This document shows, piece by piece, positions 1-64,000 of a DNA stretch of 64,000 nucleotides. Location of the stretch: the NCBI RefSeq assembly GCF_030128875.1, contig NZ_CP124620.1, forward strand, positions 3,476,001 to 3,540,000, in the 5' to 3' direction. A program made the translations under genes and the position numbers. Every line of letters begins with the position of its first letter. Position 1 is the first letter of the stretch. The notes beneath the pieces were generated by a model, which ran no database searches, had not been told where the DNA came from, and saw only the letters and a program-made list of their open reading frames with translations. The DNA is from Stenotrophomonas sp. BIO128-Bstrain. GTDB lineage: Bacteria > Pseudomonadota > Gammaproteobacteria > Xanthomonadales > Xanthomonadaceae.

Positions 1-191
1 GGCTGGGCGCGCGCTTCTTCGTGCCCAATGCGGCCGTCACCGACCACCCGGCCAGCGAGCGCATTTCCGGCAACTATTCGGTGGTGACGGTGGAATCGAT
101 CTTCGATTTCCTGCAGCTGCGCAGCAGCCTGCAGCAGGAACTGGCCGTGCCGCATGTGCCGGTGAAGGGCATTACCGCGCCCAAACCGTGA
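1..191 (+). CDS. 3' end of an unidentified gene, possibly DUF2145 family
   Basis: An open frame enters from the left edge and stops at TGA 189-191, giving about 62 C-terminal residues. The translated tail carries the stretches LGARFFVPNAAVTDHP and VVTVESIFDFLQL. This resembles what I remember of the C-terminus of DUF2145 proteins (a function-unknown family of exported proteins), but the fragment is too short to be sure. The gene is followed after 67 bases by two exported paralogs on the same strand, so the three may share a transcript. The start lies outside the window. Confidence 0.5.
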   Translation, partial: LGARFFVPNAAVTDHPASERISGNYSVVTVESIFDFLQLRSSLQQELAVPHVPVKGITAPKP

Positions 192-258
192 GTCAGCGGC
201 GGGCAGTACGCCAGCGGGCATACTGCGGGCCCAGGTTGAGCCACCAGAAGGATCTTCG

Positions 259-780
259 ATGACACGAGTTTCGCGCCGCCTCGTTACGCCGTTGTTGGCC
301 ATTGCCGTGTGCGCGACCAGCCTGCCGGCACCCGCGCAGGTGGTGGGCATCAATCACCCGGTGGCCAGCAGCGCCATCATGACCTCGGTGGTGAGCGTGG
401 TGGTGGTGACCGCACCGGTGTGGCTGGTCTCGGCCGGCCTGAGCAAGGCCAGCGACGCCTCGGCCCGGCGCAGCCGCGCGGCCAAGGACGCGCGTGGCAA
501 GGCCGGGCCGCTGCCGCCGCTCACCGTGGAGAAGGTGGACCACACGCCTGAAGGCGGCATCGAGATGGCCCTGCAGAATCCGCAGGCACCGAATGACCTG
601 GCCGTGATTGCCTGGCCCGCGCGCGCGGACAACCCGGCAGCAGCGGTGGCCGTCGGTGATGTCCTGGCCCTCACCCCTACGCAAGGTGGCGCCGGCTGGA
701 CGGTGACCACCGCCGAGGGCACGGCGCTGGCCTTCCTGCCCATCGATGCGGCTGCGGCGCAGCCGAGTGCGCGCTGGTGA
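259..780 (+). CDS. Exported protein of unknown function, first of a tandem paralog pair
   Basis: A 173-residue protein with an N-terminal signal peptide (about residues 1-26, hydrophobic core then PAPAQ) and a purine-rich ribosome site (AGAAGG) ahead of the ATG. After the signal comes a Ser/Thr/Val-rich hydrophobic stretch ending in TAPVWL, a basic segment, then KAGPLPPLTVE and NPQAP, with AWPARADNPAA near residue 120. The next gene (815-1342) has the same block order with high identity, so the two arose by tandem duplication. I do not recognise the family. The protein probably sits in the periplasm or is held by the hydrophobic segment. Confidence 0.75.
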   Translation: MTRVSRRLVTPLLAIAVCATSLPAPAQVVGINHPVASSAIMTSVVSVVVVTAPVWLVSAGLSKASDASARRSRAAKDARGKAGPLPPLTVEKVDHTPEGGIEMALQNPQAPNDLAVIAWPARADNPAAAVAVGDVLALTPTQGGAGWTVTTAEGTALAFLPIDAAAAQPSARW

Positions 781-814
781 CCCGTTGCTGTCCCCTGCCC
801 ACTGGAGCCGTTGC

Positions 815-1342
815 ATGAACCGCACTTCCCGCCCTGCTGTTGCGCCGCTGCTGGCGCTGGCCCTGCTCGCGACCAGCTTGCCGGCCGGCGCCCAGAACCT
901 CAGCAATGCCTCGCCCGTCACCAGCAGCGTGCTGACGACCTCGGTGGTGAGCCTGGCAGTGATCACCGCGCCCGTCTGGCTCAGCGCGCTGGGGGTCAGC
1001 CAGCTGCATGACGCCTCCATGCCACACAACCGTGCCGCCCGGGCCGCGAAGCGGCAGAAGGCCGGCCCGTTGCCACCGCTCACCGTGGAGCGTGTGACGC
1101 ACCAGCCCGATGGCAGTTACGAGGTGGAGCTGAAGAACCCCCAGGCCCCGGAGGCCCCGGCGGTGGTGGCATGGCCGGCGCGCGCCGACAACCCGGCAGC
1201 AGGTGTGAAGGCAGGCGATGTGCTCGATTTCACGCCTACCCCGGCCGGCGCGGGCTGGATGGTGGCCGATGCCCAAGGCACCGCGCTGGCATTCCTGCCG
1301 ACCAGCGATGCGGCCGCCACCAGCATGAGCGAACGCTTCTGA
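815..1342 (+). CDS. Exported protein of unknown function, second of a tandem paralog pair
   Basis: A 175-residue protein paralogous to the product of the preceding gene. The start at 815 is chosen because it begins directly with a signal peptide (MNRTSRPAVAPLLALALL, ending near PAGAQ); an in-frame ATG at 746 would lie inside the upstream gene and add an unlikely leader. Shared blocks with the paralog are TSVVSL, TAPVWL, AGPLPPLTVE, NPQAP, AWPARADNPAA and GTALAFLP. Separation from the upstream stop is 34 bases, consistent with one transcript. The function is unknown; conservation of both copies suggests an envelope role. Confidence 0.75.
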   Translation: MNRTSRPAVAPLLALALLATSLPAGAQNLSNASPVTSSVLTTSVVSLAVITAPVWLSALGVSQLHDASMPHNRAARAAKRQKAGPLPPLTVERVTHQPDGSYEVELKNPQAPEAPAVVAWPARADNPAAGVKAGDVLDFTPTPAGAGWMVADAQGTALAFLPTSDAAATSMSERF

Positions 1343-1381
1343 CTGAACCGGTCCGGGCTGGCCCTGGGCCGGTCAAGCCCG

Positions 1382-1387
1382 GATAAT
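1382..1387 (+). promoter_or_regulatory. Possible -10 element of yhhQ
   Basis: The hexamer gataat lies 31 bases before the yhhQ ATG, in an otherwise GC-rich gap. No convincing -35 was found, so this is weak. Confidence 0.25.
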
Positions 1388-1418
1388 CCGCGGCTTCCCC
1401 CTCCTCTTCCGGCTCGCC

Positions 1419-1973
1419 ATGTCCGCGCGTCCTGCCATTGCCTTTGCCCCGTTGACCCCGCGCTCGCTGCTGCTGGCGGTGTTGGCCATGGGCGCGGTGG
1501 TGCTCGGCTCGAACGTGCTGGTGCAGTACCCGATCAATGACTGGCTGACCTGGGGCGCCTTCAGCTATCCGGTCGCGTTCCTGGTCAGCAATCTGATCAA
1601 CCGCCGCTTTGGTCCGGCCGCCGCACGGCGGGTGGCCTGGGCCGGTTTCGCGCTGGCGGTGCTGCTGTCGATCTGGATCGCCACGCCGCGGATCGCGGTG
1701 GCCTCGTGCCTGGCCTTCATCGCCGCACAGCTGCTGGACATCACCGTGTTCGACCGGCTACGCCGCGGGCACTGGTGGCGCGCGCCGATGGTGGCGACGA
1801 CCTGCAGTGCGACGCTGGATACGACCATTTTCTGGAGCATCGCGTTCGCCGGCTCCAGCCTGCCGTGGGTGAGCTGGGCGCTGGGCGACCTGGCGGTGAA
1901 GCTGACGATCGGCGTGTTCCTGCTGGCGCCGTTCCGCGCGCTGCTGTGGAAGATGGCGCCGCGCGCGGTGTGA
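1419..1973 (+). CDS. yhhQ: Queuosine precursor transporter, VUT/YhhQ family
   Basis: A 184-residue polytopic inner-membrane protein of the VUT family (formerly DUF165). E. coli YhhQ imports 7-cyano-7-deazaguanine or 7-aminomethyl-deazaguanine for queuosine modification of tRNA. Visible family features are the hydrophobic segments, the early VLVQYPIN and FSYPVAFLVSNL blocks, the FIAAQLLDITVFDRLR block near residue 100-120 and the conserved ATTCSATLDTTIFWSIAF segment. Its length is typical of short family members. It stands alone between the paralog pair and a repeat cluster, so it is probably transcribed on its own. Confidence 0.88.
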   Translation: MSARPAIAFAPLTPRSLLLAVLAMGAVVLGSNVLVQYPINDWLTWGAFSYPVAFLVSNLINRRFGPAAARRVAWAGFALAVLLSIWIATPRIAVASCLAFIAAQLLDITVFDRLRRGHWWRAPMVATTCSATLDTTIFWSIAFAGSSLPWVSWALGDLAVKLTIGVFLLAPFRALLWKMAPRAV

Positions 1974-2010
1974 CATCGGGCGCCGATCGCCCGGTGTAGC
2001 GCAGGCGGCA

Positions 2011-2095
2011 GGGCATCGCTATCGGTCGGGCATCACTATCGGTCGGGGATCGCTATCGGTCGGGGATCGCTATCGGTCGGGGATCGCTATCGGTA
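2011..2095. repeat. 17-bp tandem repeat, five copies
   Basis: Five consecutive 17-base units with consensus ggggatcgctatcggtc; units 3 and 4 are identical and units 1, 2 and 5 differ by one or two bases. The last unit runs into the GTAG palindrome that follows. It fills the gap between the convergent genes yhhQ and glnE. Confidence 0.9.
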
Positions 2096-2154
2096 GTGCC
2101 GGCCGCTGGCCGGCTCTGCAGAGTTCATAGGAGCCGGCCAGCGGCCGGCACTAC
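2093..2154. repeat. SMAG (GTAG-type) palindromic element
   Basis: Two inverted 23-base arms: gtagtgccggccgctggc... at 2093-2115 and its reverse complement at 2132-2154, with a 16-base loop. Arms beginning with GTAG and carrying a short GC-rich palindrome are the hallmark of SMAG elements of Stenotrophomonas. In RNA the two arms would form a long hairpin that could stabilise or terminate the convergent yhhQ and glnE transcripts. Confidence 0.9.
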
Positions 2155-2253
2155 CGGTGCCAGAGCGGTGCCAGAACGGTGACAAGACGGTGCCAGAGCG
2201 GTGCCAGAGCGGTGCCAGAGCGGTGCCAAGGCGGTGACAGAGCGGTGCCAGAT
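2155..2253. repeat. 11-bp tandem repeat, nine copies
   Basis: Nine units of consensus cggtgccagag directly follow the SMAG arm, with substitutions in units 2, 3, 7, 8 and 9. The array ends 33 bases before the glnE stop codon, so the 313-base gap between yhhQ and glnE is almost entirely repeats. Confidence 0.9.
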
Positions 2254-2285
2254 CACCGCGAAGCCTACGCCCGGGCAAACCGCCA

Positions 2286-5126
2286 TCAACCCGCCACGTC
2301 GATCCGCTGCTGGAACGGCAGCCCTGCTGCATCGCTCGCCGCGATGATCATCGCGCGCGCGGCTTCCAGGGCGGGCGTCGGTGGCGCCAGGCGCGGGCGG
2401 CGGTCCAGCGTGCAGGCCAGGCCCACGTCCAGCAGGGCGGCATGCGCCTCGTGCAGGCCCTCGCGGGTGCCACCAGGCAGCCACGCAATCGCCGCCAGGG
2501 CGTCGATCAGGCTGGGGGTATCGCGCGGTTCCACCACCTGCGGGTGCGTGCCGGCGCTGTCGAGCACGCCGGTCTGCAGCAGGAACTCCAGATCGACGAT
2601 CCCACCCGCGCCCTGCTTGAGGTCGAGCCGCGCCGCGTCGCTGCGGTCCAGCTCGGCACGCATGCGCGCGCGCATTTTCAGCACGTCGGTGTAGAGCACG
2701 GCGTTGTCGCGCGGGCGTGCGAGGGTATCGGCGCGCACCCGCTCGAAGTCGGCCAGCAGCGAGGCATCGCCGGCGATCGCGCGGGCGCGCACCAGTGCCT
2801 GGTGCTCCCAGGTCCAGGCGCGTTCGCGCTGGTATTCGGTGTAGCTGGCCAAGGAGGAGACCAGCGCACCCTTGCCACCGTCCGGGCGCAGGCGCACGTC
2901 GATGTCGTACAGGCGGCCGGCAGCGGTGACCGCCCCGAGCATCGCCATCACCTTCTGTGCCAGGCGCGCATACCAACGGCCGGGATCGAGCGGACGCGGG
3001 CCGTCGCTGCTGTCCTGTCCGGCCGGGTGGTCGTGCAGGAAGACCAGATCCAGATCCGAGCCGAAGCCCAGCTCCAGTCCCCCCAGGCTGCCGTAGCCGA
3101 TGATCGCGAAGCGTCCGCCCGGAATACCGCCGTGCTGGCGCTGCATATCGGCCTGCACCAGCGCGAGTACGGTGACCACGACCGCCTGGGCAAGCTCGGC
3201 CAGCTCCCGGGTGGTATCGACCGCTCGCTGGCGGCCATCCAGCGTGGCCATCGCCATGCGGAAGCTCAGCGCCAGCCGTGTCTCGTTGAGCAGGCGCAGC
3301 GCGGCCTCGGGATCATCGATGGTCAGCGCGATATCGCACTCGGCCTGCATGCCCGCCGCATCCGGCATCGGCCCGGAAACGCGCACATCAAGCAGTTCGT
3401 CGAGCAGCAGAGGATAGGCGGCCAGCCGCTCGGCGAGCAAGGCGCTGCGGGCGAGCACATCGACCAGGCGTGCGAGCGCGCTGGGTTGTTCGTCGAGCAG
3501 GGCCAGATAGCTGGTACGGCGCATGACCGCCTGCAGCAGGCCGAGCACGCGCTTGAGCGCGGCATCCGGCTGCGGTGAGCGTGTAGCGGCGTGCAGCAGT
3601 GCCGGCAGCACGCGGTCCAGGCGCGCACGCGGGGCATCGGACAGCGACTTCACCCCGGAACTCTGCGCGAAGTCGCGCAGGGATTGATCGGCACTGCCGG
3701 CATCGAAGAAGCCGGCCTCGGCCAGCACCTCGGCGCTGCCGTTGTCGGGCAGGCCCCGCCAGTAGCTGGCCAGTGCATCCGGCGCGGCCTGGCCACGGCG
3801 TGGTGCGAGCAGCGCGGCGAACTCGGTGCTGACCCGCGCGCGCTGCACATCGAGCGCGGCAACCAGCGCCTCCCAATCTTCGTAACCTAGCCCGGCGGCG
3901 ATGCGCAGGCGGTCCGTGGCGTCGGTGGGGAGCGCGTGCGTCTGCGCGTCGCGCAGCATCTGCAGGCGGTTCTCCAGGCGACGCAGGAAGCCGTAGGCAT
4001 GCAGCAGGTCGGCGCCGTCCTGTTCGGCCATCTGGCCGGAGGCGACCAGTGCCGGCAGCGCGTGCAGCAAGCGACGCTCGCGCAGCGGTGCCTCGCGGCC
4101 ACCGCGGATCAGCTGCAGGGCCTGCGCGAGGAATTCGATTTCGCGAATACCGCCGGGGCCGCGCTTGATGTCGTCGTGCATCTCGCGACGCGACACTTCG
4201 GCGGTGATCGCGGCCTTCATGTCGCGCAGGCCATCGAGTGCGGTGAAATCCAGATAGCGGCGGTAGACGAACGGGCGCAGTGTCTGCAGCCACGCTTCGC
4301 CCGCCGCGATGTCCCCGGCGACGGCGCGCGCCTTGAGCCAGGCGTAGCGCTCCCAGTCGCGGCCTTCGCGCTGGAAGTACTGGTCCATGCCGGCGAACGA
4401 CAGCGCCACCCGCCCGGCGTTACCGAACGGGCGCAGGCGCAGATCGACGCGGTGGCTGAAGCCATCCACGGTGGTGTCATCCAGCAGCCGCGCCAGGCGC
4501 TGGCCGAGGCGTGCGAAATACTCTTCGGCCGCCAGCGGACGCGCACCGTCGGATTCGCCGCCCTGCGGGTAGGCGTAGACCAGATCCACATCAGAGCTGA
4601 AATTGAGTTCGCCACCGCCGAGCTTGCCCAGCCCGAACACGACCAGCTGCTGTGCACTTCCGTCGGCAGCGCGGACCACGCCATGACGGCCGGTGAATTC
4701 CTGCTCCAGCGCGGTCAGCGCCAGTTGCAGGCACGCCTCCGCCAGGTGGGTGGCGCCGGCCAGCGTCGCAGGCACGTCATCCTGCCCGGTCAGGTCGCGC
4801 CAGATCAGGCGGGTGGAGGCGGCGGTGCGGTAGCGGCGCAGGCGCTGCTGCCATTCGCTGGGCTGCAGCGGATCCAGTTCGGGCAGGGGCAGCGGTGGGC
4901 AGCCGTTCTGGGTGAGGTGGGACAACAGCGCCGGCTGGCGACACAGCGTGTCGATGGCGAAATCGCTGGTGACGGCCAAGGCGCGCACGGTGTCCAGTAC
5001 GGGAGCCGGCGGCGGCCAGTGGCCGGCCTCGGTCAGCGACAGGGCCAGGCGCGCCAACGCGCGATCAACCAGGGGAACAAGGGCGTCGGGGACGCGCGCG
5101 GGCGCGGCGAGATCAGAAATCGGCAT
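2286..5126 (-). CDS. glnE: Bifunctional glutamine synthetase adenylyltransferase/adenylyl-removing enzyme
   Basis: A protein of about 946 residues with the GlnE layout: two nucleotidyltransferase domains separated by a regulatory region. The N-terminal adenylyl-removing half has [11 protein letters not shown] followed by SDVDLVY near residues 165-185; the C-terminal adenylylating half has [20 protein letters not shown] near residue 675-693, each giving the metal-binding DxD. The enzyme adenylylates and deadenylylates glutamine synthetase in response to nitrogen status through PII. In-frame ATGs at 5192 and 5144 would extend it; 5126 (MPISDL) is preferred because family homology begins soon after, but no strong ribosome site decides it. 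It is monocistronic, bounded by a leftward terminator upstream and repeats downstream. Confidence 0.95.
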
Positions 5127-5252
5127 GGGGGGATTATGTGGCATCGCGGCGTGGCGGTCCCCGGCCAGGCGCCATCGCGGTAACGCGGTCATCGACCGGC
5201 GCGTGACGCATCGTTGAGCGGCGCGGCATGCCTGTCACCGAACGGCGGGAAT

Positions 5253-5286
5253 AAAAAAGCCCGCTTGCAGCGAACTGCCAGCGGGC
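5253..5286 (-). terminator. Strong leftward Rho-independent terminator without an upstream CDS
   Basis: Read on the minus strand, a GCCCGC/GCGGGC stem with an inner GCAG-TTCG-CTGC stem-loop is followed by six T (plus-strand aaaaaa 5253-5258). It lies 127 bases upstream of glnE and faces it, and no minus-strand gene ends nearby, so it probably ends a small RNA or acts as a glnE leader attenuator. Confidence 0.75.
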
Positions 5287-5450
5287 TCTGCTCCCTCCCC
5301 CACGTCGGGATGCAGGTCGATCTTCTAGGGTCGGCGGAGAACTTGCACGCTGCACTGCAAAACAATACTTGCGGGTACAGAAGTGGGCGGCAAACCTGAA
5401 CAGGGAGGCGCGGATGTGAAAACGCCATCCCACCAAGGTAGAACCCCTGC
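5253..5450 (-). ncRNA. Candidate small RNA or glnE leader ending at an orphan terminator
   Basis: The 374-base gap between glnE and the CoA-transferase has no convincing ORF, but ends on the minus strand with a strong intrinsic terminator. The upstream stretch shows possible internal pairing: ttgca/tgcaa around 5345-5362, and cctccc near 5404 with ggaggg near 5293 on the minus-strand RNA. I could not match it to 4.5S, tmRNA, RNase P RNA or, by eye, to 6S RNA, although 6S is not excluded. The 5' boundary is a guess. Confidence 0.4.
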
Positions 5451-5466
5451 CGCTGCATGGATCGCC

Positions 5467-5472
5467 GATAAT
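5467..5472 (+). promoter_or_regulatory. Possible -10 element of the CoA-transferase gene
   Basis: gataat sits 28 bases before the ATG at 5500, similar in sequence and spacing to the one ahead of yhhQ. A ggggatcccc palindrome follows at once (5473-5482). Confidence 0.25.
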
Positions 5473-5499
5473 GGGGATCCCCCCAGAAACGTTGTCGTC

Positions 5500-7014
5500 A
5501 TGTCTGTCGATCGCATTGCAAACGCGCGTCTCCGTGACCGCGTTGTCTCCGCTGAAGCTGCCGCCGCCCTGATCCAGCCGGGTGAAACCGTCGCCATGAG
5601 CGGCTTTACCGGTTCAGGCTACCCCAAGGCGGTGCCGGTCGCGCTGGCGCAGCGCATCGAGGCGGTGCACGCCCAGGGCCTGCCCTTCCAGATCAGTCTG
5701 ATGACCGGCGCCTCGACCGCGCCGGAACTGGATGGCGCGCTGGCCAAGGCCGATGGCATCGCGATGCGCATGCCGTTCCAGAGCGACCCGGATGCGCGCA
5801 ACCGCATCAACGAGGGCAAGCTGGATTACATCGACATCCACCTCAGCCATGTCGCCCAGCACGTGTGGTTCGGCTTCTATGGCGACATCGATACCGCAGT
5901 GATCGAGGTCTCGGCGATCCGCGAGGATGGCTCGCTGGTGCCCTCCACCTCGGTCGGCAACAACAAGACCTGGCTGGACCTGGCCAAGAAGGTGATCGTC
6001 GAGGTCAACGAATGGCAGCCGGCCGGCGTGGACGGCATGCATGACATCTACTACGGCACGGCGCTGCCGCCGCACCGCAAGCCGATCCCGCTGGTGCACG
6101 CCAACGACCGCATCGGCGAGACCGCACTGCGCTGCGACCCGGACAAGATCGTGGCGGTGGTGCGCACCAACGGCCCGGACCGCAACAGCCCGTTCAGCCC
6201 GATCGATACCACCAGCGAGCAGATCGCGCAGTACCTGATCGAGTTCCTCAAGCACGAAGTGGCCAAGGGCCGCCTGCCGGCCAACCTGCTGCCGCTGCAG
6301 AGCGGCGTGGGCAACATCCCGAACGCGGTGCTGGCCGGGCTGGCCAAGAGTGGCTTCCGCGATCTGAGCGCGTTCACCGAGGTGATCCAGGACGGCATGC
6401 TCGACTTGCTGCGCGATGGCGTGCTGAGCTATGCCTCGTGCACCGGCTTCGCGTTGAGCCCGCAGGCGAACGAGACCTTCAAGGAGCACATCGACTTCTA
6501 CCGCGAGCGCATCATCATGCGCACGCAGGAGATCTCGAACCACCCGGAGCTGGTGCGCCGCCTGGGCTGCATCGGCATGAACGGCATGATCGAGGCCGAC
6601 CTGTACGGCAACGTCAACTCGACCCACGTGATGGGCAGCCGCATCATGAACGGTATCGGCGGCTCGGGCGACTTCGCGCGCAACGGCTTCCTGTCCGCGT
6701 TCCTGAGCCCCTCGACGGCGAAGAACGGCAGCATCTCGGCGATCGTGCCGATGGTCAGCCACGTGGATCACACCGAGCACGATGTCTCGGTGATCGTCAC
6801 CGAACAGGGCCTGGCCGATCTGCGCGGGCTGACGCCGCGCAAGCGTGCGCGGGTGGTGATCGACAACTGCGCGCACCCGGATTTCCGCGATCAATTGAAC
6901 GATTACTTCGACCGCGCCAGCCGCGAGAGTTACGGCAAGCACACCCCGCATCTGCTGCCCGAAGCGCTGTCGTGGCACCAGCGCTGGCTCGATACCGGCA
7001 CGATGAAGGCGTGA
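5500..7014 (+). CDS. Acetyl-CoA hydrolase/transferase family protein (succinyl-CoA:acetate CoA-transferase type)
   Basis: A 504-residue enzyme of the class I CoA-transferase/acetyl-CoA hydrolase family, which moves CoA between acyl groups such as succinyl-CoA and acetate. Diagnostic blocks are GETVAMSGFTGSGYPKAVP near the start, QSGVGNIPNAVLAGL mid-protein, GNVNSTHVMGSRIMNGIGGS and the C-terminal DVSVIVTEQGLADLRGL. The ATG at 5500 (MSVDRIANARLRDRV) is chosen because homology begins there; an upstream in-frame ATG at 5383 would translate the candidate promoter and small-RNA region. Specific substrate is not certain; succinate:acetate transfer is the commonest role in aerobic proteobacteria. 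It is convergent with the next gene across a repeat-rich gap. Confidence 0.88.
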   Translation: MSVDRIANARLRDRVVSAEAAAALIQPGETVAMSGFTGSGYPKAVPVALAQRIEAVHAQGLPFQISLMTGASTAPELDGALAKADGIAMRMPFQSDPDARNRINEGKLDYIDIHLSHVAQHVWFGFYGDIDTAVIEVSAIREDGSLVPSTSVGNNKTWLDLAKKVIVEVNEWQPAGVDGMHDIYYGTALPPHRKPIPLVHANDRIGETALRCDPDKIVAVVRTNGPDRNSPFSPIDTTSEQIAQYLIEFLKHEVAKGRLPANLLPLQSGVGNIPNAVLAGLAKSGFRDLSAFTEVIQDGMLDLLRDGVLSYASCTGFALSPQANETFKEHIDFYRERIIMRTQEISNHPELVRRLGCIGMNGMIEADLYGNVNSTHVMGSRIMNGIGGSGDFARNGFLSAFLSPSTAKNGSISAIVPMVSHVDHTEHDVSVIVTEQGLADLRGLTPRKRARVVIDNCAHPDFRDQLNDYFDRASRESYGKHTPHLLPEALSWHQRWLDTGTMKA

Positions 7015-7022
7015 TGGTGCAC

Positions 7023-7045
7023 GGTACCGACCAATGGTCGGTACC
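7023..7045. terminator. Inverted repeat after the CoA-transferase gene
   Basis: Perfect arms ggtaccgacc and ggtcggtacc flank three bases, nine bases after the stop codon. There is no T-run, so it may act as a 3' end stabiliser rather than a classic terminator. A related hairpin with a ccgac/gtcgg core lies at 13527-13557. Confidence 0.5.
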
Positions 7046-7051
7046 TACCGG

Positions 7052-7137
7052 GGCGTTCTGTTTCCGGGTCGCGATGTAGGGACCGCGGCGTTCTGTTTCC
7101 GGGTTGCGATGCACGGACCGCGGCGTTCTGTTTCCTG
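7052..7137. repeat. 35-bp direct repeat, about 2.5 copies
   Basis: ggcgttctgtttccgggt recurs at 7052, 7087 and 7122 with an exact 35-base period; the last copy is cut short by the GTAG palindrome at 7138. Confidence 0.85.
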
Positions 7138-7230
7138 GTAGTGCCGGCCGCTGGCCGGCTCCACGCATTACCGTCCGCAAGCCCGGATGCGCGTTTGGTA
7201 CATGAAGAGCCGGCCAGCGGCCGGCACTAC
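7138..7230. repeat. SMAG (GTAG-type) palindromic element overlapping a stop codon
   Basis: Left arm 7138-7160 and inverted right arm 7208-7230 are 23 bases each with a 47-base loop. The right arm ends cactac, and the cta at 7227-7229 is the TAG stop codon of the minus-strand gene that follows, so the element supplies that gene's last codon. Confidence 0.9.
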
Positions 7231-8600
7231 CGTACAGCGTTGCGAAGGCTCGCCAGCGACTCGGCCTGCAGCCGCTCGTAGATGGCGAACTCGTCCTCCA
7301 CCTTCATGCCCAGCGCCTGCTCGAAGGCATCGCGGTTGGCATGCGCGACATAAGCACGCTGTTCGTCGCCGCCCAGGTTGGACTGGAAGATGCCTGCGGC
7401 GCTGACCGGCAGGAAATCTTCGTAGACGATCGGATCGGCGCTGGCCAGGCCAGCGGCGATCAGCGCTTCGGCCGGCAGGTCGCCGACTGCGGCCGGGGTG
7501 GCGCGGCCAGCATCGGTCAGGGTGTACCGGTAGTAGCCCAGGCCTTCGCGGCGCAGGGTGTCGTGGTCATCCGGGAAGGCGCTGAATGCCGCCGCCAGAC
7601 GCGTCGGATAGTCCTGGCCGGTACTGCCGGCGCCGCCGCTGTCTCGCGCCTGTGCAAGCAACTGGTCATACAGCGCGCGGCCCTTGGGTGTCAGCGCGAG
7701 GCCGCGCTGTTCGATCTCACCGAAACGCGCGGTATGCGTGCCGGCGTCGCCTGCATCGCCAGAGGGGAACTGCACGGTTTCTTCCAGCGCCTTGAAGCTG
7801 GTCTGGCGCAGCAGGATCGGGCAGCGGCGCGGTGGCGGGCCTTCGATCACGGCCTTGGCATCGATGCCGCGTGCAAGCATGCCGGCCTGCGCAGCGTCGA
7901 TGTCCAGCGTACGCGGGGTCAGGTGGTTGATGTGCGGGCCGCGGAAGCTGACCACATCGGCGATCAGCCGGTGCGCGTCGTGCAGCGCGTGGTAGGTGGC
8001 CAGCGAAACCGTCGCATCGCCATGCCAGCGGAAAGTCTCCAGCGCTTCGATGACGAAGCGGCGCGCATCGGCTTCATCCAGGCCACCCTCGCGTTCTGCC
8101 TGTTCGATCAGGGCCAGCGCGGCATCGGTGAAGATCCGGCGCTGGGCGAGGATGGCAGCGGACTGCTCACGCAGCGCGACATTCTCGATCAGCTCCAGCC
8201 GCAGCAGCGAGGTGAACACGCGGAACGGGTTGCGCGCCAGCGCCTGCGCGGTGCGTGGGCGGAATGCGGTGGAATGCACCGGCACGCCGGCCACCGAGAG
8301 GTCGTAATACCCCACCGGGTACATGCCCATCAGCGCGAACAGGCGGCCCAACGTCGCCAGTTCCCCGGCAGTGCCGACCCGGATCGCGCCATGGCGCTCC
8401 TGGTCGAGGCGGGCGCGTTCGTCGGTGCGGTCCAGCTGTTCGGCCAGCGCCGGGTTGGCGGTCAGCACGGCGTCGTTGATCTCGGCCACCAGGTCGACCA
8501 GCGTGCCGTACAGCGGCACTTCGGTGCGGTACATGGTGGACATCGCCTGGGCGAACAGGCTGCGGATATCGTCGGGTGAAACGAAACGGTCGGCGCTCAT
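7227..8600 (-). CDS. 2-oxoadipate dioxygenase/decarboxylase family protein (DUF1338, HglS/YdcJ-like)
   Basis: A 457-residue protein of the DUF1338 family. Characterised members such as HglS are Fe(II) enzymes that turn 2-oxoadipate into D-2-hydroxyglutarate in lysine catabolism. The motif ERHGAIRVGT places a candidate metal His at residue 70 and a substrate-binding Arg at 74; GPHINHLTPR (about 222-231) and RFGEIEQRG (about 293-301) provide the other expected His and Glu ligands. Length is as expected. The TAG stop is inside a SMAG arm. No lysine catabolic genes lie beside it, so the physiological substrate is inferred from the family only. Confidence 0.88.
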   Translation of the reverse strand: MSADRFVSPDDIRSLFAQAMSTMYRTEVPLYGTLVDLVAEINDAVLTANPALAEQLDRTDERARLDQERHGAIRVGTAGELATLGRLFALMGMYPVGYYDLSVAGVPVHSTAFRPRTAQALARNPFRVFTSLLRLELIENVALREQSAAILAQRRIFTDAALALIEQAEREGGLDEADARRFVIEALETFRWHGDATVSLATYHALHDAHRLIADVVSFRGPHINHLTPRTLDIDAAQAGMLARGIDAKAVIEGPPPRRCPILLRQTSFKALEETVQFPSGDAGDAGTHTARFGEIEQRGLALTPKGRALYDQLLAQARDSGGAGSTGQDYPTRLAAAFSAFPDDHDTLRREGLGYYRYTLTDAGRATPAAVGDLPAEALIAAGLASADPIVYEDFLPVSAAGIFQSNLGGDEQRAYVAHANRDAFEQALGMKVEDEFAIYERLQAESLASLRNAVR

Positions 8601-8742
8601 TACGTACTCGGCAACGGATCACGGGGAGGGACAGCAGTCGGCCATTGTCGCCGAGGCGGTGGCGCGCGGCGATCTGCACAGCAGCAAAGGTGAGCGACAG
8701 GGTAGCGCCATGCCATGCGTGGCCGCGCGGTGCATCATCGCG

Positions 8743-9294
8743 TCAGCGCGTCGCTGCGGCCGGTTCCGGATTGGCCGCCGCACGCTGGCGCTGCTCGCGG
8801 TTGCCGAGCTGGCGCTGCAGCGTGGCATCAAGGGTTACCGGGCGATCCCAGTGATCGTGGCTGGCGACGATGGCATGGCGCAGCGCGCGCCAGTGCAGGT
8901 TGGTCGGCGTGACCGGAAGCTCGGCGACCACGGCTTCCCAGCGCTTGGCCTCGCCCTCCTCCGGCACCGCGCGCGACCATTGCTGCACGCTCTCGCGGCA
9001 GGAACGTTCGATCACGTGGGCCCAGAAACAGGCGAAGTAGATGTCGCCCGCCTGCCAGCCGTGGGTGTGCATCAGCGCGGCGATGTAGCCGCGCGAGACC
9101 ACGGCGTAGCGCGAGACTTCATCCAGGAAGCTATCCGGGTAGCGCTCGGCGTAGTGGTTGATGTCCTGCAGTTGGGTATCCACCCAGGCATCCCCGGTGT
9201 CCACCACGTAGGCGGCGGACTTCTCCGGGGTCTGCTCGGCCGCCGCCGCCCAGGGCAGCATCAACAGCAGCGCGAGCAGCCCGGCGCGCATCAT
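8743..9294 (-). CDS. Small exported protein of unknown function coupled to the HAD gene
   Basis: A 183-residue protein with a clear signal peptide (MMRAGLLALLLMLPWAAAA). The mature part is rich in Trp, His and Arg (for example HGWQAGDIYFACFWAHV and TNLHWRALRHAIVASHDHWD) and has two Cys. Its ATG overlaps the stop of the upstream HAD gene as ATGA, so the two are translationally coupled; a second ATG three bases on is equally possible. I do not recognise a family. Coupling suggests a partner role with the phosphatase, but one is cytoplasmic and the other exported. Confidence 0.75.
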   Translation of the reverse strand: MMRAGLLALLLMLPWAAAAEQTPEKSAAYVVDTGDAWVDTQLQDINHYAERYPDSFLDEVSRYAVVSRGYIAALMHTHGWQAGDIYFACFWAHVIERSCRESVQQWSRAVPEEGEAKRWEAVVAELPVTPTNLHWRALRHAIVASHDHWDRPVTLDATLQRQLGNREQRQRAAANPEPAAATR

Positions 9295-10043
9295 CCGGCC
9301 TGCGCCGCCTTGGCTTCGATGGTGCGCAGCGCCTGCGGCCACTCGAAGGCGGTCGGTGCATCGACCATGCGCGGCTCATCGTCGGCGACGCCATGCTGGG
9401 TTTCGTGCGCCCAGGTCACCGCGTACGGGGTGTGGATGCCCCAGCCGCCCAGGGTGATCACCGGCTCGATGTCCGAGCGCAGCGAATTGCCGACCATCAC
9501 GAAGCGCTCGATCGGCAGATCGAACTCCTCCAGCACGCGGGCGTAGGTTTCCGGGTCTTTCTCGGAGACGATCTCGATGCGCGGGAACAGGTCGCGCAGG
9601 TTGGCCAGCTTGATCTTGGCCTCCTGGTGGAACAGGTCGCCCTTGGTGATCAGCACGACCGGGTAGTCGCGGGCGATCTCGGTGACCGACTCGCGGACGC
9701 CATCGATCAGCTCCACCGGGTGGCGCAGGGTGTCATGGCCGATGTCGAGCATCTGCTGCAGGTCGCGGGCGCTGATGGTCTGGTTGGTGATCTCGATGGC
9801 CGCTTCGACCATCGACAGCGTCATGCCCTTCACCCCATAGCCGAACACGCCGAGATTGCGCTGCTGCACTTCCAGCAGGTGGCGCGCGGTCTGGGTGTCG
9901 TGCACGTCGATATAGCGCGACAGGATGTCGAGGTAGTCCTGCTCGGCCTTGCGGTAGTAATCCTCGCTCTTCCACAGCGTGTCATCACCGTCAAAACCAA
10001 CCAGGCCGATAGCGCCTTGCGGCGTGGGCAGGGAAGTCATCAT
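9291..10043 (-). CDS. HAD-superfamily hydrolase
   Basis: A protein of about 250 residues with the haloacid dehalogenase motifs: motif I GFDGDDTLW with the nucleophile and acid Asp at about residues 18 and 20, motif II VVLITKGD, and the late VMVGNSLRSDIEP with the metal-binding Asp. These enzymes usually dephosphorylate small phosphoesters; the substrate cannot be read from sequence. The large insertion between motifs I and II suggests a helical C1 cap. ATGs at 10043 and 10040 are both plausible starts. The downstream exported protein overlaps its stop. A terminator separates it from the EF-hand gene upstream. Confidence 0.85.
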   Translation of the reverse strand: MMTSLPTPQGAIGLVGFDGDDTLWKSEDYYRKAEQDYLDILSRYIDVHDTQTARHLLEVQQRNLGVFGYGVKGMTLSMVEAAIEITNQTISARDLQQMLDIGHDTLRHPVELIDGVRESVTEIARDYPVVLITKGDLFHQEAKIKLANLRDLFPRIEIVSEKDPETYARVLEEFDLPIERFVMVGNSLRSDIEPVITLGGWGIHTPYAVTWAHETQHGVADDEPRMVDAPTAFEWPQALRTIEAKAAQAG

Positions 10044-10096
10044 CGGCCAAGGATACCAACAGCGGCGCAGCGGCCCCACCCCGGCGGCGCATAAAG

Positions 10097-10120
10097 AAAG
10101 GGCGGCCGAAGCCGCCCTTT
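10097..10120 (-). terminator. Terminator of the EF-hand gene
   Basis: aaagggcggc and gccgcccttt pair around a cgaa loop. On the minus strand it is followed by tttctttat and lies 33 bases past the stop of the EF-hand gene. Confidence 0.7.
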
Positions 10121-10152
10121 CCCCCTCACTGCGCTACCGGTGTCCCCGGTCC

Positions 10153-10569
10153 TTACCTGCTCTGCTGGGCGCCCGTATCTGCGGCCTTGCCCTGCTGGGC
10201 AGCCACGTACGCCTTGTATTCATCCGGCGAGAGCTCGCCGTCCTTGTTGGTGTCGGCCTGGTCGAACACCTGGGCAAGACCCGCGTTCACCTGTGCCTCG
10301 GCCTTGCTGATGGTGCCGTTGCCGTCGGTATCAACGCTGGCCCAGGTCTGGCCACCGCCTCCGTTGGCCTGCGCGGAGGCCTGCGCTGCGGCGTTGGCAG
10401 CGGTATCTGCTGCGTCGCCGGCCTGCGCCGCCGCCTGCTGTGCCTGGGCGGCCTGATTCTGGGCCTGCGCGGCACTGTGCTGCGCCGACTGGGCCATCGC
10501 CGGAATGGCCAGCACACTGCCTGCGGCGACGATCAGGGCGATCAGGGGCTTGCGGATGCGAGTAGTCAT
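10153..10569 (-). CDS. Exported EF-hand calcium-binding protein
   Basis: A 138-residue protein: signal peptide (about residues 1-26, ending AMAQS), a long Ala/Gln-rich helical segment (about 27-70), a short Gly tract, then two EF-hand loops, DTDGNGTISKAE and DTNKDGELSPDEY. The second matches the canonical D-x-N-x-D-x-E-x3-E ligand pattern; the first has Asp, Asp and Asn but a less standard last ligand. The start is fixed by AAGGAG eight to ten bases ahead of the ATG; an upstream in-frame ATG at 10752 is not supported. Likely a periplasmic calcium sensor or buffer. Confidence 0.85.
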   Translation of the reverse strand: MTTRIRKPLIALIVAAGSVLAIPAMAQSAQHSAAQAQNQAAQAQQAAAQAGDAADTAANAAAQASAQANGGGGQTWASVDTDGNGTISKAEAQVNAGLAQVFDQADTNKDGELSPDEYKAYVAAQQGKAADTGAQQSR

Positions 10570-10789
10570 TGGGGTGGTCTCCTTGGTTATGTGTTGCGCG
10601 GCCTGTTGTTTCCGCACGGCCCCACACTGCCACCCCGTTTGTGAATCGATATTGCCCCTTGATCGCACTGCGCACGCCGCCTTAACCACCTCCCCGAACG
10701 CGTGCATTACCGCAGTGGTTAGCCGCAGGTGAGCAGTTGGTAACACAGGCATTCAACGGCGGCGGATTTAACCGGATGCGAACGCAATC

Positions 10790-11167
10790 TCACGCGGCGT
10801 TGCTGTTTTTTTCGGCTGAGCGGGAACTGAACAAAAGCCACCCCAGTGCGACACCGCCGATCGCGCCGGCCACTTCGAGCACCACGCGTGAGCCCAGCTC
10901 GTTCGGATCGTGGATGCTGGCCAGGAACAACCGGGCGTACAGCGGCGACTCCAGCCGCATCATGCCCATGTAGAACAGGTTCCACGCATCGATGCCGGCC
11001 GAGGCCACGACCGCGATCACGCAGGCCCAGCCGATCGCGTGCCCATCGGTCCACCCGGCCCAGCGGCACAGTCGATGCCACAGCGCATACACCAGCAGCC
11101 CGACCAGCAGCGCGATCAGGCCCGCTTCCAGCGTTCCCAGCAATCCAAAATGCAGCGGCAGGTTCAT
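10790..11167 (-). CDS. Small integral membrane protein of unknown function
   Basis: A 125-residue protein with at least three hydrophobic segments (about residues 8-29, 44-64 and 95-113) and a polar C-terminal tail. No enzymatic motif is visible. It stands between the EF-hand gene and the dipeptidase gene, all on the minus strand, with gaps of 220 and 43 bases. Family not recognised. Confidence 0.7.
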   Translation of the reverse strand: MNLPLHFGLLGTLEAGLIALLVGLLVYALWHRLCRWAGWTDGHAIGWACVIAVVASAGIDAWNLFYMGMMRLESPLYARLFLASIHDPNELGSRVVLEVAGAIGGVALGWLLFSSRSAEKNSNAA

Positions 11168-11210
11168 CGTGGTCCGATCAGGCGGTCAGCGCACAGTGTA
11201 GCGGTGCGCC

Positions 11211-11945
11211 TCAGCGGACCGGCACGTCGTAGGCGGTGGTCGGCGCCGGCTCGGGCTGCAGGGTGAAGTGCCACCACTCCATCGGGTAGTTGGCGAAGCC
11301 GCGCCGGGCCATCGCCTGGCGCAGCTGCTGGCGGTGGCGGCGCTGCACCTCACTGATCTCCGGCGCATCGGTATGCGCACGCGGGCCGAAGAAATCGAAG
11401 TCGGTGCCCATGTCCATGGGGGCGCAGGGACCCGTGCGGCAATCGAGCAAGGTCAGGTCCACGGTGGCGGCGCGGCTGTGGCCGGAAGTCTCGGCGATGT
11501 AACCGCCCAGCAGGGCCGGCTTGTCGATGTCCGGATACTGCAGGGCCTTGCGCGACTGCTCGTGCGGGTCGTGCGCCCAGGCGACGAAGGCCTTCACCGC
11601 GTGGGCCGGGCGGTAGCAATCAAAGAGGCGCAGCGCGAAGCCTTCGGCGCGCAGGTCGGCCTCCACCTGGGCCAGCGCGGTGGCCGCCGGGGCGACCAAA
11701 TAGCACTTGGGCGCGTCATAGCCGGGCACGCGCCGGCCGGTGAAGTTGTCCACGCCGGCGTAGCGGATGTCCTGCTCGATTGCCGGTGCCAGTGTGCGGA
11801 TATCGACCAGCCCGGCCTCGGCCACGTCGCGGGCCGGCAAGACGGTGACCGCCGCCGCCGCGTGGGCACTGCCTGCCAGCAGCGCCAACAGCAGCGTGCT
11901 ACGGGCAATCGCCGACGCGGGAGAAGTGCAGGTCCTGGTAGTCAT
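11211..11945 (-). CDS. ddpX: D-alanyl-D-alanine dipeptidase, VanX/DdpX family
   Basis: A 244-residue exported zinc dipeptidase that splits D-Ala-D-Ala. Signal peptide spans about residues 1-30. Family motifs are FDCYRPAHAVKAF, the zinc-binding SGHSRAATVDLTL (the SxH...D motif) and the C-terminal EWWHF that contributes the catalytic Glu and zinc-binding His. The ORF overlaps the end of the upstream serine hydrolase gene by 47 bases in another frame, indicating tight coupling. In context it is the last gene of the leftward arm of the proposed peptidoglycan-peptide locus and would liberate D-Ala from the dipeptide end of stem peptides. Confidence 0.9.
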   Translation of the reverse strand: MTTRTCTSPASAIARSTLLLALLAGSAHAAAAVTVLPARDVAEAGLVDIRTLAPAIEQDIRYAGVDNFTGRRVPGYDAPKCYLVAPAATALAQVEADLRAEGFALRLFDCYRPAHAVKAFVAWAHDPHEQSRKALQYPDIDKPALLGGYIAETSGHSRAATVDLTLLDCRTGPCAPMDMGTDFDFFGPRAHTDAPEISEVQRRHRQQLRQAMARRGFANYPMEWWHFTLQPEPAPTTAYDVPVR

Positions 11946-13476
11946 AACTGAAGTCGATCTCCGGATCGATCGCGGCCAAGGTCAAGGTGGGCGGCGCACC
12001 CGGCTGCAGTTGCAACCAGGGCTCGGCATCGGCCCCGAGCGTATCCCACTGCACCAGCCAGCGCTCCCCGAGCTGCATGACCTGGCCACGCAGCCTCGGC
12101 GACTTGGCCACGCTGAAGCGCAGCGTGCCCTGCTGCGGGCAGAGCAGGGCCTCGCCCAGCCACGGGTCGCGGTAGCGGCCCTGCGCGGCCGCCGTGGTGC
12201 GAAGCGGGGCCGGACGACGCGCACGGGTATCCGGGCGCACCTGCCCGGCCTCGCGGCGCCCGGCGCGCTCCTGCTCGAGCAGAGCCAGATAGTGGTCCAC
12301 ATCTGCGCCGTCATCCGGCGCGGTGTAGTGCTTCAACGCCGCCTGCATCAGCGCGGTGCGTGCATCTTCGGCGTCGCTGTTGATCAGGATCACCACACCC
12401 ACCTTGCGGTCCGGCAGCAGCGCGAGTGAGGAGTACATGCCCGACAGCGTGCCGGTATGGGCCACCTTCCACTGCCCGTCCATGTCCGACAGGCGCCACC
12501 CATAGCCATAGGCGGAGACGTGCGCGTCGTCCCAGCGGCGCTGCCGCTCGCCCAGTGGCATCGGCATGTGCGCGGTCCACAGCGCGTGGCGCTGCACCGC
12601 GCCCAGCCACCCGGGTACGCGCGCGGGATCGAGCAGCACCTGCATCCAGCGGGTCATGTCGTGCAGGCTGCAACGGATGCCGCCGGCGGCCATCGAAGTC
12701 AGATCGGGACTGAGGTCGCCATCGGCACCGCGCACCACGCTGCGACCGTCCTTCCGTGTATGCGGCTGGGCAACATTGCCGACCGCCGTGACCGACCACG
12801 CGCCGACCTGGCAGCGATCCATCCCCAACGGCACGAAGACCTCCTCGCGCAGCAGTTGATCGTAGGGCTTGCCGCCGGCGGCAGCAGCGACTTCACCCGC
12901 CACCACATACATCAGGTTGTCGTAGGCATAGCCGCTGCGGAAGCTGGTGACCGGCTTGAGGTGGGCCAGCCCGGCGATGATGTCCTGCCGGGTAAAGCGG
13001 TTCGGCTCGGGCCACAGCATCAGATCGCCCGCCCCCAGGCCCAGGCCGCTGTTGTGGATCAGCAGGTCGCGCACCTGCATCTGCTGCGTCACCCACGGGT
13101 CATGCATGCGGAACTGCGGCAGGTACTTGATGACCGGGTCGTCCCAGCGCAGGAGACCGCGGTCGACCAGCCGGGCCAGCAGCGCGGCGGTCATCGCCTT
13201 GCTGTTGGAGGCGATCTTGAACAGGGTGTCCGGGTTGATGGCCTCGCCCTGCCCGGCCTGGCGCTCACCACGGGTGCCGGTGAAGACAACTTCCCCGTCT
13301 TCGACCACGGCCATGGCGATGCCGGGCAGGTGTTCATGGGTGACAGCCTGATCGAGCAGCCGATTGAACGTGTCGGCCGGATCGGCTGCCCATGCGCTGG
13401 GCGCGATGGCCAGGGTGCAGGACAGGCCAAGCGTGAGAAGGCGGGATGGGATACACGGTGAGGTGCGTGACTGCAT
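11899..13476 (-). CDS. Exported serine hydrolase, beta-lactamase/penicillin-binding fold (class C type)
   Basis: A 525-residue protein of the PF00144 family. With the start at 13476 it has a signal peptide ending near AWAAD, SxxK nucleophile motif SNSK at about residue 90-93, YDN near 185 and HTG near residue 350, all in the correct order for D-aminopeptidase or D,D-peptidase type enzymes. A C-terminal domain of about 130 residues resembles the DUF3471-type tail. The ATG is preceded by GAGGGA. It lies between the TonB receptor and the D-Ala-D-Ala dipeptidase, so an action on D-amino-acid peptides is more likely than antibiotic hydrolysis, but this is inference. Confidence 0.88.
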   Translation of the reverse strand: MQSRTSPCIPSRLLTLGLSCTLAIAPSAWAADPADTFNRLLDQAVTHEHLPGIAMAVVEDGEVVFTGTRGERQAGQGEAINPDTLFKIASNSKAMTAALLARLVDRGLLRWDDPVIKYLPQFRMHDPWVTQQMQVRDLLIHNSGLGLGAGDLMLWPEPNRFTRQDIIAGLAHLKPVTSFRSGYAYDNLMYVVAGEVAAAAGGKPYDQLLREEVFVPLGMDRCQVGAWSVTAVGNVAQPHTRKDGRSVVRGADGDLSPDLTSMAAGGIRCSLHDMTRWMQVLLDPARVPGWLGAVQRHALWTAHMPMPLGERQRRWDDAHVSAYGYGWRLSDMDGQWKVAHTGTLSGMYSSLALLPDRKVGVVILINSDAEDARTALMQAALKHYTAPDDGADVDHYLALLEQERAGRREAGQVRPDTRARRPAPLRTTAAAQGRYRDPWLGEALLCPQQGTLRFSVAKSPRLRGQVMQLGERWLVQWDTLGADAEPWLQLQPGAPPTLTLAAIDPEIDFSYDYQDLHFSRVGDCP

Positions 13477-13526
13477 GGAGTCCCTCGTCATGACCGGAGC
13501 GCGTGCAACCGAAGCCGCCCGTGGAA

Positions 13527-13557
13527 GGCAGGTGCCGACCCACTGTCGGCACCTGCC
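13527..13557. repeat. Perfect 13-bp hairpin between two operon genes
   Basis: ggcaggtgccgac and its complement enclose ccact. It lies just beyond the stop of the TonB receptor gene and before the serine hydrolase gene. Without a T-run it looks like an intra-operon stabilising or attenuating hairpin. Confidence 0.6.
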
Positions 13558-13571
13558 ACGTACGCGCCGGA

Positions 13572-16500
13572 TCAGAAGTTCCAGGTCACCATCAGCTGCG
13601 TGTAGCGCGGTGCCTGCCAGCGGGTGCCGGTGTTGAAGGTGTTCTCGCGCACCTGGCCCGGCTGGGCTTCATAACGCTGATGCACGTTGATGACGGTCTG
13701 GTTGTTGAACAGGTTGTAGACCGACAGGCGTGCGCTCAGGTCGATGCCCTCCACCGGCAGGCGCCAGGTGACGTTGGCGCCCATGGTCCACGTCCACGGC
13801 AGGCGACCGAAGGCACCACGTGGGCTGTACTCGAACTGGCGCTGGTCATACGACCCCGAACAGTTCGCCACGCACAGCCAGCCTGTGCCGCCGCCGCTGC
13901 CTTCGCTGGAGGTGCTGCCACCGGCGACCGTATCGTTGGGCCACATCACGCCGAACGCCGTGATCGGGCCACCGGACAGTACCTGCAGCGTGGTGCCGAA
14001 CGACCACTGCTCGTTCAGCGCATAGGCGGCGCGGAACTTGAACTGATGGCGGAAGTCGTTGAACAACGGCCCGTAGCGCTGGTTGTTGGACGGATGATCC
14101 CAATGCTGGACCATGCCGGTGTCGCCGTAGTTGGTGTCCGAGTTGACCGGGCCTTCGAAGTTGCCATCGCTGCGCGACCACAGGTAGGACGCGTTGAACA
14201 GCCACTTCTCGTCCCACGCGCGATCGATCTGGAACTCCAGGGCCTTGTAGGTGCGCTTGGGCTTGGAGTAGCCGACCACCTCCAGGCTGCCGCCCTTGCG
14301 GTAGCCATCCTTGGAGGTATCGATGGTGATCCAGCCCTCGGTGGCGCAGCCGATGCTGGAGTCGCCCCAGATCGTCAGGCTCTCGCCCGGGTTGGCGATC
14401 GGCCACAGGGTGGTGCCGGTCGGCCCGCACGGGGTGTGGTTGATGCGCATGTCATCCAGCGCGCGGTCCATCTTGCGGTAGGTCGCGTTGACGCCCCACG
14501 ACCAGGCCTGGTTGATCATGGTCTGGAAGCCGAGGATGTACTCATCCTGGTAGACCGCCTTCAGGTCCTTGTCCACGCTCTGGCGCAGGTCGGCCGCGCC
14601 GGTGTTCATGCGGGTATCGACCGGGCCGATCTGCTGGCCGATGACCGGGGCCATGTACGGTGCGCCGGTGACCGGGTTGGCCTGCTGCTGCCAGCCGTTG
14701 AGCACGTAGTAGGAGTACTCGTCGGTGAGGCCACCGGCGAAGTTGACGTTGATGTTGTTGGTCACCGGCAGGTAGTAACGGCCGGCGTTGCCGAACAGCT
14801 TGGTGCTGCCATTGCCCTTCATGTCCCAGGAGAAGCCGAAGCGCGGTGCGATCAGGTCATCCATCTTGATGAAGGCGTCGCCATCGGCGGTGCGGTTCTC
14901 GAAGCGGTCCCAGCGCACGCCGAGGTTCAACATCAGGTTCGGGGTGATGTTCCAGATGTCTTCCAGGTAGAAGGCGTTGGCCTCGGTCTCGAAGGTGCCT
15001 CCGGAGACGCGGTTGCGCGCGCGCAGCATCTCGGTCACGCCCGCGGGAACATAGGCATTGGCGCCGTCCCATACCTCATCACCCGGGCGGGCCACGTAGG
15101 CGGTATAGCTGAGCTGGGTCGGGCCCGGGTAGCGGGTGGACTGCTCGGTGGTCATCAACTCACGGTCCACGCCGAAGCGCAGCAGATGCGTGCCCAGCTG
15201 CCATTCGAAGTCCAGGCGGGCCACCTCGCGCGTGTCGTCGCGCTCGGCAACCGCGGCACCGGTAGGATGGCAGCCCGCGCGCAGGCCGTTGAGCTTGCCC
15301 AGGCGGGAGGCATAGCTGGCATCGGTGAACACCGGGCTGCACGCCTCATCGAGCGAGGAGTTGGTGAAAGCCCGCTGGTTGTTCTCGCCCACCATGGCGC
15401 GCGCGGTGAAGTTTTCGCCGAAGTGACCGGTGTACGTCGCCGACCAGTTCTTGCCACCGGTCTCGGTGACCGAGTCACCGCCCCACGCGCCGATCTGGTC
15501 GTCATCCCAGTCGTAGTTGTACGCGCCGTTGGTGATCTCGCCTTCGTCGGAGAAGGCCAGCAGTGCCAGGCTGTGGTTGTCGTTGATGTTCCAGTCCAGC
15601 TTGGCGCCCCAGAAGCCGTTGTCGCTCTTGTTCTTGAACCAGCTCAGCGCATCGGAGGAGGTGTTGTGGCCGGTGTCGTTGCGGTCCTCATACATCGCGA
15701 ACAGGAACAGCTTGTCCTTGATGATCGGACCGGACCCCCAGACGTTGGTCTTCAGGAACGAGTTGTTGTCGCGGCTTGCGTAGGAGTGCGGGGTGCCATC
15801 GCGGTGGAAGTGATCACGCGGGCTGGACCGCCATGCGCTGGGCTCGGCCGTCACCTCCACACCGCCCTGCAACTCGTTGGTGCCCGAGCGGGTGACTGCA
15901 TTGATCACACCGCCGGTGGAGCGGCCGAATTCGACCGAATAGCCGCCGGTCTTGACCTGGAATTCGTTGAAGAAGCCGAATGGCGCGCTGGAGAAGCCGC
16001 GGCGGGTATACATGTCGGTGACGTTCAGGCCGTTGATGAAGACCGCGTTCTCGGCCACCGAGGAGCCGGCGAAGGACAGGCCGCCGAACGAAGAATTGCC
16101 GCCCACCACGCCCGGCGCCAGCAGCGCCACCGCCGACAGATCCTGCGCGACCGGCAGGCGCGAGAGCTCCTGGCGGTTCACGTTGAACGAGGTTTCCGTG
16201 GAATACACGTCCACGCGATTGACGACGCGGGTGCCGACCACCTGCAGCGCATCGAGGTTGACCACGCCGCCACTGCTGGCCAGGTTGACGGTGGTCGTAC
16301 CACCGACCGCAACACTGACCGCGAACGGCTCGCCGAGCTTCTGGCCATCGCGGCTCACCTGCAGCTGGTAGTCGCCCACCGGTAGCTGGCCCAGGCGATA
16401 GCTGCCGTCGGCGCTGGCCGTCACTGTCCGGGTCAGGCCGGTCGCGTTGCTGACGACCGTGACCTGGTCACCGGCAGTGGCACGCCCCGCGACGGCACCG

Positions 16501-16598
16501 CTGACATTCTGTGCCGAAGCACTCATCGGTACCAGGCTGCCCAGACACGCCCCGAGCGCAACGCACAGCGCTGCCCGCTTCAATCGATTTACGTTCAT
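13572..16598 (-). CDS. TonB-dependent receptor, Oar-like, with N-terminal carboxypeptidase-regulatory domain
   Basis: A 1008-residue outer-membrane receptor. After the signal peptide (ending near SASAQ) comes a carboxypeptidase-regulatory beta domain (about residues 30-110: VSGAVAG...GSYRLGQLPVGDYQL), a plug domain (LDALQVVGTRV, later EFGRSTGGVINAVTRSGTNE) and a 22-strand-type barrel ending in the C-terminal aromatic WNF. These features match Oar/OmpA-related TonB receptors of xanthomonads. The start at 16598 (MNVNRLKRA) is favoured by the signal peptide. It is 43 bases downstream of the transglutaminase-like gene, so probably co-transcribed. The ligand is unknown; neighbours suggest peptides from peptidoglycan. 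Confidence 0.92.
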   Translation of the reverse strand: MNVNRLKRAALCVALGACLGSLVPMSASAQNVSGAVAGRATAGDQVTVVSNATGLTRTVTASADGSYRLGQLPVGDYQLQVSRDGQKLGEPFAVSVAVGGTTTVNLASSGGVVNLDALQVVGTRVVNRVDVYSTETSFNVNRQELSRLPVAQDLSAVALLAPGVVGGNSSFGGLSFAGSSVAENAVFINGLNVTDMYTRRGFSSAPFGFFNEFQVKTGGYSVEFGRSTGGVINAVTRSGTNELQGGVEVTAEPSAWRSSPRDHFHRDGTPHSYASRDNNSFLKTNVWGSGPIIKDKLFLFAMYEDRNDTGHNTSSDALSWFKNKSDNGFWGAKLDWNINDNHSLALLAFSDEGEITNGAYNYDWDDDQIGAWGGDSVTETGGKNWSATYTGHFGENFTARAMVGENNQRAFTNSSLDEACSPVFTDASYASRLGKLNGLRAGCHPTGAAVAERDDTREVARLDFEWQLGTHLLRFGVDRELMTTEQSTRYPGPTQLSYTAYVARPGDEVWDGANAYVPAGVTEMLRARNRVSGGTFETEANAFYLEDIWNITPNLMLNLGVRWDRFENRTADGDAFIKMDDLIAPRFGFSWDMKGNGSTKLFGNAGRYYLPVTNNINVNFAGGLTDEYSYYVLNGWQQQANPVTGAPYMAPVIGQQIGPVDTRMNTGAADLRQSVDKDLKAVYQDEYILGFQTMINQAWSWGVNATYRKMDRALDDMRINHTPCGPTGTTLWPIANPGESLTIWGDSSIGCATEGWITIDTSKDGYRKGGSLEVVGYSKPKRTYKALEFQIDRAWDEKWLFNASYLWSRSDGNFEGPVNSDTNYGDTGMVQHWDHPSNNQRYGPLFNDFRHQFKFRAAYALNEQWSFGTTLQVLSGGPITAFGVMWPNDTVAGGSTSSEGSGGGTGWLCVANCSGSYDQRQFEYSPRGAFGRLPWTWTMGANVTWRLPVEGIDLSARLSVYNLFNNQTVINVHQRYEAQPGQVRENTFNTGTRWQAPRYTQLMVTWNF

Positions 16599-16641
16599 TC
16601 CCTGCTCTCTCCTGCAGATGTGGAATCGTGGATACCGCCGT

Positions 16642-18114
16642 TTACCGCTTGGCCTCCAGTGGCACCACGTGCGACTGGACGTCGTAGTTCCATTGATCGA
16701 AATACAGGTTGCCGCCGGACCACTCGGCCTCGCCGCGCTGGGAATCCACCGTGTCCGACCGGAAGTGCTGCTTGGCCGGCACCAGTGGCTGGGCGTAGTC
16801 GTCGTTGAAGGCGATGCGATAGGCATCCAGCCCACCCAGATAGAAATCGCGCAGCGCGGGCTGCGGGCTGTCCAGGCGCCCGGTGGTGACATCCATCGGT
16901 ACCCAGCCGTAGGGCGCCAGGTACAGCGCGCCCCAGTCATGCAGGTTGTTGTAGCCGACCGCATCGTCGGAATAGACCATGCCCGACTGCCAGCGCGCGG
17001 GGATGCCGTTCAGGCGCAACAGCGCGATCAGCAGCAGCGTCTGCTGCCCGCAATCGGCGTGACCGGCGTGCAGCGCGTAGTCGCTGATGTTGGAGATCGT
17101 GGCGTACTCGCGGGCGCCGGCCCATGGAATCCGGTCCACGGCGTCGAACAGCTTCTGGACGATCTGGTAGGGATCGGTTTCGGTCCCGACCACCTGCTGC
17201 GAGAACGCGCGCAACGCCGGGGTGAACACCACGTGCGGCGCCTGCTCGGCGAGGTACGGCTTCAGCGCGGGGTCGTCCGGCGTGGGCTGGACCCTGGCAG
17301 GATCGATCGTGATATGCCGCGCGTACACGGTGACCGCGTAGCGGATCTGGAACTCGGTCGGGGTGCCGGCCACCGCCTTGCGTTCCAGGTAGGCGGTGCG
17401 TTGCAACGCACTGTCAGGCGCCACCTGGGCGCGGTCAGGCGTACTCGCGACCCAGGTGATGTCTTCCTGCTGGCCGGCGATGGCACGTGGGTAGGGAATC
17501 CATGCGCGGATGGTTTCCCCGGCCGGCACGGCATCGGGCTTGACCACCAGCGACTGGGTCACCTCGATGCGGCGCGGCACCAGGCTGGTCGCGCCCGTAG
17601 CGCGGGCGGCCGCGACGATCTCCTCATGGTGCGGGTGCAGATGCTCATAGGGGCCCTCCTTCGGCAGCGGGGCCCCGGGTGACCGCCGGGCGCGCGCCTC
17701 GGCGCTGATCCGGAACAGGTTGGACGGCGCGCGCTTGAAGTAGCGGCGCTGGCCATCGATATCCAGGTGTTCGATCAGGCCGGCAGAATCCCAGCGCGCG
17801 AATTCGTCATCGAGAAGGTCGGGAATCTGCTTGCGCAGCTGCGCCTTGGCCGCCGCCGCGTCCAGGGTGAAGTCCAGTCGCATGCGGCGCATCCGCTCGC
17901 GCTCGAAGGCATAGGCCTGACGCTCGGCATCCGACAGGCTCGGATCCTGCAACGCCGTGGCGATGTCGACCTCGGCCTGCGCGAACGCACCGCGGTCGAT
18001 GCCGGCGATCACCGTCGGCAGCGCGACCGGCGCGGCGGCCAGCCCCCACGGCAACGCCAGCAGACCAGCGCACAGGCACCAGACAGCAGGCAGAGGCAAT
18101 CGCGGTTTGCGCAT
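16642..18114 (-). CDS. Exported transglutaminase-like cysteine peptidase
   Basis: A 490-residue protein with a signal peptide (start MRKPRLPLPAV) and a transglutaminase-core domain in its second half. The catalytic triad is visible as HADCGQQ (Cys about 355), NLHDWG (His about 391) and PMDVTTG (Asp about 407). Bacterial members often cleave or rearrange peptide bonds rather than crosslink proteins. The N-terminal half is helical and Arg-rich with no recognised domain. It is the first gene of the leftward transcript, starting 146 bases from the divergent NlpC/P60 gene. Role in the locus: periplasmic processing of peptide ligands, by inference. Confidence 0.85.
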   Translation of the reverse strand: MRKPRLPLPAVWCLCAGLLALPWGLAAAPVALPTVIAGIDRGAFAQAEVDIATALQDPSLSDAERQAYAFERERMRRMRLDFTLDAAAAKAQLRKQIPDLLDDEFARWDSAGLIEHLDIDGQRRYFKRAPSNLFRISAEARARRSPGAPLPKEGPYEHLHPHHEEIVAAARATGATSLVPRRIEVTQSLVVKPDAVPAGETIRAWIPYPRAIAGQQEDITWVASTPDRAQVAPDSALQRTAYLERKAVAGTPTEFQIRYAVTVYARHITIDPARVQPTPDDPALKPYLAEQAPHVVFTPALRAFSQQVVGTETDPYQIVQKLFDAVDRIPWAGAREYATISNISDYALHAGHADCGQQTLLLIALLRLNGIPARWQSGMVYSDDAVGYNNLHDWGALYLAPYGWVPMDVTTGRLDSPQPALRDFYLGGLDAYRIAFNDDYAQPLVPAKQHFRSDTVDSQRGEAEWSGGNLYFDQWNYDVQSHVVPLEAKR

Positions 18115-18160
18115 CACAGGATCCACGGCGACACTTCCCAGGTGCGGGTGGGGTAATCGC

Positions 18161-18189
18161 TGTGTAACACGGGCCTGATAGCCGGTCAA
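18161..18189 (-). promoter_or_regulatory. Candidate promoter of the leftward arm
   Basis: On the minus strand TTGACC (plus 18184-18189) and TACACA (plus 18161-18166) are separated by 17 bases, 47 bases ahead of the transglutaminase-like start codon. Confidence 0.45.
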
Positions 18190-18232
18190 TAATTTATTCT
18201 TGCTTTCGCCGAAAAAAGGAATAAATATTCCT
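18187..18232. promoter_or_regulatory. Candidate pair of operators in the divergent region
   Basis: Two AT-rich sites share TATTCyTG: at 18195-18202 (within aataatttattcttg) and at 18226-18233 (within the inverted repeat aggaata-aa-tattcct, 18217-18232). They are 31 bases apart, about three helical turns, and sit next to the -35 of the left promoter and on the -10 of the right promoter. The RpiR-type regulator encoded four kilobases away is the natural candidate ligand. Confidence 0.45.
18200..18227 (+). promoter_or_regulatory. Candidate promoter of the rightward arm
   Basis: TTGCTT (18200-18205) and TAAATA (18222-18227) with a 16-base spacer, 32 bases before the NlpC/P60 start. The -10 overlaps an inverted repeat. 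Confidence 0.5.
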
Positions 18233-18259
18233 GACGCTTCCGAGGAGGGTGACCGCGTG

Positions 18260-19705
18260 ATGATCCAGGCTTCCCCCCACCGCCCCGTGCGGTCCCGCTG
18301 GTTGTCGCGCGCCGTGCTGGCGGCGGTCCTTGCGGCCACGCTGGCACCTGCCTGGGCCGAGGCGCCGCGTGCCGCACCCGGCGCCGACTTCGGCGGGGTG
18401 ATCGCCCTGCGCGAGGCCTATCTCGCGCCCGGCTTCTGGGCCGACCGCCTGCCCGATCCGGACCGCGTGATCCTCGATCGCGCGGGTATCGCCGCACAGA
18501 ACGCCCGCATGCGTGCCGAGGACGCCTCGATCCACGATCTGCGCGCGTTGCCGGCGCAGCTGCCCCGCGAGCAGGTGCTGGGCAGCATCCAATCGCTCTC
18601 CAGGTGGCCCGAGCGCACCTTGTACGGCCAGGATGGCAAGACCATCAGCGACCGGCAGCGCAGCGAGACCCTGGCCAACCTGGCACTCGCCGCGGTTCCG
18701 GCGCAGCGCCCGCTGCAGTATGGCCTGGTCACCCATCGCGCCGCGCTGCGCGCGTTCCCGACCGCGCTGCGGGTGTTCAGCAGCCAGGGCGACACCGACA
18801 TCGACCGCTTCCAGGAGTCGGCGCTGTTCCCCGGCGACGCGGTGGCGGTGCTGCATGAAAGCGCTGACGGGCGCTGGCTGTTCATCACCAGCGAACGCTA
18901 CTCGGCGTGGATCGAGAAGCGCTTCGTCGGCATCGGCGACGCCGACACCGTGCTCGGTTACGGCCAGCATGGCCCGTACCGGGTGGTCACCGGGGCCACC
19001 GCGTTCACCGCGTACACGCCGGAGGAGCCGCGCGTGTCGCGGCTGCAGCTGGACATGGGCGTGCGCCTGCCGGTGATCGCCGGCTGGCCGCTGGAGAAGA
19101 CCGTCAACGGCCAGCAGGCCCACGCCGCGCATGTGGTGCAGTTGCCGGTGCGCGAGGCCGATGGCCGCCTGTCACTGGTGCCGGCACTGCTGCCGCGCTC
19201 GCAGGACACCGCCGACGACTATCTGCCGCTGACCCCACGGACACTGCTCACCCAGGCCTTCAAGTTCCTCGGCGAGCGCTACGGCTGGGGCCACGACTAC
19301 GACACCCGCGACTGCAGTGGCTTCGTCTCTGAGATCTACCGCAGCGTCGGCGTGTTGATGCCGCGCAATACCAGCGCACAGGCGGTCAGCCCGGCGCTGG
19401 ACCGCATCGCCTTCAGCGCGAAGGACGGGAAAGCCACGCGCGACACGGCCGTCAAGCAGCTGCAGGTCGGCGACCTGGTCTACATCCCCGGCCACGTGAT
19501 GATGGCGATCGGCCACATCGACGGCCGCACCTGGCTGATCCACGATACCGCCGGCGGTGGCTGGATCGGCGCGGATGGCACGCGCGTGCAGGCCCACCTC
19601 AACGGCGTGTCGGTCACTCCGCTGGAGCCGATGATGGCCAGCGATACCGTGAGCTACATCGACCGCATCACCAACATCCAGCGCCTTCGGCCACAGACCC
19701 CCTGA
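18260..19705 (+). CDS. Exported NlpC/P60 peptidase with SH3-like domains
   Basis: A 481-residue protein with a signal peptide (about residues 1-35, ending AWAEA), a middle region resembling bacterial SH3 wall-binding modules, and a C-terminal NlpC/P60 domain. Catalytic Cys is in TRDCSGFVSEIYR (about residue 352), His in PGHVMMAIG (about 412) and the third polar residue in LIHDTAGGG (about 427). The architecture is that of gamma-D-glutamyl-diamino-acid endopeptidases such as YkfC, which release L-Ala-D-Glu from murein peptides. GAGGAGG precedes the ATG. It abuts the epimerase gene with no gap. Confidence 0.9.
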   Translation: MIQASPHRPVRSRWLSRAVLAAVLAATLAPAWAEAPRAAPGADFGGVIALREAYLAPGFWADRLPDPDRVILDRAGIAAQNARMRAEDASIHDLRALPAQLPREQVLGSIQSLSRWPERTLYGQDGKTISDRQRSETLANLALAAVPAQRPLQYGLVTHRAALRAFPTALRVFSSQGDTDIDRFQESALFPGDAVAVLHESADGRWLFITSERYSAWIEKRFVGIGDADTVLGYGQHGPYRVVTGATAFTAYTPEEPRVSRLQLDMGVRLPVIAGWPLEKTVNGQQAHAAHVVQLPVREADGRLSLVPALLPRSQDTADDYLPLTPRTLLTQAFKFLGERYGWGHDYDTRDCSGFVSEIYRSVGVLMPRNTSAQAVSPALDRIAFSAKDGKATRDTAVKQLQVGDLVYIPGHVMMAIGHIDGRTWLIHDTAGGGWIGADGTRVQAHLNGVSVTPLEPMMASDTVSYIDRITNIQRLRPQTP

Positions 19706-20812
19706 ATGAAGATCACCGACATCGAACTCGGCATGCTGCGCGTGCCGTTGAAGACCCCGTTCAAGACCGCGCTGCGCACCGTGGACACCGTCGAAGACGT
19801 GGTCGTGCTGATCCGCACCGACAGCGGCCATACCGGCTACGGTGAAGCGCCGGCCACTGCGGTGATCACCGGCGATACGCACGGCTCGATCATCGAGGCC
19901 ATCGACGGCTTCATCAAACCGCGCCTGATCGGCGAGGACGTGGCCAACCTCAACCGGCTCTGCGGCCTGATCCAGACCTCGATGGAGCGCAACACCAGCG
20001 CCAAGGCCGCGGTGGAGATCGCGGTCTACGATCTGTGGGCGCAGCTGCACAACGCGCCGCTGTACCGGATGCTGGGTGGCGGCGACCCGGTGATCACCAC
20101 CGACATCACCATCAGCGTGGACTACATCGACAAGATGGTGGCCGACTCGCTCTCGGCGATCGAGCGCGGCTTCGAGTCCCTGAAGATCAAGGTCGGCAAG
20201 GACATCGGCCTGGATATCGAGCGGGTCAAGGCGATCCATGCCGCGGTGCAGGGTCGCGCCCTGCTGCGCCTGGATGCCAACCAGGGCTGGACCGCAAAGC
20301 AGGCCGTGCACGCGATGCGGGCGCTGGAAGAGGCCGGCGTGGTGCTGGAACTGCTGGAGCAGCCGGTGAAGGCCGCCGACATCAGCGGCCTGAAGTACGT
20401 CACCGACCGGGTCAACACCCCGGTGATGGCCGATGAAAGCGTGTTCAATCCCGGCCAGGTGTTCGACCTGATCCAGCAGCGCGCGGCCGACATTATCAAC
20501 ATCAAGCTGATGAAGACCGGCGGCCTCTCCAATGCGATCCGCATCGCCGATATCGCCGCGATCTACGGCGTGCCATGCATGATCGGCTGCATGATCGAAT
20601 CGAGCATCTCCGTGGCCGCCGCCGTGCACCTGGCCGTCGCCAAGAGCGACATCATCACCAAGGTGGATCTGGATGGGCCGTCGCTGGGCCAGTTCAACCC
20701 GGTGACCGGTGGGGTCAACTTCAACGAATCGGAGATCACCATCAGCGATGCGCCCGGGTTGGGCATCACCGAGGTGCGTGGGCTGGAGATGATCACGCCG
20801 CGGCGGTGGTGA
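19706..20812 (+). CDS. L-Ala-D/L-Glu epimerase (YcjG/YkfB type, enolase superfamily)
   Basis: A 368-residue cytoplasmic enzyme of the muconate-lactonising subgroup. The catalytic pattern is present: KIK (about Lys159 and Lys161) on strand 2, metal ligands in LDANQGW (Asp189), LEQP (Glu218) and ADES (Asp243), and the opposing Lys in INIKLMKTGG (about 268), followed by CMIESSIS and VDLDGP. This is the signature of dipeptide epimerases, which convert L-Ala-D-Glu from murein to L-Ala-L-Glu so that peptidases can cleave it. Its ATG directly follows the stop of the NlpC/P60 gene, implying translational coupling. Confidence 0.92.
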   Translation: MKITDIELGMLRVPLKTPFKTALRTVDTVEDVVVLIRTDSGHTGYGEAPATAVITGDTHGSIIEAIDGFIKPRLIGEDVANLNRLCGLIQTSMERNTSAKAAVEIAVYDLWAQLHNAPLYRMLGGGDPVITTDITISVDYIDKMVADSLSAIERGFESLKIKVGKDIGLDIERVKAIHAAVQGRALLRLDANQGWTAKQAVHAMRALEEAGVVLELLEQPVKAADISGLKYVTDRVNTPVMADESVFNPGQVFDLIQQRAADIINIKLMKTGGLSNAIRIADIAAIYGVPCMIGCMIESSISVAAAVHLAVAKSDIITKVDLDGPSLGQFNPVTGGVNFNESEITISDAPGLGITEVRGLEMITPRRW

Positions 20813-20841
20813 CCGTTGTATCCGCCTCGCCGGTCGCCTAC

Positions 20842-20915
20842 GGTAGAGCCACGCCATGCGTGGCTGCCGTTCGCGCAATCCCACCTGCCGCAGCCACCCA
20901 TGGTGTGGCTCTACC
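20842..20915. repeat. GTAGAGCC-type palindromic repeat
   Basis: ggtagagccacgccatgcg starts the left arm; an imperfect inverted arm ends ggctctacc at 20915. It resembles SMAG elements in its GTAG ends but has a different core, so it is probably another subfamily. It occupies the gap between the epimerase and regulator genes. Confidence 0.75.
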
Positions 20916-20933
20916 GGATCTGACGCCCTCCCC

Positions 20934-21782
20934 ATGCCGCCCCTGGTGAAAATCCGCTCCGAGCGTGACCACATGTCGGCGATCGAACGCCGCATCGCCG
21001 ACTTCATCCTCGACAACGCCCACCTCCTGCGCGATTACTCCTCCCAGCAGCTGGCCAGCGCCTTGGGCATCAGCCAGTCCAGCGTGGTCAAGTTCAGCCA
21101 GAAACTGGGCTTCAAAGGCTATCCGGACCTCAAGTACTCCATCGGCGAGGCCGTCGCGCGCGCCGGCAGCGACCCGCACAGCCGCCCGCCGCTCCCAGAG
21201 GCCGCCAACGACTACACCCAGATCGCCGAGCGCCTGCGCGTGAGCAAGGCCGCCGCCGAGGAAGAAACCTGGCTGGCCAATCCCCAGGCCGACATCGAAG
21301 CGATCGTGCAGCTGATCGATGGCGCGCCCAAGGTGTTCGTCTACGGTCTGGGCGACGACGGCCTGTACGCCCGCGAATTCGCCATGCGCCTGTCGCTGCT
21401 GGGCATGCTTACCGTGCACCACGCCGACCCGATCCTGATGATGGCCAACCTCTCGGCCGCACGGCCCGGGGACGCGATGCTGGTGTTCTCCGAGTTCGGC
21501 AAGCTGCCACAGCTGTTCCAGCTGTCGCGCCAGTTCCAGGACATGGGCGGCAAGGTGGTGTCGATCACCCGCCACAGCGCCAACCCGTTGCGCGCCCATG
21601 CCGATGCCAGCCTGGTGCTGTGCGCGCATGACCCGGCGCCGCACGTGGCGCAACTGCTGTACCGTTCTTCTCTGCAGGCGCTGCTGGATTTCGTCTTCGT
21701 CCTGCTGTGCCACGCCAACCCGGACCGCCACCGCCAGCTCGGGGTGAACCTGGAACGGATCGAACATTTGATCGACAGCTGA
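20934..21782 (+). CDS. RpiR/MurR-family transcriptional regulator
   Basis: A 282-residue regulator with an N-terminal helix-turn-helix (SAIERRIADFILDN, QQLASALGISQSSVVKFSQK, about residues 14-65) and a C-terminal SIS sugar-isomerase domain (KVFVYGLGDDGLYAREFA, about 125-265). Members sense phosphosugars; MurR in E. coli controls N-acetylmuramic-acid use. Here it lies inside the peptide-recycling genes, suggesting it senses a wall-derived metabolite and controls the divergent promoters at about 18.2 kb. The start at 20934 (MPPLVKIRSERDHM) is favoured by homology. Confidence 0.9.
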   Translation: MPPLVKIRSERDHMSAIERRIADFILDNAHLLRDYSSQQLASALGISQSSVVKFSQKLGFKGYPDLKYSIGEAVARAGSDPHSRPPLPEAANDYTQIAERLRVSKAAAEEETWLANPQADIEAIVQLIDGAPKVFVYGLGDDGLYAREFAMRLSLLGMLTVHHADPILMMANLSAARPGDAMLVFSEFGKLPQLFQLSRQFQDMGGKVVSITRHSANPLRAHADASLVLCAHDPAPHVAQLLYRSSLQALLDFVFVLLCHANPDRHRQLGVNLERIEHLIDS

Positions 21783-21799
21783 TCCTGGAGTCCGCCACG

Positions 21800-22558
21800 A
21801 TGATGCCGCTGTTCCGTTCCGTCACCGCCGCCGTGATGCTGGTCATCGCCGCCCCCGTGTTCGCCGCCGCGCTGGAGGGCAGCACGCAGCTGGTCGTGGT
21901 CACCACCGAGGGCTGGGAGGCCACCCAGGGCAAGCTGCAGGCCTTCGAGCGCACCGCGAAGGGCTGGCAGCCGCAGGGCGCCGCCTTCGATGTCGCCGTG
22001 GGCCGCAGCGGCAGCGCGTGGGGCGAAGGGCTGCACCCGGCCCAGTCCGGGACGCAACGGAAGCAGGAAGGCGATGGCCGCAGCCCGGCCGGCATCTTCG
22101 CGATCGGCCCGGCCTTCGGCTATGCGCGCGGCGTCACCAGCGGCCTGCCCTACCAGCCGATGCGCGACACCAGTTACTGCATGGATGTGCCGGACTCGCC
22201 GTACTACAACCGCATCGTCGATGCCGAGGTGGTCGGTGCCGAAGCGGTGGAAGGCTCGACCGAGCCGATGCGGCTGGACCTGCACAACAAGGGCGACGTG
22301 CGCTACCGCGAAGGCTTCGTCATCGAGCACAACCCGAACGCGACGCCCGGCCGTGGCAGCTGCATCTTCGCCCACCTGTGGCGCACACCCGGTGAGGCGA
22401 CCGCCGGCTGCACCGCGATGGACCCGGCGCGCATGACCACGCTGCTGGCGTGGCTGGACGCCAGCGCGCGGCCGCGCTTCGTGCTGTTGCCACGCGCGGA
22501 ATACCAGCGCCTGCAGGCCGAATGGCAGCTGCCCGTGCTGGCCGGGAGCGTGCATTGA
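21800..22558 (+). CDS. Exported YkuD/L,D-transpeptidase-fold protein
   Basis: A 252-residue protein with a signal peptide (ending near FAAAL) and a YkuD-like domain. The expected active-site region is SCIFAHLW (His about 191) followed by TAGCTAMD (Cys about 204). The usual second residue after the Cys pattern (HGC) is AGC here, as in YkuD subgroups typified by ErfK-unrelated YafK-like hydrolases. It may cut or form bonds at the third stem-peptide residue; L,D-carboxypeptidase activity would fit the locus. The gene follows the regulator by 17 bases, and its stop overlaps the permease start. Confidence 0.82.
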   Translation: MMPLFRSVTAAVMLVIAAPVFAAALEGSTQLVVVTTEGWEATQGKLQAFERTAKGWQPQGAAFDVAVGRSGSAWGEGLHPAQSGTQRKQEGDGRSPAGIFAIGPAFGYARGVTSGLPYQPMRDTSYCMDVPDSPYYNRIVDAEVVGAEAVEGSTEPMRLDLHNKGDVRYREGFVIEHNPNATPGRGSCIFAHLWRTPGEATAGCTAMDPARMTTLLAWLDASARPRFVLLPRAEYQRLQAEWQLPVLAGSVH

Positions 22559-23856
22559 GCACCGCGGCGCCCGACCCGCAACTCGAACGCGCGGTTAGCC
22601 GCTGGCAGATCGTCGGCCTTTCGATCAACGATGTGATCGGCAGTGGCATCTACCTGCTGCCGGCGGCCACCGTCGCCCTGCTCGGTCCCTTCAGCCTGTG
22701 GGGGGTGGTCGCGGCCGGCATCGTGGTCGCCCTGCTGGTGCTCTGCTATGCGCAGGCAGCCAGCTATTTCGACGAGCCGGGCGGCAGCTATCTGTATGCG
22801 CGCGAGGCATTCGGCCGGTTTGCCGGGTTCGAGATCGGCTGGATGATCTGGCTCACCCGCATCAGCTCGGCGGCGGCGCTCAGCAACGCGCTGGCCGATG
22901 CGGTCGCGCGGTTCTGGCCCTGGGCCGGGCATGACATCGGCCGTATCGCGGTCATCGTGGTCTCGCTGGGCTTCCTCACCGCGGTGAACGTGGCCGGGGT
23001 GCGCTCGGCCGCGCGTACCGGTGTGATCCTGGTGATCGGCAAGCTGCTGCCGCTGGTGCTGTTCGTGGCGATCGGCGCGTTCTACGTGGATACCGAGCTG
23101 GCCTTCTCCGGCGTACGCCCGGACCCGCACGATCTGCAGCGCATGGGCGAAGCAGCGCTCCTGCTGCTGTATGCCTATGCCGGTTTCGAGAACATCCCGG
23201 CCGCTGCCGGTGAGTACAAGAACCCGCGCCGCGATATTCCGTTCGCGCTGATCACCATGATCATCACCGTCACCGTGATTTACGGCGCGGTGCAGTTCAT
23301 CGCACAGGGCACGCTGGCCGGGCTGGCCAGTTCGCCGACGCCGCTGGCCGATGCCGCCGCCAGCTTCGGCGGGCTCACCCTCGCCCTGATCCTCACCGTG
23401 GGCGCAACGATCTCCATCCTCGGCACCAACAGCAACACGATGATGATGGGTCCGCGCTTCCTGTTCGCGTTGGCGCGCGATGGCTACGGGCCGAAGATCC
23501 TGGCGCAGGTGCATCCGCGCTTCCGCACCCCGGCGGCGGCGATCATCGCGCAGGGCCTGATCGCCCTGGCGCTGGCCCTGTCCGGTTCGTTCGTGCAGCT
23601 GGCGCTGCTGTCGATGACCACGCGCCTGTTCGCCTACATCGGCACGGCCGCGGCGGTGCTGGTGCTGGCGCGCCGGTTCCGTGATCGCCCTGGCGCGTTG
23701 AAGCTGCCCGGCGGACCGCTGATCCCGATCCTCGCACTGCTGTTGTGCCTGGCCTTGTTCGCCAGCGCGAGCTGGCAGAACATCGCGGCGGCAGGCATCG
23801 CCTTCGCGGTAGGCGCGGTCATCTATAAATTCCCACGCCGCGATCACCAAGCCTGA
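22555..23856 (+). CDS. APC-superfamily amino acid or peptide permease
   Basis: A 433-residue polytopic membrane protein with about twelve transmembrane segments. The family motif SINDVIGSGIYLLPAATV occurs in the first helix, and YAYAGFENIPAAAGE in helix 6. The likely start is TTG at 22555, giving a TTGA overlap with the preceding stop; no ATG or GTG near the homology start is in frame. It would import amino acids or dipeptides produced outside the membrane. Its position parallels YkfD-like transporters in murein-peptide operons, although from another family. Confidence 0.87.
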   Translation: MSTAAPDPQLERAVSRWQIVGLSINDVIGSGIYLLPAATVALLGPFSLWGVVAAGIVVALLVLCYAQAASYFDEPGGSYLYAREAFGRFAGFEIGWMIWLTRISSAAALSNALADAVARFWPWAGHDIGRIAVIVVSLGFLTAVNVAGVRSAARTGVILVIGKLLPLVLFVAIGAFYVDTELAFSGVRPDPHDLQRMGEAALLLLYAYAGFENIPAAAGEYKNPRRDIPFALITMIITVTVIYGAVQFIAQGTLAGLASSPTPLADAAASFGGLTLALILTVGATISILGTNSNTMMMGPRFLFALARDGYGPKILAQVHPRFRTPAAAIIAQGLIALALALSGSFVQLALLSMTTRLFAYIGTAAAVLVLARRFRDRPGALKLPGGPLIPILALLLCLALFASASWQNIAAAGIAFAVGAVIYKFPRRDHQA

Positions 23857-23866
23857 GCAGGTGTGC

Positions 23867-23897
23867 AGGTGAATGGCACTTGATGTGTCATTCACCT
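23867..23897 (+). terminator. Hairpin after the permease gene
   Basis: aggtgaatg and cattcacct enclose a 13-base loop, 11 bases past the permease stop. There is no clear T-run, so it is a possible weak terminator at the end of the rightward operon. Confidence 0.5.
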
Positions 23898-23961
23898 CGC
23901 CGGTCCATGGCGTTAACCCGGCTTTGGGTACGGTGAAGCCTCACCCAACCGGAGCCAACAC

Positions 23962-24309
23962 ATGAGCACTGACTATCAGATTCCCGGCCGGGTGCCGGAA
24001 GACGGTGTCCCGCGCCAGGCCGTATCGGATTACTGGCGTGAGCGCTTTCCAAGCGAACCGTACTATGACAACAACCAGTTCTTCGATGACTACGAGCCGG
24101 CCTACCAGCTCGGCCATCGCACCCGCGCTGACGACATGATCCGCGCGTATGAAGAAGTGGAAGCCGAGCTTCAGGCCCGCTGGGCGCAGGAACATGGCCA
24201 GAGCAAGCTGAGCTGGGAACAGGCCCGCAATGCGGTGCGCCGCGGCTGGGATGAGTCCACCGCGCTGCGCCAGGCGCACCTGGACAAGGGCGTCCCGCGC
24301 GGCACCTGA
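23962..24309 (+). CDS. Small acidic conserved protein of unknown function
   Basis: A 115-residue soluble protein without signal peptide, starting after CCGGAGCC. It is rich in Tyr, Phe, Asp and Glu in its first half (DYWRERFPSEPYYDNNQFFDDYEP) and has a C-terminal amphipathic helical part (EQARNAVRRGWDES). The general look is that of small stress-related proteins, but I do not recognise a named family. It is separated from neighbours by a hairpin upstream and 136 bases downstream. Confidence 0.7.
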   Translation: MSTDYQIPGRVPEDGVPRQAVSDYWRERFPSEPYYDNNQFFDDYEPAYQLGHRTRADDMIRAYEEVEAELQARWAQEHGQSKLSWEQARNAVRRGWDESTALRQAHLDKGVPRGT

Positions 24310-24445
24310 CGCGCACTCCCCGATTCACCTCCAGCGGCGGCCCTCGGGTCGCCGTTGTCGTGTGGGCAGGACCTCTGGTCCACGCGGCGTTGATGGGCAT
24401 GGTGTACAACAGGGGTTGGCCATCGCCTCCCCGACGGAGACTTCC

Positions 24446-25594
24446 ATGACCCGCAAGCTCTTGCTTACCCTCGCCATCAGCCTCACCCCCGCCCTGTTCA
24501 CCACCGCCTGTGTTGCTGCCGACAAGGCCGCCGCCCCGGCCGTGGAAAAAGCGCAGTGGCCGTTCGCCGCCACCGAATTGGCCCGCTTCAACGAGCCCTG
24601 GGCGATGAGTTTCCTGCCCGACGGCAGCCTGCTGGTCACCGAGAAGAAAGGCGCACTGAAGCACTTCAACGTGCAGACCCGCAAAACCGCCACCATCACC
24701 GGCGTCCCTGACGTCGCCTACGGCGGCCAGGGCGGCTTCGGCGATGTGCTGCCGCACCCGGACTTCGCGAAGAACCAGTGGATCTATCTCAGCTACGCCG
24801 AAGAAGGCGACGGTGATACCCGTGGCGCTGCGGTTGCCCGTGCGCGGCTGGCGCTGGCGGCCGATGGCAGCGGCACGCTTGAAGACCTGAAGGTGATCTG
24901 GCGCCAGACCCCGAAAGTGAGCGGCAAGGGGCATTACGGCCATCGCCTCGCGTTCGGTCCGGACGGCAAGCTGTGGATCACGTCCAGCGAGCGCCAGAAG
25001 TTCGATCCGGCCCAGGACATGGGCGGCAACCTCGGCAAGCTGGTCCGCCTCAATGACGACGGCAGCGTGCCCGCCGACAACCCGTTCGCCTCGCAGGGCG
25101 GCGTGGCCGCGCAGGTGTGGTCGCTCGGCCACCGCAATGCGCTGGGCATCGCCTTCGATGCGCGCGGCAAGCTGTGGGTGCATGAGATGGGCCCGGCCGG
25201 CGGCGATGAGCTGAATCTGATCGAGCGCGGGGCCAACTACGGCTATCCGATCGTCTCCAACGGCAATCACTACGACGGCCGCGACATTCCCGACCATTCC
25301 ACCCGCCCGGAATTCGCCGCGCCCAAGGTGACCTGGACCCCGGTGATCTCGCCGGCCGGTTTCATCATCTACAACGGCAAACAGTTCCCCAAGTGGGACG
25401 GCAGTGGCTTCATTGGCGGCCTGTCCTCCAAGGCGCTGGTGCGCGTGGCCTTCGACGGCGACAACGCCCGCGAGGCCGAGCGCTTCGACATGGGCGAGCG
25501 CATCCGCGAGATCGAACAGGGTCCGGATGGCGCGATCTGGCTGCTCGAAGACGGCAGCAACGGCAAGCTGCTCAAGCTCACGCCGAAAGCCTGA
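24446..25594 (+). CDS. PQQ-dependent aldose sugar dehydrogenase family protein
   Basis: A 382-residue exported protein of the soluble glucose/aldose sugar dehydrogenase family, six-bladed beta-propellers that use pyrroloquinoline quinone. Family blocks are FNEPWAMSFLPDGSLLVTEK, GGFGDVLPHPDF, the His-containing GHYGHRLAFGPDGKLWIT, GHRNALGIAF and HEMGPAGGDELNLI. The signal region ends with FTTAC, so it could be a lipoprotein. The ATG at 24446 begins the signal peptide. It likely oxidises sugars in the periplasm. It is convergent with the next gene across a strong hairpin. Confidence 0.9.
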   Translation: MTRKLLLTLAISLTPALFTTACVAADKAAAPAVEKAQWPFAATELARFNEPWAMSFLPDGSLLVTEKKGALKHFNVQTRKTATITGVPDVAYGGQGGFGDVLPHPDFAKNQWIYLSYAEEGDGDTRGAAVARARLALAADGSGTLEDLKVIWRQTPKVSGKGHYGHRLAFGPDGKLWITSSERQKFDPAQDMGGNLGKLVRLNDDGSVPADNPFASQGGVAAQVWSLGHRNALGIAFDARGKLWVHEMGPAGGDELNLIERGANYGYPIVSNGNHYDGRDIPDHSTRPEFAAPKVTWTPVISPAGFIIYNGKQFPKWDGSGFIGGLSSKALVRVAFDGDNAREAERFDMGERIREIEQGPDGAIWLLEDGSNGKLLKLTPKA

Positions 25595-25600
25595 GCCAGA

Positions 25601-25629
25601 CAGGCTGCCGGCGCATCGCCGGCAGCCTG
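25601..25629. terminator. Hairpin between convergent genes
   Basis: A perfect 12-base stem, caggctgccggc with its complement around gcatc, lies between the sugar dehydrogenase and the lipoprotein gene. No T-run in either direction; it probably protects both 3' ends. Confidence 0.6.
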
Positions 25630-25662
25630 CACACCTCACGTGCGTTCAAGCGCTGCACGTGC

Positions 25663-26322
25663 TTACTGGATGGTCACGACCTTGACTTCGGTGCGGCTGC
25701 ACGCCTGATCCAGGCACGCGCCGTTGAGCCAGACCTGGCCGTCGCCGATCATCACGCCCTGCTGGTTGACCATGACGTCGTCGAATTTCTGTGCGGCAAT
25801 GGCCTTGCGCACGGCCGGGGTCAGGATGCGCTCGTAGTTGCGCTGGAACTCGCCGGGGCCGGTGATCCTGGCGCCGTTGGCGATGTTCAACGGGAAGCGG
25901 ACCTCCTCGACCACCGCGGCGCGATCGCCGCCATTGACGGCCTTCTGGAAGGCGTTGAAGACGGCTTCGTACTGGGCAGCATCGCCCAGGACCTGATCGA
26001 TGCGCTGGCGGACATCGCCGGTGCCAGCGCTGGTGGGCGCGGCAGGTGTGGCGGCGGCGTCCGCAGCAGGTGTCGTAGCACCGCCAGCGGCGGGCGCGGC
26101 GGCATCCGGCGCGGGGCTGCCGGCAGTGACCGCATCCGGCGACAGGCCCGAGGACGGCACGGTGTCACCCGGCGTCGGGCGGCCTTCGGGAATGGCGGTG
26201 GCCGGGCCTTGGGCGGGATCCGCAGCGGCGGTGTCAGCCGGCGGCGGCGTCGACGGGCTGCAGGCGGCCAGCCACAACGGGCTGGTCAGGGCCAGCAGCA
26301 GGGGGGTACGGGACAGGCGCAT
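25663..26322 (-). CDS. Lipoprotein of unknown function
   Basis: A 219-residue predicted lipoprotein: MRLSRTPLLLALTSPLWLAAC gives a lipobox with Cys about residue 21. A long Pro/Ala/Thr-rich linker (about 22-105) follows, then a compact domain of about 110 residues with two Cys near the end (GACLDQACSRTEV), containing FNAFQKAVNGGDRAAVVEEVRFPL, reminiscent of NTF2-like or nuclear-transport-factor-type folds. Function not known. GGAG stands ahead of the ATG chosen. Confidence 0.75.
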   Translation of the reverse strand: MRLSRTPLLLALTSPLWLAACSPSTPPPADTAAADPAQGPATAIPEGRPTPGDTVPSSGLSPDAVTAGSPAPDAAAPAAGGATTPAADAAATPAAPTSAGTGDVRQRIDQVLGDAAQYEAVFNAFQKAVNGGDRAAVVEEVRFPLNIANGARITGPGEFQRNYERILTPAVRKAIAAQKFDDVMVNQQGVMIGDGQVWLNGACLDQACSRTEVKVVTIQ

Positions 26323-26392
26323 GGGGGGCTCCATCGGTTTCACGAGGGAGCCAGCGTAACTGCCGAAACGTCAGCCGCCGATGATGGATACG

Positions 26393-26465
26393 GTAGTGCC
26401 GGCCGCTGGCCGGCGCCCCGAGATGCCATCACCGTTCAGCGTTGCCGGCCAGCGGCCGGCACTAC
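26393..26465. repeat. SMAG (GTAG-type) palindromic element
   Basis: Left arm gtagtgccggccgctggc... from 26393 and inverted right arm ending ggcactac at 26465. It fills the gap between the bglX stop and the lipoprotein start. Confidence 0.88.
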
Positions 26466-26483
26466 CGGTGAAGCGAGGCCGGC

Positions 26484-28658
26484 TCAGGCAGCCAGCAGCT
26501 CGAAGATCACCGGCTCACCGCTGACCGACGAGGCGCACACCCACAGCTCGAACTGGCCCGGCTCGGCGCGGAACACGCCATCGCGGCCGGTGAAGCCCAG
26601 TGCATGGCGATCCAGGGTGAAGGTCACCTCGGTGCTCTGGCCCGGCTGCAGCGCGATCTTGTCGAAGCCCTTCAGCTCGCGCACCGGCCGCACGCGGCTG
26701 GCCACGCGATCGTGGATATACAGCTGCACCACTTCCTCACCTGCCACCGCACCGGTATTGGTCAGCGTGGTGGTGATGGTCAGGGTGTCGTCCCAGCCCA
26801 GCTGCGCGTTGCTCAGCTGCGGCACGCCATAGGCGAAGGTGGTGTAGCCCATGCCGTGGCCGAACGCGTATGCCGGCTCGTTCGGAATTTCGCGCCAGCG
26901 CGCCTTGAACTCCGACATGGTCGGCAGTTCCGGGCGACCGGTGCGCGGGTGGTTGTAGAAATACGGCTGCTGGCCCGACACCTGCGGGAAGCTCACCGGC
27001 AGGCGGCCGGACGGGTTGTAATCGCCGAACAGCACATCGGCCACGGCGTGCCCGGTCTGGGTGCCCAGGTACCAGGTGATCGCCACGGCATGGGCATTGC
27101 GCACCGCGCCCTGCAGGGCCAGTGCGCGGCCATTGCGCAGCAGCACGACCAGCGGCTTGCCGGTCATCGCCACCGCTTCGGCCAGCGCCTGCTGCGCCGG
27201 CGGCAAGGTGATCTCAACGCGCGACTGCGCCTCACCGCTGTAACGCTGCGGTTCGCCCAGGGCCAGCACCACCACGTCGGCACGCAGCGCGGCGGCCACG
27301 GCCTGTTCGATACCGTCCTGCACGGCCGCTTCCAGATCACAGCCCGGCACGATTTCCAGCAGTGCTTCATCGCTGATCGCCGCGCGGACGCCGGCTTCCA
27401 GGGTGACGTAGCGGGACTTGTCGCCGAACAGCGTCCAGCAGCCTTCGATATTGTCGCGGTCCTGCACGAACGGCCCGATCAGCGCGATCTTCTGCCCAGC
27501 CTTCTTCAGCGGCAGCACCGACTCGGCGTTCTTGAGCAGCACGATCGAACGGCGCGCGGCATCGCGCGAGAGTTCGTCATGCGCGGCGATATGCGAGGTG
27601 TCCGCTTCGCGCGCCAGATCCAGCGAACGGTACGGGTCGTCGAACAGGCCGATCGCTTCCTTCAGGCGCAGGATGCGGCGCACCGACTCGTCCAGCGTGG
27701 CCATCGGGACTTCGCCGCTCTCGATCAGGCCCGGCAGGTGTTCGGCATAGAAGCCGCTCTGCATGCTCAGGTCCAGACCGGCGGTGAAGGCCTTGGCGGT
27801 GGCGTCGCGGTCATCGGCGGCGTAGCCGTGCGCGACCAGTTCCATGTCGGCGGTGTAGTCGGAGATCACCACGCCCGGGAACTTCCACTCCCCGCGCAGG
27901 ATGTCGGTCAACAGCTCGGCATTGGCGCTGGCCGGCACGCCGTTGATGTCGTTGAAGGAGGACATCACGGTCAGGGCACCGGCTTCGAAAGCGGCCTTGA
28001 ACGGCGGCAGGTGCACGTCGCGCAGGGTCTGCGGCGAGATGTCGACCATGTTGTATTCCATGCCGGCCATCACCGCGCCGTAGGCGGCGAAATGCTTCGG
28101 GGTGGCCAGCAGGGCATCGGCGGCGCGCAGGTCCGGGCCCTGGAAACCGCGCACGCGGGCGGCGGCGAACGCACAGCCAAGCACCACGTCTTCACCGGCG
28201 CCCTCGGCGCCACGGCCCCAGCGCTGGTCGCGGGCGATATCCACGGCCGGCGCATAGGTCCAATGCAGGCCGGCTGCCGTCGCTTCCACCGCGGTGGCGC
28301 GGGCGGTGCGCTCGGCCAGGTCCGGTTCGAAGCTGGCGGCCTCGCCCAGCGGGATCGGGAATACGGTGCGCATGCCGTGGATCACGTCCGCGGCCAGGAT
28401 CACCGGAATCTTCAGGCGGCTTTCTTCCAGCGCGACCTGCTGGATGCGGCGGCCGGCTTCCACGCCCACGCCATTGAACAGCGAGCCCACCTTGCCCTCG
28501 CGCACCTGCTGCAGCACCTGGTCGGCATTGCTGACGTTGGCTTCCGGATTCACATCCGGCGCGAACGGGCGGACCATGTCGGCGAACACACCCAGCTGGC
28601 CGACTTTTTCTTCGACGGTCATCTGGGCAATGAGGGTTTCGATACGATCGGCGGCCAC
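26484..28658 (-). CDS. bglX: Beta-glucosidase, glycoside hydrolase family 3 (BglX-like)
   Basis: A 724-residue enzyme with the GH3 (alpha/beta)8 domain, the five-stranded sandwich domain and a C-terminal fibronectin-III-like domain. The nucleophile Asp is in GVVISDYTADMEL; KHFAAYG and RWGRGAEGAGED are further GH3 marks. It releases terminal glucose from beta-linked oligosaccharides. Unlike E. coli BglX it has no signal peptide: the start is GTG at 28658 with AAGGA ahead, and an in-frame TAA lies immediately upstream, so the cytoplasm is the likely location. A LacI-type operator lies 13 bases upstream of the start. Confidence 0.93.
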   Translation of the reverse strand: MAADRIETLIAQMTVEEKVGQLGVFADMVRPFAPDVNPEANVSNADQVLQQVREGKVGSLFNGVGVEAGRRIQQVALEESRLKIPVILAADVIHGMRTVFPIPLGEAASFEPDLAERTARATAVEATAAGLHWTYAPAVDIARDQRWGRGAEGAGEDVVLGCAFAAARVRGFQGPDLRAADALLATPKHFAAYGAVMAGMEYNMVDISPQTLRDVHLPPFKAAFEAGALTVMSSFNDINGVPASANAELLTDILRGEWKFPGVVISDYTADMELVAHGYAADDRDATAKAFTAGLDLSMQSGFYAEHLPGLIESGEVPMATLDESVRRILRLKEAIGLFDDPYRSLDLAREADTSHIAAHDELSRDAARRSIVLLKNAESVLPLKKAGQKIALIGPFVQDRDNIEGCWTLFGDKSRYVTLEAGVRAAISDEALLEIVPGCDLEAAVQDGIEQAVAAALRADVVVLALGEPQRYSGEAQSRVEITLPPAQQALAEAVAMTGKPLVVLLRNGRALALQGAVRNAHAVAITWYLGTQTGHAVADVLFGDYNPSGRLPVSFPQVSGQQPYFYNHPRTGRPELPTMSEFKARWREIPNEPAYAFGHGMGYTTFAYGVPQLSNAQLGWDDTLTITTTLTNTGAVAGEEVVQLYIHDRVASRVRPVRELKGFDKIALQPGQSTEVTFTLDRHALGFTGRDGVFRAEPGQFELWVCASSVSGEPVIFELLAA

Positions 28659-28670
28659 CGGCTGTCCTTA

Positions 28671-28684
28671 TGAAAACGTTTACA
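28671..28684. promoter_or_regulatory. LacI-family type operator ahead of bglX
   Basis: tgaaaacgtttaca is a near-perfect palindrome with central CG, matching the general pattern of LacI/GalR-family operators. It lies just upstream of the bglX GTG, overlapping its leader, so a repressor bound here would control sugar-dependent expression. No LacI-type gene is in the window. Confidence 0.6.
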
Positions 28685-28796
28685 AGCCCGGGATTCTAGC
28701 GTTCCCGAGGCCGTTGTGAATGACTTTTGCGTTCATTTTTCTTCCCCGGAGGGAAGACCCCCGCCACCGCACGGGCAGCGACGGGGGCACAGGAGC

Positions 28797-30071
28797 TTAC
28801 TCCGCAGCGGCCAGGCGCTGCTGCCCCGCCATCAACATGGCGTCGCTGGATTCCTGGAAAACCCGCAGCCCGAAGGCCGGGAGGATCGCCAGCAGGTGAT
28901 CGAACACGTCCGACTGCACGCCCTCGTACTCGCCCCACGCCGTGCTGCGGGTGAAGCAGTAGATCTCCAGCGGCAGGCCCTGGGTGGTGGGCTGCAGCTG
29001 CCGTACCAGCAGGGTCATTTCGGTATGGATGCCCGGATGGTGCTGCAGGTAGCGCTCGACATAGGCGCGGAAGGTGCCCAGGTTGGTCACCCGGCGCGCG
29101 TTGACGGCGGCGACGCCCTTGGCCTGGAGGTCGGCGTTGTACTGCTGCAGCTCGGCCTGCTTGCCGCGCAGGTAATCGCCCAGCACCGCGAACTGCTCCA
29201 GCTCGGCCAGCATCGGCGCATCGACGAAGCCGACACTGTGCTGGTCCAGGTACAGCGAGCGCTTGATCCGGCGCCCACCCGCTTCCTGCATGCCACGCCA
29301 GTTCTTGAACGACTCGGTCACCAGCTTCTTGGTCGGGATGGTGGTGATGGTCTTGTCGAAGTTCTGCACGGTGATGGTGTGCAGCGCGATATCGATCACA
29401 TCACCATCGGCGTTCTGGCTCGGCATTTCGATCCAGTCGCCCAGCCGCACCCGGCCATCGCCGCTGATCTGCACGCTGGCCACCAACGAGAGGATGGTGT
29501 CCTGGAAGATCAGCATCAGCACCGCGGTGGCCGCGCCCAGGCCGGTCACCAGCGGGCCGAGCTTCACGCCCAGCAGGGTCGCCACGATCGACAGGCCGGC
29601 GATCACGAAGACGATGATCTTCACGACCTGCAGGTAGCCCTTGATCGGCTTGTTGCGCGCATCCGGGCGCCGCTCGTACAGATCGTTGGCGGCATCGAGC
29701 GCATGCGAGACGGCCAGCGCCACGGTCAGCACCGCCCACGCCCGGCAGGCGCCGATCACGAACGCCACCAGCTCCGGCGGCAGGTCCGGCACGATCCGGA
29801 TGCCGGCGGCGATGACCATGCTCGGCACCACGTTGGACAACCGCGAAATCACCCGCAGGTTGTTGCCGCCTTCATTGCCGGCGCTATGGCCAGGCAGGCG
29901 GCTGACCAGCTTGCGCAGGCCGCGCAGCAGGATCTTCTTGGTGACGAAGTTGGCCAGCCAGGCCGCCAGGGCCAGCGCTGCCAGCACCAGCAGGGTGTAG
30001 GCCCAGGGCCAGGGTTCGAGGGTCTGCTGGACACTGTCCAGCCATCGGGTTGCCACTACCGCATCCAACAT
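28797..30071 (-). CDS. MscS-family mechanosensitive ion channel (YbdG-like)
   Basis: A 424-residue membrane protein with about five hydrophobic segments and the MscS core: the pore-lining helix region GLGAATAVLMLIFQDTILSL followed by ISGDGRVRLGDWIEMPS and the beta domain with ITTIPTKKLVTESFKNW. The size matches YbdG, which responds weakly to osmotic downshift. AGGAG precedes the ATG at 30071. It shares the minus strand with folB, 27 bases downstream of it, so co-transcription is likely. Confidence 0.9.
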   Translation of the reverse strand: MLDAVVATRWLDSVQQTLEPWPWAYTLLVLAALALAAWLANFVTKKILLRGLRKLVSRLPGHSAGNEGGNNLRVISRLSNVVPSMVIAAGIRIVPDLPPELVAFVIGACRAWAVLTVALAVSHALDAANDLYERRPDARNKPIKGYLQVVKIIVFVIAGLSIVATLLGVKLGPLVTGLGAATAVLMLIFQDTILSLVASVQISGDGRVRLGDWIEMPSQNADGDVIDIALHTITVQNFDKTITTIPTKKLVTESFKNWRGMQEAGGRRIKRSLYLDQHSVGFVDAPMLAELEQFAVLGDYLRGKQAELQQYNADLQAKGVAAVNARRVTNLGTFRAYVERYLQHHPGIHTEMTLLVRQLQPTTQGLPLEIYCFTRSTAWGEYEGVQSDVFDHLLAILPAFGLRVFQESSDAMLMAGQQRLAAAE

Positions 30072-30097
30072 CGGGTATCGATCTCCTAATCGGGGTA

Positions 30098-30466
30098 TCA
30101 GGGCGTTGCCAGGTCCTGCGCGCTGCGCTCGATGATCACGCCCACCGCGCGCGCACCGCGCACCGCGCCGGGCTTGCTGAGCTTCAGGCGCAGCCATTGC
30201 ACCTTGAATTCACGCAGCACGATCTCGGCGATGCGCTCGGCCAGGGTTTCGACCAGGCCATAGTCCGAGTCACGCACGAACTGCTCGATGCGCTTGCTCA
30301 CGGCTTTGTAATTGAGGGTATCGGCGATGTCGTCGCTGGCCGCCGGACGGCGGTTGTCGAAGCCCATTTCCAGATCGAAACGCAGGGTCTGGCGGATCCG
30401 CCGTTCCCAGTCGTAGATCCCGATCAGGGCATCGATCTCGAGCCCCTCGATGAATACCTTGTCCAT
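30098..30466 (-). CDS. folB: Dihydroneopterin aldolase
   Basis: A 122-residue enzyme of folate synthesis, which converts dihydroneopterin to 6-hydroxymethyl-dihydropterin and glycolaldehyde. The start MDKVFIEGLEIDALIGIYDWER is the family's usual N-terminus and carries the Tyr and Glu residues near the pterin site; NYKAVSKRI, LVETLAERIA and LKLSKPGAV are typical later blocks. An ATG two codons earlier (30472) is an equally possible start. A candidate leader RNA with a terminator lies upstream. Confidence 0.92.
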   Translation of the reverse strand: MDKVFIEGLEIDALIGIYDWERRIRQTLRFDLEMGFDNRRPAASDDIADTLNYKAVSKRIEQFVRDSDYGLVETLAERIAEIVLREFKVQWLRLKLSKPGAVRGARAVGVIIERSAQDLATP

Positions 30467-30561
30467 AGCCATGCCACGTGGAAGATGGCGACCATGGTAA
30501 CGGGGCTGTCCGGAATGTGCCGGGAATCGGGGTCGGCGGGCGTCCGCGCCGGTGCCGGAAA

Positions 30562-30650
30562 AGACAAAGGGCCCCGCGCGGGACCCTTTGCTTACCACCA
30601 CTGTCCCCGGGGGAGATGGGCATACCCATCAGCTGATCCCGGTGGCACAC
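30562..30650 (-). ncRNA. Candidate small RNA or folB leader
   Basis: On the minus strand a short structured stretch contains the hairpin gatgggtatgcccatc (30615-30630) and nearby G- and C-rich complementary runs, and ends at the terminator just described. A promoter-like pair lies directly upstream. The 394-base gap between folB and the HEPN-type ORF holds no supported protein gene. It may be an independent RNA of about 90 nt or a regulatory folB leader; I could not assign a known family. Confidence 0.35.
30565..30590 (-). terminator. Leftward terminator upstream of folB
   Basis: caaagggccccg pairs imperfectly with cgggaccctttg; on the minus strand the stem is followed by tcttttcc. No minus-strand gene ends here, so it serves a small RNA or attenuates folB. 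Confidence 0.6.
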
Positions 30651-30656
30651 GCGGCA

Positions 30657-30685
30657 ACGGTACCGGTGTTGCCAAATAGGGTCAA
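30657..30685 (-). promoter_or_regulatory. Candidate promoter of the folB-upstream RNA
   Basis: Minus-strand TTGACC (plus 30680-30685) and TACCGT (plus 30657-30662) are 17 bases apart. The -35 is good, the -10 is poor. Confidence 0.3.
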
Positions 30686-30859
30686 CGGTCTGAATCCGGA
30701 TTTATGACGTAGTGCTCAGCCCCCTTGGAACTCGGTAGATCATTGATCCAATAAGTGTTTTCGATAGATCAAACCTGCCGCGACTGACCGACTTCCCTGA
30801 TACCGCGCGCGACAGCCACCCTCTACGGTGGAGGCCCATGGACCCCGCAAAGCTCTGAC

Positions 30860-31540
30860 GTGCGCGATCAGCACCTGATTCACCGCTCATTCTCCGCAGC
30901 ACGCATGACAACGTATGAAGGAGCCGTCGCACACGCCCGACTTCGCACCCATCCATTCGAGCTGTATCGATGGAACATGAGGGTCAGCGGCGCGTTTTTA
31001 CTGCCGCTCCATACCTGCGAGGTCGTCATCCGCAATGCGGTGGCTGAAGCGGTAGCCCAGCAGCATGGTGCACTCTGGCCATGGCAGGAAGGGTTCCGTA
31101 CCAGTCTTCCCGGCGGCACAGCGCGCTACAACGCGCGCGAAGAGTTGCGCCGCGCAGCGTCGAAGCACACGTCAACGGCGGCCGTTATCGCCTCGTTGAG
31201 ATTCGCGTTCTGGCAGCACCTGTTTACCCAACGATTCGACAGGACGCTATGGTCCAAGACCCTGAGGCGCGTCCTTCCAGGCGCGGATCCGGACGTACCC
31301 GGGCACCTTGTGCGCGCGCAGCTGCACGGCAACCTCGAACAGGTGAGGCAGCTGCGCAACCGGATTGCGCATCACGAACCGATCTTCGCGCGTGACCTTG
31401 CGCTGGATCTGGCCACGATTGGACGAATCGTCCAGATGCGCTGCGCCCATATCGAGCGGTGGATGAACCGGCATGAGTCGGTGACATCATTGCTGAAGCG
31501 GAGGCCGGTCCGAGTCGTTGCCGACGTTCGGTCAACCTCA
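30860..31540 (+). CDS. HEPN/Abi-like protein, reading frame without its own stop
   Basis: The first 215 or so codons encode a basic helical protein with FELYRWNMRVSGAFLLPLHTCE and VVIRNAVAEAV, and near residue 167 the motif RNRIAHHEPI, an R-x4-6-H arrangement typical of HEPN ribonuclease domains found in Abi-type and toxin proteins. The start is GTG at 30860, with weak ribosome site. The frame does not end at the expected place: it stays open through the whole of the oppositely oriented tsaD gene to a TAA/TAG-type stop at 32888-32890. I give the end at the junction with tsaD. It may be truncated or have lost its stop. Confidence 0.6.
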
Positions 31541-32563
31541 CACCGCCGGCAGCGTCGCCATGTCCCAACGTGGGGTGACCTGCACCTGCGGCGGGGTGTG
31601 CTGGCCCGCTTCCAGACGCAGGGCGCCGGCGAAGGCGATCATCGCGCCGTTGTCGGTGCACAGCGCCGGGCGCGGGAAGCAGGCGCGGCCACCGCGGCGG
31701 GCGGCCATCTGCTGCAGCTTGGCGCGCAGGCGCTTGTTGGCCCCGACGCCGCCAGCCACCACGATCACATCGGTGCCCGCCGCATCCAGCGCGCGTTCGC
31801 ACTTGATCGCCAGGGTGTCGACCACCGCATCTTCAAAACCGCGCGCGATATCGGCGCGGGTCTGCTCGCTCTGGTCGCTGTCGCGCCAGGCCAGCAGGAC
31901 CTGGGTCTTCAACCCGGAGAAGCTGAAATCCAGCCCGGGGCGGTCGGTCATCGGCCGGGTGAACTTGAACCGGCCCGGCGTGCCGCGCTCGGCCAGGGCC
32001 GCCAACTGCGGGCCACCGGGGTACGGCAGGCCCATCAGCTTGGCGGTCTTGTCGAAGGCCTCGCCGGCGGCGTCGTCCAGGGTTTCGCCGAGCAGGCGGT
32101 ACTGGCCGATCCGGTCCACCGCCACCAGCTGGGTATGCCCGCCGGACACCAACAGGGCCACGAACGGCGCCTGCGGCGGGTCGTCTTCCATCAGCGGGGC
32201 CAGCAGATGCCCTTCCATATGGTGGACCCCGACCGCCGGCACCTCCAGCGCCCAGGCCAGCGAACGGGCCACGCCCGCCCCGACCAGCAGCGCGCCGACC
32301 AGGCCGGGGCCGGCCGTGTAGGCCACCCCGTCGATGTCGGCCACGGTCATGCCGGCTTCGGCCAGGGTCTGGCGGATCAGCGGCAGCAGCTTGCGCACGT
32401 GGTCGCGGCTGGCCAGCTCGGGCACCACCCCGCCGTACTCGGCGTGAAGGGCGATCTGGCTGTAGACCGCGTGGGCGCGCAGGGCGTCGATCCCGGACAG
32501 GGAGGTGTCATACACCGCCACGCCGGTCTCATCGCAGGAAGATTCGATACCAAGGACTCGCAT
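31538..32563 (-). CDS. tsaD: tRNA N6-threonylcarbamoyladenosine synthase subunit TsaD
   Basis: A 341-residue essential protein (formerly Gcp/YgjD) that transfers the threonylcarbamoyl group to adenosine 37 of ANN-decoding tRNAs with TsaB and TsaE. Visible motifs are [15 protein letters not shown] at the start, the metal-binding HHMEGH (about residues 110-115), [16 protein letters not shown] and [11 protein letters not shown] with the third metal ligand. It is divergent from rpsU, an ancient gene order. A cataat-like -10 lies only about ten bases upstream of the ATG, so the mRNA could have a very short leader. Confidence 0.96.
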
Positions 32564-32652
32564 AACGGGTATTATGGACCTCTTCAGGCCCCGGCAGACG
32601 TACGCTGGCCTGTCTCAGCATCACCCGTGGCCAAGAAGTTCGCCGGGGTGGG

Positions 32653-32680
32653 TTGCAACTTCTTTTCTCGCCGCTATAAT
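32653..32680 (+). promoter_or_regulatory. Promoter of rpsU
   Basis: TTGCAA (32653-32658), a 16-base spacer and a perfect TATAAT (32675-32680), 50 bases before the rpsU ATG. It is the clearest housekeeping promoter in the window. Confidence 0.8.
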
Positions 32681-32730
32681 GTGCGGCTCTCACCGGGCGT
32701 GACCCGGTTCTACTGTGTCCCGGAGATTCC

Positions 32731-32946
32731 ATGCCCAGCGTTAAAGTCCGCGAGAACGAGCCCTTCGAGTTTGCGCTCCGTCGCTTCAAGCGCACCTGCG
32801 AAAAGGCCGGCGTGCTGGCCGAAACCCGCAAGCGCGAGTTCTATGAAAAGCCGACCCAGGAGCGTAAGCGTAAGGCTGCCGCTGCTGTGAAGCGTCAGCT
32901 GCGCCGTTCGTCGCGCGACGTTACCAAGCGTCAGCGCCTGTACTGA
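32731..32946 (+). CDS. rpsU: 30S ribosomal protein S21
   Basis: A 71-residue very basic protein beginning [20 protein letters not shown], the conserved bS21 N-terminus, and ending in an Arg/Lys-rich helix. It binds the 30S platform and aids mRNA initiation. GGAG stands nine bases before the ATG, and a consensus promoter and a terminator bound the gene, so a short rpsU transcript is expected, with readthrough to yqeY possible. Confidence 0.98.
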
Positions 32947-32997
32947 TCGGACGCAACTTCGATACGGCGGGCCCTGGCCTGTCGTGACGGAGCCGAA

Positions 32998-33027
32998 GCC
33001 GGAACGCGCGAGCGTTACCGGCTTTTT
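32998..33027 (+). terminator. Terminator after rpsU
   Basis: gccggaacgc and gcgttaccggc pair around gcga, followed by five T. It lies 52 bases past the rpsU stop. Confidence 0.75.
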
Positions 33028-33082
33028 GCGTTCCAGCGCTTCGGCGCCCCGCTTCCCATTTCCACCGACACGAGGTGTTCCC

Positions 33083-33529
33083 ATGAGCCTGAAGCAGCAG
33101 CTCACCGATGACATGAAGGCCGCCATGAAGGCCGGCGAGAAGCACCGCCTGGGCGTGATCCGCCTGATGAACGCCGCGATCAAGCAGCGCGAAGTCGATG
33201 AGCGCATCGAGCTGGACGACGCCGCCGTGCTCGCCGTGCTGGAAAAGATGGTCAAGCAGCGCAAGGACTCGGTCACCCAGTTCGAGGCCGCCGGTCGCGA
33301 AGACCTGGCCGTGATCGAGCGCGAGGAAATCGTGGTCATCGACCAGTACCTGCCGGCCAAGCTGGGCGAAGCCGAGATCGTGGCCGCCATCCAGGCCGCC
33401 ATCGCCGAAACCGGCGCGACCACCCCGGCCGACATCGGCAAGCTGATGGGCGCGCTCAAGCCGCGCCTGGCCGGCCAGGCCGACATGGGCCTGGTGTCCA
33501 AGCTGGTCAAGCAGCAGCTGGCCGGCTGA
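33083..33529 (+). CDS. GatB/YqeY domain-containing protein
   Basis: A 148-residue protein matching the YqeY family, related to the C-terminal tRNA-binding part of GatB. The start MSLKQQLTDDMKAAMKAGEK and the block LGVIRLMNAAIKQREVDER are typical, as is DLVVIEREEI/VVIDQYLPAKL-like central sequence and GKLMGALKPRLAGQADMG at the end. The exact role is unknown; it commonly sits between rpsU and dnaG in proteobacteria. The ATG at 33083 follows CGAGGTG. Confidence 0.92.
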   Translation: MSLKQQLTDDMKAAMKAGEKHRLGVIRLMNAAIKQREVDERIELDDAAVLAVLEKMVKQRKDSVTQFEAAGREDLAVIEREEIVVIDQYLPAKLGEAEIVAAIQAAIAETGATTPADIGKLMGALKPRLAGQADMGLVSKLVKQQLAG

Positions 33530-33551
33530 TCACGCCGCCACGCCGCCGACG

Positions 33552-33578
33552 AAAAGGCCCGCATTTCGCGGGCCTTTT
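33552..33578. terminator. Bidirectional terminator between convergent genes
   Basis: aaaaggcccgc and gcgggcctttt around atttc give an eleven-base stem with T-runs in both directions. It ends yqeY on the plus strand and the exported-protein gene on the minus strand. Confidence 0.85.
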
Positions 33579-33598
33579 CAGTTTCAGCAGGTCCGCTG

Positions 33599-34534
33599 TC
33601 AGGAGGCCTGGCGGCAATTGCGCAGCGTCATCGAGCTTTCCTCGATCGAACTGATCTCGCCTTCCAGCTTGGCCCAGTCGCGCTCGCGCAGCATGGTGAA
33701 GTTGGCGGCCTGGTCGGACGCGAATTCGCAGCGGATGGTGTAGTTGTTGTTGTTGTAGCTGTCGCTCTGGCGGACGCGCAGCAGGCCGCGGGTTGGCGTG
33801 ACCAGATAGTTGATCGAGCCGATGTCACCAGGCTTGGTCGAGTACGTGTTGGGATTGACGGTATAGATCTGGCCGTCGATCTGGTAGCGCCGCCCCACAT
33901 ACTTGGCGTACAGCGGCAGGAACGTGGCCGAACGGTCGCCCTTGTCTTCCTTGTTGGTGGTGGTACCCAGCATCAGGTCCTTGAAGGCACCCGCACTGCG
34001 GTACAGGGCCATCGTGTCTTTGACTTCCTTGCCCATCATCTTGGACAGATCCGGGGCCGCCACGGCCTCCATGGCCGGCATCGGGTACTGGGTGCGTCCC
34101 GCTGCGGCAACCGCGTCGCCCTGGCTGCCCGCCTTGAGCTTGTCCAGCATCCCGCACATCGACTGCTTGGCCGCCGCCGGCTCGACCGACTGGCCCCGGG
34201 CCAGCTTGGTCGCCAGGGTGACCCGACCGGTACGGTCGGCGGTGCCCACCAGTACCAGCGGGGTGCGCAGCCCTTTGCGCTGGATCAGGTACTGATCGCC
34301 GGTATCGCCCTGCACCAGCTGACCGGCGACTTCGAATTCGTCATCGCCGCCAATCTTGCGCAACTGGTCCAGCGCGCTCTGCACCTTCAGGCCCGGTACG
34401 GTGACATCGGCCATGTAAAGCGCACCGTTGCGCGCGTCCCCTACCGTCTTGAAGGCCTTGTCGCAGGCCCCGGCGGCCATCGCCGGACCTGCGGCCGCCA
34501 ACAGCGCCATCGTCGTGTAGACCATTCCTTTCAT
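33599..34534 (-). CDS. Exported protein of unknown function
   Basis: A 311-residue protein with a signal peptide (MKGMVYTTMALLAAAGPAMA, cut near AAGAC). The mature part has Cys residues at both ends and in the middle, an N-terminal half containing DARNGALYMADVTVPGL and a C-terminal half with Tyr/Asn-rich segments (SDSYNNNNYTIRCEF). No family recognised. It is divergent from the YihY gene, with two palindromes in the shared upstream region. Frames continuing upstream on this strand are antisense to dnaG and not coding. Confidence 0.78.
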   Translation of the reverse strand: MKGMVYTTMALLAAAGPAMAAGACDKAFKTVGDARNGALYMADVTVPGLKVQSALDQLRKIGGDDEFEVAGQLVQGDTGDQYLIQRKGLRTPLVLVGTADRTGRVTLATKLARGQSVEPAAAKQSMCGMLDKLKAGSQGDAVAAAGRTQYPMPAMEAVAAPDLSKMMGKEVKDTMALYRSAGAFKDLMLGTTTNKEDKGDRSATFLPLYAKYVGRRYQIDGQIYTVNPNTYSTKPGDIGSINYLVTPTRGLLRVRQSDSYNNNNYTIRCEFASDQAANFTMLRERDWAKLEGEISSIEESSMTLRNCRQAS

Positions 34535-34575
34535 GAAGCGTCCTTTCTGCTGTGAAGGTGGAAAACCGGGAAAAA

Positions 34576-34611
34576 GGATAGCGCGATATCCGTCAAGGTC
34601 ACGCCGTGACC
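34576..34611. promoter_or_regulatory. Two palindromes in a divergent upstream region
   Basis: ggata-gcgcga-tatcc (34576-34591) and ggtcac-gcc-gtgacc (34597-34611) lie between the divergent exported-protein and YihY genes. Either could be an operator; no regulator is indicated. Confidence 0.3.
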
Positions 34612-34681
34612 GGACCGCTTCACCCGGCGCACCCCGGCCATTTGCTAGAACAGGGGCCTCGCTCCCGACCCGACGCCGTCC

Positions 34682-35596
34682 ATGCACCAACCGAGCCCCT
34701 CCCTGTCCAAGGTCCGCAAGCACATGGCGCGGCTGGAGAAGAGCTTTCCCGCCGTACTGGTGCGCCGTTTCATCGATGCGGACGTGATGACCCAGGCCGC
34801 CGCGCTGGCCTTCTATGCCCTGCTCTCGATGGCGCCGCTGCTGGTCCTGCTGCTGTGGCTGACGGCCTCGCTGTATCCCCCGGCGCAGCAGGCGCTGCTG
34901 GGCCAGATCAACGATGTGGCCGGCACCAGTGCCGCCTCGGTGGCCGAAACCGTCCTCAGCAACGCCAACAACCAGCCGGACATCGGCACGCTGGCGGGGG
35001 TCTGGAGCACCTTGTTGCTGTTCATCGGTGCCACGGCGGTGTTCGCCCAGCTTCAGAACGCCCTGAACCTGATCTTCAACACCAGCGGCGAGCGCCTGGA
35101 TGGGATCGTGGCGTGGCTGCGCAAGCGCGTGTTCTCCTTCGGCGTGGTCCTGGCGCTGGGCTTCCTGCTGATCCTGTCGATGACCGCCACCACCATGCTG
35201 CAGGTAGTCTTCGCGCACCTGCCCTCGGTCCTGCCGGCGATCGGCTATCTCACCAGCCTGGCGCTGTACACGGTGGGCTTCGCCTTCCTCTACCACTACC
35301 TGCCCGACCGCCGCGTGGCGTGGCGACAGGCCTTCATCGGCGGTGCGATCACCTCGGCGTTGTTCGCGCTGGGCCGTTATGGCATCGGCCTGTACATCGC
35401 CACCGTCGCACCGGGCAGCGCGTATGGCTCGATGGGCGCCCTGGTGATCTCGCTGGTGTGGATCTACTACGCCACCGTGGTGTTCTTCGTTGGTGCACTG
35501 ATGACCTCGGTGATCGATGAGCGCCTGCGCGCCCATGCCGTCCTCGCCCAGGCCGGTGTCGCGCCGCCGAAACCGGGCGAAACGGCCGGCAGCTAG
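34682..35596 (+). CDS. YihY/BrkB-family inner-membrane protein
   Basis: A 304-residue protein with six predicted transmembrane helices and the family blocks TQAAALAFYALLSMAPLLVLLL, ALNLIFNT, FLYHYLPDRRVAWRQAFIGG and GSAYGSMGALVISLVWIYY. The family was once called ribonuclease BN, a role since withdrawn; its function is unknown, perhaps transport. It sits immediately before dnaG (63 bases) and may be co-transcribed with it. Confidence 0.9.
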   Translation: MHQPSPSLSKVRKHMARLEKSFPAVLVRRFIDADVMTQAAALAFYALLSMAPLLVLLLWLTASLYPPAQQALLGQINDVAGTSAASVAETVLSNANNQPDIGTLAGVWSTLLLFIGATAVFAQLQNALNLIFNTSGERLDGIVAWLRKRVFSFGVVLALGFLLILSMTATTMLQVVFAHLPSVLPAIGYLTSLALYTVGFAFLYHYLPDRRVAWRQAFIGGAITSALFALGRYGIGLYIATVAPGSAYGSMGALVISLVWIYYATVVFFVGALMTSVIDERLRAHAVLAQAGVAPPKPGETAGS

Positions 35597-35659
35597 TAGA
35601 CTAGCGGCACCCCCGCTTCCGCGCGTGGCCGTGACCGGCCATGCCCCCGCCTGCTGCCC

Positions 35660-37390
35660 ATGGCCCGTATCCCCGACGCATTCATCGACGACCTGCTGGC
35701 CCGCTCCGACATTGTCGAGGTGGTGGGCAGCCGCGTGCCGTTGAAGCGCCAGGGCAAGGAATACGCCGCGCGGTGCCCGTTCCATGACGAGCGCTCGGCC
35801 TCGTTCACGGTCTCGCCGACCAAACAGTTCTATCACTGCTTCGGCTGCGGCGCGCATGGCACGGCGATCAGCTTCCTGATGAATTACGACCGCCTCGAGT
35901 TTCTCGACGCGGTCGATGAGCTGGCCAAGCGCGTGGGCATGGAAGTGCCGCGCGATACCCAGCCGCGCACCGCCCAGCAGCAGGACGACAGCCGCGATCT
36001 GTACTCGGCCCTGGATGCGGCCACGCGCTTCTTCCAGACCGCGCTGAAGGGCAGCGACAAGGCGCGCGCCTACCTGGACCAGCGCGGTGTCGATGAAGAA
36101 AACCGTGAGCGCTTCGCCATCGGGTACGCACCGGACGGCTACAGCGCGTTGAAGGATGCACTGGGCAAGGACGAGCGCCGGATGAAGCTGCTCGACCGCG
36201 CCGGCCTGTTCTCCAAGAACGACCGCGGCCACGTCTACGACAAGTTCCGCGACCGCGTCATGTTCCCGATCTTCGACCGCCGTGGCCGCGTGATCGCCTA
36301 CGGCGGCCGCGTGATGGAGAAGGACGACGGCCCGAAGTACCTCAACTCGCCCGAGACCGCGCTGTTCCACAAGGGCCGCGAGCTGTACGGCCTGTGGCAG
36401 GTACGCCAGGCCAACCAGAAGATCGAGCGGCTGATCGTCGTCGAGGGCTACATGGACGTGGTCTCGCTGTTCCAGTTCGGGGTTACCCAGGCAGTGGCCA
36501 CGCTGGGCACGGCGACCACGCCGGACCACGCCGAGCTGCTGTTCCGCAACGCGCCGGACGTGTTCTTCTGCTTCGATGGCGATGCCGCCGGCCGTCGCGC
36601 CGGCTGGCGTGCGCTGGAGTCGGTGCTGCCGCGCATGAAGGACGGCCGCCAGGCATTCTTCCTGTTCCTGCCCGACGGCGAGGACCCGGACACGATCGTG
36701 CGCAAGGAAGGCCGCGAGGGCTTCGATGCACGCCTGCAGCAGGCCACGCCGCTGTCGCAGTTCTTCTTCGATGAGCTCACCCGTGAGGTCAACATGGGCA
36801 CGCTCGACGGCAAGGCACGCCTGGCCGAACGGGCCAAGCCGATGCTGGCGCAGATTCCCGATGGCGCCTTCGGCGACCTGATGAAGCAGCAGCTGACCAC
36901 GCTGACCGGCCTGGGTGCCAAGCCCAGCGCATCCGCGGCTCCTTCGCGGCCGCCACAGCGCGCGGTCGCACCGGCACAGCGCCGCAGCCTGGTGCGCGCG
37001 GCCATCGCGATCCTGCTGCAGCAGCCCTCGCTGGCGATGACCCTGGAAGGCCACCACTTCACCGGCCTGCGCCTGCCCGGCATCGAACTGCTGACCGAAC
37101 TGCTGACCCTGGTCGAGCAGCGCCCGGACATCAGCACCGGCGCGCTGCTGGAGCACTTCGACGGGCGCGAGGAACAGGACGCGCTGCACAAACTGGCCGC
37201 ACAGACCCTGCCCGGCGACGAGGCGATGTGGACCCAGGAACTGCATGACGCCGTGGCCCAGCTGGAGAAACAGCTGCTGATGCAACGTCTGGATGAGCTT
37301 CAGGCAAAGCAGAGCCAGCAGGGTCTGGACGATACTGACAAGTACGAGCTGCGCGAACTGCTCAAGGCGCGCAGCACCCTCCGCTTCTGA
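35660..37390 (+). CDS. dnaG: DNA primase
   Basis: A 576-residue primase that makes RNA primers at the replication fork. The N-terminal zinc domain has Cys39, His42, Cys60 and Cys63 (CPFHDER... YHCFGCGAHGT), the catalytic core has FDRRGRVIAYGGRVM and the TOPRIM VVEGYMDVV (about residue 262) with FCFDGDAAGRRA providing the acidic metal ligands, and the C-terminal 150 residues form the DnaB-binding domain. It follows yqeY and yihY, but rpoD does not follow it, so the classical rpsU-dnaG-rpoD operon is interrupted here. Confidence 0.97.
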   Translation: MARIPDAFIDDLLARSDIVEVVGSRVPLKRQGKEYAARCPFHDERSASFTVSPTKQFYHCFGCGAHGTAISFLMNYDRLEFLDAVDELAKRVGMEVPRDTQPRTAQQQDDSRDLYSALDAATRFFQTALKGSDKARAYLDQRGVDEENRERFAIGYAPDGYSALKDALGKDERRMKLLDRAGLFSKNDRGHVYDKFRDRVMFPIFDRRGRVIAYGGRVMEKDDGPKYLNSPETALFHKGRELYGLWQVRQANQKIERLIVVEGYMDVVSLFQFGVTQAVATLGTATTPDHAELLFRNAPDVFFCFDGDAAGRRAGWRALESVLPRMKDGRQAFFLFLPDGEDPDTIVRKEGREGFDARLQQATPLSQFFFDELTREVNMGTLDGKARLAERAKPMLAQIPDGAFGDLMKQQLTTLTGLGAKPSASAAPSRPPQRAVAPAQRRSLVRAAIAILLQQPSLAMTLEGHHFTGLRLPGIELLTELLTLVEQRPDISTGALLEHFDGREEQDALHKLAAQTLPGDEAMWTQELHDAVAQLEKQLLMQRLDELQAKQSQQGLDDTDKYELRELLKARSTLRF

Positions 37391-37403
37391 CGACGGAGCC
37401 GCC

Positions 37404-37934
37404 GTGGCATCCCACATCGCACGTTCCACCGCACCGATCGTCCGCTGGCTCCGCGCTGGCGTCATGGCCGCGCTGTTCGCACCGTGCCTGCCCACCTGGG
37501 CGGCGGAACTGCCATTCGCACAGCCACGGCCGCAGCTGTACACCGCCGGGCAACCCAGCGCTGCCGAGCTGCAGCAGGCGGCCGCGGCCGGGATCACCAC
37601 CGTGATCGACCTGCGCCAGCCCGACGAGGCGCGTGGCTTTGATGAAACCGCCGCGGCCGAGCGCCTGGGCCTGCGTTATGTGCGCATTCCCGTTGCGGGT
37701 GCCGCCGGCCTGACCGACGCCAACGCGCAGGCGCTGCGTACCGCCCTGGCGCAGAGCCAGGGCCCGGTGCTGCTGCACTGCGCCTCCGGCAACCGCGCCG
37801 GTGCATTGCTGGCCGTGCTGGAGGCGCGTGACGGTGCCTCGGTGGACCAGGCCCTGCAGTTCGGCCGCGAGGCCGGCATGACCTCGCTGGAAGCGCCGAC
37901 CCGTGTCCTGCTGGAGCAGGACGCCGCGCGTTGA
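37404..37934 (+). CDS. DUF442/Blh-type phosphatase-like protein, exported
   Basis: A 176-residue protein with a signal peptide (ending near PTWAAEL) and a dual-specificity-phosphatase-like domain of the DUF442 family. The P-loop HCASGNRAGAL gives Cys about residue 125 and Arg six positions on, the C-x5-R signature. DUF442 domains are often fused to or near persulfide dioxygenases. GTG start at 37404 is preceded by CGGAG. It lies 14 bases after dnaG and 53 before the BASS transporter, so all three may share mRNA. Confidence 0.83.
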   Translation: MASHIARSTAPIVRWLRAGVMAALFAPCLPTWAAELPFAQPRPQLYTAGQPSAAELQQAAAAGITTVIDLRQPDEARGFDETAAAERLGLRYVRIPVAGAAGLTDANAQALRTALAQSQGPVLLHCASGNRAGALLAVLEARDGASVDQALQFGREAGMTSLEAPTRVLLEQDAAR

Positions 37935-37986
37935 CCCCGCTCTTCTTCTCCCGCCCACTTCCCTGCTCTACAGGAGCCTGCCCACC

Positions 37987-38985
37987 ATGACCCGCTGGTG
38001 GTCGCGCCTGCGACCGGACAACTTCACCCTCGCCCTGCTCTGCACCGTGCTGCTGGCGTCCTTCCTGCCGATGCACGGCGCCGCCGCGATGGTCCTGGAC
38101 GATGTCACCGATGTCGCCATCGCCGCACTGTTCTTCCTGCACGGCGCACGCCTGCCGCGTGAGTCGATCGTCGCCGGCCTGCTGCACTGGCGCCTGCACC
38201 TGACCATCCTGGCCTGTACCTTCGTGATGTTCCCGTTGCTGGGGCTGATGTTCAAACCGCTGGATGGCTGGCTGCTCACCCCCGAGCTGTACATCGGCGT
38301 GCTGTTCCTGTGCGCGCTGCCGTCCACCGTGCAGTCCTCGATCGCGTTCACCTCGATCGCCCGTGGCAACGTCCCGGCGGCCGTGTGCAGCGCCTCGCTG
38401 TCGAGCATTCTCGGCGTGTTCCTGACCCCGCTGCTGCTGGCCCTGCTGGCCGGCACCGAAGGCGGCATGCACAACCCCGGCCAGGCCATCGTCAGCATCA
38501 TGCTGCAGCTGCTGGTGCCGTTCGTGGCCGGCCACCTGCTGCGGCCCTGGATCGCCCGCTGGGTCGAAAAGCAGCGCGCCCTGCTGCGCTACACCGACCA
38601 GGGCACGATCCTGCTGGTGGTCTACTCCGCCTTCGGCGAAGCGGTGAGCGAAGGGCTGTGGAGCAAGACGCCGCTGCTGTCGCTGCTCAGTGTGGCCGTG
38701 GTGGCAGCAGTGCTGCTCGGCATCGCGATGCCGCTGATCCGCTTCATCGCGCGCCGGTTGGGCTTCAACCGCGAGGATGAAATCACCATCCTGTTCTGCG
38801 GCTCCAAGAAGAGCCTGGCCACCGGCGTGCCCATCGCCAAGGTGCTGTTCGCCGGGGGCAGCCTCGGTGCGATCGTGCTGCCGATCATGATCTACCACCA
38901 GATCCAGCTGATCGTCTGCGCGATGATCGCGCAGCGGTATGCGCGTGATCCAGTGGAACCGACGCCCGTCACCCGGCAGGACTGA
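37987..38985 (+). CDS. Bile acid:sodium symporter family (BASS) transporter
   Basis: A 332-residue membrane protein with about nine to ten hydrophobic helices, of the SBF-like branch (PF13593). Recognisable blocks are LFFLHGARLPRESI, LLFLCALPSTVQSSIAFTS and FCGSKKSLATGVPIAK. The family exports or imports organic anions; the substrate is not predictable. It is downstream of the DUF442 protein on the same strand and convergent with the ChaN-like gene. Confidence 0.88.
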   Translation: MTRWWSRLRPDNFTLALLCTVLLASFLPMHGAAAMVLDDVTDVAIAALFFLHGARLPRESIVAGLLHWRLHLTILACTFVMFPLLGLMFKPLDGWLLTPELYIGVLFLCALPSTVQSSIAFTSIARGNVPAAVCSASLSSILGVFLTPLLLALLAGTEGGMHNPGQAIVSIMLQLLVPFVAGHLLRPWIARWVEKQRALLRYTDQGTILLVVYSAFGEAVSEGLWSKTPLLSLLSVAVVAAVLLGIAMPLIRFIARRLGFNREDEITILFCGSKKSLATGVPIAKVLFAGGSLGAIVLPIMIYHQIQLIVCAMIAQRYARDPVEPTPVTRQD

Positions 38986-39038
38986 GACGGCAATACTGCA
39001 GCCTGCGCGGCCTCGTCACGCAGGCCGCAGAGCCAGCC

Positions 39039-39869
39039 CTAGCGCGCCGTCAGCGTGCCGACGCTGAGTCCGGGCAGGAACACCACCAGATCGTACTGCC
39101 GATCCTGGTCAGTACTGACTTCGGGATCACGTGGTGCGCGCTCGATCAGCGGCAGCGCGCGGCAAGGCTGCACGCAGGCCCAGAAATGACCGCGCAACGC
39201 CTCCAGGCGCACGCTGTACAGCGGCAGATCCAGCAGGTGGGAGGCCATCGTGCGCTGCTGCATCTCCGGTGGCGCATCTGCGGGCGGGCTGCGCATCGCA
39301 TGCACGTTGCCGGTCAGCACCAGCAACCGGGCGCCGGGCGGCAGCGCGTTGAACTGCTGGTGCAGATGCGTGGCCATGGCGGCGTCGCGCGCCTGGTTGC
39401 CGTTGGACGCTCCGCTCTCCACGTCATAGCCGGCGACGCCCACATTGCGTCCCTGCGCGCGCAGCGATCGAATGGATTCGATCAGGTCGAGCATGTCCCG
39501 GCTTCGCCGTCCGTCATGCTGGTTATCCTTGACGGACCAGAACGGGGTGGTCCGCAGTGCTTCACGCGCATCAGGATCACCGTTGGAGCGCAGGTAGCGC
39601 GCGAGCGCGACGTTCTCGCTCATCGGCATCTCCAGTCCCAGCCGAACCGCGGCGTTGTCGCGGCTGTAGCGCTCCACCAGATCGGCCACGAGCCGCGGCG
39701 TTTCAGCGGTGCCGTGGTATTCGCCGAGTACGATCAGGCGCGCATCGCCTGCATGCTGGATGATCTGCGCAGCCGTGTCCTCCACTCGCGCTACCGGTGC
39801 CGGTGCCGCATTCGCCGCACCCAACGCCATCCCGATCACCCACCCTGCCATCCAACGCCATCGCTTCAT
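39039..39869 (-). CDS. ChaN-like exported protein (DUF399 family)
   Basis: A 276-residue protein with a signal peptide (MKRWRWMAGWVIGMALGAANA). The mature protein has the EreA/ChaN-type marks ARLIVLGEYHGTAETPRLV and LVLTGNVHAM, plus GLEMPMSENVALARYL. ChaN from Campylobacter is an iron-regulated lipoprotein that binds heme; here no lipobox is present and heme binding is not established. The start is fixed by GGGAGTG ahead of the ATG at 39869. Its place next to the heme A/O genes is suggestive. Confidence 0.8.
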   Translation of the reverse strand: MKRWRWMAGWVIGMALGAANAAPAPVARVEDTAAQIIQHAGDARLIVLGEYHGTAETPRLVADLVERYSRDNAAVRLGLEMPMSENVALARYLRSNGDPDAREALRTTPFWSVKDNQHDGRRSRDMLDLIESIRSLRAQGRNVGVAGYDVESGASNGNQARDAAMATHLHQQFNALPPGARLLVLTGNVHAMRSPPADAPPEMQQRTMASHLLDLPLYSVRLEALRGHFWACVQPCRALPLIERAPRDPEVSTDQDRQYDLVVFLPGLSVGTLTAR

Positions 39870-39929
39870 ACCGTCACTCCCTGTTCGGTAGAGACGCAAT
39901 GGCGACGGCGAATCACCGATTCAAGGCGG

Positions 39930-40823
39930 TTACTGCAACCAGGGCAGCATCCAGTGGTCCACCATGAGGAAGGCGAACAGCGCCATCAGGTAGACGATGG
40001 AGTAGCCGAACATCTTCATCGAGAAGATCTCATCCGGCGGATTCAGCATGCGCCAGGCGTACCAGAGGAAGACCGCGTTGAGCACGATCGCACCGCCCAG
40101 GTAGAACACGCCGCTCATGCCGAACACGACCGGCAGGATGCTGACGATGGCCAGGGCGATCGAATAGACCATGATCGACTTGCGGGTGTACGCCACGCCA
40201 TGGGTCACCGGCAGCATCGGGATCTCCGCCTTGGCGTAATCCTCGCGACGGAAGATCGCCAGCGCCCAGAAGTGCGGTGGAGTCCAGATGAAGATGATCA
40301 GCACCAGCAGCGATGCGTAGGCCCAGTCCCACGGGCCCTGCATGCCGGTGATCGCGGCCCAGCCGAGCATCGGCGGGGTAGCGCCGGCAAGGCCACCGAT
40401 GACGATGTTCTGCGAGGTCGCGCGCTTGAGGTACACGGTGTAGATCACCGCGTACCCGATCAGCGAGGCAAAGGTCAGCACCGCGGTGATGACGTTGACC
40501 CAGACCACCAGGATCGTCATCGACAGCGCGATCAGCAGGCCGGCGAACACCAGCACCTGCCACGGCTTGACCTTGCCCACCACCAGTGGGCGCCACGAGG
40601 TGCGCGCCATCTGTGCATCGATGCGCGCGTCCAGCAGCTGGTTGATCGCCGCGGCGGCCGAGGCCGCCAGCCAGATGCCAAGGAAGCCGAGCGCGCCGTC
40701 CAGCGCCTGCTGCGCGGTCGGCAGCCCGGGGATGGCCAGGAACATGCCCACCAGCGCGGTGAACACGATCAGGGCGACGACCTTGGGCTTGGTCAGATCC
40801 CAGTACTGACGATAGCTGGCCAT
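39930..40823 (-). CDS. ctaB: Protoheme IX farnesyltransferase (heme O synthase)
   Basis: A 297-residue UbiA-family integral membrane enzyme that adds farnesyl diphosphate to heme B, giving heme O. Prenyl-binding Asp-rich motif [17 protein letters not shown] occurs near residue 65-80; [14 protein letters not shown] and [11 protein letters not shown] are strongly conserved heme O synthase blocks. It begins four bases after the ctaA stop, so the pair is coupled. Last gene of the oxidase cluster. Confidence 0.96.
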
Positions 40824-40827
40824 GCCG

Positions 40828-42039
40828 TCAGCCCGCCTGCACGGCAGGGGAAGCAGCGCTGGCCTTGCCGCCCTCGGCATCCGGCGCGCGCAGGCGCGCC
40901 AGCAGCGTCACCAGCACGAACAGCAGCGCCACCGCGCCACCGCTGTGCGCGACGGCCACTTCCAGCGGCACCGCCAGCTTCACGTTGAGGATGCCCAGGG
41001 TGATCTGCAGCACCACCAGCAGGCCCAGTGCGCTCGCCCAGCCGCGCATGCTCGGCAGGCGGAACAGGCGCACCGAGAGCCACAGCAGGTACACGGCCAC
41101 CACGATCGCCATCATCCGGTGTGCCATCTGGATCGCGATGCGCGAGGCGCCATCCAGCACGCCCCCTTCGTAATCCACGCCGATGCCGCGCCACAGGGTG
41201 AAGCCTTCCTTGAAGTCATGCGGCGGCCACCACTGGCTGACGCAGCGCGGGAAGTTGTCCAGCGAGGCGCTGCCGCCACCGCAGGCGAGTGCGGCGTAGT
41301 TGGCACTGACCCAGCCGCCGAGGGCGATCTGCGCGACCAGCACGGCCACGCCGGCACGGATCAGCCATTTCAGCTTGGGCGCTTCGGCCAGGGTGATCGG
41401 CATGTGCGTGGCGCGCCACGCCATCCACACCAGCAGACCGAACATCAGCATGCCGCCAAGCAGATGGCCCATCACCACGATCGGCTTGAGCAGCCAGGTG
41501 ACCGTCCACATGCCGAGCAGCGCCTGGAAGATGACGACCGCCAGCGTCAGCAACGCGGCGCGGGCCAGGTCGATATTGGTCCAGCGCAACGCGGCGATCA
41601 GCAGGATCGCTTCGCCGATCAAGGCGATGATGCTCGCGGGAACATGCATGCCCATCATGTACAGCGGTATGCCGGTCGCCACCAGCACACAGGCGGTGAT
41701 GACCGCAGTGCTGCCCCAGCGACGGCGGCGCGTAGCCAGCAGCGCCAGGGTGAGGATCTCGATACCGAGTGCGCCGGCCAGGAAGCGGTGCACCTGTTCG
41801 CGCCACGCCTTGTGCGTTTCCAGCGGGCGAATCTTGGCGGCCTCGTGGCCGATCACTTCCTCGGCGTGCTGCGGCCAGGTGACACGGCCATAGCAGGTCG
41901 GCCAGTCCGGGCAGCTCAGGCCCGCATCGGACAAGCGCACGAACGAGCCGAACATGATCGTGCTGGCCGTCATGATCAGTGCAAACCACGCCAGACGGTG
42001 GAAATTGCGGTGCAGCACCGGGCGTGCGGAGAGGCTCAT
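40828..42039 (-). CDS. ctaA: Heme A synthase, COX15/CtaA family
   Basis: A 403-residue, roughly eight-helix membrane protein that oxidises heme O to heme A. Family marks are [19 protein letters not shown] near the start, the His-bearing [35 protein letters not shown] and [13 protein letters not shown], placing the four heme-ligand His in two helical bundles. Ten bases separate it from the upstream SCO-like gene. Confidence 0.96.
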
Positions 42040-42049
42040 CGAACAGAAC

Positions 42050-42625
42050 TCACTTCAGTTTCAGCAGCGTGGCCAGGTCTTTGCGCAGACCGGCCATATC
42101 GAATCCCGGCGCGTACCGCATGATCACGAAACCGTTGGGATCGATCACATACACAGGCGTGCCGGCGGCGTCATCCACGGCGGGCAAAGCGGCACGCAGG
42201 TCCGGTTGGGCGCGCAGCGCGCGCAGTGCGGGCATGCCCTGGACCTCGGCCGGCGGCGTGCCCAGCCACAGGATCTCGACATTATCCGCGTTATGGCCGA
42301 ACAGCTGCCACACCTTGCCCAATCCCTGCGACAAAGTGACGCACTCGCTGGTACAGCTGGCAGACGGGGCCACCAGGATCCGCCAGGTCCGTTGTTTGGG
42401 ATTCCACGGGTACGGCTGGCCGTCGGCCAGGGTCGGCGGCAGCGCGCGCAGGTCCGCCGGCGGCTGCAGCAGTTGCCCGGTATTGCGGTGCGCGGTGGGC
42501 TGCCAGCCGGAGAAGCGCAGCACGCCCGCCAACGCCATGGCGCCGAAGAACACGCCGAACAGGGCGATCAGGGTCCAGCGGCCGCGTGAACGGGACGGCA
42601 GCCGTGCCGGGGAAGTGGCATTCAT
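42050..42625 (-). CDS. SCO1-like thioredoxin-fold protein, probably involved in oxidase assembly
   Basis: A 191-residue protein anchored by one N-terminal transmembrane helix (about residues 19-38). The periplasmic domain has SASCTSECVTL, a C-x3-C copper-binding motif as in SCO1/PrrC, and VYVIDPNGFVIMRYAPG, the usual end of the fold. The third SCO ligand, a His before the VYVIDP strand, is not there (the region reads VDDAAGTPV). It may therefore act as a thiol reductant or a divergent copper chaperone. Position between surf1 and ctaA supports an oxidase role. Confidence 0.8.
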   Translation of the reverse strand: MNATSPARLPSRSRGRWTLIALFGVFFGAMALAGVLRFSGWQPTAHRNTGQLLQPPADLRALPPTLADGQPYPWNPKQRTWRILVAPSASCTSECVTLSQGLGKVWQLFGHNADNVEILWLGTPPAEVQGMPALRALRAQPDLRAALPAVDDAAGTPVYVIDPNGFVIMRYAPGFDMAGLRKDLATLLKLK

Positions 42626-42652
42626 GGGCGGCATTTTCTCATGTTGAGCCGG

Positions 42653-43387
42653 TCAGCGCCGGGAAGTGCCACGCCGGCGGCGATGGCGTCGGAATTCCAG
42701 GACCAGCGCGACCACCAGCACGGTCAACGCCAGCCCGAACCATTGCACGGCATAGCCCAGATGGCGACTGGGCGGCAGTGTGTTGGGCAGCAGCTCCAGA
42801 TCCCGCGCATATCCGCCTGCCAGCGCCGGATCCAACCGCAGCACGCGCGCGCCAAGGCTGCCCGGCGGCAACGACAGCGCGCGCGCCATCTCTTCCGGTG
42901 GCATCCGGCTGGCCAGCCATACGCCCGGCTGTGGCGCGGGCGACAGCGCCGGGCCCAGCGCCAGGCCGGTAGCCGGCGGCGGCGCCAGCAGGCCGCTGAG
43001 GGCCGTGGGGCCGCTATGCGGGGTGATCGGCGGGATCACACGATCCGGCGGCATCGGCAGCCAGCCCAGGTCGATCAGTACCCGTGCGCCGTCATCACTC
43101 TGGAACGGTTGGTAGACCTTGATCCCGGCCCGGCCATCGCGGGTCTGGTTGTCGAGCAGCAGCGTACCCGGCAGGAAGCGGCCGCGGTCCTCCACCCAGC
43201 GCAGCACCGGCGGTGCCGCCAACGCTTGGCGCAGGGTGAGTGACTGCGCACGCGCCGGCACCTGCTGGGCCAGCAGCGCCTCTTTTTCATGCATGCGCTG
43301 CAGTTGCCAGCGGCCGAGCTGGCAGAACGCGAGGATGACGAGTACCGCGGCGATCCAGCCGATCAGGCGTGTGTGCTTGCGCATCAT
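42653..43387 (-). CDS. SURF1-family cytochrome oxidase biogenesis protein
   Basis: A 244-residue protein with one transmembrane helix at each end (about residues 7-26 and 215-235) and the SURF1 periplasmic domain between. Typical blocks are LGRWQLQRMHEKEALL near the start, VLIDLGWLP and the late HLGYAVQWFGLALTV. SURF1 helps heme A delivery to subunit I. ATGs at 43387 and 43384 are both possible. It lies in the oxidase cluster with a small gene on the other strand between it and ctaE. Confidence 0.93.
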   Translation of the reverse strand: MMRKHTRLIGWIAAVLVILAFCQLGRWQLQRMHEKEALLAQQVPARAQSLTLRQALAAPPVLRWVEDRGRFLPGTLLLDNQTRDGRAGIKVYQPFQSDDGARVLIDLGWLPMPPDRVIPPITPHSGPTALSGLLAPPPATGLALGPALSPAPQPGVWLASRMPPEEMARALSLPPGSLGARVLRLDPALAGGYARDLELLPNTLPPSRHLGYAVQWFGLALTVLVVALVLEFRRHRRRRGTSRR

Positions 43388-43444
43388 GACAACGCCGGCA
43401 AAACGCGGTGATATAGGCGCACCCGCCACGCCATCGAGCCGCGC

Positions 43445-43663
43445 ATGAATGATTCGTTGAAGACCCTGCTGGTAATCGCGTTTCTGATCGTCATCGTCTG
43501 GAATCTGGGCGCCGGGCTGTATTACCTGCTGGTCGATCGCGGCCAGACCAAGCGCACCGTCAATGCCCTAACCCGCCGCATCGCGGTGTCGGTGGCGCTG
43601 ATCGTGCTGGTGGTCATCGGCATCTACAGCGGTTGGATCAAGCCCCACGGCATCGGCGGCTGA
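43445..43663 (+). CDS. Twin transmembrane protein, DUF2909 family
   Basis: A 72-residue membrane protein with two hydrophobic helices (about residues 7-29 and 47-64) and a basic loop (DRGQTKRTVNALTRR). It resembles the DUF2909 twin transmembrane proteins usually encoded inside cytochrome oxidase loci. It is on the opposite strand to the cluster, divergent from surf1 and convergent with ctaE. Function unknown, probably linked to oxidase assembly. Confidence 0.85.
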   Translation: MNDSLKTLLVIAFLIVIVWNLGAGLYYLLVDRGQTKRTVNALTRRIAVSVALIVLVVIGIYSGWIKPHGIGG

Positions 43664-43703
43664 AGCCGCACCGGCGTCGATGCGGCAGGACGTCGCACCG
43701 ACG

Positions 43704-44579
43704 CTACAGCACGTAGACGAACAGGAACAGCATCAGCCACACCACGTCGACGAAGTGCCAGTACCACGCGGCGGCTTCGAAACCGAAATGGTTGTCGCGG
43801 GTGAAATGCCCCTTCGAGGAACGCAGCCACATCACGGCCAACATGATCGTGCCGAGCAGCACGTGCACGCCGTGGAAGCCGGTGAGCATGAAGAACGTCG
43901 AGCCGTAGATGCCCGAGCCCAACGTGAGATTGAGTTCCTTGTAGGCGTGGATGTACTCCTCCGCCTGCAGGGTGAGGAAGCCCAGGCCGAGCAGCACGGT
44001 GATGCCCAGCCAGACCAGCAGCTGGCGCCGATGCCCGGCCTTGAGCGCGTGGTGCGCGATGGTCAGGGTGACACCGGAGGTAAGCAGGATCAGCGTGTTG
44101 ATCAGCGGCAGGCCCCAGGCCGGAATGGTCTGGAAATGCCCGCCGATGGCCCCGGGGCCGTTGGTGGGCCACGCCGCCGAGTAGCCATCCCACAGCAGCT
44201 CGTTGGTCATCACGCCGTCGCCCGCGCCGCCCAGCCACGGCAGGCCCAGGTTGCGGGTATAGAACAGCGCGCCGAAAAATGCGCCGAAGAACATCACTTC
44301 CGAGAAGATGAACCACACCATTCCCATCCGGAACGAGCCGTCGACCTGGCGGTTGTAGCTGCCAGCCTGCGATTCGCGCACCACGTCGCTGAACCACCAG
44401 AACAGGGTCAGCACCAGCATCGCGATGCCCGCGTAGAAGGTCCACTTGCCCCAGCTGGAATCATTGAGCCAGCTGGCCACGCCGACCATGGTCACCATCA
44501 TCGCGATGGAACCGATGAACGGCCATTTGCTGTGCGTGGGCACGAAGTACACGTTCGCATCGGGGCTTTGCTGGGCCAT
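43704..44579 (-). CDS. ctaE: Cytochrome c oxidase subunit III
   Basis: A 291-residue protein with seven predicted transmembrane helices. Typical subunit III blocks are MVWFIFSEVMFFGAFFGALFY, LLTSGVTLTIAHHALKAG, GFHGVHVLLGTIMLAVMWL and the C-terminal AAAWYWHFVDVVWLMLFLFVY. It stabilises the core oxidase and its proton uptake. It follows ctaG by 20 bases. Confidence 0.97.
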   Translation of the reverse strand: MAQQSPDANVYFVPTHSKWPFIGSIAMMVTMVGVASWLNDSSWGKWTFYAGIAMLVLTLFWWFSDVVRESQAGSYNRQVDGSFRMGMVWFIFSEVMFFGAFFGALFYTRNLGLPWLGGAGDGVMTNELLWDGYSAAWPTNGPGAIGGHFQTIPAWGLPLINTLILLTSGVTLTIAHHALKAGHRRQLLVWLGITVLLGLGFLTLQAEEYIHAYKELNLTLGSGIYGSTFFMLTGFHGVHVLLGTIMLAVMWLRSSKGHFTRDNHFGFEAAAWYWHFVDVVWLMLFLFVYVL

Positions 44580-44599
44580 GGTCTTGGGTCCGGTCCGGA

Positions 44600-45190
44600 T
44601 CAGGGAGCTGCACGCGCGCCGGTCGGCAGGCTGGCCGGGGCCAACTGCGCGGACAAAGCGTCGTTCTTGTAGAAGGTGTAGGACAGGGTGATCGTGGTGA
44701 TGTTGGCCGGCAGGTCGGGATCGACGATGAAGCGCACCGGCATGTCGCGTTTCTCACCGGCCTGCAGCGTCTGCGCGGTGAAGCAGAAACACTCGGTCTT
44801 GCTGAAGTAGCCCGACGCCTTGGCCGGGGCCACCGACGGCACCGCGCTGCCGACCAGCGCGCGATCGCTGTCATTGCGCGCGTAATACAGCGCTTCGTTG
44901 AGCTCGCCGGGCACCACGTCCATCGTCAGCTGTTCGGGATGGAACGCCCACGGCAGCTTGGAATTCACACCGCCATCGAACTCCACCCGCACCGTGCGCT
45001 TGCCGGTGGCGGCCGCCGTACCCGCCGCCGCGCCCGGGCCACGTTCCAGGCGCACGCCGAACACCTTCTCGCAGGCGATGCGGTACAGCGGCACCAGCGA
45101 GAAGGTCAGCACGAACACCGCCAGGGCCACCCCGATCAGTCGGGGCAGGCCCGCATGACGTGCGGGCGGAGCCGGGCGCGGATCGCTCAT
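44600..45190 (-). CDS. ctaG: Cytochrome c oxidase assembly protein CtaG/Cox11
   Basis: A 196-residue copper chaperone for the CuB site. One N-terminal transmembrane helix (about residues 18-38), then the Cox11 beta domain with LPWAFHPEQ, the copper-binding ECFCF preceded by GYFSKT, and YTFYKND at the end. Its ATG overlaps the stop of the upstream small membrane protein gene (ATGA), so the two are coupled. Confidence 0.96.
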
Positions 45191-45321
45191 CGCCCGATCA
45201 CCCCGCTGAGGATGAAGCCGGCATAGACCATCACCGCGACGATGCCGACGGCCCACGCGGTGCGGTGCGCGCGGCGGCGTTGCAGGGCCTGCTCATCGGG
45301 GGTGCGGAGCGTACTGGTCAT
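45187..45321 (-). CDS. 44-residue small membrane protein in the oxidase cluster
   Basis: A short frame fills the gap between ctaD and ctaG exactly: ATG at 45321, nine bases after the ctaD stop, and TGA overlapping the ctaG ATG. The product starts [20 protein letters not shown], followed by one transmembrane helix ([20 protein letters not shown]). This is the arrangement of the small cytochrome oxidase assembly proteins found at this place in other proteobacteria. Codon use and coupling make it a real gene, though it is too short for most gene finders. Confidence 0.8.
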
Positions 45322-45329
45322 GAGCGGCC

Positions 45330-46940
45330 TCAATGGGTGATGTCGTCATGCGCCAGGTCACCCGGACGGATGGTCGGCGGCGTGGTGAACGTATGCGCCG
45401 GTGCGGGCGACGGGATCGTCCACTCCAGGCCACGTGCGCCTTCCCAGCAGCGATCGGCGGCCTTCGCGCCGTGGCGCAGGGAGTGCCACAGGATCGCGGC
45501 CATCATGAAGGGCGTGACGAACATGCCGAACGCACCGATCGAACTGATCAGGTTCCAGTCGGCGAAGGCCACGCTGTAATCCGGAATACGCCGCGGCATG
45601 CCGGCCAGGCCGAGGAAGTGCTGCGGGAAGAACAGCAGGTTCACGAACACGATCGACCACCAGAAGTGCACCTTGGCCCAGGTTTCGCTGTACATGCGCC
45701 CGGTCCACTTGGGCCACCAGTAGTACACCGCGGCGATCAACCCGAACACCGCGCCGGTGACCAGCACGTAGTGGAAGTGCGCGACCACGAAATAGGTGTC
45801 GTGGTACTGGAAGTCGGCCACCACGATCGCCAGCATCAGGCCGGAGAAGCCACCGATGGTGAACAGGATGACGAAGGCCACCGCCCACAGCATTGGCGCT
45901 TCGAAAGTGAGCGAGCCACGCCACATCGTGCTGACCCAGTTGAACACCTTCACCCCGGTCGGGATGGAGATGAGCATCGTGGCGAACATGAAGTAGATTT
46001 CGCCGCCCAGCGGCATGCCCACGGTGAACATGTGGTGGGCCCATACGATGAAGGACAGGAAGGCGATCGCGGCGATCGCGTAGACCATGGCCTGGTAACC
46101 GAACAGCGGCTTGCGGCTGAAGGTGGGGATGATCTCGCTGACCACGCCGAACGCCGGCAGGATCATGATGTAGACCTCCGGGTGCCCGAAGAACCAGAAG
46201 ATGTGCTGGTACATCACCGGGTCACCGCCACCGGCGGCGTTGAAGAAGCTGGTGCCGAAGAACTTGTCGGTGAGCAGCATCGTCACCGCGCCGGCGAGCA
46301 CCGGCATCACCGCGATCAGCAGGAACGCGGTGATCAGCCAGGCCCAGCAGAAGATCGGCATCTTCAGCAGATCGATGCCGGGGGCGCGCATGTTGAGCAC
46401 GGTGGCGATGATGTTGATCGCGCCCATGATCGAGCTGATGCCGGCCACGTGGATGGCGAACACGCTGAAGGCGACGTTGTAGCCGCCCTGCAGCGACAGC
46501 GGCGGATACAACGTCCAGCCACCGGCCGGTGCGCCGCCGGGCAGGAACAGGGTCAGCAGCAGCAGGCTGAAGGCCACCGGCAGCAGCCAGAACGACCAGT
46601 TGTTCATGCGCGGCAGCGCCATGTCCGGCGCGCCGATCTGCAGCGGGATCATCCAGTTGGCCAGGCCGACGAAGGCCGGCATCACGCCACCGAAGATCAT
46701 CACCAGCGCATGCACGGTGGTCATCTGGTTGAAGAACTCGGGCTTGACGAACTGCAGGCCCGGTTGCGCCAGCTCAGCGCGGATGATCACGCTCATCGCC
46801 GCACCGATGATGAACATGATGAAGCTGAAAAGCAGGTAGAGCGTGCCGATGTCCTTGTGGTTGGTCGAGAAGAACCAACGCTCGAAGAACCCCTGCTGAT
46901 GCCCGTGATGCCCGTCGTGGTCAACTGCGGAATGCGCCAT
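45330..46940 (-). CDS. ctaD: Cytochrome c oxidase subunit I
   Basis: A 536-residue protein with twelve transmembrane helices holding heme a, heme a3 and CuB. Seen are TTVHALVMIFGG (heme a His), WFFGHPEVYIMILPAFG with the crosslinked His-Tyr CuB site, WAHHMFTVGM with the two further CuB His, and HFHYVLVTGAVF with the heme a3 and heme a His. The GHPEVY motif with Glu and Tyr marks an A-type oxidase. Starts 65 bases after ctaC. Confidence 0.98.
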   Translation of the reverse strand: MAHSAVDHDGHHGHQQGFFERWFFSTNHKDIGTLYLLFSFIMFIIGAAMSVIIRAELAQPGLQFVKPEFFNQMTTVHALVMIFGGVMPAFVGLANWMIPLQIGAPDMALPRMNNWSFWLLPVAFSLLLLTLFLPGGAPAGGWTLYPPLSLQGGYNVAFSVFAIHVAGISSIMGAINIIATVLNMRAPGIDLLKMPIFCWAWLITAFLLIAVMPVLAGAVTMLLTDKFFGTSFFNAAGGGDPVMYQHIFWFFGHPEVYIMILPAFGVVSEIIPTFSRKPLFGYQAMVYAIAAIAFLSFIVWAHHMFTVGMPLGGEIYFMFATMLISIPTGVKVFNWVSTMWRGSLTFEAPMLWAVAFVILFTIGGFSGLMLAIVVADFQYHDTYFVVAHFHYVLVTGAVFGLIAAVYYWWPKWTGRMYSETWAKVHFWWSIVFVNLLFFPQHFLGLAGMPRRIPDYSVAFADWNLISSIGAFGMFVTPFMMAAILWHSLRHGAKAADRCWEGARGLEWTIPSPAPAHTFTTPPTIRPGDLAHDDITH

Positions 46941-47004
46941 CGCAACTACACCTCACTGTATCCGGTGGTACCCGCATCCGCCGGCTGGCGGACGCGGCTC
47001 GATT

Positions 47005-47946
47005 TCAGGCGTTGCTGTCTGTTGCTGCCGCGGCCGGCTCGCTGGCCGGTGACGGAGTGGCCTCGGCCGGGACCGCCGGCGCCGGTGCCGGTGCCGGGGC
47101 AGCCTCCGGTGCAGGGGCCGGCGCAGGCTTCTTGGAGGCGAGCCATTTCTGGTAATCGTCCTTGGAGACCGCCTCGACCACGATCGGCATGAAGCCGTGA
47201 TCCTTGCCACACAGTTCGGCGCACTGACCGCGGTACACGCCGGGCTGCTCGATGTTGGTCCAGGCCTCGTTGATGAAGCCGGGAATCGCATCCTGCTTCC
47301 AGCCCAGCGCCGGCACCCACCATGCATGGATGACGTCGTCGGAGGTGATTACGAAGCGCACCTTGGTATCGACCGGCAGTACCAGGCGGTTGTCGACATC
47401 CAGCAGGTAATGCGGATGGCTGTCGCGGGTCGGCACCACGCCACTCTGGCGGACACGGTCGGACTCACGGTCCAGGCGGCTGGTGAAGCTGACGTTCTCG
47501 CCGAGGTATTCGTACTTCCACATCCACTGATATCCGGTGACCTTGACGGTCATTTCCGAATCGCGGGTGTCGTAGAACTTGATCAGATTGGCCGTGGCCG
47601 GCCAGGCCATCACCACCAGGATGATCACCGGGATCACGGTCCAGATGACCTCGGCCTTGGTGTTGTGGCTGAAGGTGGCGGCGACCGCGCCCTTGGATTT
47701 GCGGAACTTGAAGATCGCGTAGAACAGCGCGCCGAATACCAGCACCCCGATCACGGTACAGACCCACAGCGAAAACAGGTTGGACTCCCACGCCAACCGC
47801 GAGCTCTGGGTCACCCCCTTGCCCATGTTCAATTGCCACGGTTTGGGGTCGGCCGCCTGGGCCCACGCCATGGCCGGCGCCAGCAGCGCGGCCCCGCTCA
47901 ACACTGACTTCCCGAACGTCCTGCCCCACTTTCTGCATTGCTTCAT
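47005..47946 (-). CDS. ctaC: Cytochrome c oxidase subunit II
   Basis: A 313-residue protein with a signal peptide, two transmembrane helices and a periplasmic cupredoxin domain. The CuA ligands are in GQCAELCGKDHGFMPI, with the more N-terminal His in SDDVIHAWWVPALG. WQWM-type electron entry residues occur as GYQWMWKYEY. The C-terminus ends in a Pro/Ala/Glu-rich tail of about 45 residues, without a cytochrome c domain, so this is aa3-type rather than caa3. First gene of the oxidase cluster. Confidence 0.97.
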   Translation of the reverse strand: MKQCRKWGRTFGKSVLSGAALLAPAMAWAQAADPKPWQLNMGKGVTQSSRLAWESNLFSLWVCTVIGVLVFGALFYAIFKFRKSKGAVAATFSHNTKAEVIWTVIPVIILVVMAWPATANLIKFYDTRDSEMTVKVTGYQWMWKYEYLGENVSFTSRLDRESDRVRQSGVVPTRDSHPHYLLDVDNRLVLPVDTKVRFVITSDDVIHAWWVPALGWKQDAIPGFINEAWTNIEQPGVYRGQCAELCGKDHGFMPIVVEAVSKDDYQKWLASKKPAPAPAPEAAPAPAPAPAVPAEATPSPASEPAAAATDSNA

Positions 47947-47957
47947 TGCCTAGACCC

Positions 47958-48434
47958 TTAGCGTCGTCGGTTGCGGCCGTCAGTGGCCGCGAGCAAGCCT
48001 TCTAGTTTCTGAGCCAGTACCTGGCGTTCGGCCGGTGCGAGGAAGCTCCCCACGTCCACCTGCCTACCGCTGGATGCCAGCCGGACTCTGCGTTCGTCGG
48101 CGATCAGCCTCACCCAGTGCGGGTGGGCGCTGAACACCGGCGAATGCCCGGGTGCGGGAATCACTTCCACGCACGCCGGCACTACCCGGATCTCTTCCTG
48201 CCGTTCTCCACTGCGCCACACCGTGCGCAGCGCCACTGCCAGCAACACGCTGTACAGCAGAGCAAACACGGGGGCGAATACGTTGCCGGTGAACCAGCCC
48301 AGGCCGGCCGCCAGCCACATCACCCCCGCCAACACTGCAAACAACAGGACGAACTGCCGGGCATCGAGCGCCCGTGGGGGACGCAGCCGCAGTTGCGTCC
48401 CTGATCCGTCCGGAGCGATGAGCACCTCGATCAT
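47958..48434 (-). CDS. DUF2244 family membrane protein
   Basis: A 158-residue protein with two hydrophobic segments (about residues 27-45 and 50-68) and a soluble C-terminal part. DUF2244 proteins are regularly found beside cytochrome oxidase genes in proteobacteria but have no known function. It is the gene immediately upstream of ctaC, with an 11-base gap, so it probably leads the oxidase transcript. Confidence 0.85.
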   Translation of the reverse strand: MIEVLIAPDGSGTQLRLRPPRALDARQFVLLFAVLAGVMWLAAGLGWFTGNVFAPVFALLYSVLLAVALRTVWRSGERQEEIRVVPACVEVIPAPGHSPVFSAHPHWVRLIADERRVRLASSGRQVDVGSFLAPAERQVLAQKLEGLLAATDGRNRRR

Positions 48435-48656
48435 GTCGCAACCGCGTTTTTCCTGCCGCGGGAAACGTCTCGATGGTAGCCCCGCTCTCCAGCGAGTAGC
48501 AAGGGTCCATTCACAGTTTCAGGAATGTTGCAACACAGCATCGGCTGCGGCGGCCGTTTTGACGAAATCGGCACAATAAATACCAGCCGGGTCGAATCCG
48601 CCGAATCCCCCTGTATGAAAGGCTATGCGCCGCATGGGCGCAGCCACGGAAAGCAC

Positions 48657-48683
48657 TTGACTCCCCCAAAAAACGATTAAAAT
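48657..48683 (+). promoter_or_regulatory. Candidate promoter of putA
   Basis: TTGACT (48657-48662) and TAAAAT (48678-48683) are separated by only 15 bases, 28 bases before the putA ATG. The A-rich spacer is notable in this GC-rich DNA. The rest of the 277-base gap between DUF2244 and putA shows nothing else I can support. Confidence 0.45.
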
Positions 48684-48710
48684 GGTCAAGTTCTCCACGA
48701 GCCGACCGGC

Positions 48711-51700
48711 ATGACTGCATCCTCTGTCCTTCCCCCTGCCCCGGCATCGTCCGGCGCCGCCCGCCCGCCGCTGCTCTCTCCTGAGCTGCCGGCCGTTCCC
48801 AACGCGTTCCGCCAGGCGATCACCGATGCCTGGTTGAAGAACGAGGCCACCCATGTGCGCGAGCTGCTGGAGCAGGCGCGCCTTCCCGCCGCCGAACAGG
48901 CCAGGGTGCAGGCCACCGCCGCCGACCTGGTCAAGCGGGTGCGCGTGCGTGCCCAGGACCAGGGCGCGATCGAAGCCTTCATGCGCCAGTACGATCTGGG
49001 CAGCGAGGAAGGCGTGCTGCTGATGTGCGTGGCCGAAGCGCTGCTGCGCATTCCGGACCAGGAGACGGCCGACAAGCTGATCCGCGACAAGCTCGGCGAT
49101 GCGGACTGGAAGAAGCACATGGGCGGCAGCGACTCGGTGCTGGTAAACGCCTCCACCTGGGGCCTGATGCTGACCGGCCGCCTGGTCCAGATCAACGATG
49201 CCACCCGCGCCGATGTGCCGGGCGCGTTCAAGCGCCTGATCGGTCGCGTGGGTGAGCCGGTGATCCGCCTGGCAGTGCGCCAGGCGATGAAGATCATGGG
49301 CCACCAGTTCGTCATGGGCCGCACCATCGACGAAGCGCTGTCGCGCTCGCACAAGGGCGACAACGCCAGCTACCGCTATTCGTTCGACATGCTCGGCGAA
49401 GGCGCGCTGACCATGAAGGACGCCAAGCGTTACCTGGAGGATTACCGTCGCGCGATCCACTCGATCGGCGGTGACCACAAGGCACGCGGCGGCCGCCCGG
49501 ACGGCGATGTCAATTCGGCACCGGGCATCTCGATCAAGCTCTCCGCGCTGTACCCGCGCTACGAGCATGCCAAGCGCGCACGCGTGATGGCCGACCTGGT
49601 GCCGGGCGTACTGGAACTGGCTCAGCTGGCCAAGTCCTACGGCATCGGCTGCACCGTCGATGCCGAAGAGACCGACCGCCTGGAGCTGTCGCTGGACATC
49701 ATCGAGACGGTGGTCAGCGATGCCTCGCTCGCCGGCTGGGAAGGCTTCGGCGTGGTCGTGCAGTCGTACCAGAAGCGCACGCTGTACACGATCGACTACC
49801 TGGCCGATCTGGCCCGCCGCATCGGTCGTCGCCTGCAGGTGCGCCTGGTCAAGGGCGCGTACTGGGATGCGGAGATCAAGCGCGCGCAGATCGAGGGCCT
49901 GCCGGCCTACCCGGTGTTCACCCGCAAGCAGAACACCGACGTCTCCTACCTGGCCTGTGCCAAGCGTCTGTTCACGCACAGCGATGCGATCTACCCGATG
50001 TTCGCCACGCACAACGCGCACACCATCGCAGCGGTGCAGGCGATTGCCAAGGGCGGCCAGTACGAGCACCAGAAGCTGCACGGCATGGGCGATGACCTGT
50101 ATGCCGAAGTGGTGCCGGCCGACCGTCTGAACGTACCGTGCCGCGTGTACGCGCCGGTCGGTTCGCATGAAGACCTGCTGCCGTACCTGGTGCGCCGCCT
50201 GCTCGAAAACGGCGCCAATTCCAGCTTCGTCAACCGCATCACCGACGAGAACGTGGCCATCGACGACCTGATCCGCGATCCGGTGGAAGTGGTCTCCTCG
50301 TTCGCGTCCATCCCGCATCCGAAAATCCCGCTGCCGGTCGATCTGCTGCGCAGCCAGAACCATGACAGGAAGAACTCCATGGGCGTCAATCTCGCCAACG
50401 ACAACGATCTGCGCGCTCTGGCCGAGCAGCTCAACGCGGCCGTGCCCGCGCCGGGTAAGAGCGGGTGGCATGCCGCGCCGCTGGTGCCCGGTGCCAACCC
50501 GAGCGCTGCGCTGTTGAACGTGACCAACCCGGCCGACACCCGCCAGGTCGTCGGCCAGTGGCAGCCGGCCGACAGTGCCACCGTGGAGAAGGCCCTGGCC
50601 AACGCCGTGGCCGCGCAGCCGGCCTGGAACCGCACCCCGGCCGCCAGCCGCGCCGCGATCCTGGAACACGCGGCGGACCAGCTCGAAGCGCGCCTGCCGG
50701 AGTTCATGGCACTGTGCGTCAAGGAAGCTGGCAAGAGCCTGCCCGACGGTATTGCCGAAGTGCGCGAAGCGGTCGACTTCCTGCGCTATTACGCCAAGCA
50801 GGCACGCGAGCAGTTCGGCCATGCCGAAAAGCTGCCGAGCCCGACCGGTGAATCCAACGAACTGCAGCTGCATGGCCGCGGTGTGTTCGTCTGCATCAGC
50901 CCGTGGAACTTCCCGCTGGCGATCTTCCTGGGCCAGGTCAGCGCCGCGCTCGCCGCAGGCAACAGCGTGATCGCCAAGCCGGCCGAACAGACCAACCTGA
51001 TCGGCTACTACGCGGTGAAGCTGCTGCTCGACGCCGGCGTGCCCGAAGGCGTTGTGCAGTTCCTGCCGGGCGACGGTGCGACCGTTGGCGCTGCCCTGAC
51101 CGCCGACCCGCGCGTGGCCGGCGTGGCCTTCACCGGCTCGACCGATACCGCCCGTGCGATCAACCGTGCGATGGCCGCGCGCGACGCCGCGATCGGTGTG
51201 CTGATCGCCGAAACCGGCGGCCAGAACGCCTTCATCGCCGACTCCTCGGCGCTGCCGGAGCAGCTGGTCAAGGATGCGATCGGGTCGGCCTTCACCTCGG
51301 CCGGCCAGCGCTGCTCGGCCGCGCGCGTGCTGTTCGTGCAGGACGACATTGCCGACAAGGTGATGACCATGCTGTCCGGCGCGATGGCCGAGCTGAAGGT
51401 CGGTGACCCGGGCCTGCTCTCCACGGACGTCGGCCCGGTGATCGATGCCGATGCCCTGCAGATCCTCAAGGACCATGCCGTGCGCATGGAGAAGGAAGCG
51501 CGCCTGATCGCCGCCGCCTCGCTGAGCGACGAAGCGGCACACGGCACCTTCTTCGCACCGCGTGCTTACGAGCTGAAGAACCTTGACCAGCTGCACAGGG
51601 AAATCTTCGGGCCGGTGCTGCACGTGATCCGCTGGAAGGGCGACCAGCTCGATGCGGTGATCGACCAGATCAACGCCACCGGCTACGGCCTCACCCTGGG

Positions 51701-51950
51701 CGTGCATTCGCGCATCGATGAAACCGTGGACCGCATCTCCTCGCGCATCAACGTGGGCAACGTGTACGTCAACCGCAACCAGATCGGCGCGGTGGTCGGC
51801 GTGCAGCCGTTCGGCGGCCAGGGCCTGTCCGGCACCGGCCCGAAAGCCGGCGGCCCGCACTACCTGCTGCGCTTCGCCACCGAGAAGACCGTCACCGTGA
51901 ACACCACGGCAGCCGGCGGCAATGCCTCGCTGCTGACCCTGGGCGACTGA
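48711..51950 (+). CDS. putA: Bifunctional proline dehydrogenase / L-glutamate gamma-semialdehyde dehydrogenase
   Basis: A 1079-residue enzyme that converts proline to glutamate in two steps. The FAD-dependent proline dehydrogenase barrel covers about residues 180-500 (GISIKLSALYPRYEH, VDAEETDRLELSLDIIE, VRLVKGAYWDAEIKRA, FATHNAHTI), and the aldehyde dehydrogenase part about 560-1060 with catalytic Glu in ETGGQNAFI (about 833) and Cys in SAGQRCSAAR (about 867). No ribbon-helix-helix DNA-binding domain precedes the barrel, unlike E. coli PutA, and there is no C-terminal extra domain, so it is the shorter, non-repressor type. A strong terminator follows. Confidence 0.97.
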   Translation: MTASSVLPPAPASSGAARPPLLSPELPAVPNAFRQAITDAWLKNEATHVRELLEQARLPAAEQARVQATAADLVKRVRVRAQDQGAIEAFMRQYDLGSEEGVLLMCVAEALLRIPDQETADKLIRDKLGDADWKKHMGGSDSVLVNASTWGLMLTGRLVQINDATRADVPGAFKRLIGRVGEPVIRLAVRQAMKIMGHQFVMGRTIDEALSRSHKGDNASYRYSFDMLGEGALTMKDAKRYLEDYRRAIHSIGGDHKARGGRPDGDVNSAPGISIKLSALYPRYEHAKRARVMADLVPGVLELAQLAKSYGIGCTVDAEETDRLELSLDIIETVVSDASLAGWEGFGVVVQSYQKRTLYTIDYLADLARRIGRRLQVRLVKGAYWDAEIKRAQIEGLPAYPVFTRKQNTDVSYLACAKRLFTHSDAIYPMFATHNAHTIAAVQAIAKGGQYEHQKLHGMGDDLYAEVVPADRLNVPCRVYAPVGSHEDLLPYLVRRLLENGANSSFVNRITDENVAIDDLIRDPVEVVSSFASIPHPKIPLPVDLLRSQNHDRKNSMGVNLANDNDLRALAEQLNAAVPAPGKSGWHAAPLVPGANPSAALLNVTNPADTRQVVGQWQPADSATVEKALANAVAAQPAWNRTPAASRAAILEHAADQLEARLPEFMALCVKEAGKSLPDGIAEVREAVDFLRYYAKQAREQFGHAEKLPSPTGESNELQLHGRGVFVCISPWNFPLAIFLGQVSAALAAGNSVIAKPAEQTNLIGYYAVKLLLDAGVPEGVVQFLPGDGATVGAALTADPRVAGVAFTGSTDTARAINRAMAARDAAIGVLIAETGGQNAFIADSSALPEQLVKDAIGSAFTSAGQRCSAARVLFVQDDIADKVMTMLSGAMAELKVGDPGLLSTDVGPVIDADALQILKDHAVRMEKEARLIAAASLSDEAAHGTFFAPRAYELKNLDQLHREIFGPVLHVIRWKGDQLDAVIDQINATGYGLTLGVHSRIDETVDRISSRINVGNVYVNRNQIGAVVGVQPFGGQGLSGTGPKAGGPHYLLRFATEKTVTVNTTAAGGNASLLTLGD

Positions 51951-51973
51951 TTCCCGGCGTCCCGTGTGGAACG

Positions 51974-52000
51974 AAAAACCCCGCGAAAGCGGGGTTTTTT
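51974..52000 (+). terminator. Terminator of putA
   Basis: aaaaaccccgc and gcggggttttt around gaaa, with a T6 tract, 24 bases past the putA stop. Confidence 0.9.
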
Positions 52001-52023
52001 GTGGCCTGGAAGCTGGCACAGAT

Positions 52024-52046
52024 TGCCGGCCAGCGGCCGGCACTAC
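52024..52046. repeat. Single SMAG arm overlapping a stop codon
   Basis: tgccggccagcggccggcac... ends with ctac. The cta at 52043-52045 is the TAG stop of the minus-strand gene to its right, as at 7227. No partner arm is present, so this is a solitary unit. Confidence 0.8.
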
Positions 52047-52687
52047 TGCTCGATGGACTCGATCTCATCGCGCATCAGCAGTTCGCTGCCCATGTAGCGC
52101 TCGAACTTGATGCGGCCGAAGCCGGCGGCGTACCACGCCTCGATACGGTTGTCTTCGAAGGTCGCCGTGACATGGCAGGTATCCTTGAAGGTCCGCGGCT
52201 GGTCGCCGACTTCCGTCTCCAGATCTTCGAAGCCGACGAAGGTGTAATCGGAGAAGCCGTCGTAGTCGATCGGCTCGACCGTCTCGTCGACATGGTTCGT
52301 GCGCTCGCCCTTGCCGTTGACCTCGAACCGATCGCCTGGCTTGGCGCTCTGCGGGAACGTCGGCGCAGGCTTGAAGATGTCGGTCATCACCGGCCTGGAC
52401 GCGTCGCCCCCCCAGGCGGAAATGCCCAGGCGCTCCTGGCCGAGAAGCTGGCGCCCGCTGGCGTCGTAATAGCTGGCCGTGCCAACCCCACCACCGGCGC
52501 TGCTCACCTTGATCGCCTCCTGCCCGGCGAACGTGGCCTTCTCGATGGTCAGCGTTTCATCGCTGCTTGACCACGACAGGCCCGGGGTCAAGGTAAAACA
52601 GGCGGCGAACTCCGGCGCGGCGATAGCGGGCAGCGAGAGACCGGCCAGGCCAAGAGCAAGCGTGGAGCGCAGCAGCAGAGACGACAT
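52043..52687 (-). CDS. Exported protein of unknown function
   Basis: A 214-residue protein with a signal peptide (MSSLLLRSTLALGLAGLSLPAIAA). The mature part is rich in Asp, Glu, Gly and Thr with beta-like segments (FEVNGKGERTNHVDETV, DYTFVGFEDLETEVG), and Cys near the start and at DTCHVTATF. No family recognised. The TAG stop lies in a SMAG arm. A start at 52963 would read through noncoding DNA and a terminator, so 52687 is chosen. Confidence 0.78.
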   Translation of the reverse strand: MSSLLLRSTLALGLAGLSLPAIAAPEFAACFTLTPGLSWSSSDETLTIEKATFAGQEAIKVSSAGGGVGTASYYDASGRQLLGQERLGISAWGGDASRPVMTDIFKPAPTFPQSAKPGDRFEVNGKGERTNHVDETVEPIDYDGFSDYTFVGFEDLETEVGDQPRTFKDTCHVTATFEDNRIEAWYAAGFGRIKFERYMGSELLMRDEIESIEQ

Positions 52688-52810
52688 ATACAGATCCTTG
52701 TCAGTAGGCACGGGACGGCAGGGGCGCAGTCCGGGCGGGGATTGTACGTCGTCATCGCGGATCCCACCGTGCTGCGGCACTCGATCCGCAAGCGCCTCAA
52801 CGCGACCAAC

Positions 52811-52836
52811 AAAAAACCCCGCTTTCGCGGGGTTTT
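52811..52836 (-). terminator. Terminator of the FadL-type gene
   Basis: aaaaaccccgc and gcggggtttt around tttc; A6 on the left gives a T-run for minus-strand transcription. It lies 36 bases past the stop of the outer-membrane transporter gene. It nearly duplicates the putA terminator 840 bases away. Confidence 0.85.
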
Positions 52837-52871
52837 CTGCTGCTGCGTTCAACCGTTCAGTGCTGCGTCGA

Positions 52872-54215
52872 TCAGAACTTGTAGTTGAACGACGCGGCCA
52901 GCACGTCGCCACGGACCTTGTACTTGCCGTTGAGCGAGTTGCCCTGGTTGTTGGTGGTGCCACCGATGATCACGTCCGGATCCTTGGTGAACAGGTGGGT
53001 GTAACCGAAGTTGTATTCGGTGTTCGCCGACGGGGTCCAGCCCACGCCCAGCGACAGCCACTTGCGGCTGGTATCGGGCACGCGCACGTCGCGGTGAGCG
53101 TTGGTGGTCGGGGTCTGGTCCAGCGCGATACCGCCACGCAGGGTCACCGTGTCGCTCAGCTTGTAATCGGTACCCAGCGAGACGAAGGTCGTATCGCGGT
53201 AGCCGAATTCCAGCACCGAATCAGGCTGCGCCGACGCGAAGTCGATGGTGACCTGGTCGAACGCGGTCGACCAGGCAGTGCGGGTGACATCACCCATCAC
53301 GGTCCAGCGGTCGTTGACGTTGTGGGTGACGCTCAGGGTGGCCGAGGCCGGCAGGGTCAGCGTGGCCTTGCCCGAGGTGCTCACGAAGCGGCCCGGCTGG
53401 GCGACGGCCAGCACGGCAGCAGCGTTCTGCGGCACATCGAAGGTGGCATCGCCGCCGGTGATCTTGTGCTCGACCTTGGAACGGTAGCTGATGCCGATGT
53501 GGGTGTTCTCATCGGGGCTGAACAAGCCACCGACGGTCCAGCCCACGGCATTGTTGTCACCTTCCACGGTCAACTTGCCGTCGGCGCTGCCCGGGGCAAA
53601 GCCCGGCACGCGCGACTGCGCCAGCGCGGTGCCGAAGTCGATCTGGTTGCTCAGCTCGATGGTCAGGTGCTCGACGAACACGGACGCACCGAAGGACACG
53701 TACGGGTTGACGTCATACGAAGCCGCGAAGCCCAGGTCGATAGCCTTCATGTCGGTCTTCAGGCCGCTGTAACGGCCGACCCAGCCATTGTCGTAATCGG
53801 TCTTGAAGCCGAACGGGGCGGTCAGCGAGACGCCGAAGTGGGCCTTTTCGCCGATCGGCATATGGAAGTAGGCGGCCGGAACCGGGGCGATCATGCCGGC
53901 GTCGCCGCCGTCACCGCCGGTCTGCGGCTGGCCGGTCGGCTTGCGGCCGGTGCCCTTGAACTTGGCCGAGAAGCTGATGGCGCTCAGGTCGCCCTGGACC
54001 TGCATGCCCTCGAGCTGGCGCATGCCGGCCGGGTTGACGGCCATGATCGAGGCGTCGCCGGCGGCGCTGCCGGAACCGGCGAAGGCGCGGCCGAGGCCCT
54101 TGGCGCTGTTTTCCTTCAGCTGGAAGGCGGCAGCGTGGACGTGGCCCACGGCCAGGACACCGGCAATGCCGACGGCCAGGGCGGTGACGCGGGCAAGAGT
54201 GGAAGCGGTATGCAT
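52872..54215 (-). CDS. OMPP1/FadL-family outer-membrane transporter
   Basis: A 447-residue protein with a signal peptide cut before AAAFQLKENSAKGLGRAFAG, the family's N-terminal hatch sequence, followed by a 14-strand beta barrel with NPAGM and ending in the C-terminal Phe. FadL proteins let long-chain fatty acids or other hydrophobic compounds diffuse across the outer membrane. It is transcribed away from the rhomboid gene. The 227-base upstream gap holds gagtatacc and a region of lower GC, presumably the promoter. Confidence 0.92.
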   Translation of the reverse strand: MHTASTLARVTALAVGIAGVLAVGHVHAAAFQLKENSAKGLGRAFAGSGSAAGDASIMAVNPAGMRQLEGMQVQGDLSAISFSAKFKGTGRKPTGQPQTGGDGGDAGMIAPVPAAYFHMPIGEKAHFGVSLTAPFGFKTDYDNGWVGRYSGLKTDMKAIDLGFAASYDVNPYVSFGASVFVEHLTIELSNQIDFGTALAQSRVPGFAPGSADGKLTVEGDNNAVGWTVGGLFSPDENTHIGISYRSKVEHKITGGDATFDVPQNAAAVLAVAQPGRFVSTSGKATLTLPASATLSVTHNVNDRWTVMGDVTRTAWSTAFDQVTIDFASAQPDSVLEFGYRDTTFVSLGTDYKLSDTVTLRGGIALDQTPTTNAHRDVRVPDTSRKWLSLGVGWTPSANTEYNFGYTHLFTKDPDVIIGGTTNNQGNSLNGKYKVRGDVLAASFNYKF

Positions 54216-54441
54216 TGTTGGTTCTCTCCGGAAAGCGGTGATGTTGGCAACGCGCGCCTGCGCCGCCCCTCCCCTTGATGGGTCAGGACAACGCGCCGGA
54301 TTCCCCTCCCGACATACGACGCCGTATGCGAGTATACCGAGAGCGGTTAATGAAACAATAACGTGCGTCGCCCTTGTGGCTATTCATGCTGAACACGACA
54401 TATCCCCGTCAGGTCAGCCTCCGCGCTAGGCTAGTGCCCGC

Positions 54442-55134
54442 ATGTTCGTGTCGACCCCCTCCCGCAAGAAAGCCGCCTACCGCTGGGCCACCCCCCTGCT
54501 GTTCGCGGCGCTGTGGGTCGCGTTCCTGTGGTCGATCTCCCGGCCGGACGACGCCCGGCGCAGCCTGTGGATGGACTGGGGCGCGCTTTCCACCGGCCTG
54601 ACCCACCCGCTGGACTGGTGGGCGACCCTGCAGGACGGCAGCGTGCTGCGGCTGTTCACCGCGCTGTTCCTGCATGCGGACTGGTCGCACCTGCTGGGCA
54701 ACCTGGTGTTCCTGCTGATCTTCGGGCTGCCGGCCGAGCGCGTGCTGGGCCCATGGCGGCTGATGCTGCTGTTCCTGGTCGGCGGGGCGATCTCGAATCT
54801 GACCGCGATCTACACCATGGGCAGCCCGGACCAGATCATCATCGGGGCCAGCGGCGCGGTGTCGGCCCTGATCGGCGCCTATCTGGCGCTGTTCCCGGGC
54901 GCGCGGCTGGGCGTGGTGATTCCGCTGGGCCTGTTCCTGGAATTCGTGCGTGCGCCGGCCTATCTGCTGATCGGTGTCTGGGCGGCGCTGCAGGTGGTCT
55001 TCGCCTACATCGGCCCGACCTTCGGCATGGTCGCCTGGTGGGCCCACATCGCCGGCTTCGTGTTCGGGCTCGGCTATGGCGTGTATGTGCGTGCGGCGAT
55101 CGCGCGGCGGCTGCGCAAGCGGCACGGGTTTTGA
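54442..55134 (+). CDS. Rhomboid-family intramembrane serine protease
   Basis: A 230-residue membrane protein with about six transmembrane helices. HADWSHLLGNLVFLLIFG gives the family's conserved His/Asn segment, GASGAVSALIGAYLALFP contains the nucleophile Ser, and WWAHIAGFVFGLGYG the catalytic His. It cleaves transmembrane substrates in the inner membrane. Substrate unknown. Convergent with the next gene. Confidence 0.93.
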   Translation: MFVSTPSRKKAAYRWATPLLFAALWVAFLWSISRPDDARRSLWMDWGALSTGLTHPLDWWATLQDGSVLRLFTALFLHADWSHLLGNLVFLLIFGLPAERVLGPWRLMLLFLVGGAISNLTAIYTMGSPDQIIIGASGAVSALIGAYLALFPGARLGVVIPLGLFLEFVRAPAYLLIGVWAALQVVFAYIGPTFGMVAWWAHIAGFVFGLGYGVYVRAAIARRLRKRHGF

Positions 55135-55156
55135 TATCGGGGACGGCGCGTTCGCG

Positions 55157-55591
55157 TCAGTCCGAGCGAGAGACAGCCCCCGAGGGGTCCAGCGAAGCGA
55201 TCAGCAATTCGTTGTGATGCGTATCGAAAACTAGCGTGCGCCCATCTGGCGACGCAACGAAGTACTCGAAGAACGGTAGTGCTTCCAGCAACGCGATGAG
55301 CTCATCCCGACCCAGCACCCACATCGGCCAAGGCGCGGGTTCCTCGTCGGTTGCGACCAGCACTACTTCTTCCAGTGGCAGCGCAGTCAGCACTTCGTTG
55401 AGGAGAGCCAATCCGCTGCCATCTTCATACGGCATCCTGCGGGGCGGGCGGGAGAGCCCGGCCCACCAGTAGACGCGATCGCCATCGATGCCATGGAGCG
55501 CGGCCACAGTGCCCAATTGCATTGCCCTCTCGTCTTCGGATAGCGCGGCGGAGCGGGTCAATGCCGCGATCTGATCAAACAGGTCCGTCAT
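55157..55591 (-). CDS. Conserved soluble protein of unknown function
   Basis: A 144-residue acidic protein without signal peptide. It has a helical N-terminal part (MTDLFDQIAALTRSAALSED), VYWWAGLSRPPRR in the middle and FFEYFVASPDGRTLVFDTHH near the C-terminus. The last block faintly resembles immunity-like or DUF6756-type proteins that end in a His-His element, but I cannot confirm it. Base composition is lower in GC than neighbours, which would fit acquisition. It lies 21 bases upstream of ctpA on the same strand? The order is ctpA to the right, so it is downstream of ctpA. Confidence 0.7.
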   Translation of the reverse strand: MTDLFDQIAALTRSAALSEDERAMQLGTVAALHGIDGDRVYWWAGLSRPPRRMPYEDGSGLALLNEVLTALPLEEVVLVATDEEPAPWPMWVLGRDELIALLEALPFFEYFVASPDGRTLVFDTHHNELLIASLDPSGAVSRSD

Positions 55592-55612
55592 GGCGAGTAC
55601 TGGGTGGCTTGG

Positions 55613-57094
55613 TCAGGGCTTGATCGGTGCCGTCGAGGCGGGAGCTTCCGGCTCGGCCGGTGCGGGCGTAGCCGGTGCAGCCGCAGGCTGTTCGGCTGGC
55701 TTCGTATCTGCCGGCTTTGCCTCTACTGGCTTGACCGCTGCCGCTGACGGCTTGGCCGCCGGCTTCTTCGCCGCCTCCGCCTTCTGCCTGGCCAGCACCG
55801 AACCCGGTTGCTTCAACTCGGCCAGGGCATCGTTGATCGGACCATCGCCCGGCAGCACGTCACCGGCCTTGTAGCCTTCGGTGCCTTCCTCGTCACCGCG
55901 CAGGTGCCCGGGCAGCGTGGCTTCGCTGTAGTCGGTCAGGCTGGCCGGCAGGTCGTCATCGCCAGCACGCTTTTCCGGCTGCAGCAGCACATCGGGAATG
56001 ATGCCGGTGGCCTGGATCGACTTGCCGCTCGGCGTGAAATACCGCGCGGTGGTGAGTTTCACCGAGTCCCCGTTGTCCAGCGGCAGTACGGTCTGCACCG
56101 AGCCCTTGCCGAAGGTGCGGCTGCCGACCACGCGCGCGCGGCCGTTGTCGCGCAGGGCGCCGGCCAGCACCTCGGAGGCACTGGCCGAGCCGGCGTCGGC
56201 CAGCACCACGACCGGCGCGCCCTTGAGCAGATCGCCCGGCGTTGCATCGAAACGGGCATCGCTGATCGAGATGCGGCCACGGGTACTGACGATGTTGCCC
56301 TTCTCGAGCAGGTCGTCGGCTACCTGCACCGCGGCGGTCAGCAGGCCACCCGGGTTGCTGCGCAGGTCCAGCACCAGCCCCTTGAGCTTGCCACCAGCCT
56401 GCTGCTGCAACTGGGCAACGTGCTTCTGGAAATCGGCACCGGTGTCGGCCTGGAAGGTGCTCAGGCGGATGTAGCCGTAACCGGGTTCAAGCATCCGGCT
56501 GCGCACGCTGGTCACGCGGATGGTCTCGCGGGTGACGCTGACATCGAACGGCTTGGGCTTGCCTTCGCGCACCAGGGTCAGCACGACCTTGGTGCCGGCC
56601 ACGCCGCGCAGCGGCTCGGTAGCCTCGATCGCACTGATCGGCTTGCCGTCGATGGCGATGATCAGGTCGCCAGCAAGGATGCCCGCGCGTGCGGCCGGGG
56701 TGTCGTCGATCGGCGAGATCACTTTCAGGCTGCTGTTGTCGGGCTGCTGCTGCAGCTCCACGCCGATGCCGTCGTAGGCGCCGTTGGCCTGCTCATCGAA
56801 GGCTTCGGCGTCTTCCTTGTCGAAATAGGTGCTGTGCGGATCCAGATCCAGCAGCAGGCCACGGATGGCGGACTGCATGAGCTTCTTGTCATCGACCGGG
56901 TCGACGTAGGCGGCGCGCACCGCGTTGTACACGGCCACATAGCGGCGGATCTCTTCCAACGGAACCCGTGAGGTCACCGCTTCTTCCGTGGTGGCCGCAT
57001 CGGCCCCGCGTGCCGGCGCTTCGGCGGTCTGCTGCGCCCAGGACACCGCGGGCAACAGGGCCAGCAGCAAGGTGGCGGAACGGGCTACGCGCAT
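55613..57094 (-). CDS. ctpA: Carboxy-terminal processing protease, S41 family
   Basis: A 493-residue exported serine protease. Signal peptide ends near VSWAQ; the PDZ domain spans about residues 90-180 (GIGVELQQQPDNSSLKVI, ILAGDLIIAIDG) and the S41 catalytic domain about 180-350, with Ser in GSASASEVLAG and Lys in RTFGKGSVQTVLP. A Pro/Ala/Lys-rich tail of about 70 residues closes it. Such proteases trim periplasmic proteins, including murein hydrolases. It is 127 bases downstream of envC. The start at 57094 follows CTGGAG. Confidence 0.95.
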   Translation of the reverse strand: MRVARSATLLLALLPAVSWAQQTAEAPARGADAATTEEAVTSRVPLEEIRRYVAVYNAVRAAYVDPVDDKKLMQSAIRGLLLDLDPHSTYFDKEDAEAFDEQANGAYDGIGVELQQQPDNSSLKVISPIDDTPAARAGILAGDLIIAIDGKPISAIEATEPLRGVAGTKVVLTLVREGKPKPFDVSVTRETIRVTSVRSRMLEPGYGYIRLSTFQADTGADFQKHVAQLQQQAGGKLKGLVLDLRSNPGGLLTAAVQVADDLLEKGNIVSTRGRISISDARFDATPGDLLKGAPVVVLADAGSASASEVLAGALRDNGRARVVGSRTFGKGSVQTVLPLDNGDSVKLTTARYFTPSGKSIQATGIIPDVLLQPEKRAGDDDLPASLTDYSEATLPGHLRGDEEGTEGYKAGDVLPGDGPINDALAELKQPGSVLARQKAEAAKKPAAKPSAAAVKPVEAKPADTKPAEQPAAAPATPAPAEPEAPASTAPIKP

Positions 57095-57221
57095 GAAGCA
57101 CTCCAGGATGAGCGGGGGACGGTTGAGCCACGCACCGGGGTGCGTCGCCCGATTATGCGCGAAGCGACGATAAATTCCCGTTGAACCCCGCCCCTGGCGG
57201 TGCGCTGCTGTTGTGCGCGGT

Positions 57222-58592
57222 TTATCGCCGCTGCAGCCAGCTGCCGGGGTCGACCGGCTGGCCATTGCGGCGCAGCTCGAAGTACAGCGCGGTCACGCCC
57301 TGCCCACCCGAGTTGCCGACCTTGGCCACGGCCTCACCCTTCTTCACCGTGGCGCCGGCATCGCGCAGCAGGGTGTCGTTGTGGGCGTACAGGCTCATGT
57401 AGCCGTTGCCGTGGTCGACGATCAGGATCATGCCGTAGCCGGTCATCCAGTCGGAGAACACCACGGTGCCATCGGCGACGGCGGTGATCGTGCTGCCCGC
57501 TGGCGCACCGATCAGCACGCCGCTGCTGGTGCGGCCATCGGGCAGCTTGCCGCCATAGCGGGCGAGCAGATTGCCGGACAGCGGCCAGCCCAGGCCGCCC
57601 ACCTTCGGGGCCGGTGCGGAAGCGACCGCAGGGGGCGTCTTGGTCGCCCGCGGCGGCGGCCGCGTGCCACTGGCGGCAGCAGCGCGATCAGCCTTCTCCG
57701 CAGCGGCTTTTTCCGCAGCGGCCCGGCGCGCGGCAGCGCGACGTTCCGCCTCGGCACGTGCAGCGGCGGCACGCAGATTCGCGAGCAGCGTTTCCAGTGC
57801 CTTGGCGTCCTGGCCCAGCGCCTTCTCACGCTCGCTGCGGTCCTTGTAGCGCTCATCCAGCGTGGCAACCGTGGCCGCCCGCTCGCGGCGGTCATCGGCC
57901 AACGTGGCCACCTGCTGTTTCTGCTGTTGGCGGGTGCCTTCCAGCGCCTTGCGCCGCTCGACGATCTCCGCCTCCATGCGCTGCAGTTCGGTGAGGTCGG
58001 CCGTCAGCGACTGGATCCGCTGCGCGCGCTCGCGCTGCAGGTAGCGGTGGTAGGCCAGGCTGCGGTTCGCATCGGCAACACGGTCCTGCGACAGCAGCAG
58101 CTTCAGCGGTGCGTTGTTGCCGATGCGATAGGCCGCGCGCAGCAGCGAGGCCAGCTCCGTGCGCTGCTGTTCCAGCCCGGCCTGCAGCGCATCGCGCTTG
58201 GCCTGCAGTTCGTTCATGGCGCGGGTTTCGCGCTGCAGCGCGGTTTCGGTCTGGGCCAGTACGCGCCCGGTGCGGGCCACCTTCTCATCCGCTTCGCGCA
58301 GCTGGCGCGATGCCTGCCCACGCTGGCCTTCCAGCGTCCGCCGTTCCTGGGCCACGCCCTTGAGCTCGCTGCGCAGCTTCTGCAGCTTGCGCTCGGCCTC
58401 CTTTGACGATTGCGCGGCCAGCGGGCTGGCGCCGAGCATGGCCACTGCCAGCACGAGGGCACGCAACGCCGGGCTCAGCCACTGCGTGCGACCGCGTCCA
58501 TCGGTCGGATTGTTATCCCGGCGTGAGGAAAAGGCGTTGTGGCGCAAGGGCTTTCCAGTGACTTCAGGCAGATGCGGATTGCAACGATGCAT
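57222..58592 (-). CDS. envC: Murein hydrolase activator EnvC
   Basis: A 456-residue exported protein with a long N-terminal coiled coil (about residues 60-270, heptad-rich with Glu/Arg/Gln) and a C-terminal LytM-type domain (about 340-455). In the LytM domain the canonical metal ligands are changed (SSGVLIGAPAG where HxxxD is expected), so it is an activator of AmiA/AmiB amidases rather than a peptidase. AGGA precedes the ATG at 58592; a TTG at 58547 is an alternative. It lies next to ctpA, a common pairing in xanthomonads. Confidence 0.92.
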   Translation of the reverse strand: MHRCNPHLPEVTGKPLRHNAFSSRRDNNPTDGRGRTQWLSPALRALVLAVAMLGASPLAAQSSKEAERKLQKLRSELKGVAQERRTLEGQRGQASRQLREADEKVARTGRVLAQTETALQRETRAMNELQAKRDALQAGLEQQRTELASLLRAAYRIGNNAPLKLLLSQDRVADANRSLAYHRYLQRERAQRIQSLTADLTELQRMEAEIVERRKALEGTRQQQKQQVATLADDRRERAATVATLDERYKDRSEREKALGQDAKALETLLANLRAAAARAEAERRAAARRAAAEKAAAEKADRAAAASGTRPPPRATKTPPAVASAPAPKVGGLGWPLSGNLLARYGGKLPDGRTSSGVLIGAPAGSTITAVADGTVVFSDWMTGYGMILIVDHGNGYMSLYAHNDTLLRDAGATVKKGEAVAKVGNSGGQGVTALYFELRRNGQPVDPGSWLQRR

Positions 58593-58644
58593 GGTGACAT
58601 TCCTGCAGGCGGCCTGCCAGCCGCGCTCCACCATCGAGGTTCCC

Positions 58645-59307
58645 ATGAAACGCTCCCTGCTCCCGCTGCTGCTGGCCCTGACGCTGCCCTGTGCGCCGGC
58701 CTTGGCAAGCGACAACATCAGCAAGGTCAACGGCAGCATCTCCGCCGAAGCCGGTCAGACCTACGGCAATCTGGAGACCGTCAACGGCGGCATCAAGGTC
58801 GCCGAAGGCGCTGTGACGGGTCGTATCGAAACCGTCAACGGCGGCATCCGCGTGGCTGATCGCGCGCGCACCGGGGGAATATCCACGGTCAACGGCAGCG
58901 TGCGGGTCGGACGCGAAGTGATTGCCAGCGGCGGCGTGGACACCGTCAACGGCGGCATCTTCCTGGACCGTGGTACCCAGATCGACGGCAGCCTTGAAAC
59001 CGTCAACGGCAGCATCGGCCTGGTCGAAACGCGCGTGGCGCGCGGCATCGAGACCGTCAACGGAGACATCACCGTTGGCGTGGGCTCGCAGGTGGAGGGC
59101 GGGATCGAGGTCAAGAAACCGAACTTCAACCTGTCGCTGACGCCCGGCCGCAAGCCGCGCGTGATCATCGGCCCGAACGCGTCGGTCAACGGACCGCTGC
59201 AGTTCGAGCGCGAGGTCACCCTGTACGTGCACCGCACGGCCCGCGTCGGACCGGTCAGTGGCGCGGTGGCCGTTCCCTTCGATACCGACACCGCGCCGCA
59301 GGATTGA
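58645..59307 (+). CDS. Exported VNG-repeat protein of unknown function
   Basis: A 220-residue protein with a signal peptide (MKRSLLPLLLALTLPCAPALA). It contains seven repeats of an 18-19-residue unit centred on VNG, at residues 28, 46, 64, 82, 101, 120 and 138 (e.g. ETVNGGIKV, ETVNGGIRV, STVNGSVRV). The regular period and Gly/Val/Ile pattern predict a right-handed beta-helix or bactofilin-like fold. A basic, Pro-rich segment and a last beta block follow. It is divergent from envC, suggesting an envelope function. CGAGGT precedes the ATG. Confidence 0.8.
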   Translation: MKRSLLPLLLALTLPCAPALASDNISKVNGSISAEAGQTYGNLETVNGGIKVAEGAVTGRIETVNGGIRVADRARTGGISTVNGSVRVGREVIASGGVDTVNGGIFLDRGTQIDGSLETVNGSIGLVETRVARGIETVNGDITVGVGSQVEGGIEVKKPNFNLSLTPGRKPRVIIGPNASVNGPLQFEREVTLYVHRTARVGPVSGAVAVPFDTDTAPQD

Positions 59308-59358
59308 TATTGTGGCTGCTGGTGCCGCGCGCACCCGCCTTTCCCGTTCCAGGAACCG

Positions 59359-61092
59359 ATGATGCCCCGCAAACTTCTGTTGTGCCTTGCCGCTGCCGCT
59401 GCGTTGACCGCGTGCAAGGGCGAATCCGCCGCGCCCACCGCGGCCCCCGCCACCGACGCGGCACCGACCGCGCCGGGCCATGCGTTCTCGCCCGAGATCA
59501 ATGCCGGCGACTTCGCCGAGCTGGTCAAGACCCTGGCCTCGGATGAGTTCGAAGGCCGTTCGCCGGGCAGCAAGGGCGAAGAGTTGACCGTCAATTACAT
59601 CCGCGACCAGATGCAGCGCATCGGCCTGCAGCCGGGCAACGGCGACAGCTGGTTCCAGGACGTGGCGATGACCGAGACCACCGCCGATGAGTCGACCGTG
59701 CTCAAGCTGGACCAGGCGGGCAAGACCCGCGAGCTGAGGTTCGGCACCGACATGGTGATCGGCACCCGCAGCGGCCAGCCGGAGGTGAAGGTCCAGGACA
59801 GCGATCTGGTGTTCGTCGGCTACGGCGTGGACGCACCGGAGCAGAAGTGGAACGACTATGCCGGCCAGGACTGGAAGGGCAAGACGGTCGTGATGTTCGT
59901 CAACGACCCGGGCTTCCACGTCAACGACGAGAAGCTGTTCGACGGCAAGCGCATGACCTATTACGGGCGCTGGACCTACAAGTTCGAGGAGGCCGCACGC
60001 AAGGGCGCTACTGCCGCACTGATCGTGCACGACACCGCCGGTGCGTCGTACGGCTGGGATGTGGTCAAGAACTCGTGGGCCGGCCCGCAGTATGACCTGC
60101 CGGCCAAGGATGATCCGGAAGCGCGCCTGCCCGCACAGGGCTGGTTGAGCGCCGAGGCCGCGCGTCAGCTGTTCGCCGAGGCCGGCCTGGACCTGGACAA
60201 GGCCTACAAGGATGCCAGCAAGCGCGGCTTCAAGCCGGTCCCGCTGAAGGCCAAGGTCTCCTTCGACCTGAAGAGCACCATCGCCGAGAAGAAGTCGCGC
60301 AACGTGGTCGGCGTCCTGCCCGGCAGCAAGCGCGCCGACGAGGCCGTGCTGTACATGGCGCACTGGGATCACCTGGGCAAGCACGAGGGTGAGCAGGGCG
60401 ACAACATCTACAACGGTGCCGTCGACAACGCGACCGGCGTGGCCGGCATCCTGGAAGTCGCTGACGCGATGGTCCACCAGCAGCCGGCACCGGAGCGTTC
60501 GGTGGTGTTCCTGGCGGTGACGCTGGAAGAGTCCGGCCTGCTCGGCTCGAAGTACTACGTCAGCCACCCGACCTTCCCGCTGGACAAGATCGCCGGCGTG
60601 ATCAACATCGATGCGATGTCGGTGGCCGGCCGCGCCAAGGACATGACCGTGACCGGTTTCGGCAGCTCCGAGCTGGAGGACATCCTCAAGCCGCTGGCCG
60701 CGAATCAGGGCCGCACCCTGCACGGCGAGACCGCGGTACAGAGCGGCTTCTACTTCCGTTCGGATCATTTCAACTTCGCCAAGGCGGGCGTGCCGGCGCT
60801 GTATGCCGACGGTGGTGAGGATCTGCGCGACGGCGGTGTCGAGGCTGGCCGCAAGGCGGCCGAAGACTACGGCAGCCACCGTTACCACGGCCCCAAGGAT
60901 GAGTTCGATCCGGCCACCTGGAAGCTGGACGGCACGGTCGAGGACCTGCAGCTGCTGTACGGGGTTGGCAAGGAACTGGCCGGCGGCGATCGTTGGCCGA
61001 ACTGGTACGAAGGCAATCCGTTCAAGGCGGCACGCGATGCGATGATGAAGGGCAAGGGCGCTGAGGCGCCGGCCGCGGAGTCTGCGCGCTGA
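59359..61092 (+). CDS. M28-family zinc peptidase, lipoprotein
   Basis: A 577-residue predicted lipoprotein (LAAAAALTAC lipobox) with an M28 aminopeptidase fold interrupted by a protease-associated insert (about 130-270). Zinc ligands and active-site residues appear in MAHWDHLGK (His), GAVDNATGVAG (Asp), LEESGLLGSKYY (Glu), INIDAMSV (Asp) and RSDHFNFAKAG (His). It probably removes amino acids from peptides in the periplasm. An excellent terminator follows. Two adjacent ATGs are possible starts. Confidence 0.92.
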   Translation: MMPRKLLLCLAAAAALTACKGESAAPTAAPATDAAPTAPGHAFSPEINAGDFAELVKTLASDEFEGRSPGSKGEELTVNYIRDQMQRIGLQPGNGDSWFQDVAMTETTADESTVLKLDQAGKTRELRFGTDMVIGTRSGQPEVKVQDSDLVFVGYGVDAPEQKWNDYAGQDWKGKTVVMFVNDPGFHVNDEKLFDGKRMTYYGRWTYKFEEAARKGATAALIVHDTAGASYGWDVVKNSWAGPQYDLPAKDDPEARLPAQGWLSAEAARQLFAEAGLDLDKAYKDASKRGFKPVPLKAKVSFDLKSTIAEKKSRNVVGVLPGSKRADEAVLYMAHWDHLGKHEGEQGDNIYNGAVDNATGVAGILEVADAMVHQQPAPERSVVFLAVTLEESGLLGSKYYVSHPTFPLDKIAGVINIDAMSVAGRAKDMTVTGFGSSELEDILKPLAANQGRTLHGETAVQSGFYFRSDHFNFAKAGVPALYADGGEDLRDGGVEAGRKAAEDYGSHRYHGPKDEFDPATWKLDGTVEDLQLLYGVGKELAGGDRWPNWYEGNPFKAARDAMMKGKGAEAPAAESAR

Positions 61093-61130
61093 GCGGTCGT
61101 TCTAGCTGATGTGATCTCTGTTTCATGAAA

Positions 61131-61158
61131 ACGGCGCCTTTCGGGGCGCCGTTTTTTT
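61131..61158 (+). terminator. Terminator of the M28 peptidase gene
   Basis: acggcgcc and ggcgccgt pair around tttcgg, followed by seven T, 39 bases past the stop. Confidence 0.9.
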
Positions 61159-61258
61159 GGGTCTTTTCCTCCCCGCGTGGCGAGTGTGGGCGAGCTGTGC
61201 GTCTCTCCAAGTGCAGCGGCGGCTGGGTTGGTCGGGCGTTGGGCCGCGATACCCTTGC

Positions 61259-61502
61259 CGGCGAATGTCCCCCGGGGTCGGCCTGTGGCCGCCCCCTCCT
61301 CCTTGATTTCGCCCACAAGGGCATCGCGACCCACGTGTGGAGACCACTGGCGCCGCCCAGCAGCAGCGCGACAGCGAGTGCCGGGATTGATCTGGTGAGT
61401 CCGCACACAGCACGCGAAGCCTCGTAGCGGCCGGTAGGCGCTTGGGCAAAATCAAGGAGGAGGGCGTCGCCATCAGGCGGCGGCCGGGGGACATTTGCCG
61501 AG
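61259..61502. repeat. Imperfect long inverted repeat, about 60 bases per arm
   Basis: The left arm (61259-61318; gaatgtcccccgg ... cctcctccttgatttcgccc) and the right arm (61441-61502; ttgggcaaaatcaaggagg ... ccgggggacatttgcc) are diverged inverted copies. The 624-base gap between the peptidase and the 5S genes holds no supported protein gene otherwise. It may be the remnant of a duplicated element. Confidence 0.7.
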
Positions 61503-61672
61503 GGGCCTGCCGGTCGCTACGGGGCCCTTACGCTCGCGGAAGATGCAAGCGGAGACGCCACCATTCCCAAAAACGCAGAACTACCCAGCGAGACCCGCCG
61601 CACTGGCTGCATGACCGAGCTCATCTGCTGTGGCACGTGAAATGAGACGCTCCCATCCGTTGGGAGAAGGAC

Positions 61673-61706
61673 AAAAAAAACCCCGCTGCGTGAGCAGCGG
61701 GGTTTT
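61673..61706 (-). terminator. Terminator of the distal 5S rRNA
   Basis: ccccgctgc and gcagcgggg around gtga, followed on the minus strand by eight T. It ends the rRNA operon. Confidence 0.9.
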
Positions 61707-61714
61707 GGGTGTAA

Positions 61715-61832
61715 ACCCTGGCGATGACCTACTCTCGCATGGCTTAGGCCACACTACCATCGGCGCAGCTGCGTTTCACTTCCGAGTTCGGGATGGGATC
61801 GGGTGGTGCCACAGCGCTGATTTCACCAGGGA
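61715..61832 (-). rRNA. 5S ribosomal RNA, distal copy
   Basis: The conserved 5S core is visible on the minus strand: closing stem ccctgg/ccaggg (61826-61831 with 61716-61721), gatcccatcccgaactcgg and gccatgcgagagtaggtc. It differs from the other copy by two bases (tggcacc against tggaacc, and aatcagcg against aattagcg). Read as minus-strand RNA of about 117 nt. Confidence 0.95.
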
Positions 61833-61917
61833 GACGGTTGGAGCAGCGCGATGCGCCAGCTCAGCAGAGGTCTCTTCCGAGAAACAGATACCTGCAAAAA
61901 CCAGGTGCCTGCAATAA

Positions 61918-61950
61918 AAGAAAACCCCGCTGCGTGAGCAGCGGGGTTTT
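61918..61950 (-). terminator. Terminator of the proximal 5S rRNA
   Basis: The same ccccgctgc/gcagcgggg stem around gtga as after the distal copy, followed on the minus strand by ttttctttt. It lies between the two 5S genes. Confidence 0.85.
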
Positions 61951-61959
61951 CGGGTAAAA

Positions 61960-62077
61960 ACCCTGGCGATGACCTACTCTCGCATGGCTTAGGCCACACT
62001 ACCATCGGCGCAGCTGCGTTTCACTTCCGAGTTCGGGATGGGATCGGGTGGTTCCACAGCGCTAATTTCACCAGGGA
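61960..62077 (-). rRNA. 5S ribosomal RNA, proximal copy
   Basis: A second complete 5S sequence, almost identical to the first, closing stem at 62071-62076 with 61961-61966. It follows the 23S 3' end by about 115 bases and so is the normal operon 5S. Confidence 0.95.
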
Positions 62078-62191
62078 GACAGTTGGAGCGTCGCCATCCT
62101 AAGGAACGGATAAGGCGCCTGCCTCTCGTAAGTCTTGTGACGTAGCGTGCACTTGGGATCTATCGACATGTCATGTCGGCCAAGGCAACTT

Positions 62192-64000
<1,809 letters not shown>

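Follow-up and report, generated by a model that had tools for sequence, protein, structure and literature searches.

In its known form, recycling of murein peptides draws on products of the cell's own wall turnover and begins at the inner membrane, and the locus described here raises the question of what an outer-membrane receptor gene is doing among enzymes predicted to act on wall peptides. The window, a stretch of 64,000 nucleotides from a Stenotrophomonas-type genome, was searched with Pfam profiles, and nine genes with the domains given in the preliminary description were present at 11211–23856 (Table 1), four on the minus strand and five on the plus strand, back to back around 18115–18259. 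The gene content and the divergent unit proposed there were thus upheld, domains and catalytic residues being found at these coordinates and the order being kept over many species. The residues that we take to be catalytic were intact across the locus enzymes in the loci in which each gene was found. None of the locus proteins reached an NCBIfam cut-off among the matches listed, and no RNA element was detected at gathering scores within 10000–26000.

Table 1. Genes and putative operators of the locus. Starts of the receptor (16598), the transglutaminase-fold protein (18114) and the NlpC/P60 peptidase (18260) are the likely true ones inside mechanical open reading frames; these and the signal peptides were read by eye.
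Feature	Coordinates	Strand	Evidence
VanX-type M15 D-Ala-D-Ala dipeptidase, signal peptide	11211..11945	-	PF01427 3.2e-42
Penicillin-binding/beta-lactamase-fold serine hydrolase, signal peptide	11899..13491	-	PF00144 1.6e-63
Oar-like TonB-dependent receptor, 1008 aa from ATG at 16598	13572..16598	-	CarboxypepD_reg, Plug, barrel
Transglutaminase-fold putative peptidase, 490 aa, signal peptide	16642..18114	-	PF01841 Transglut_core 8.1e-17
Putative operator 1, AATAATTTATT	18188..18198	.	palindrome in divergent promoter
Putative operator 2, GGAATAAATATTCC	18218..18231	.	palindrome in divergent promoter
SH3b + NlpC/P60 peptidase, predicted gamma-D-Glu-diaminoacid endopeptidase, signal peptide	18260..19705	+	SH3_6 + NLPC_P60
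L-Ala-D/L-Glu (dipeptide) epimerase, no signal peptide seen	19706..20812	+	MR_MLE N and C domains
RpiR/MurR-type regulator (HTH_6 + SIS), start perhaps 20934	20856..21782	+	Pfam domains
YkuD-fold protein, signal peptide, possible L,D-carboxypeptidase	21800..22558	+	PF03734 24.9 bits
APC-family amino-acid permease	22450..23856	+	PF13520 3.4e-46

The SH3b-NlpC protein carries an SH3 domain ahead of a Cys/His/His NlpC domain, with the Cys and two His residues conserved in 100% of 137 loci, and its best solved match is 3m1u, a putative gamma-D-glutamyl-L-diamino acid endopeptidase. The closest solved protein to the epimerase is 1jpm, an L-Ala-D/L-Glu epimerase (E=4.4e-103, residues 1–355), with 348.5 bits against 269.5 bits for the next solved dipeptide epimerase. 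Enolase superfamily members use acid/base Lys residues, Asp/Glu/Asp metal ligands and a C-terminal DxD, and in the epimerase the Lys residues, the metal ligands and the DxD were conserved in 100% of 140 loci (LKIKVGKD, RLDANQGW, LEQPV, MADESV, INIKLMK and VDLDGP). The two genes adjoin each other as in the Bacillus subtilis ykf operon, which serves murein peptide use; unlike ykf, the present locus is divergent and adds a TonB receptor, more periplasmic hydrolases, an RpiR regulator and an APC permease. Judged from sequence, a stem-peptide role of the NlpC peptidase and the epimerase is well supported, and so is that of the enzymatic core as a whole; the catalytic residues, the nearest solved enzymes and the AmiD-type amidase in related loci (see below) bear out the preliminary description in this respect. 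Dipeptide epimerases of the enolase superfamily have varied specificities, and the epimerase fell below the NCBIfam equivalog cut-offs (252.7 of 500 bits for NF041118 and 110.4 of 343 for PRK15129), as would suit a locus degrading other D-amino-acid or gamma-glutamyl peptides, such as secondary metabolites, rather than murein. Such a substrate, to which the predicted bonds of the M15, PBP-fold, transglutaminase-fold and YkuD-fold proteins would also lend themselves, is nevertheless considered quite improbable in view of the closer match to the Ala-Glu enzyme, the SH3b-NlpC neighbour of the epimerase gene in 137 of 140 loci, and the muramoyl-alanine amidase within related loci.

For the M15, PBP-fold and YkuD-fold proteins the exact bonds cleaved are predicted from family membership. 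The M15 fold with its zinc ligands was found in the first (His/Asp/Glu/His 100% in 79 loci), the sole solved relative at E≤0.001 being 1r44, a D-alanyl-D-alanine dipeptidase; as the protein reached 178.6 of the 320 bits of the NCBIfam VanX equivalog cut-off, it is classed as VanX-type M15 only. The best NCBIfam match of the PBP-fold hydrolase among the matches listed was AmpH, under its cut-off, and the SxxK Ser and Lys were present in 100% of 109 loci, in which the YxN and HTG motifs were also conserved. The YkuD domain match was weak (24.9 bits for a cut-off of 23.4) and no YkuD-family solved structure occurred among the sequence matches of this protein; its catalytic His and Cys were present in 100% of 111 loci. 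An S66 LdcA-type peptidase was found neither in the present genome nor in 53 of 60 family genomes, which leaves room for the YkuD-fold protein. In many relatives an SDF symporter takes the place of the APC permease.

Conservation in relatives had been set beforehand as the refutation test, which the locus withstood. Among 140 Lysobacteraceae loci, 107 contained both the Oar-like receptor and the transglutaminase gene, six the Oar-like receptor alone, 12 another TonB receptor and one the transglutaminase gene alone, with NlpC directly before the epimerase in all but three; no match to the epimerase was obtained in 54 of 149 family genomes. The outer-membrane receptor, also claimed in the preliminary description, is counted as part of the system because 125 of the 140 loci hold a TonB receptor, 12 of them non-Oar. 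In 14 loci, four of which are cut by a contig end, no receptor was detected. L212, which is among the uncut ones, does show an Oar-like match 5.6 kb downstream, though a weak one.

On these grounds the locus is, on balance, probably a murein stem-peptide utilization locus fed by its outer-membrane receptor, the predicted ligand of which would be wall peptides. Recycling of the cell's own wall peptides by the same enzymes, with the TonB receptor a mere neighbour having an unrelated ligand, would fit the ten uncut loci without a detected receptor, eight of which retain NlpC beside the epimerase, and the presence of AmpG and Mpl in the genome; with these two genes own-wall recycling may not need the locus. 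This reading is regarded as unlikely, since a TonB receptor stands beside the enzymes in so many loci, including those in which it is of a different type. Among the 12 non-Oar loci, rearrangement has placed the receptor on the same strand in two; in L168 and L176 the receptor and the PBP gene follow downstream of the epimerase on its strand, an order that likewise argues against a chance neighbour. AmpG/Mpl/LdcA recycling takes up the cell's own turnover products at the inner membrane and ligates them, without an outer-membrane receptor. The present locus would likewise target murein stem peptides, in a genome encoding Mpl and AmpG, and differs in having such a receptor and in the missing S66 LdcA type.

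An AmiD-type amidase was encoded more often in loci lacking the usual front end (16 of 24 scored) than in those having it (10 of 106), an enrichment that points to peptidoglycan, and the Amidase_2 domain was present in 11 of 11 scored loci with a non-Oar receptor. In four receptor-less loci (L199, L200, L203 and L206) the amidase gene is divergent to NlpC, which suggested that the transglutaminase-fold protein might be a functional stand-in for a muramoyl-alanine amidase. This idea was dropped because the alternation was not significant in an independent-pairs test on the tree (one to three pairs opposite, none the same; median p 0.25) and because the present genome carries, away from the locus, an AmiD-like gene whose product shares 66% identity with the amidase of the related loci and has a lipoprotein-like start by eye.

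The Cys/His/Asp of the transglutaminase-fold protein was invariant in the 26 sequences of set A1 and present in 100% of 109 loci. An AlphaFold model built from 26 sequences (the window's and 25 of 67 relatives) had low confidence (mean pLDDT 62, pTM 0.45), and with this low-confidence model Foldseek returned only three 3isr chains below 1e-3 (TM-score 0.21–0.23 by query length), 3isr, the best match, being a putative cysteine protease. The fold assignment is accordingly that of Pfam alone, and a role as a peptidase at the locus is putative. Its gene occurred in 107 of 113 loci with the Oar-like receptor versus none of 12 with another TonB receptor. In Myxococcus, Oar serves protease release, and this co-occurrence would suit a receptor with an outward action, or one that partners the transglutaminase-fold protein at the cell surface, the latter then attacking extracellular proteins or the walls of prey. 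Import agrees with the permease and with the remaining enzymes that carry signal peptides, and an outward role is regarded as very unlikely.

The receptor has the CarboxypepD-like N-terminal extension, plug and TonB barrel of Oar-like proteins by Pfam, and 60 of 61 genomes of the genus contained a match to it at 49–100% identity. On the tree of NlpC and epimerase, two receptor classes required 26 changes; the neighbouring genes used as controls from the same locus (transglutaminase, PBP, RpiR and YkuD), by contrast, changed about one time fewer than they had clusters, and the breakpoints of the receptor swaps lay at gene edges. The receptor gene alone is thus repeatedly exchanged between lineages and its neighbours are not. 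An Oar paralogue (G000:C1:1659172) was unusable as a further control because it is accessory, occurring in 9 of 61 genomes at no less than 86%. Escape from phages or bacteriocins using the receptor would be the most likely cause of the swapping. FpvA pyoverdine receptors also exist as polymorphic types; the present locus resembles them in combining a polymorphic TonB receptor with a conserved neighbourhood, and differs in lacking co-variation between receptor class and the neighbouring enzymes. Receptor swapping and the operator pair described next are features beyond the claims of the preliminary description.

Two palindromes lie in the divergent promoter, the first overlapping a -10-like hexamer at 18188–18193. 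Of 135 loci, 101 had site 1 (AATAANTTATT) upstream of the NlpC gene, with 22 copies in the remaining 2.52 Mb of locus DNA, and 60 had site 2 (GAATANNTATTC). Both occurred in 59 loci, with a centre spacing of exactly 31.5 bp in all 59, and an exact match to GGAATANNTATTCC was unique to operator 2 in the 4.49 Mb genome. Family-wide occurrence was rejected in part, site 2 being absent from 75 of 135 loci and both sites from 33. The palindromes are probably operators of the RpiR-type regulator; we infer both the identity of the regulator acting there and the sense of its control. Phosphosugar-sensing RpiR/MurR proteins have a SIS phosphate loop with a second Ser and a Thr (SxSGxT), which the locus regulator does not show, its loop reading FSE.G (Ser 98%, Glu 99% in 120 loci) and aligning to FSLSGST in 8txl. 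A fixed two-site operator offers a reporter for finding the inducer.

In the utilization system favoured here, the Oar-like receptor would carry muropeptides, or peptides stemming from the wall, to the periplasm, where the M15, PBP-fold, YkuD-fold and transglutaminase-fold proteins may trim them and an AmiD-type amidase, encoded elsewhere in the present genome and within the locus in some relatives, would free the stem from glycan. SH3b-NlpC would cleave gamma-D-Glu-mDap to release L-Ala-D-Glu, the dipeptide or amino acids would pass inward through a permease, of APC type in the present genome and of SDF or DUF819 type in relatives, and the cytoplasmic epimerase would give L-Ala-L-Glu, cleavable by ordinary peptidases. 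The RpiR-type protein may govern both arms through two operators three helical turns apart, and receptor exchange between lineages would most likely provide escape from phages or bacteriocins. Studies on Xanthomonas carbohydrate loci (PMC1790865) and Caulobacter GlcNAc loci (PMC13046382) describe the same combination of TonB receptor, inner-membrane transporter, catabolic enzymes and local regulator; the present locus differs from these sugar loci in that its substrates would be peptide bonds and the D-Glu stereocentre. In a word check, "peptidoglycan" was absent from the main text of PMC1790865, and no TonB receptor for murein peptides appeared in the literature titles and abstract beginnings covered, a scope outside which subscription papers and preprints lie.

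Since wall-peptide enzymes and a receptor are conserved together and the receptor alone is swapped, the locus may be a system feeding on outside wall fragments. It is tentatively suggested, as a possibility still open to considerable doubt, that Lysobacteraceae have a dedicated TonB-linked import of other bacteria's wall peptides, for scavenging or eating kills, with a receptor diversified by phages or bacteriocins and enzymes inherited vertically. Because swapping is confined to the receptor, the locus lends itself well to the question of what selects for diverse receptors in front of an unchanged catabolic pathway. If the suggestion is true, exogenous cell wall would be a nutrient with a genetic address, family-wide and testable through deletion.

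The locus (11211-23856) had been proposed to join TonB uptake of murein peptides to their catabolism in one divergent unit. The observation was confirmed, with all the domains named in the preliminary description borne out by Pfam, and the interpretation was supported for the enzymatic core and for the outer-membrane receptor as a member of the locus. N-terminal signal peptides were read by eye in the VanX-type M15 peptidase, the penicillin-binding-type serine hydrolase (PBP), the transglutaminase-fold protein (TG), the NlpC/P60 protein (NlpC) and the YkuD protein; none was seen by the same reading in the epimerase, the start of which abuts the NlpC stop (19705/19706). The receptor would thus be placed in the outer membrane, the five hydrolases in the periplasm, the permease in the inner membrane, and the epimerase and regulator in the cytoplasm. 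The window covers positions 3476001-3540000 of a genome of 4.49 Mb in a single contig. A Stenotrophomonas bentonitica record and Stenotrophomonas sp. SAM-B carry epimerases with 100% identity to the one in the window.

Features of the divergent locus and its borders (window positions)
Feature	Position	Strand	Sequence	Remark
Site 1 (putative operator)	18188-18198		AATAATTTATT	between divergent starts, overlaps -10-like hexamer
Site 2 (putative operator)	18218-18231		GGAATAAATATTCC	between divergent starts
Receptor, likely start	16598	-		
TG, likely start	18114	-		
NlpC, likely start	18260	+		
EF-hand protein	10153-10752	-		directly outside locus
Small ORF	23962-24309			between locus and glucose/sorbosone dehydrogenase-like protein
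Glucose/sorbosone dehydrogenase-like protein	24230-25594			downstream of locus

An epimerase match was present in 95 of 149 genomes of the Lysobacteraceae (Xanthomonadaceae); 30 of these, represented by 4-kb loci (L001-L030), were too short and were left out of the tally. The named-genome scan (L031-L110) retained the best 80 of 500 epimerase relatives and is therefore biased to close relatives. The family sample (L156-L215) drew on 59 genomes and comprised 60 stretches, mostly near 20 kb, two of them from G052; left out of it were G134, three genomes that were fragmentary or at contig ends (G087, G108, G128) and two that gave nothing but weak matches (G062, G095). Gene-order comparison, using profiles built from the 140 loci scored, upheld the placing of receptor and TG beside the epimerase and NlpC genes: Oar receptor and TG occurred together in 107 of the 140, which do not equal 140 independent species because the same species may recur across samples. 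An Oar receptor without TG was found in six loci (one on a short contig), TG without a receptor in one, a non-Oar TonB receptor divergent from NlpC in ten and a non-Oar receptor downstream on the same strand in two (L168, L176). Neither receptor nor TG was detected by the profiles in 14 of the 140, four of them cut by contig ends; in L212, where no receptor was scored, a weak match of Oar type lies 5.6 kb downstream. Plug and barrel were confirmed by Pfam in five non-Oar receptors (L080, L093, L096, L106, L107); L098 and L102 each had a further receptor confirmed in the same way, and the remaining non-Oar receptors were scored by profile only. NlpC lay immediately upstream of the epimerase in 137/140 loci; no NlpC gene was found in the other three (L176, L209, L210). 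Full-length TG was confined to four of 370 class-wide genomes thinly drawn over many families (at least 69% identity, all four in this family), with partial or weak matches in another 55. L209 (7194-8405) and L210 carry divergent epimerases (65-66%) with no other locus genes detected, one neighbor in L209 being a weak phage-integrase match, below cut-off. A record titled Bacillus subtilis SK7B5 (L039) has a Stenotrophomonas-type locus (epimerase 96% identical) and is probably contaminated or mislabelled.

The closest solved proteins point to murein as the substrate class. For the epimerase this was the L-Ala-D/L-Glu epimerase 1jpm (348.5 bits; next 269.5), for NlpC the putative gamma-D-glutamyl-L-diamino acid endopeptidase 3m1u, and M15 had a single solved relative at E≤0.001, a D-Ala-D-Ala dipeptidase. 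An Amidase_2 protein is divergent from NlpC in L199 and L206, with close relatives at the same position in L200 and L203. By tblastn in 130 loci, the amidase was present in 11/11 loci with a non-Oar receptor, 4/8 with neither receptor nor TG, 1/4 with Oar alone, 0/1 with TG alone and 10/106 with both Oar and TG. Alternation of TG and amidase on the tree was not significant (1-3 opposite, 0 same, median p 0.25). The window's genome also has an AmiD-like gene outside the locus (66% identity, L216:3177-3845); the amidase therefore supports the substrate class only, and gives no support to the idea that TG and amidase stand in for each other. The inner-membrane carrier varied over the 140 loci (APC 60, SDF 52, DUF819 20, some loci having two); none was detected in 14, and another 10 were cut short.

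Between their M15 and amidase genes, the receptor-less loci L199 (3573-4928) and, by similarity, L200 encode a protein that combines three domains: VgrG3-like C-terminal, peptidoglycan-binding and X-Tfe (XVIPCD). The VgrG3-like domain is peptidoglycan-degrading and XVIPCD is characteristic of bactericidal effectors secreted by type IV systems; these proteins might link killing to wall-peptide use.

As for canonical recycling, Mpl and AmpG scored above cut-offs in the window's genome. An S66 peptidase of LdcA type was absent from it and from 53 of 60 family genomes, the seven carriers including one of the same genus; a YkuD-type L,D-carboxypeptidase could fill this place.

Sites 1 and 2 are putative operators of the RpiR-type regulator. 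The pattern GGAATANNTATTCC has one exact copy in the genome and two more at one mismatch, and its reversed control one site at ≤1 mismatch. In the 135 loci whose sequence sufficed for scoring, site 1 was found in 101, site 2 in 60, both in 59 and neither in 33, compared with 22 and eight occurrences of sites 1 and 2 elsewhere in the same DNA (other 2.52 Mb), although these counts are not independent tests because the patterns were picked after viewing the loci and the loci are related. Centre spacing was exactly 31.5 bp, three helical turns, in 59/59 loci with both. The usual phosphate loop of the SIS domain in RpiR-type regulators is SxSGxT. This loop was not present in the regulator (20856-21782; 120 loci), which has FSE.G (Ser 98%, Glu 99%) opposite FSLSGST of the phosphosugar-binding relative 8txl, so the inducer may be something other than a phosphosugar, possibly a peptide.

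The receptor gene has been swapped among lineages independently of its neighbors. Between the close loci L059 and L062, for example, the receptors share 48% identity, as against 89% for TG, 85% for PBP, 96% for NlpC and 99% for the epimerase. In 200-base steps over five close pairs, DNA identity was mostly 75-96% in the flanks and 52-79% in the receptor gene, shifting at or near the gene ends. For the 106 loci having receptor and TG, a quick maximum-likelihood tree of NlpC plus epimerase (simple model, no bootstraps) required 26 changes for two receptor classes at 60% identity and 45 for 16 clusters at 70%, whereas controls, all from the same locus, gave 13 changes for 14 clusters (TG, 106 rows), 12 for 13 (PBP, 94 rows), 15 for 16 (RpiR, 100 rows) and 30 for 28 (YkuD, 86 rows); among the genes compared, only the receptor therefore departs from the tree. 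The one paralogue tried as a comparison for the swapping rate was accessory and was dropped. In 61 genomes of the genus, the best receptor match was at least 85% identical in 25, 59-70% in 14, 49-51% in 21 and distant only in one, and two matches of at least 49% were listed for none of the 61. The receptor classes are 74-80% identical in the plug core (two 40-residue steps) and 30-58% in other steps. That the plug is shared and the enzymes do not change favors a single ligand class and pressure exerted on the surface, perhaps by agents such as phages or bacteriocins.

No report linking a TonB receptor to murein-peptide enzymes was found among titles and abstract openings. The TonB receptors mentioned in passages of a paper on Caulobacter recycling belong to GlcNAc uptake clusters (PMC13046382). 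A Xanthomonas TonB-receptor survey gives seven Oar-like receptors for Xcc, and the words peptidoglycan, murein, epimerase and cycloisomerase do not occur in its main text (PMC1790865). Wall peptides are a proposed ligand of the receptor, and other bacteria a proposed source of them. The locus is of the TonB-linked utilisation kind, with wall peptides as its predicted target, and the exchangeable receptor is its most unusual feature.
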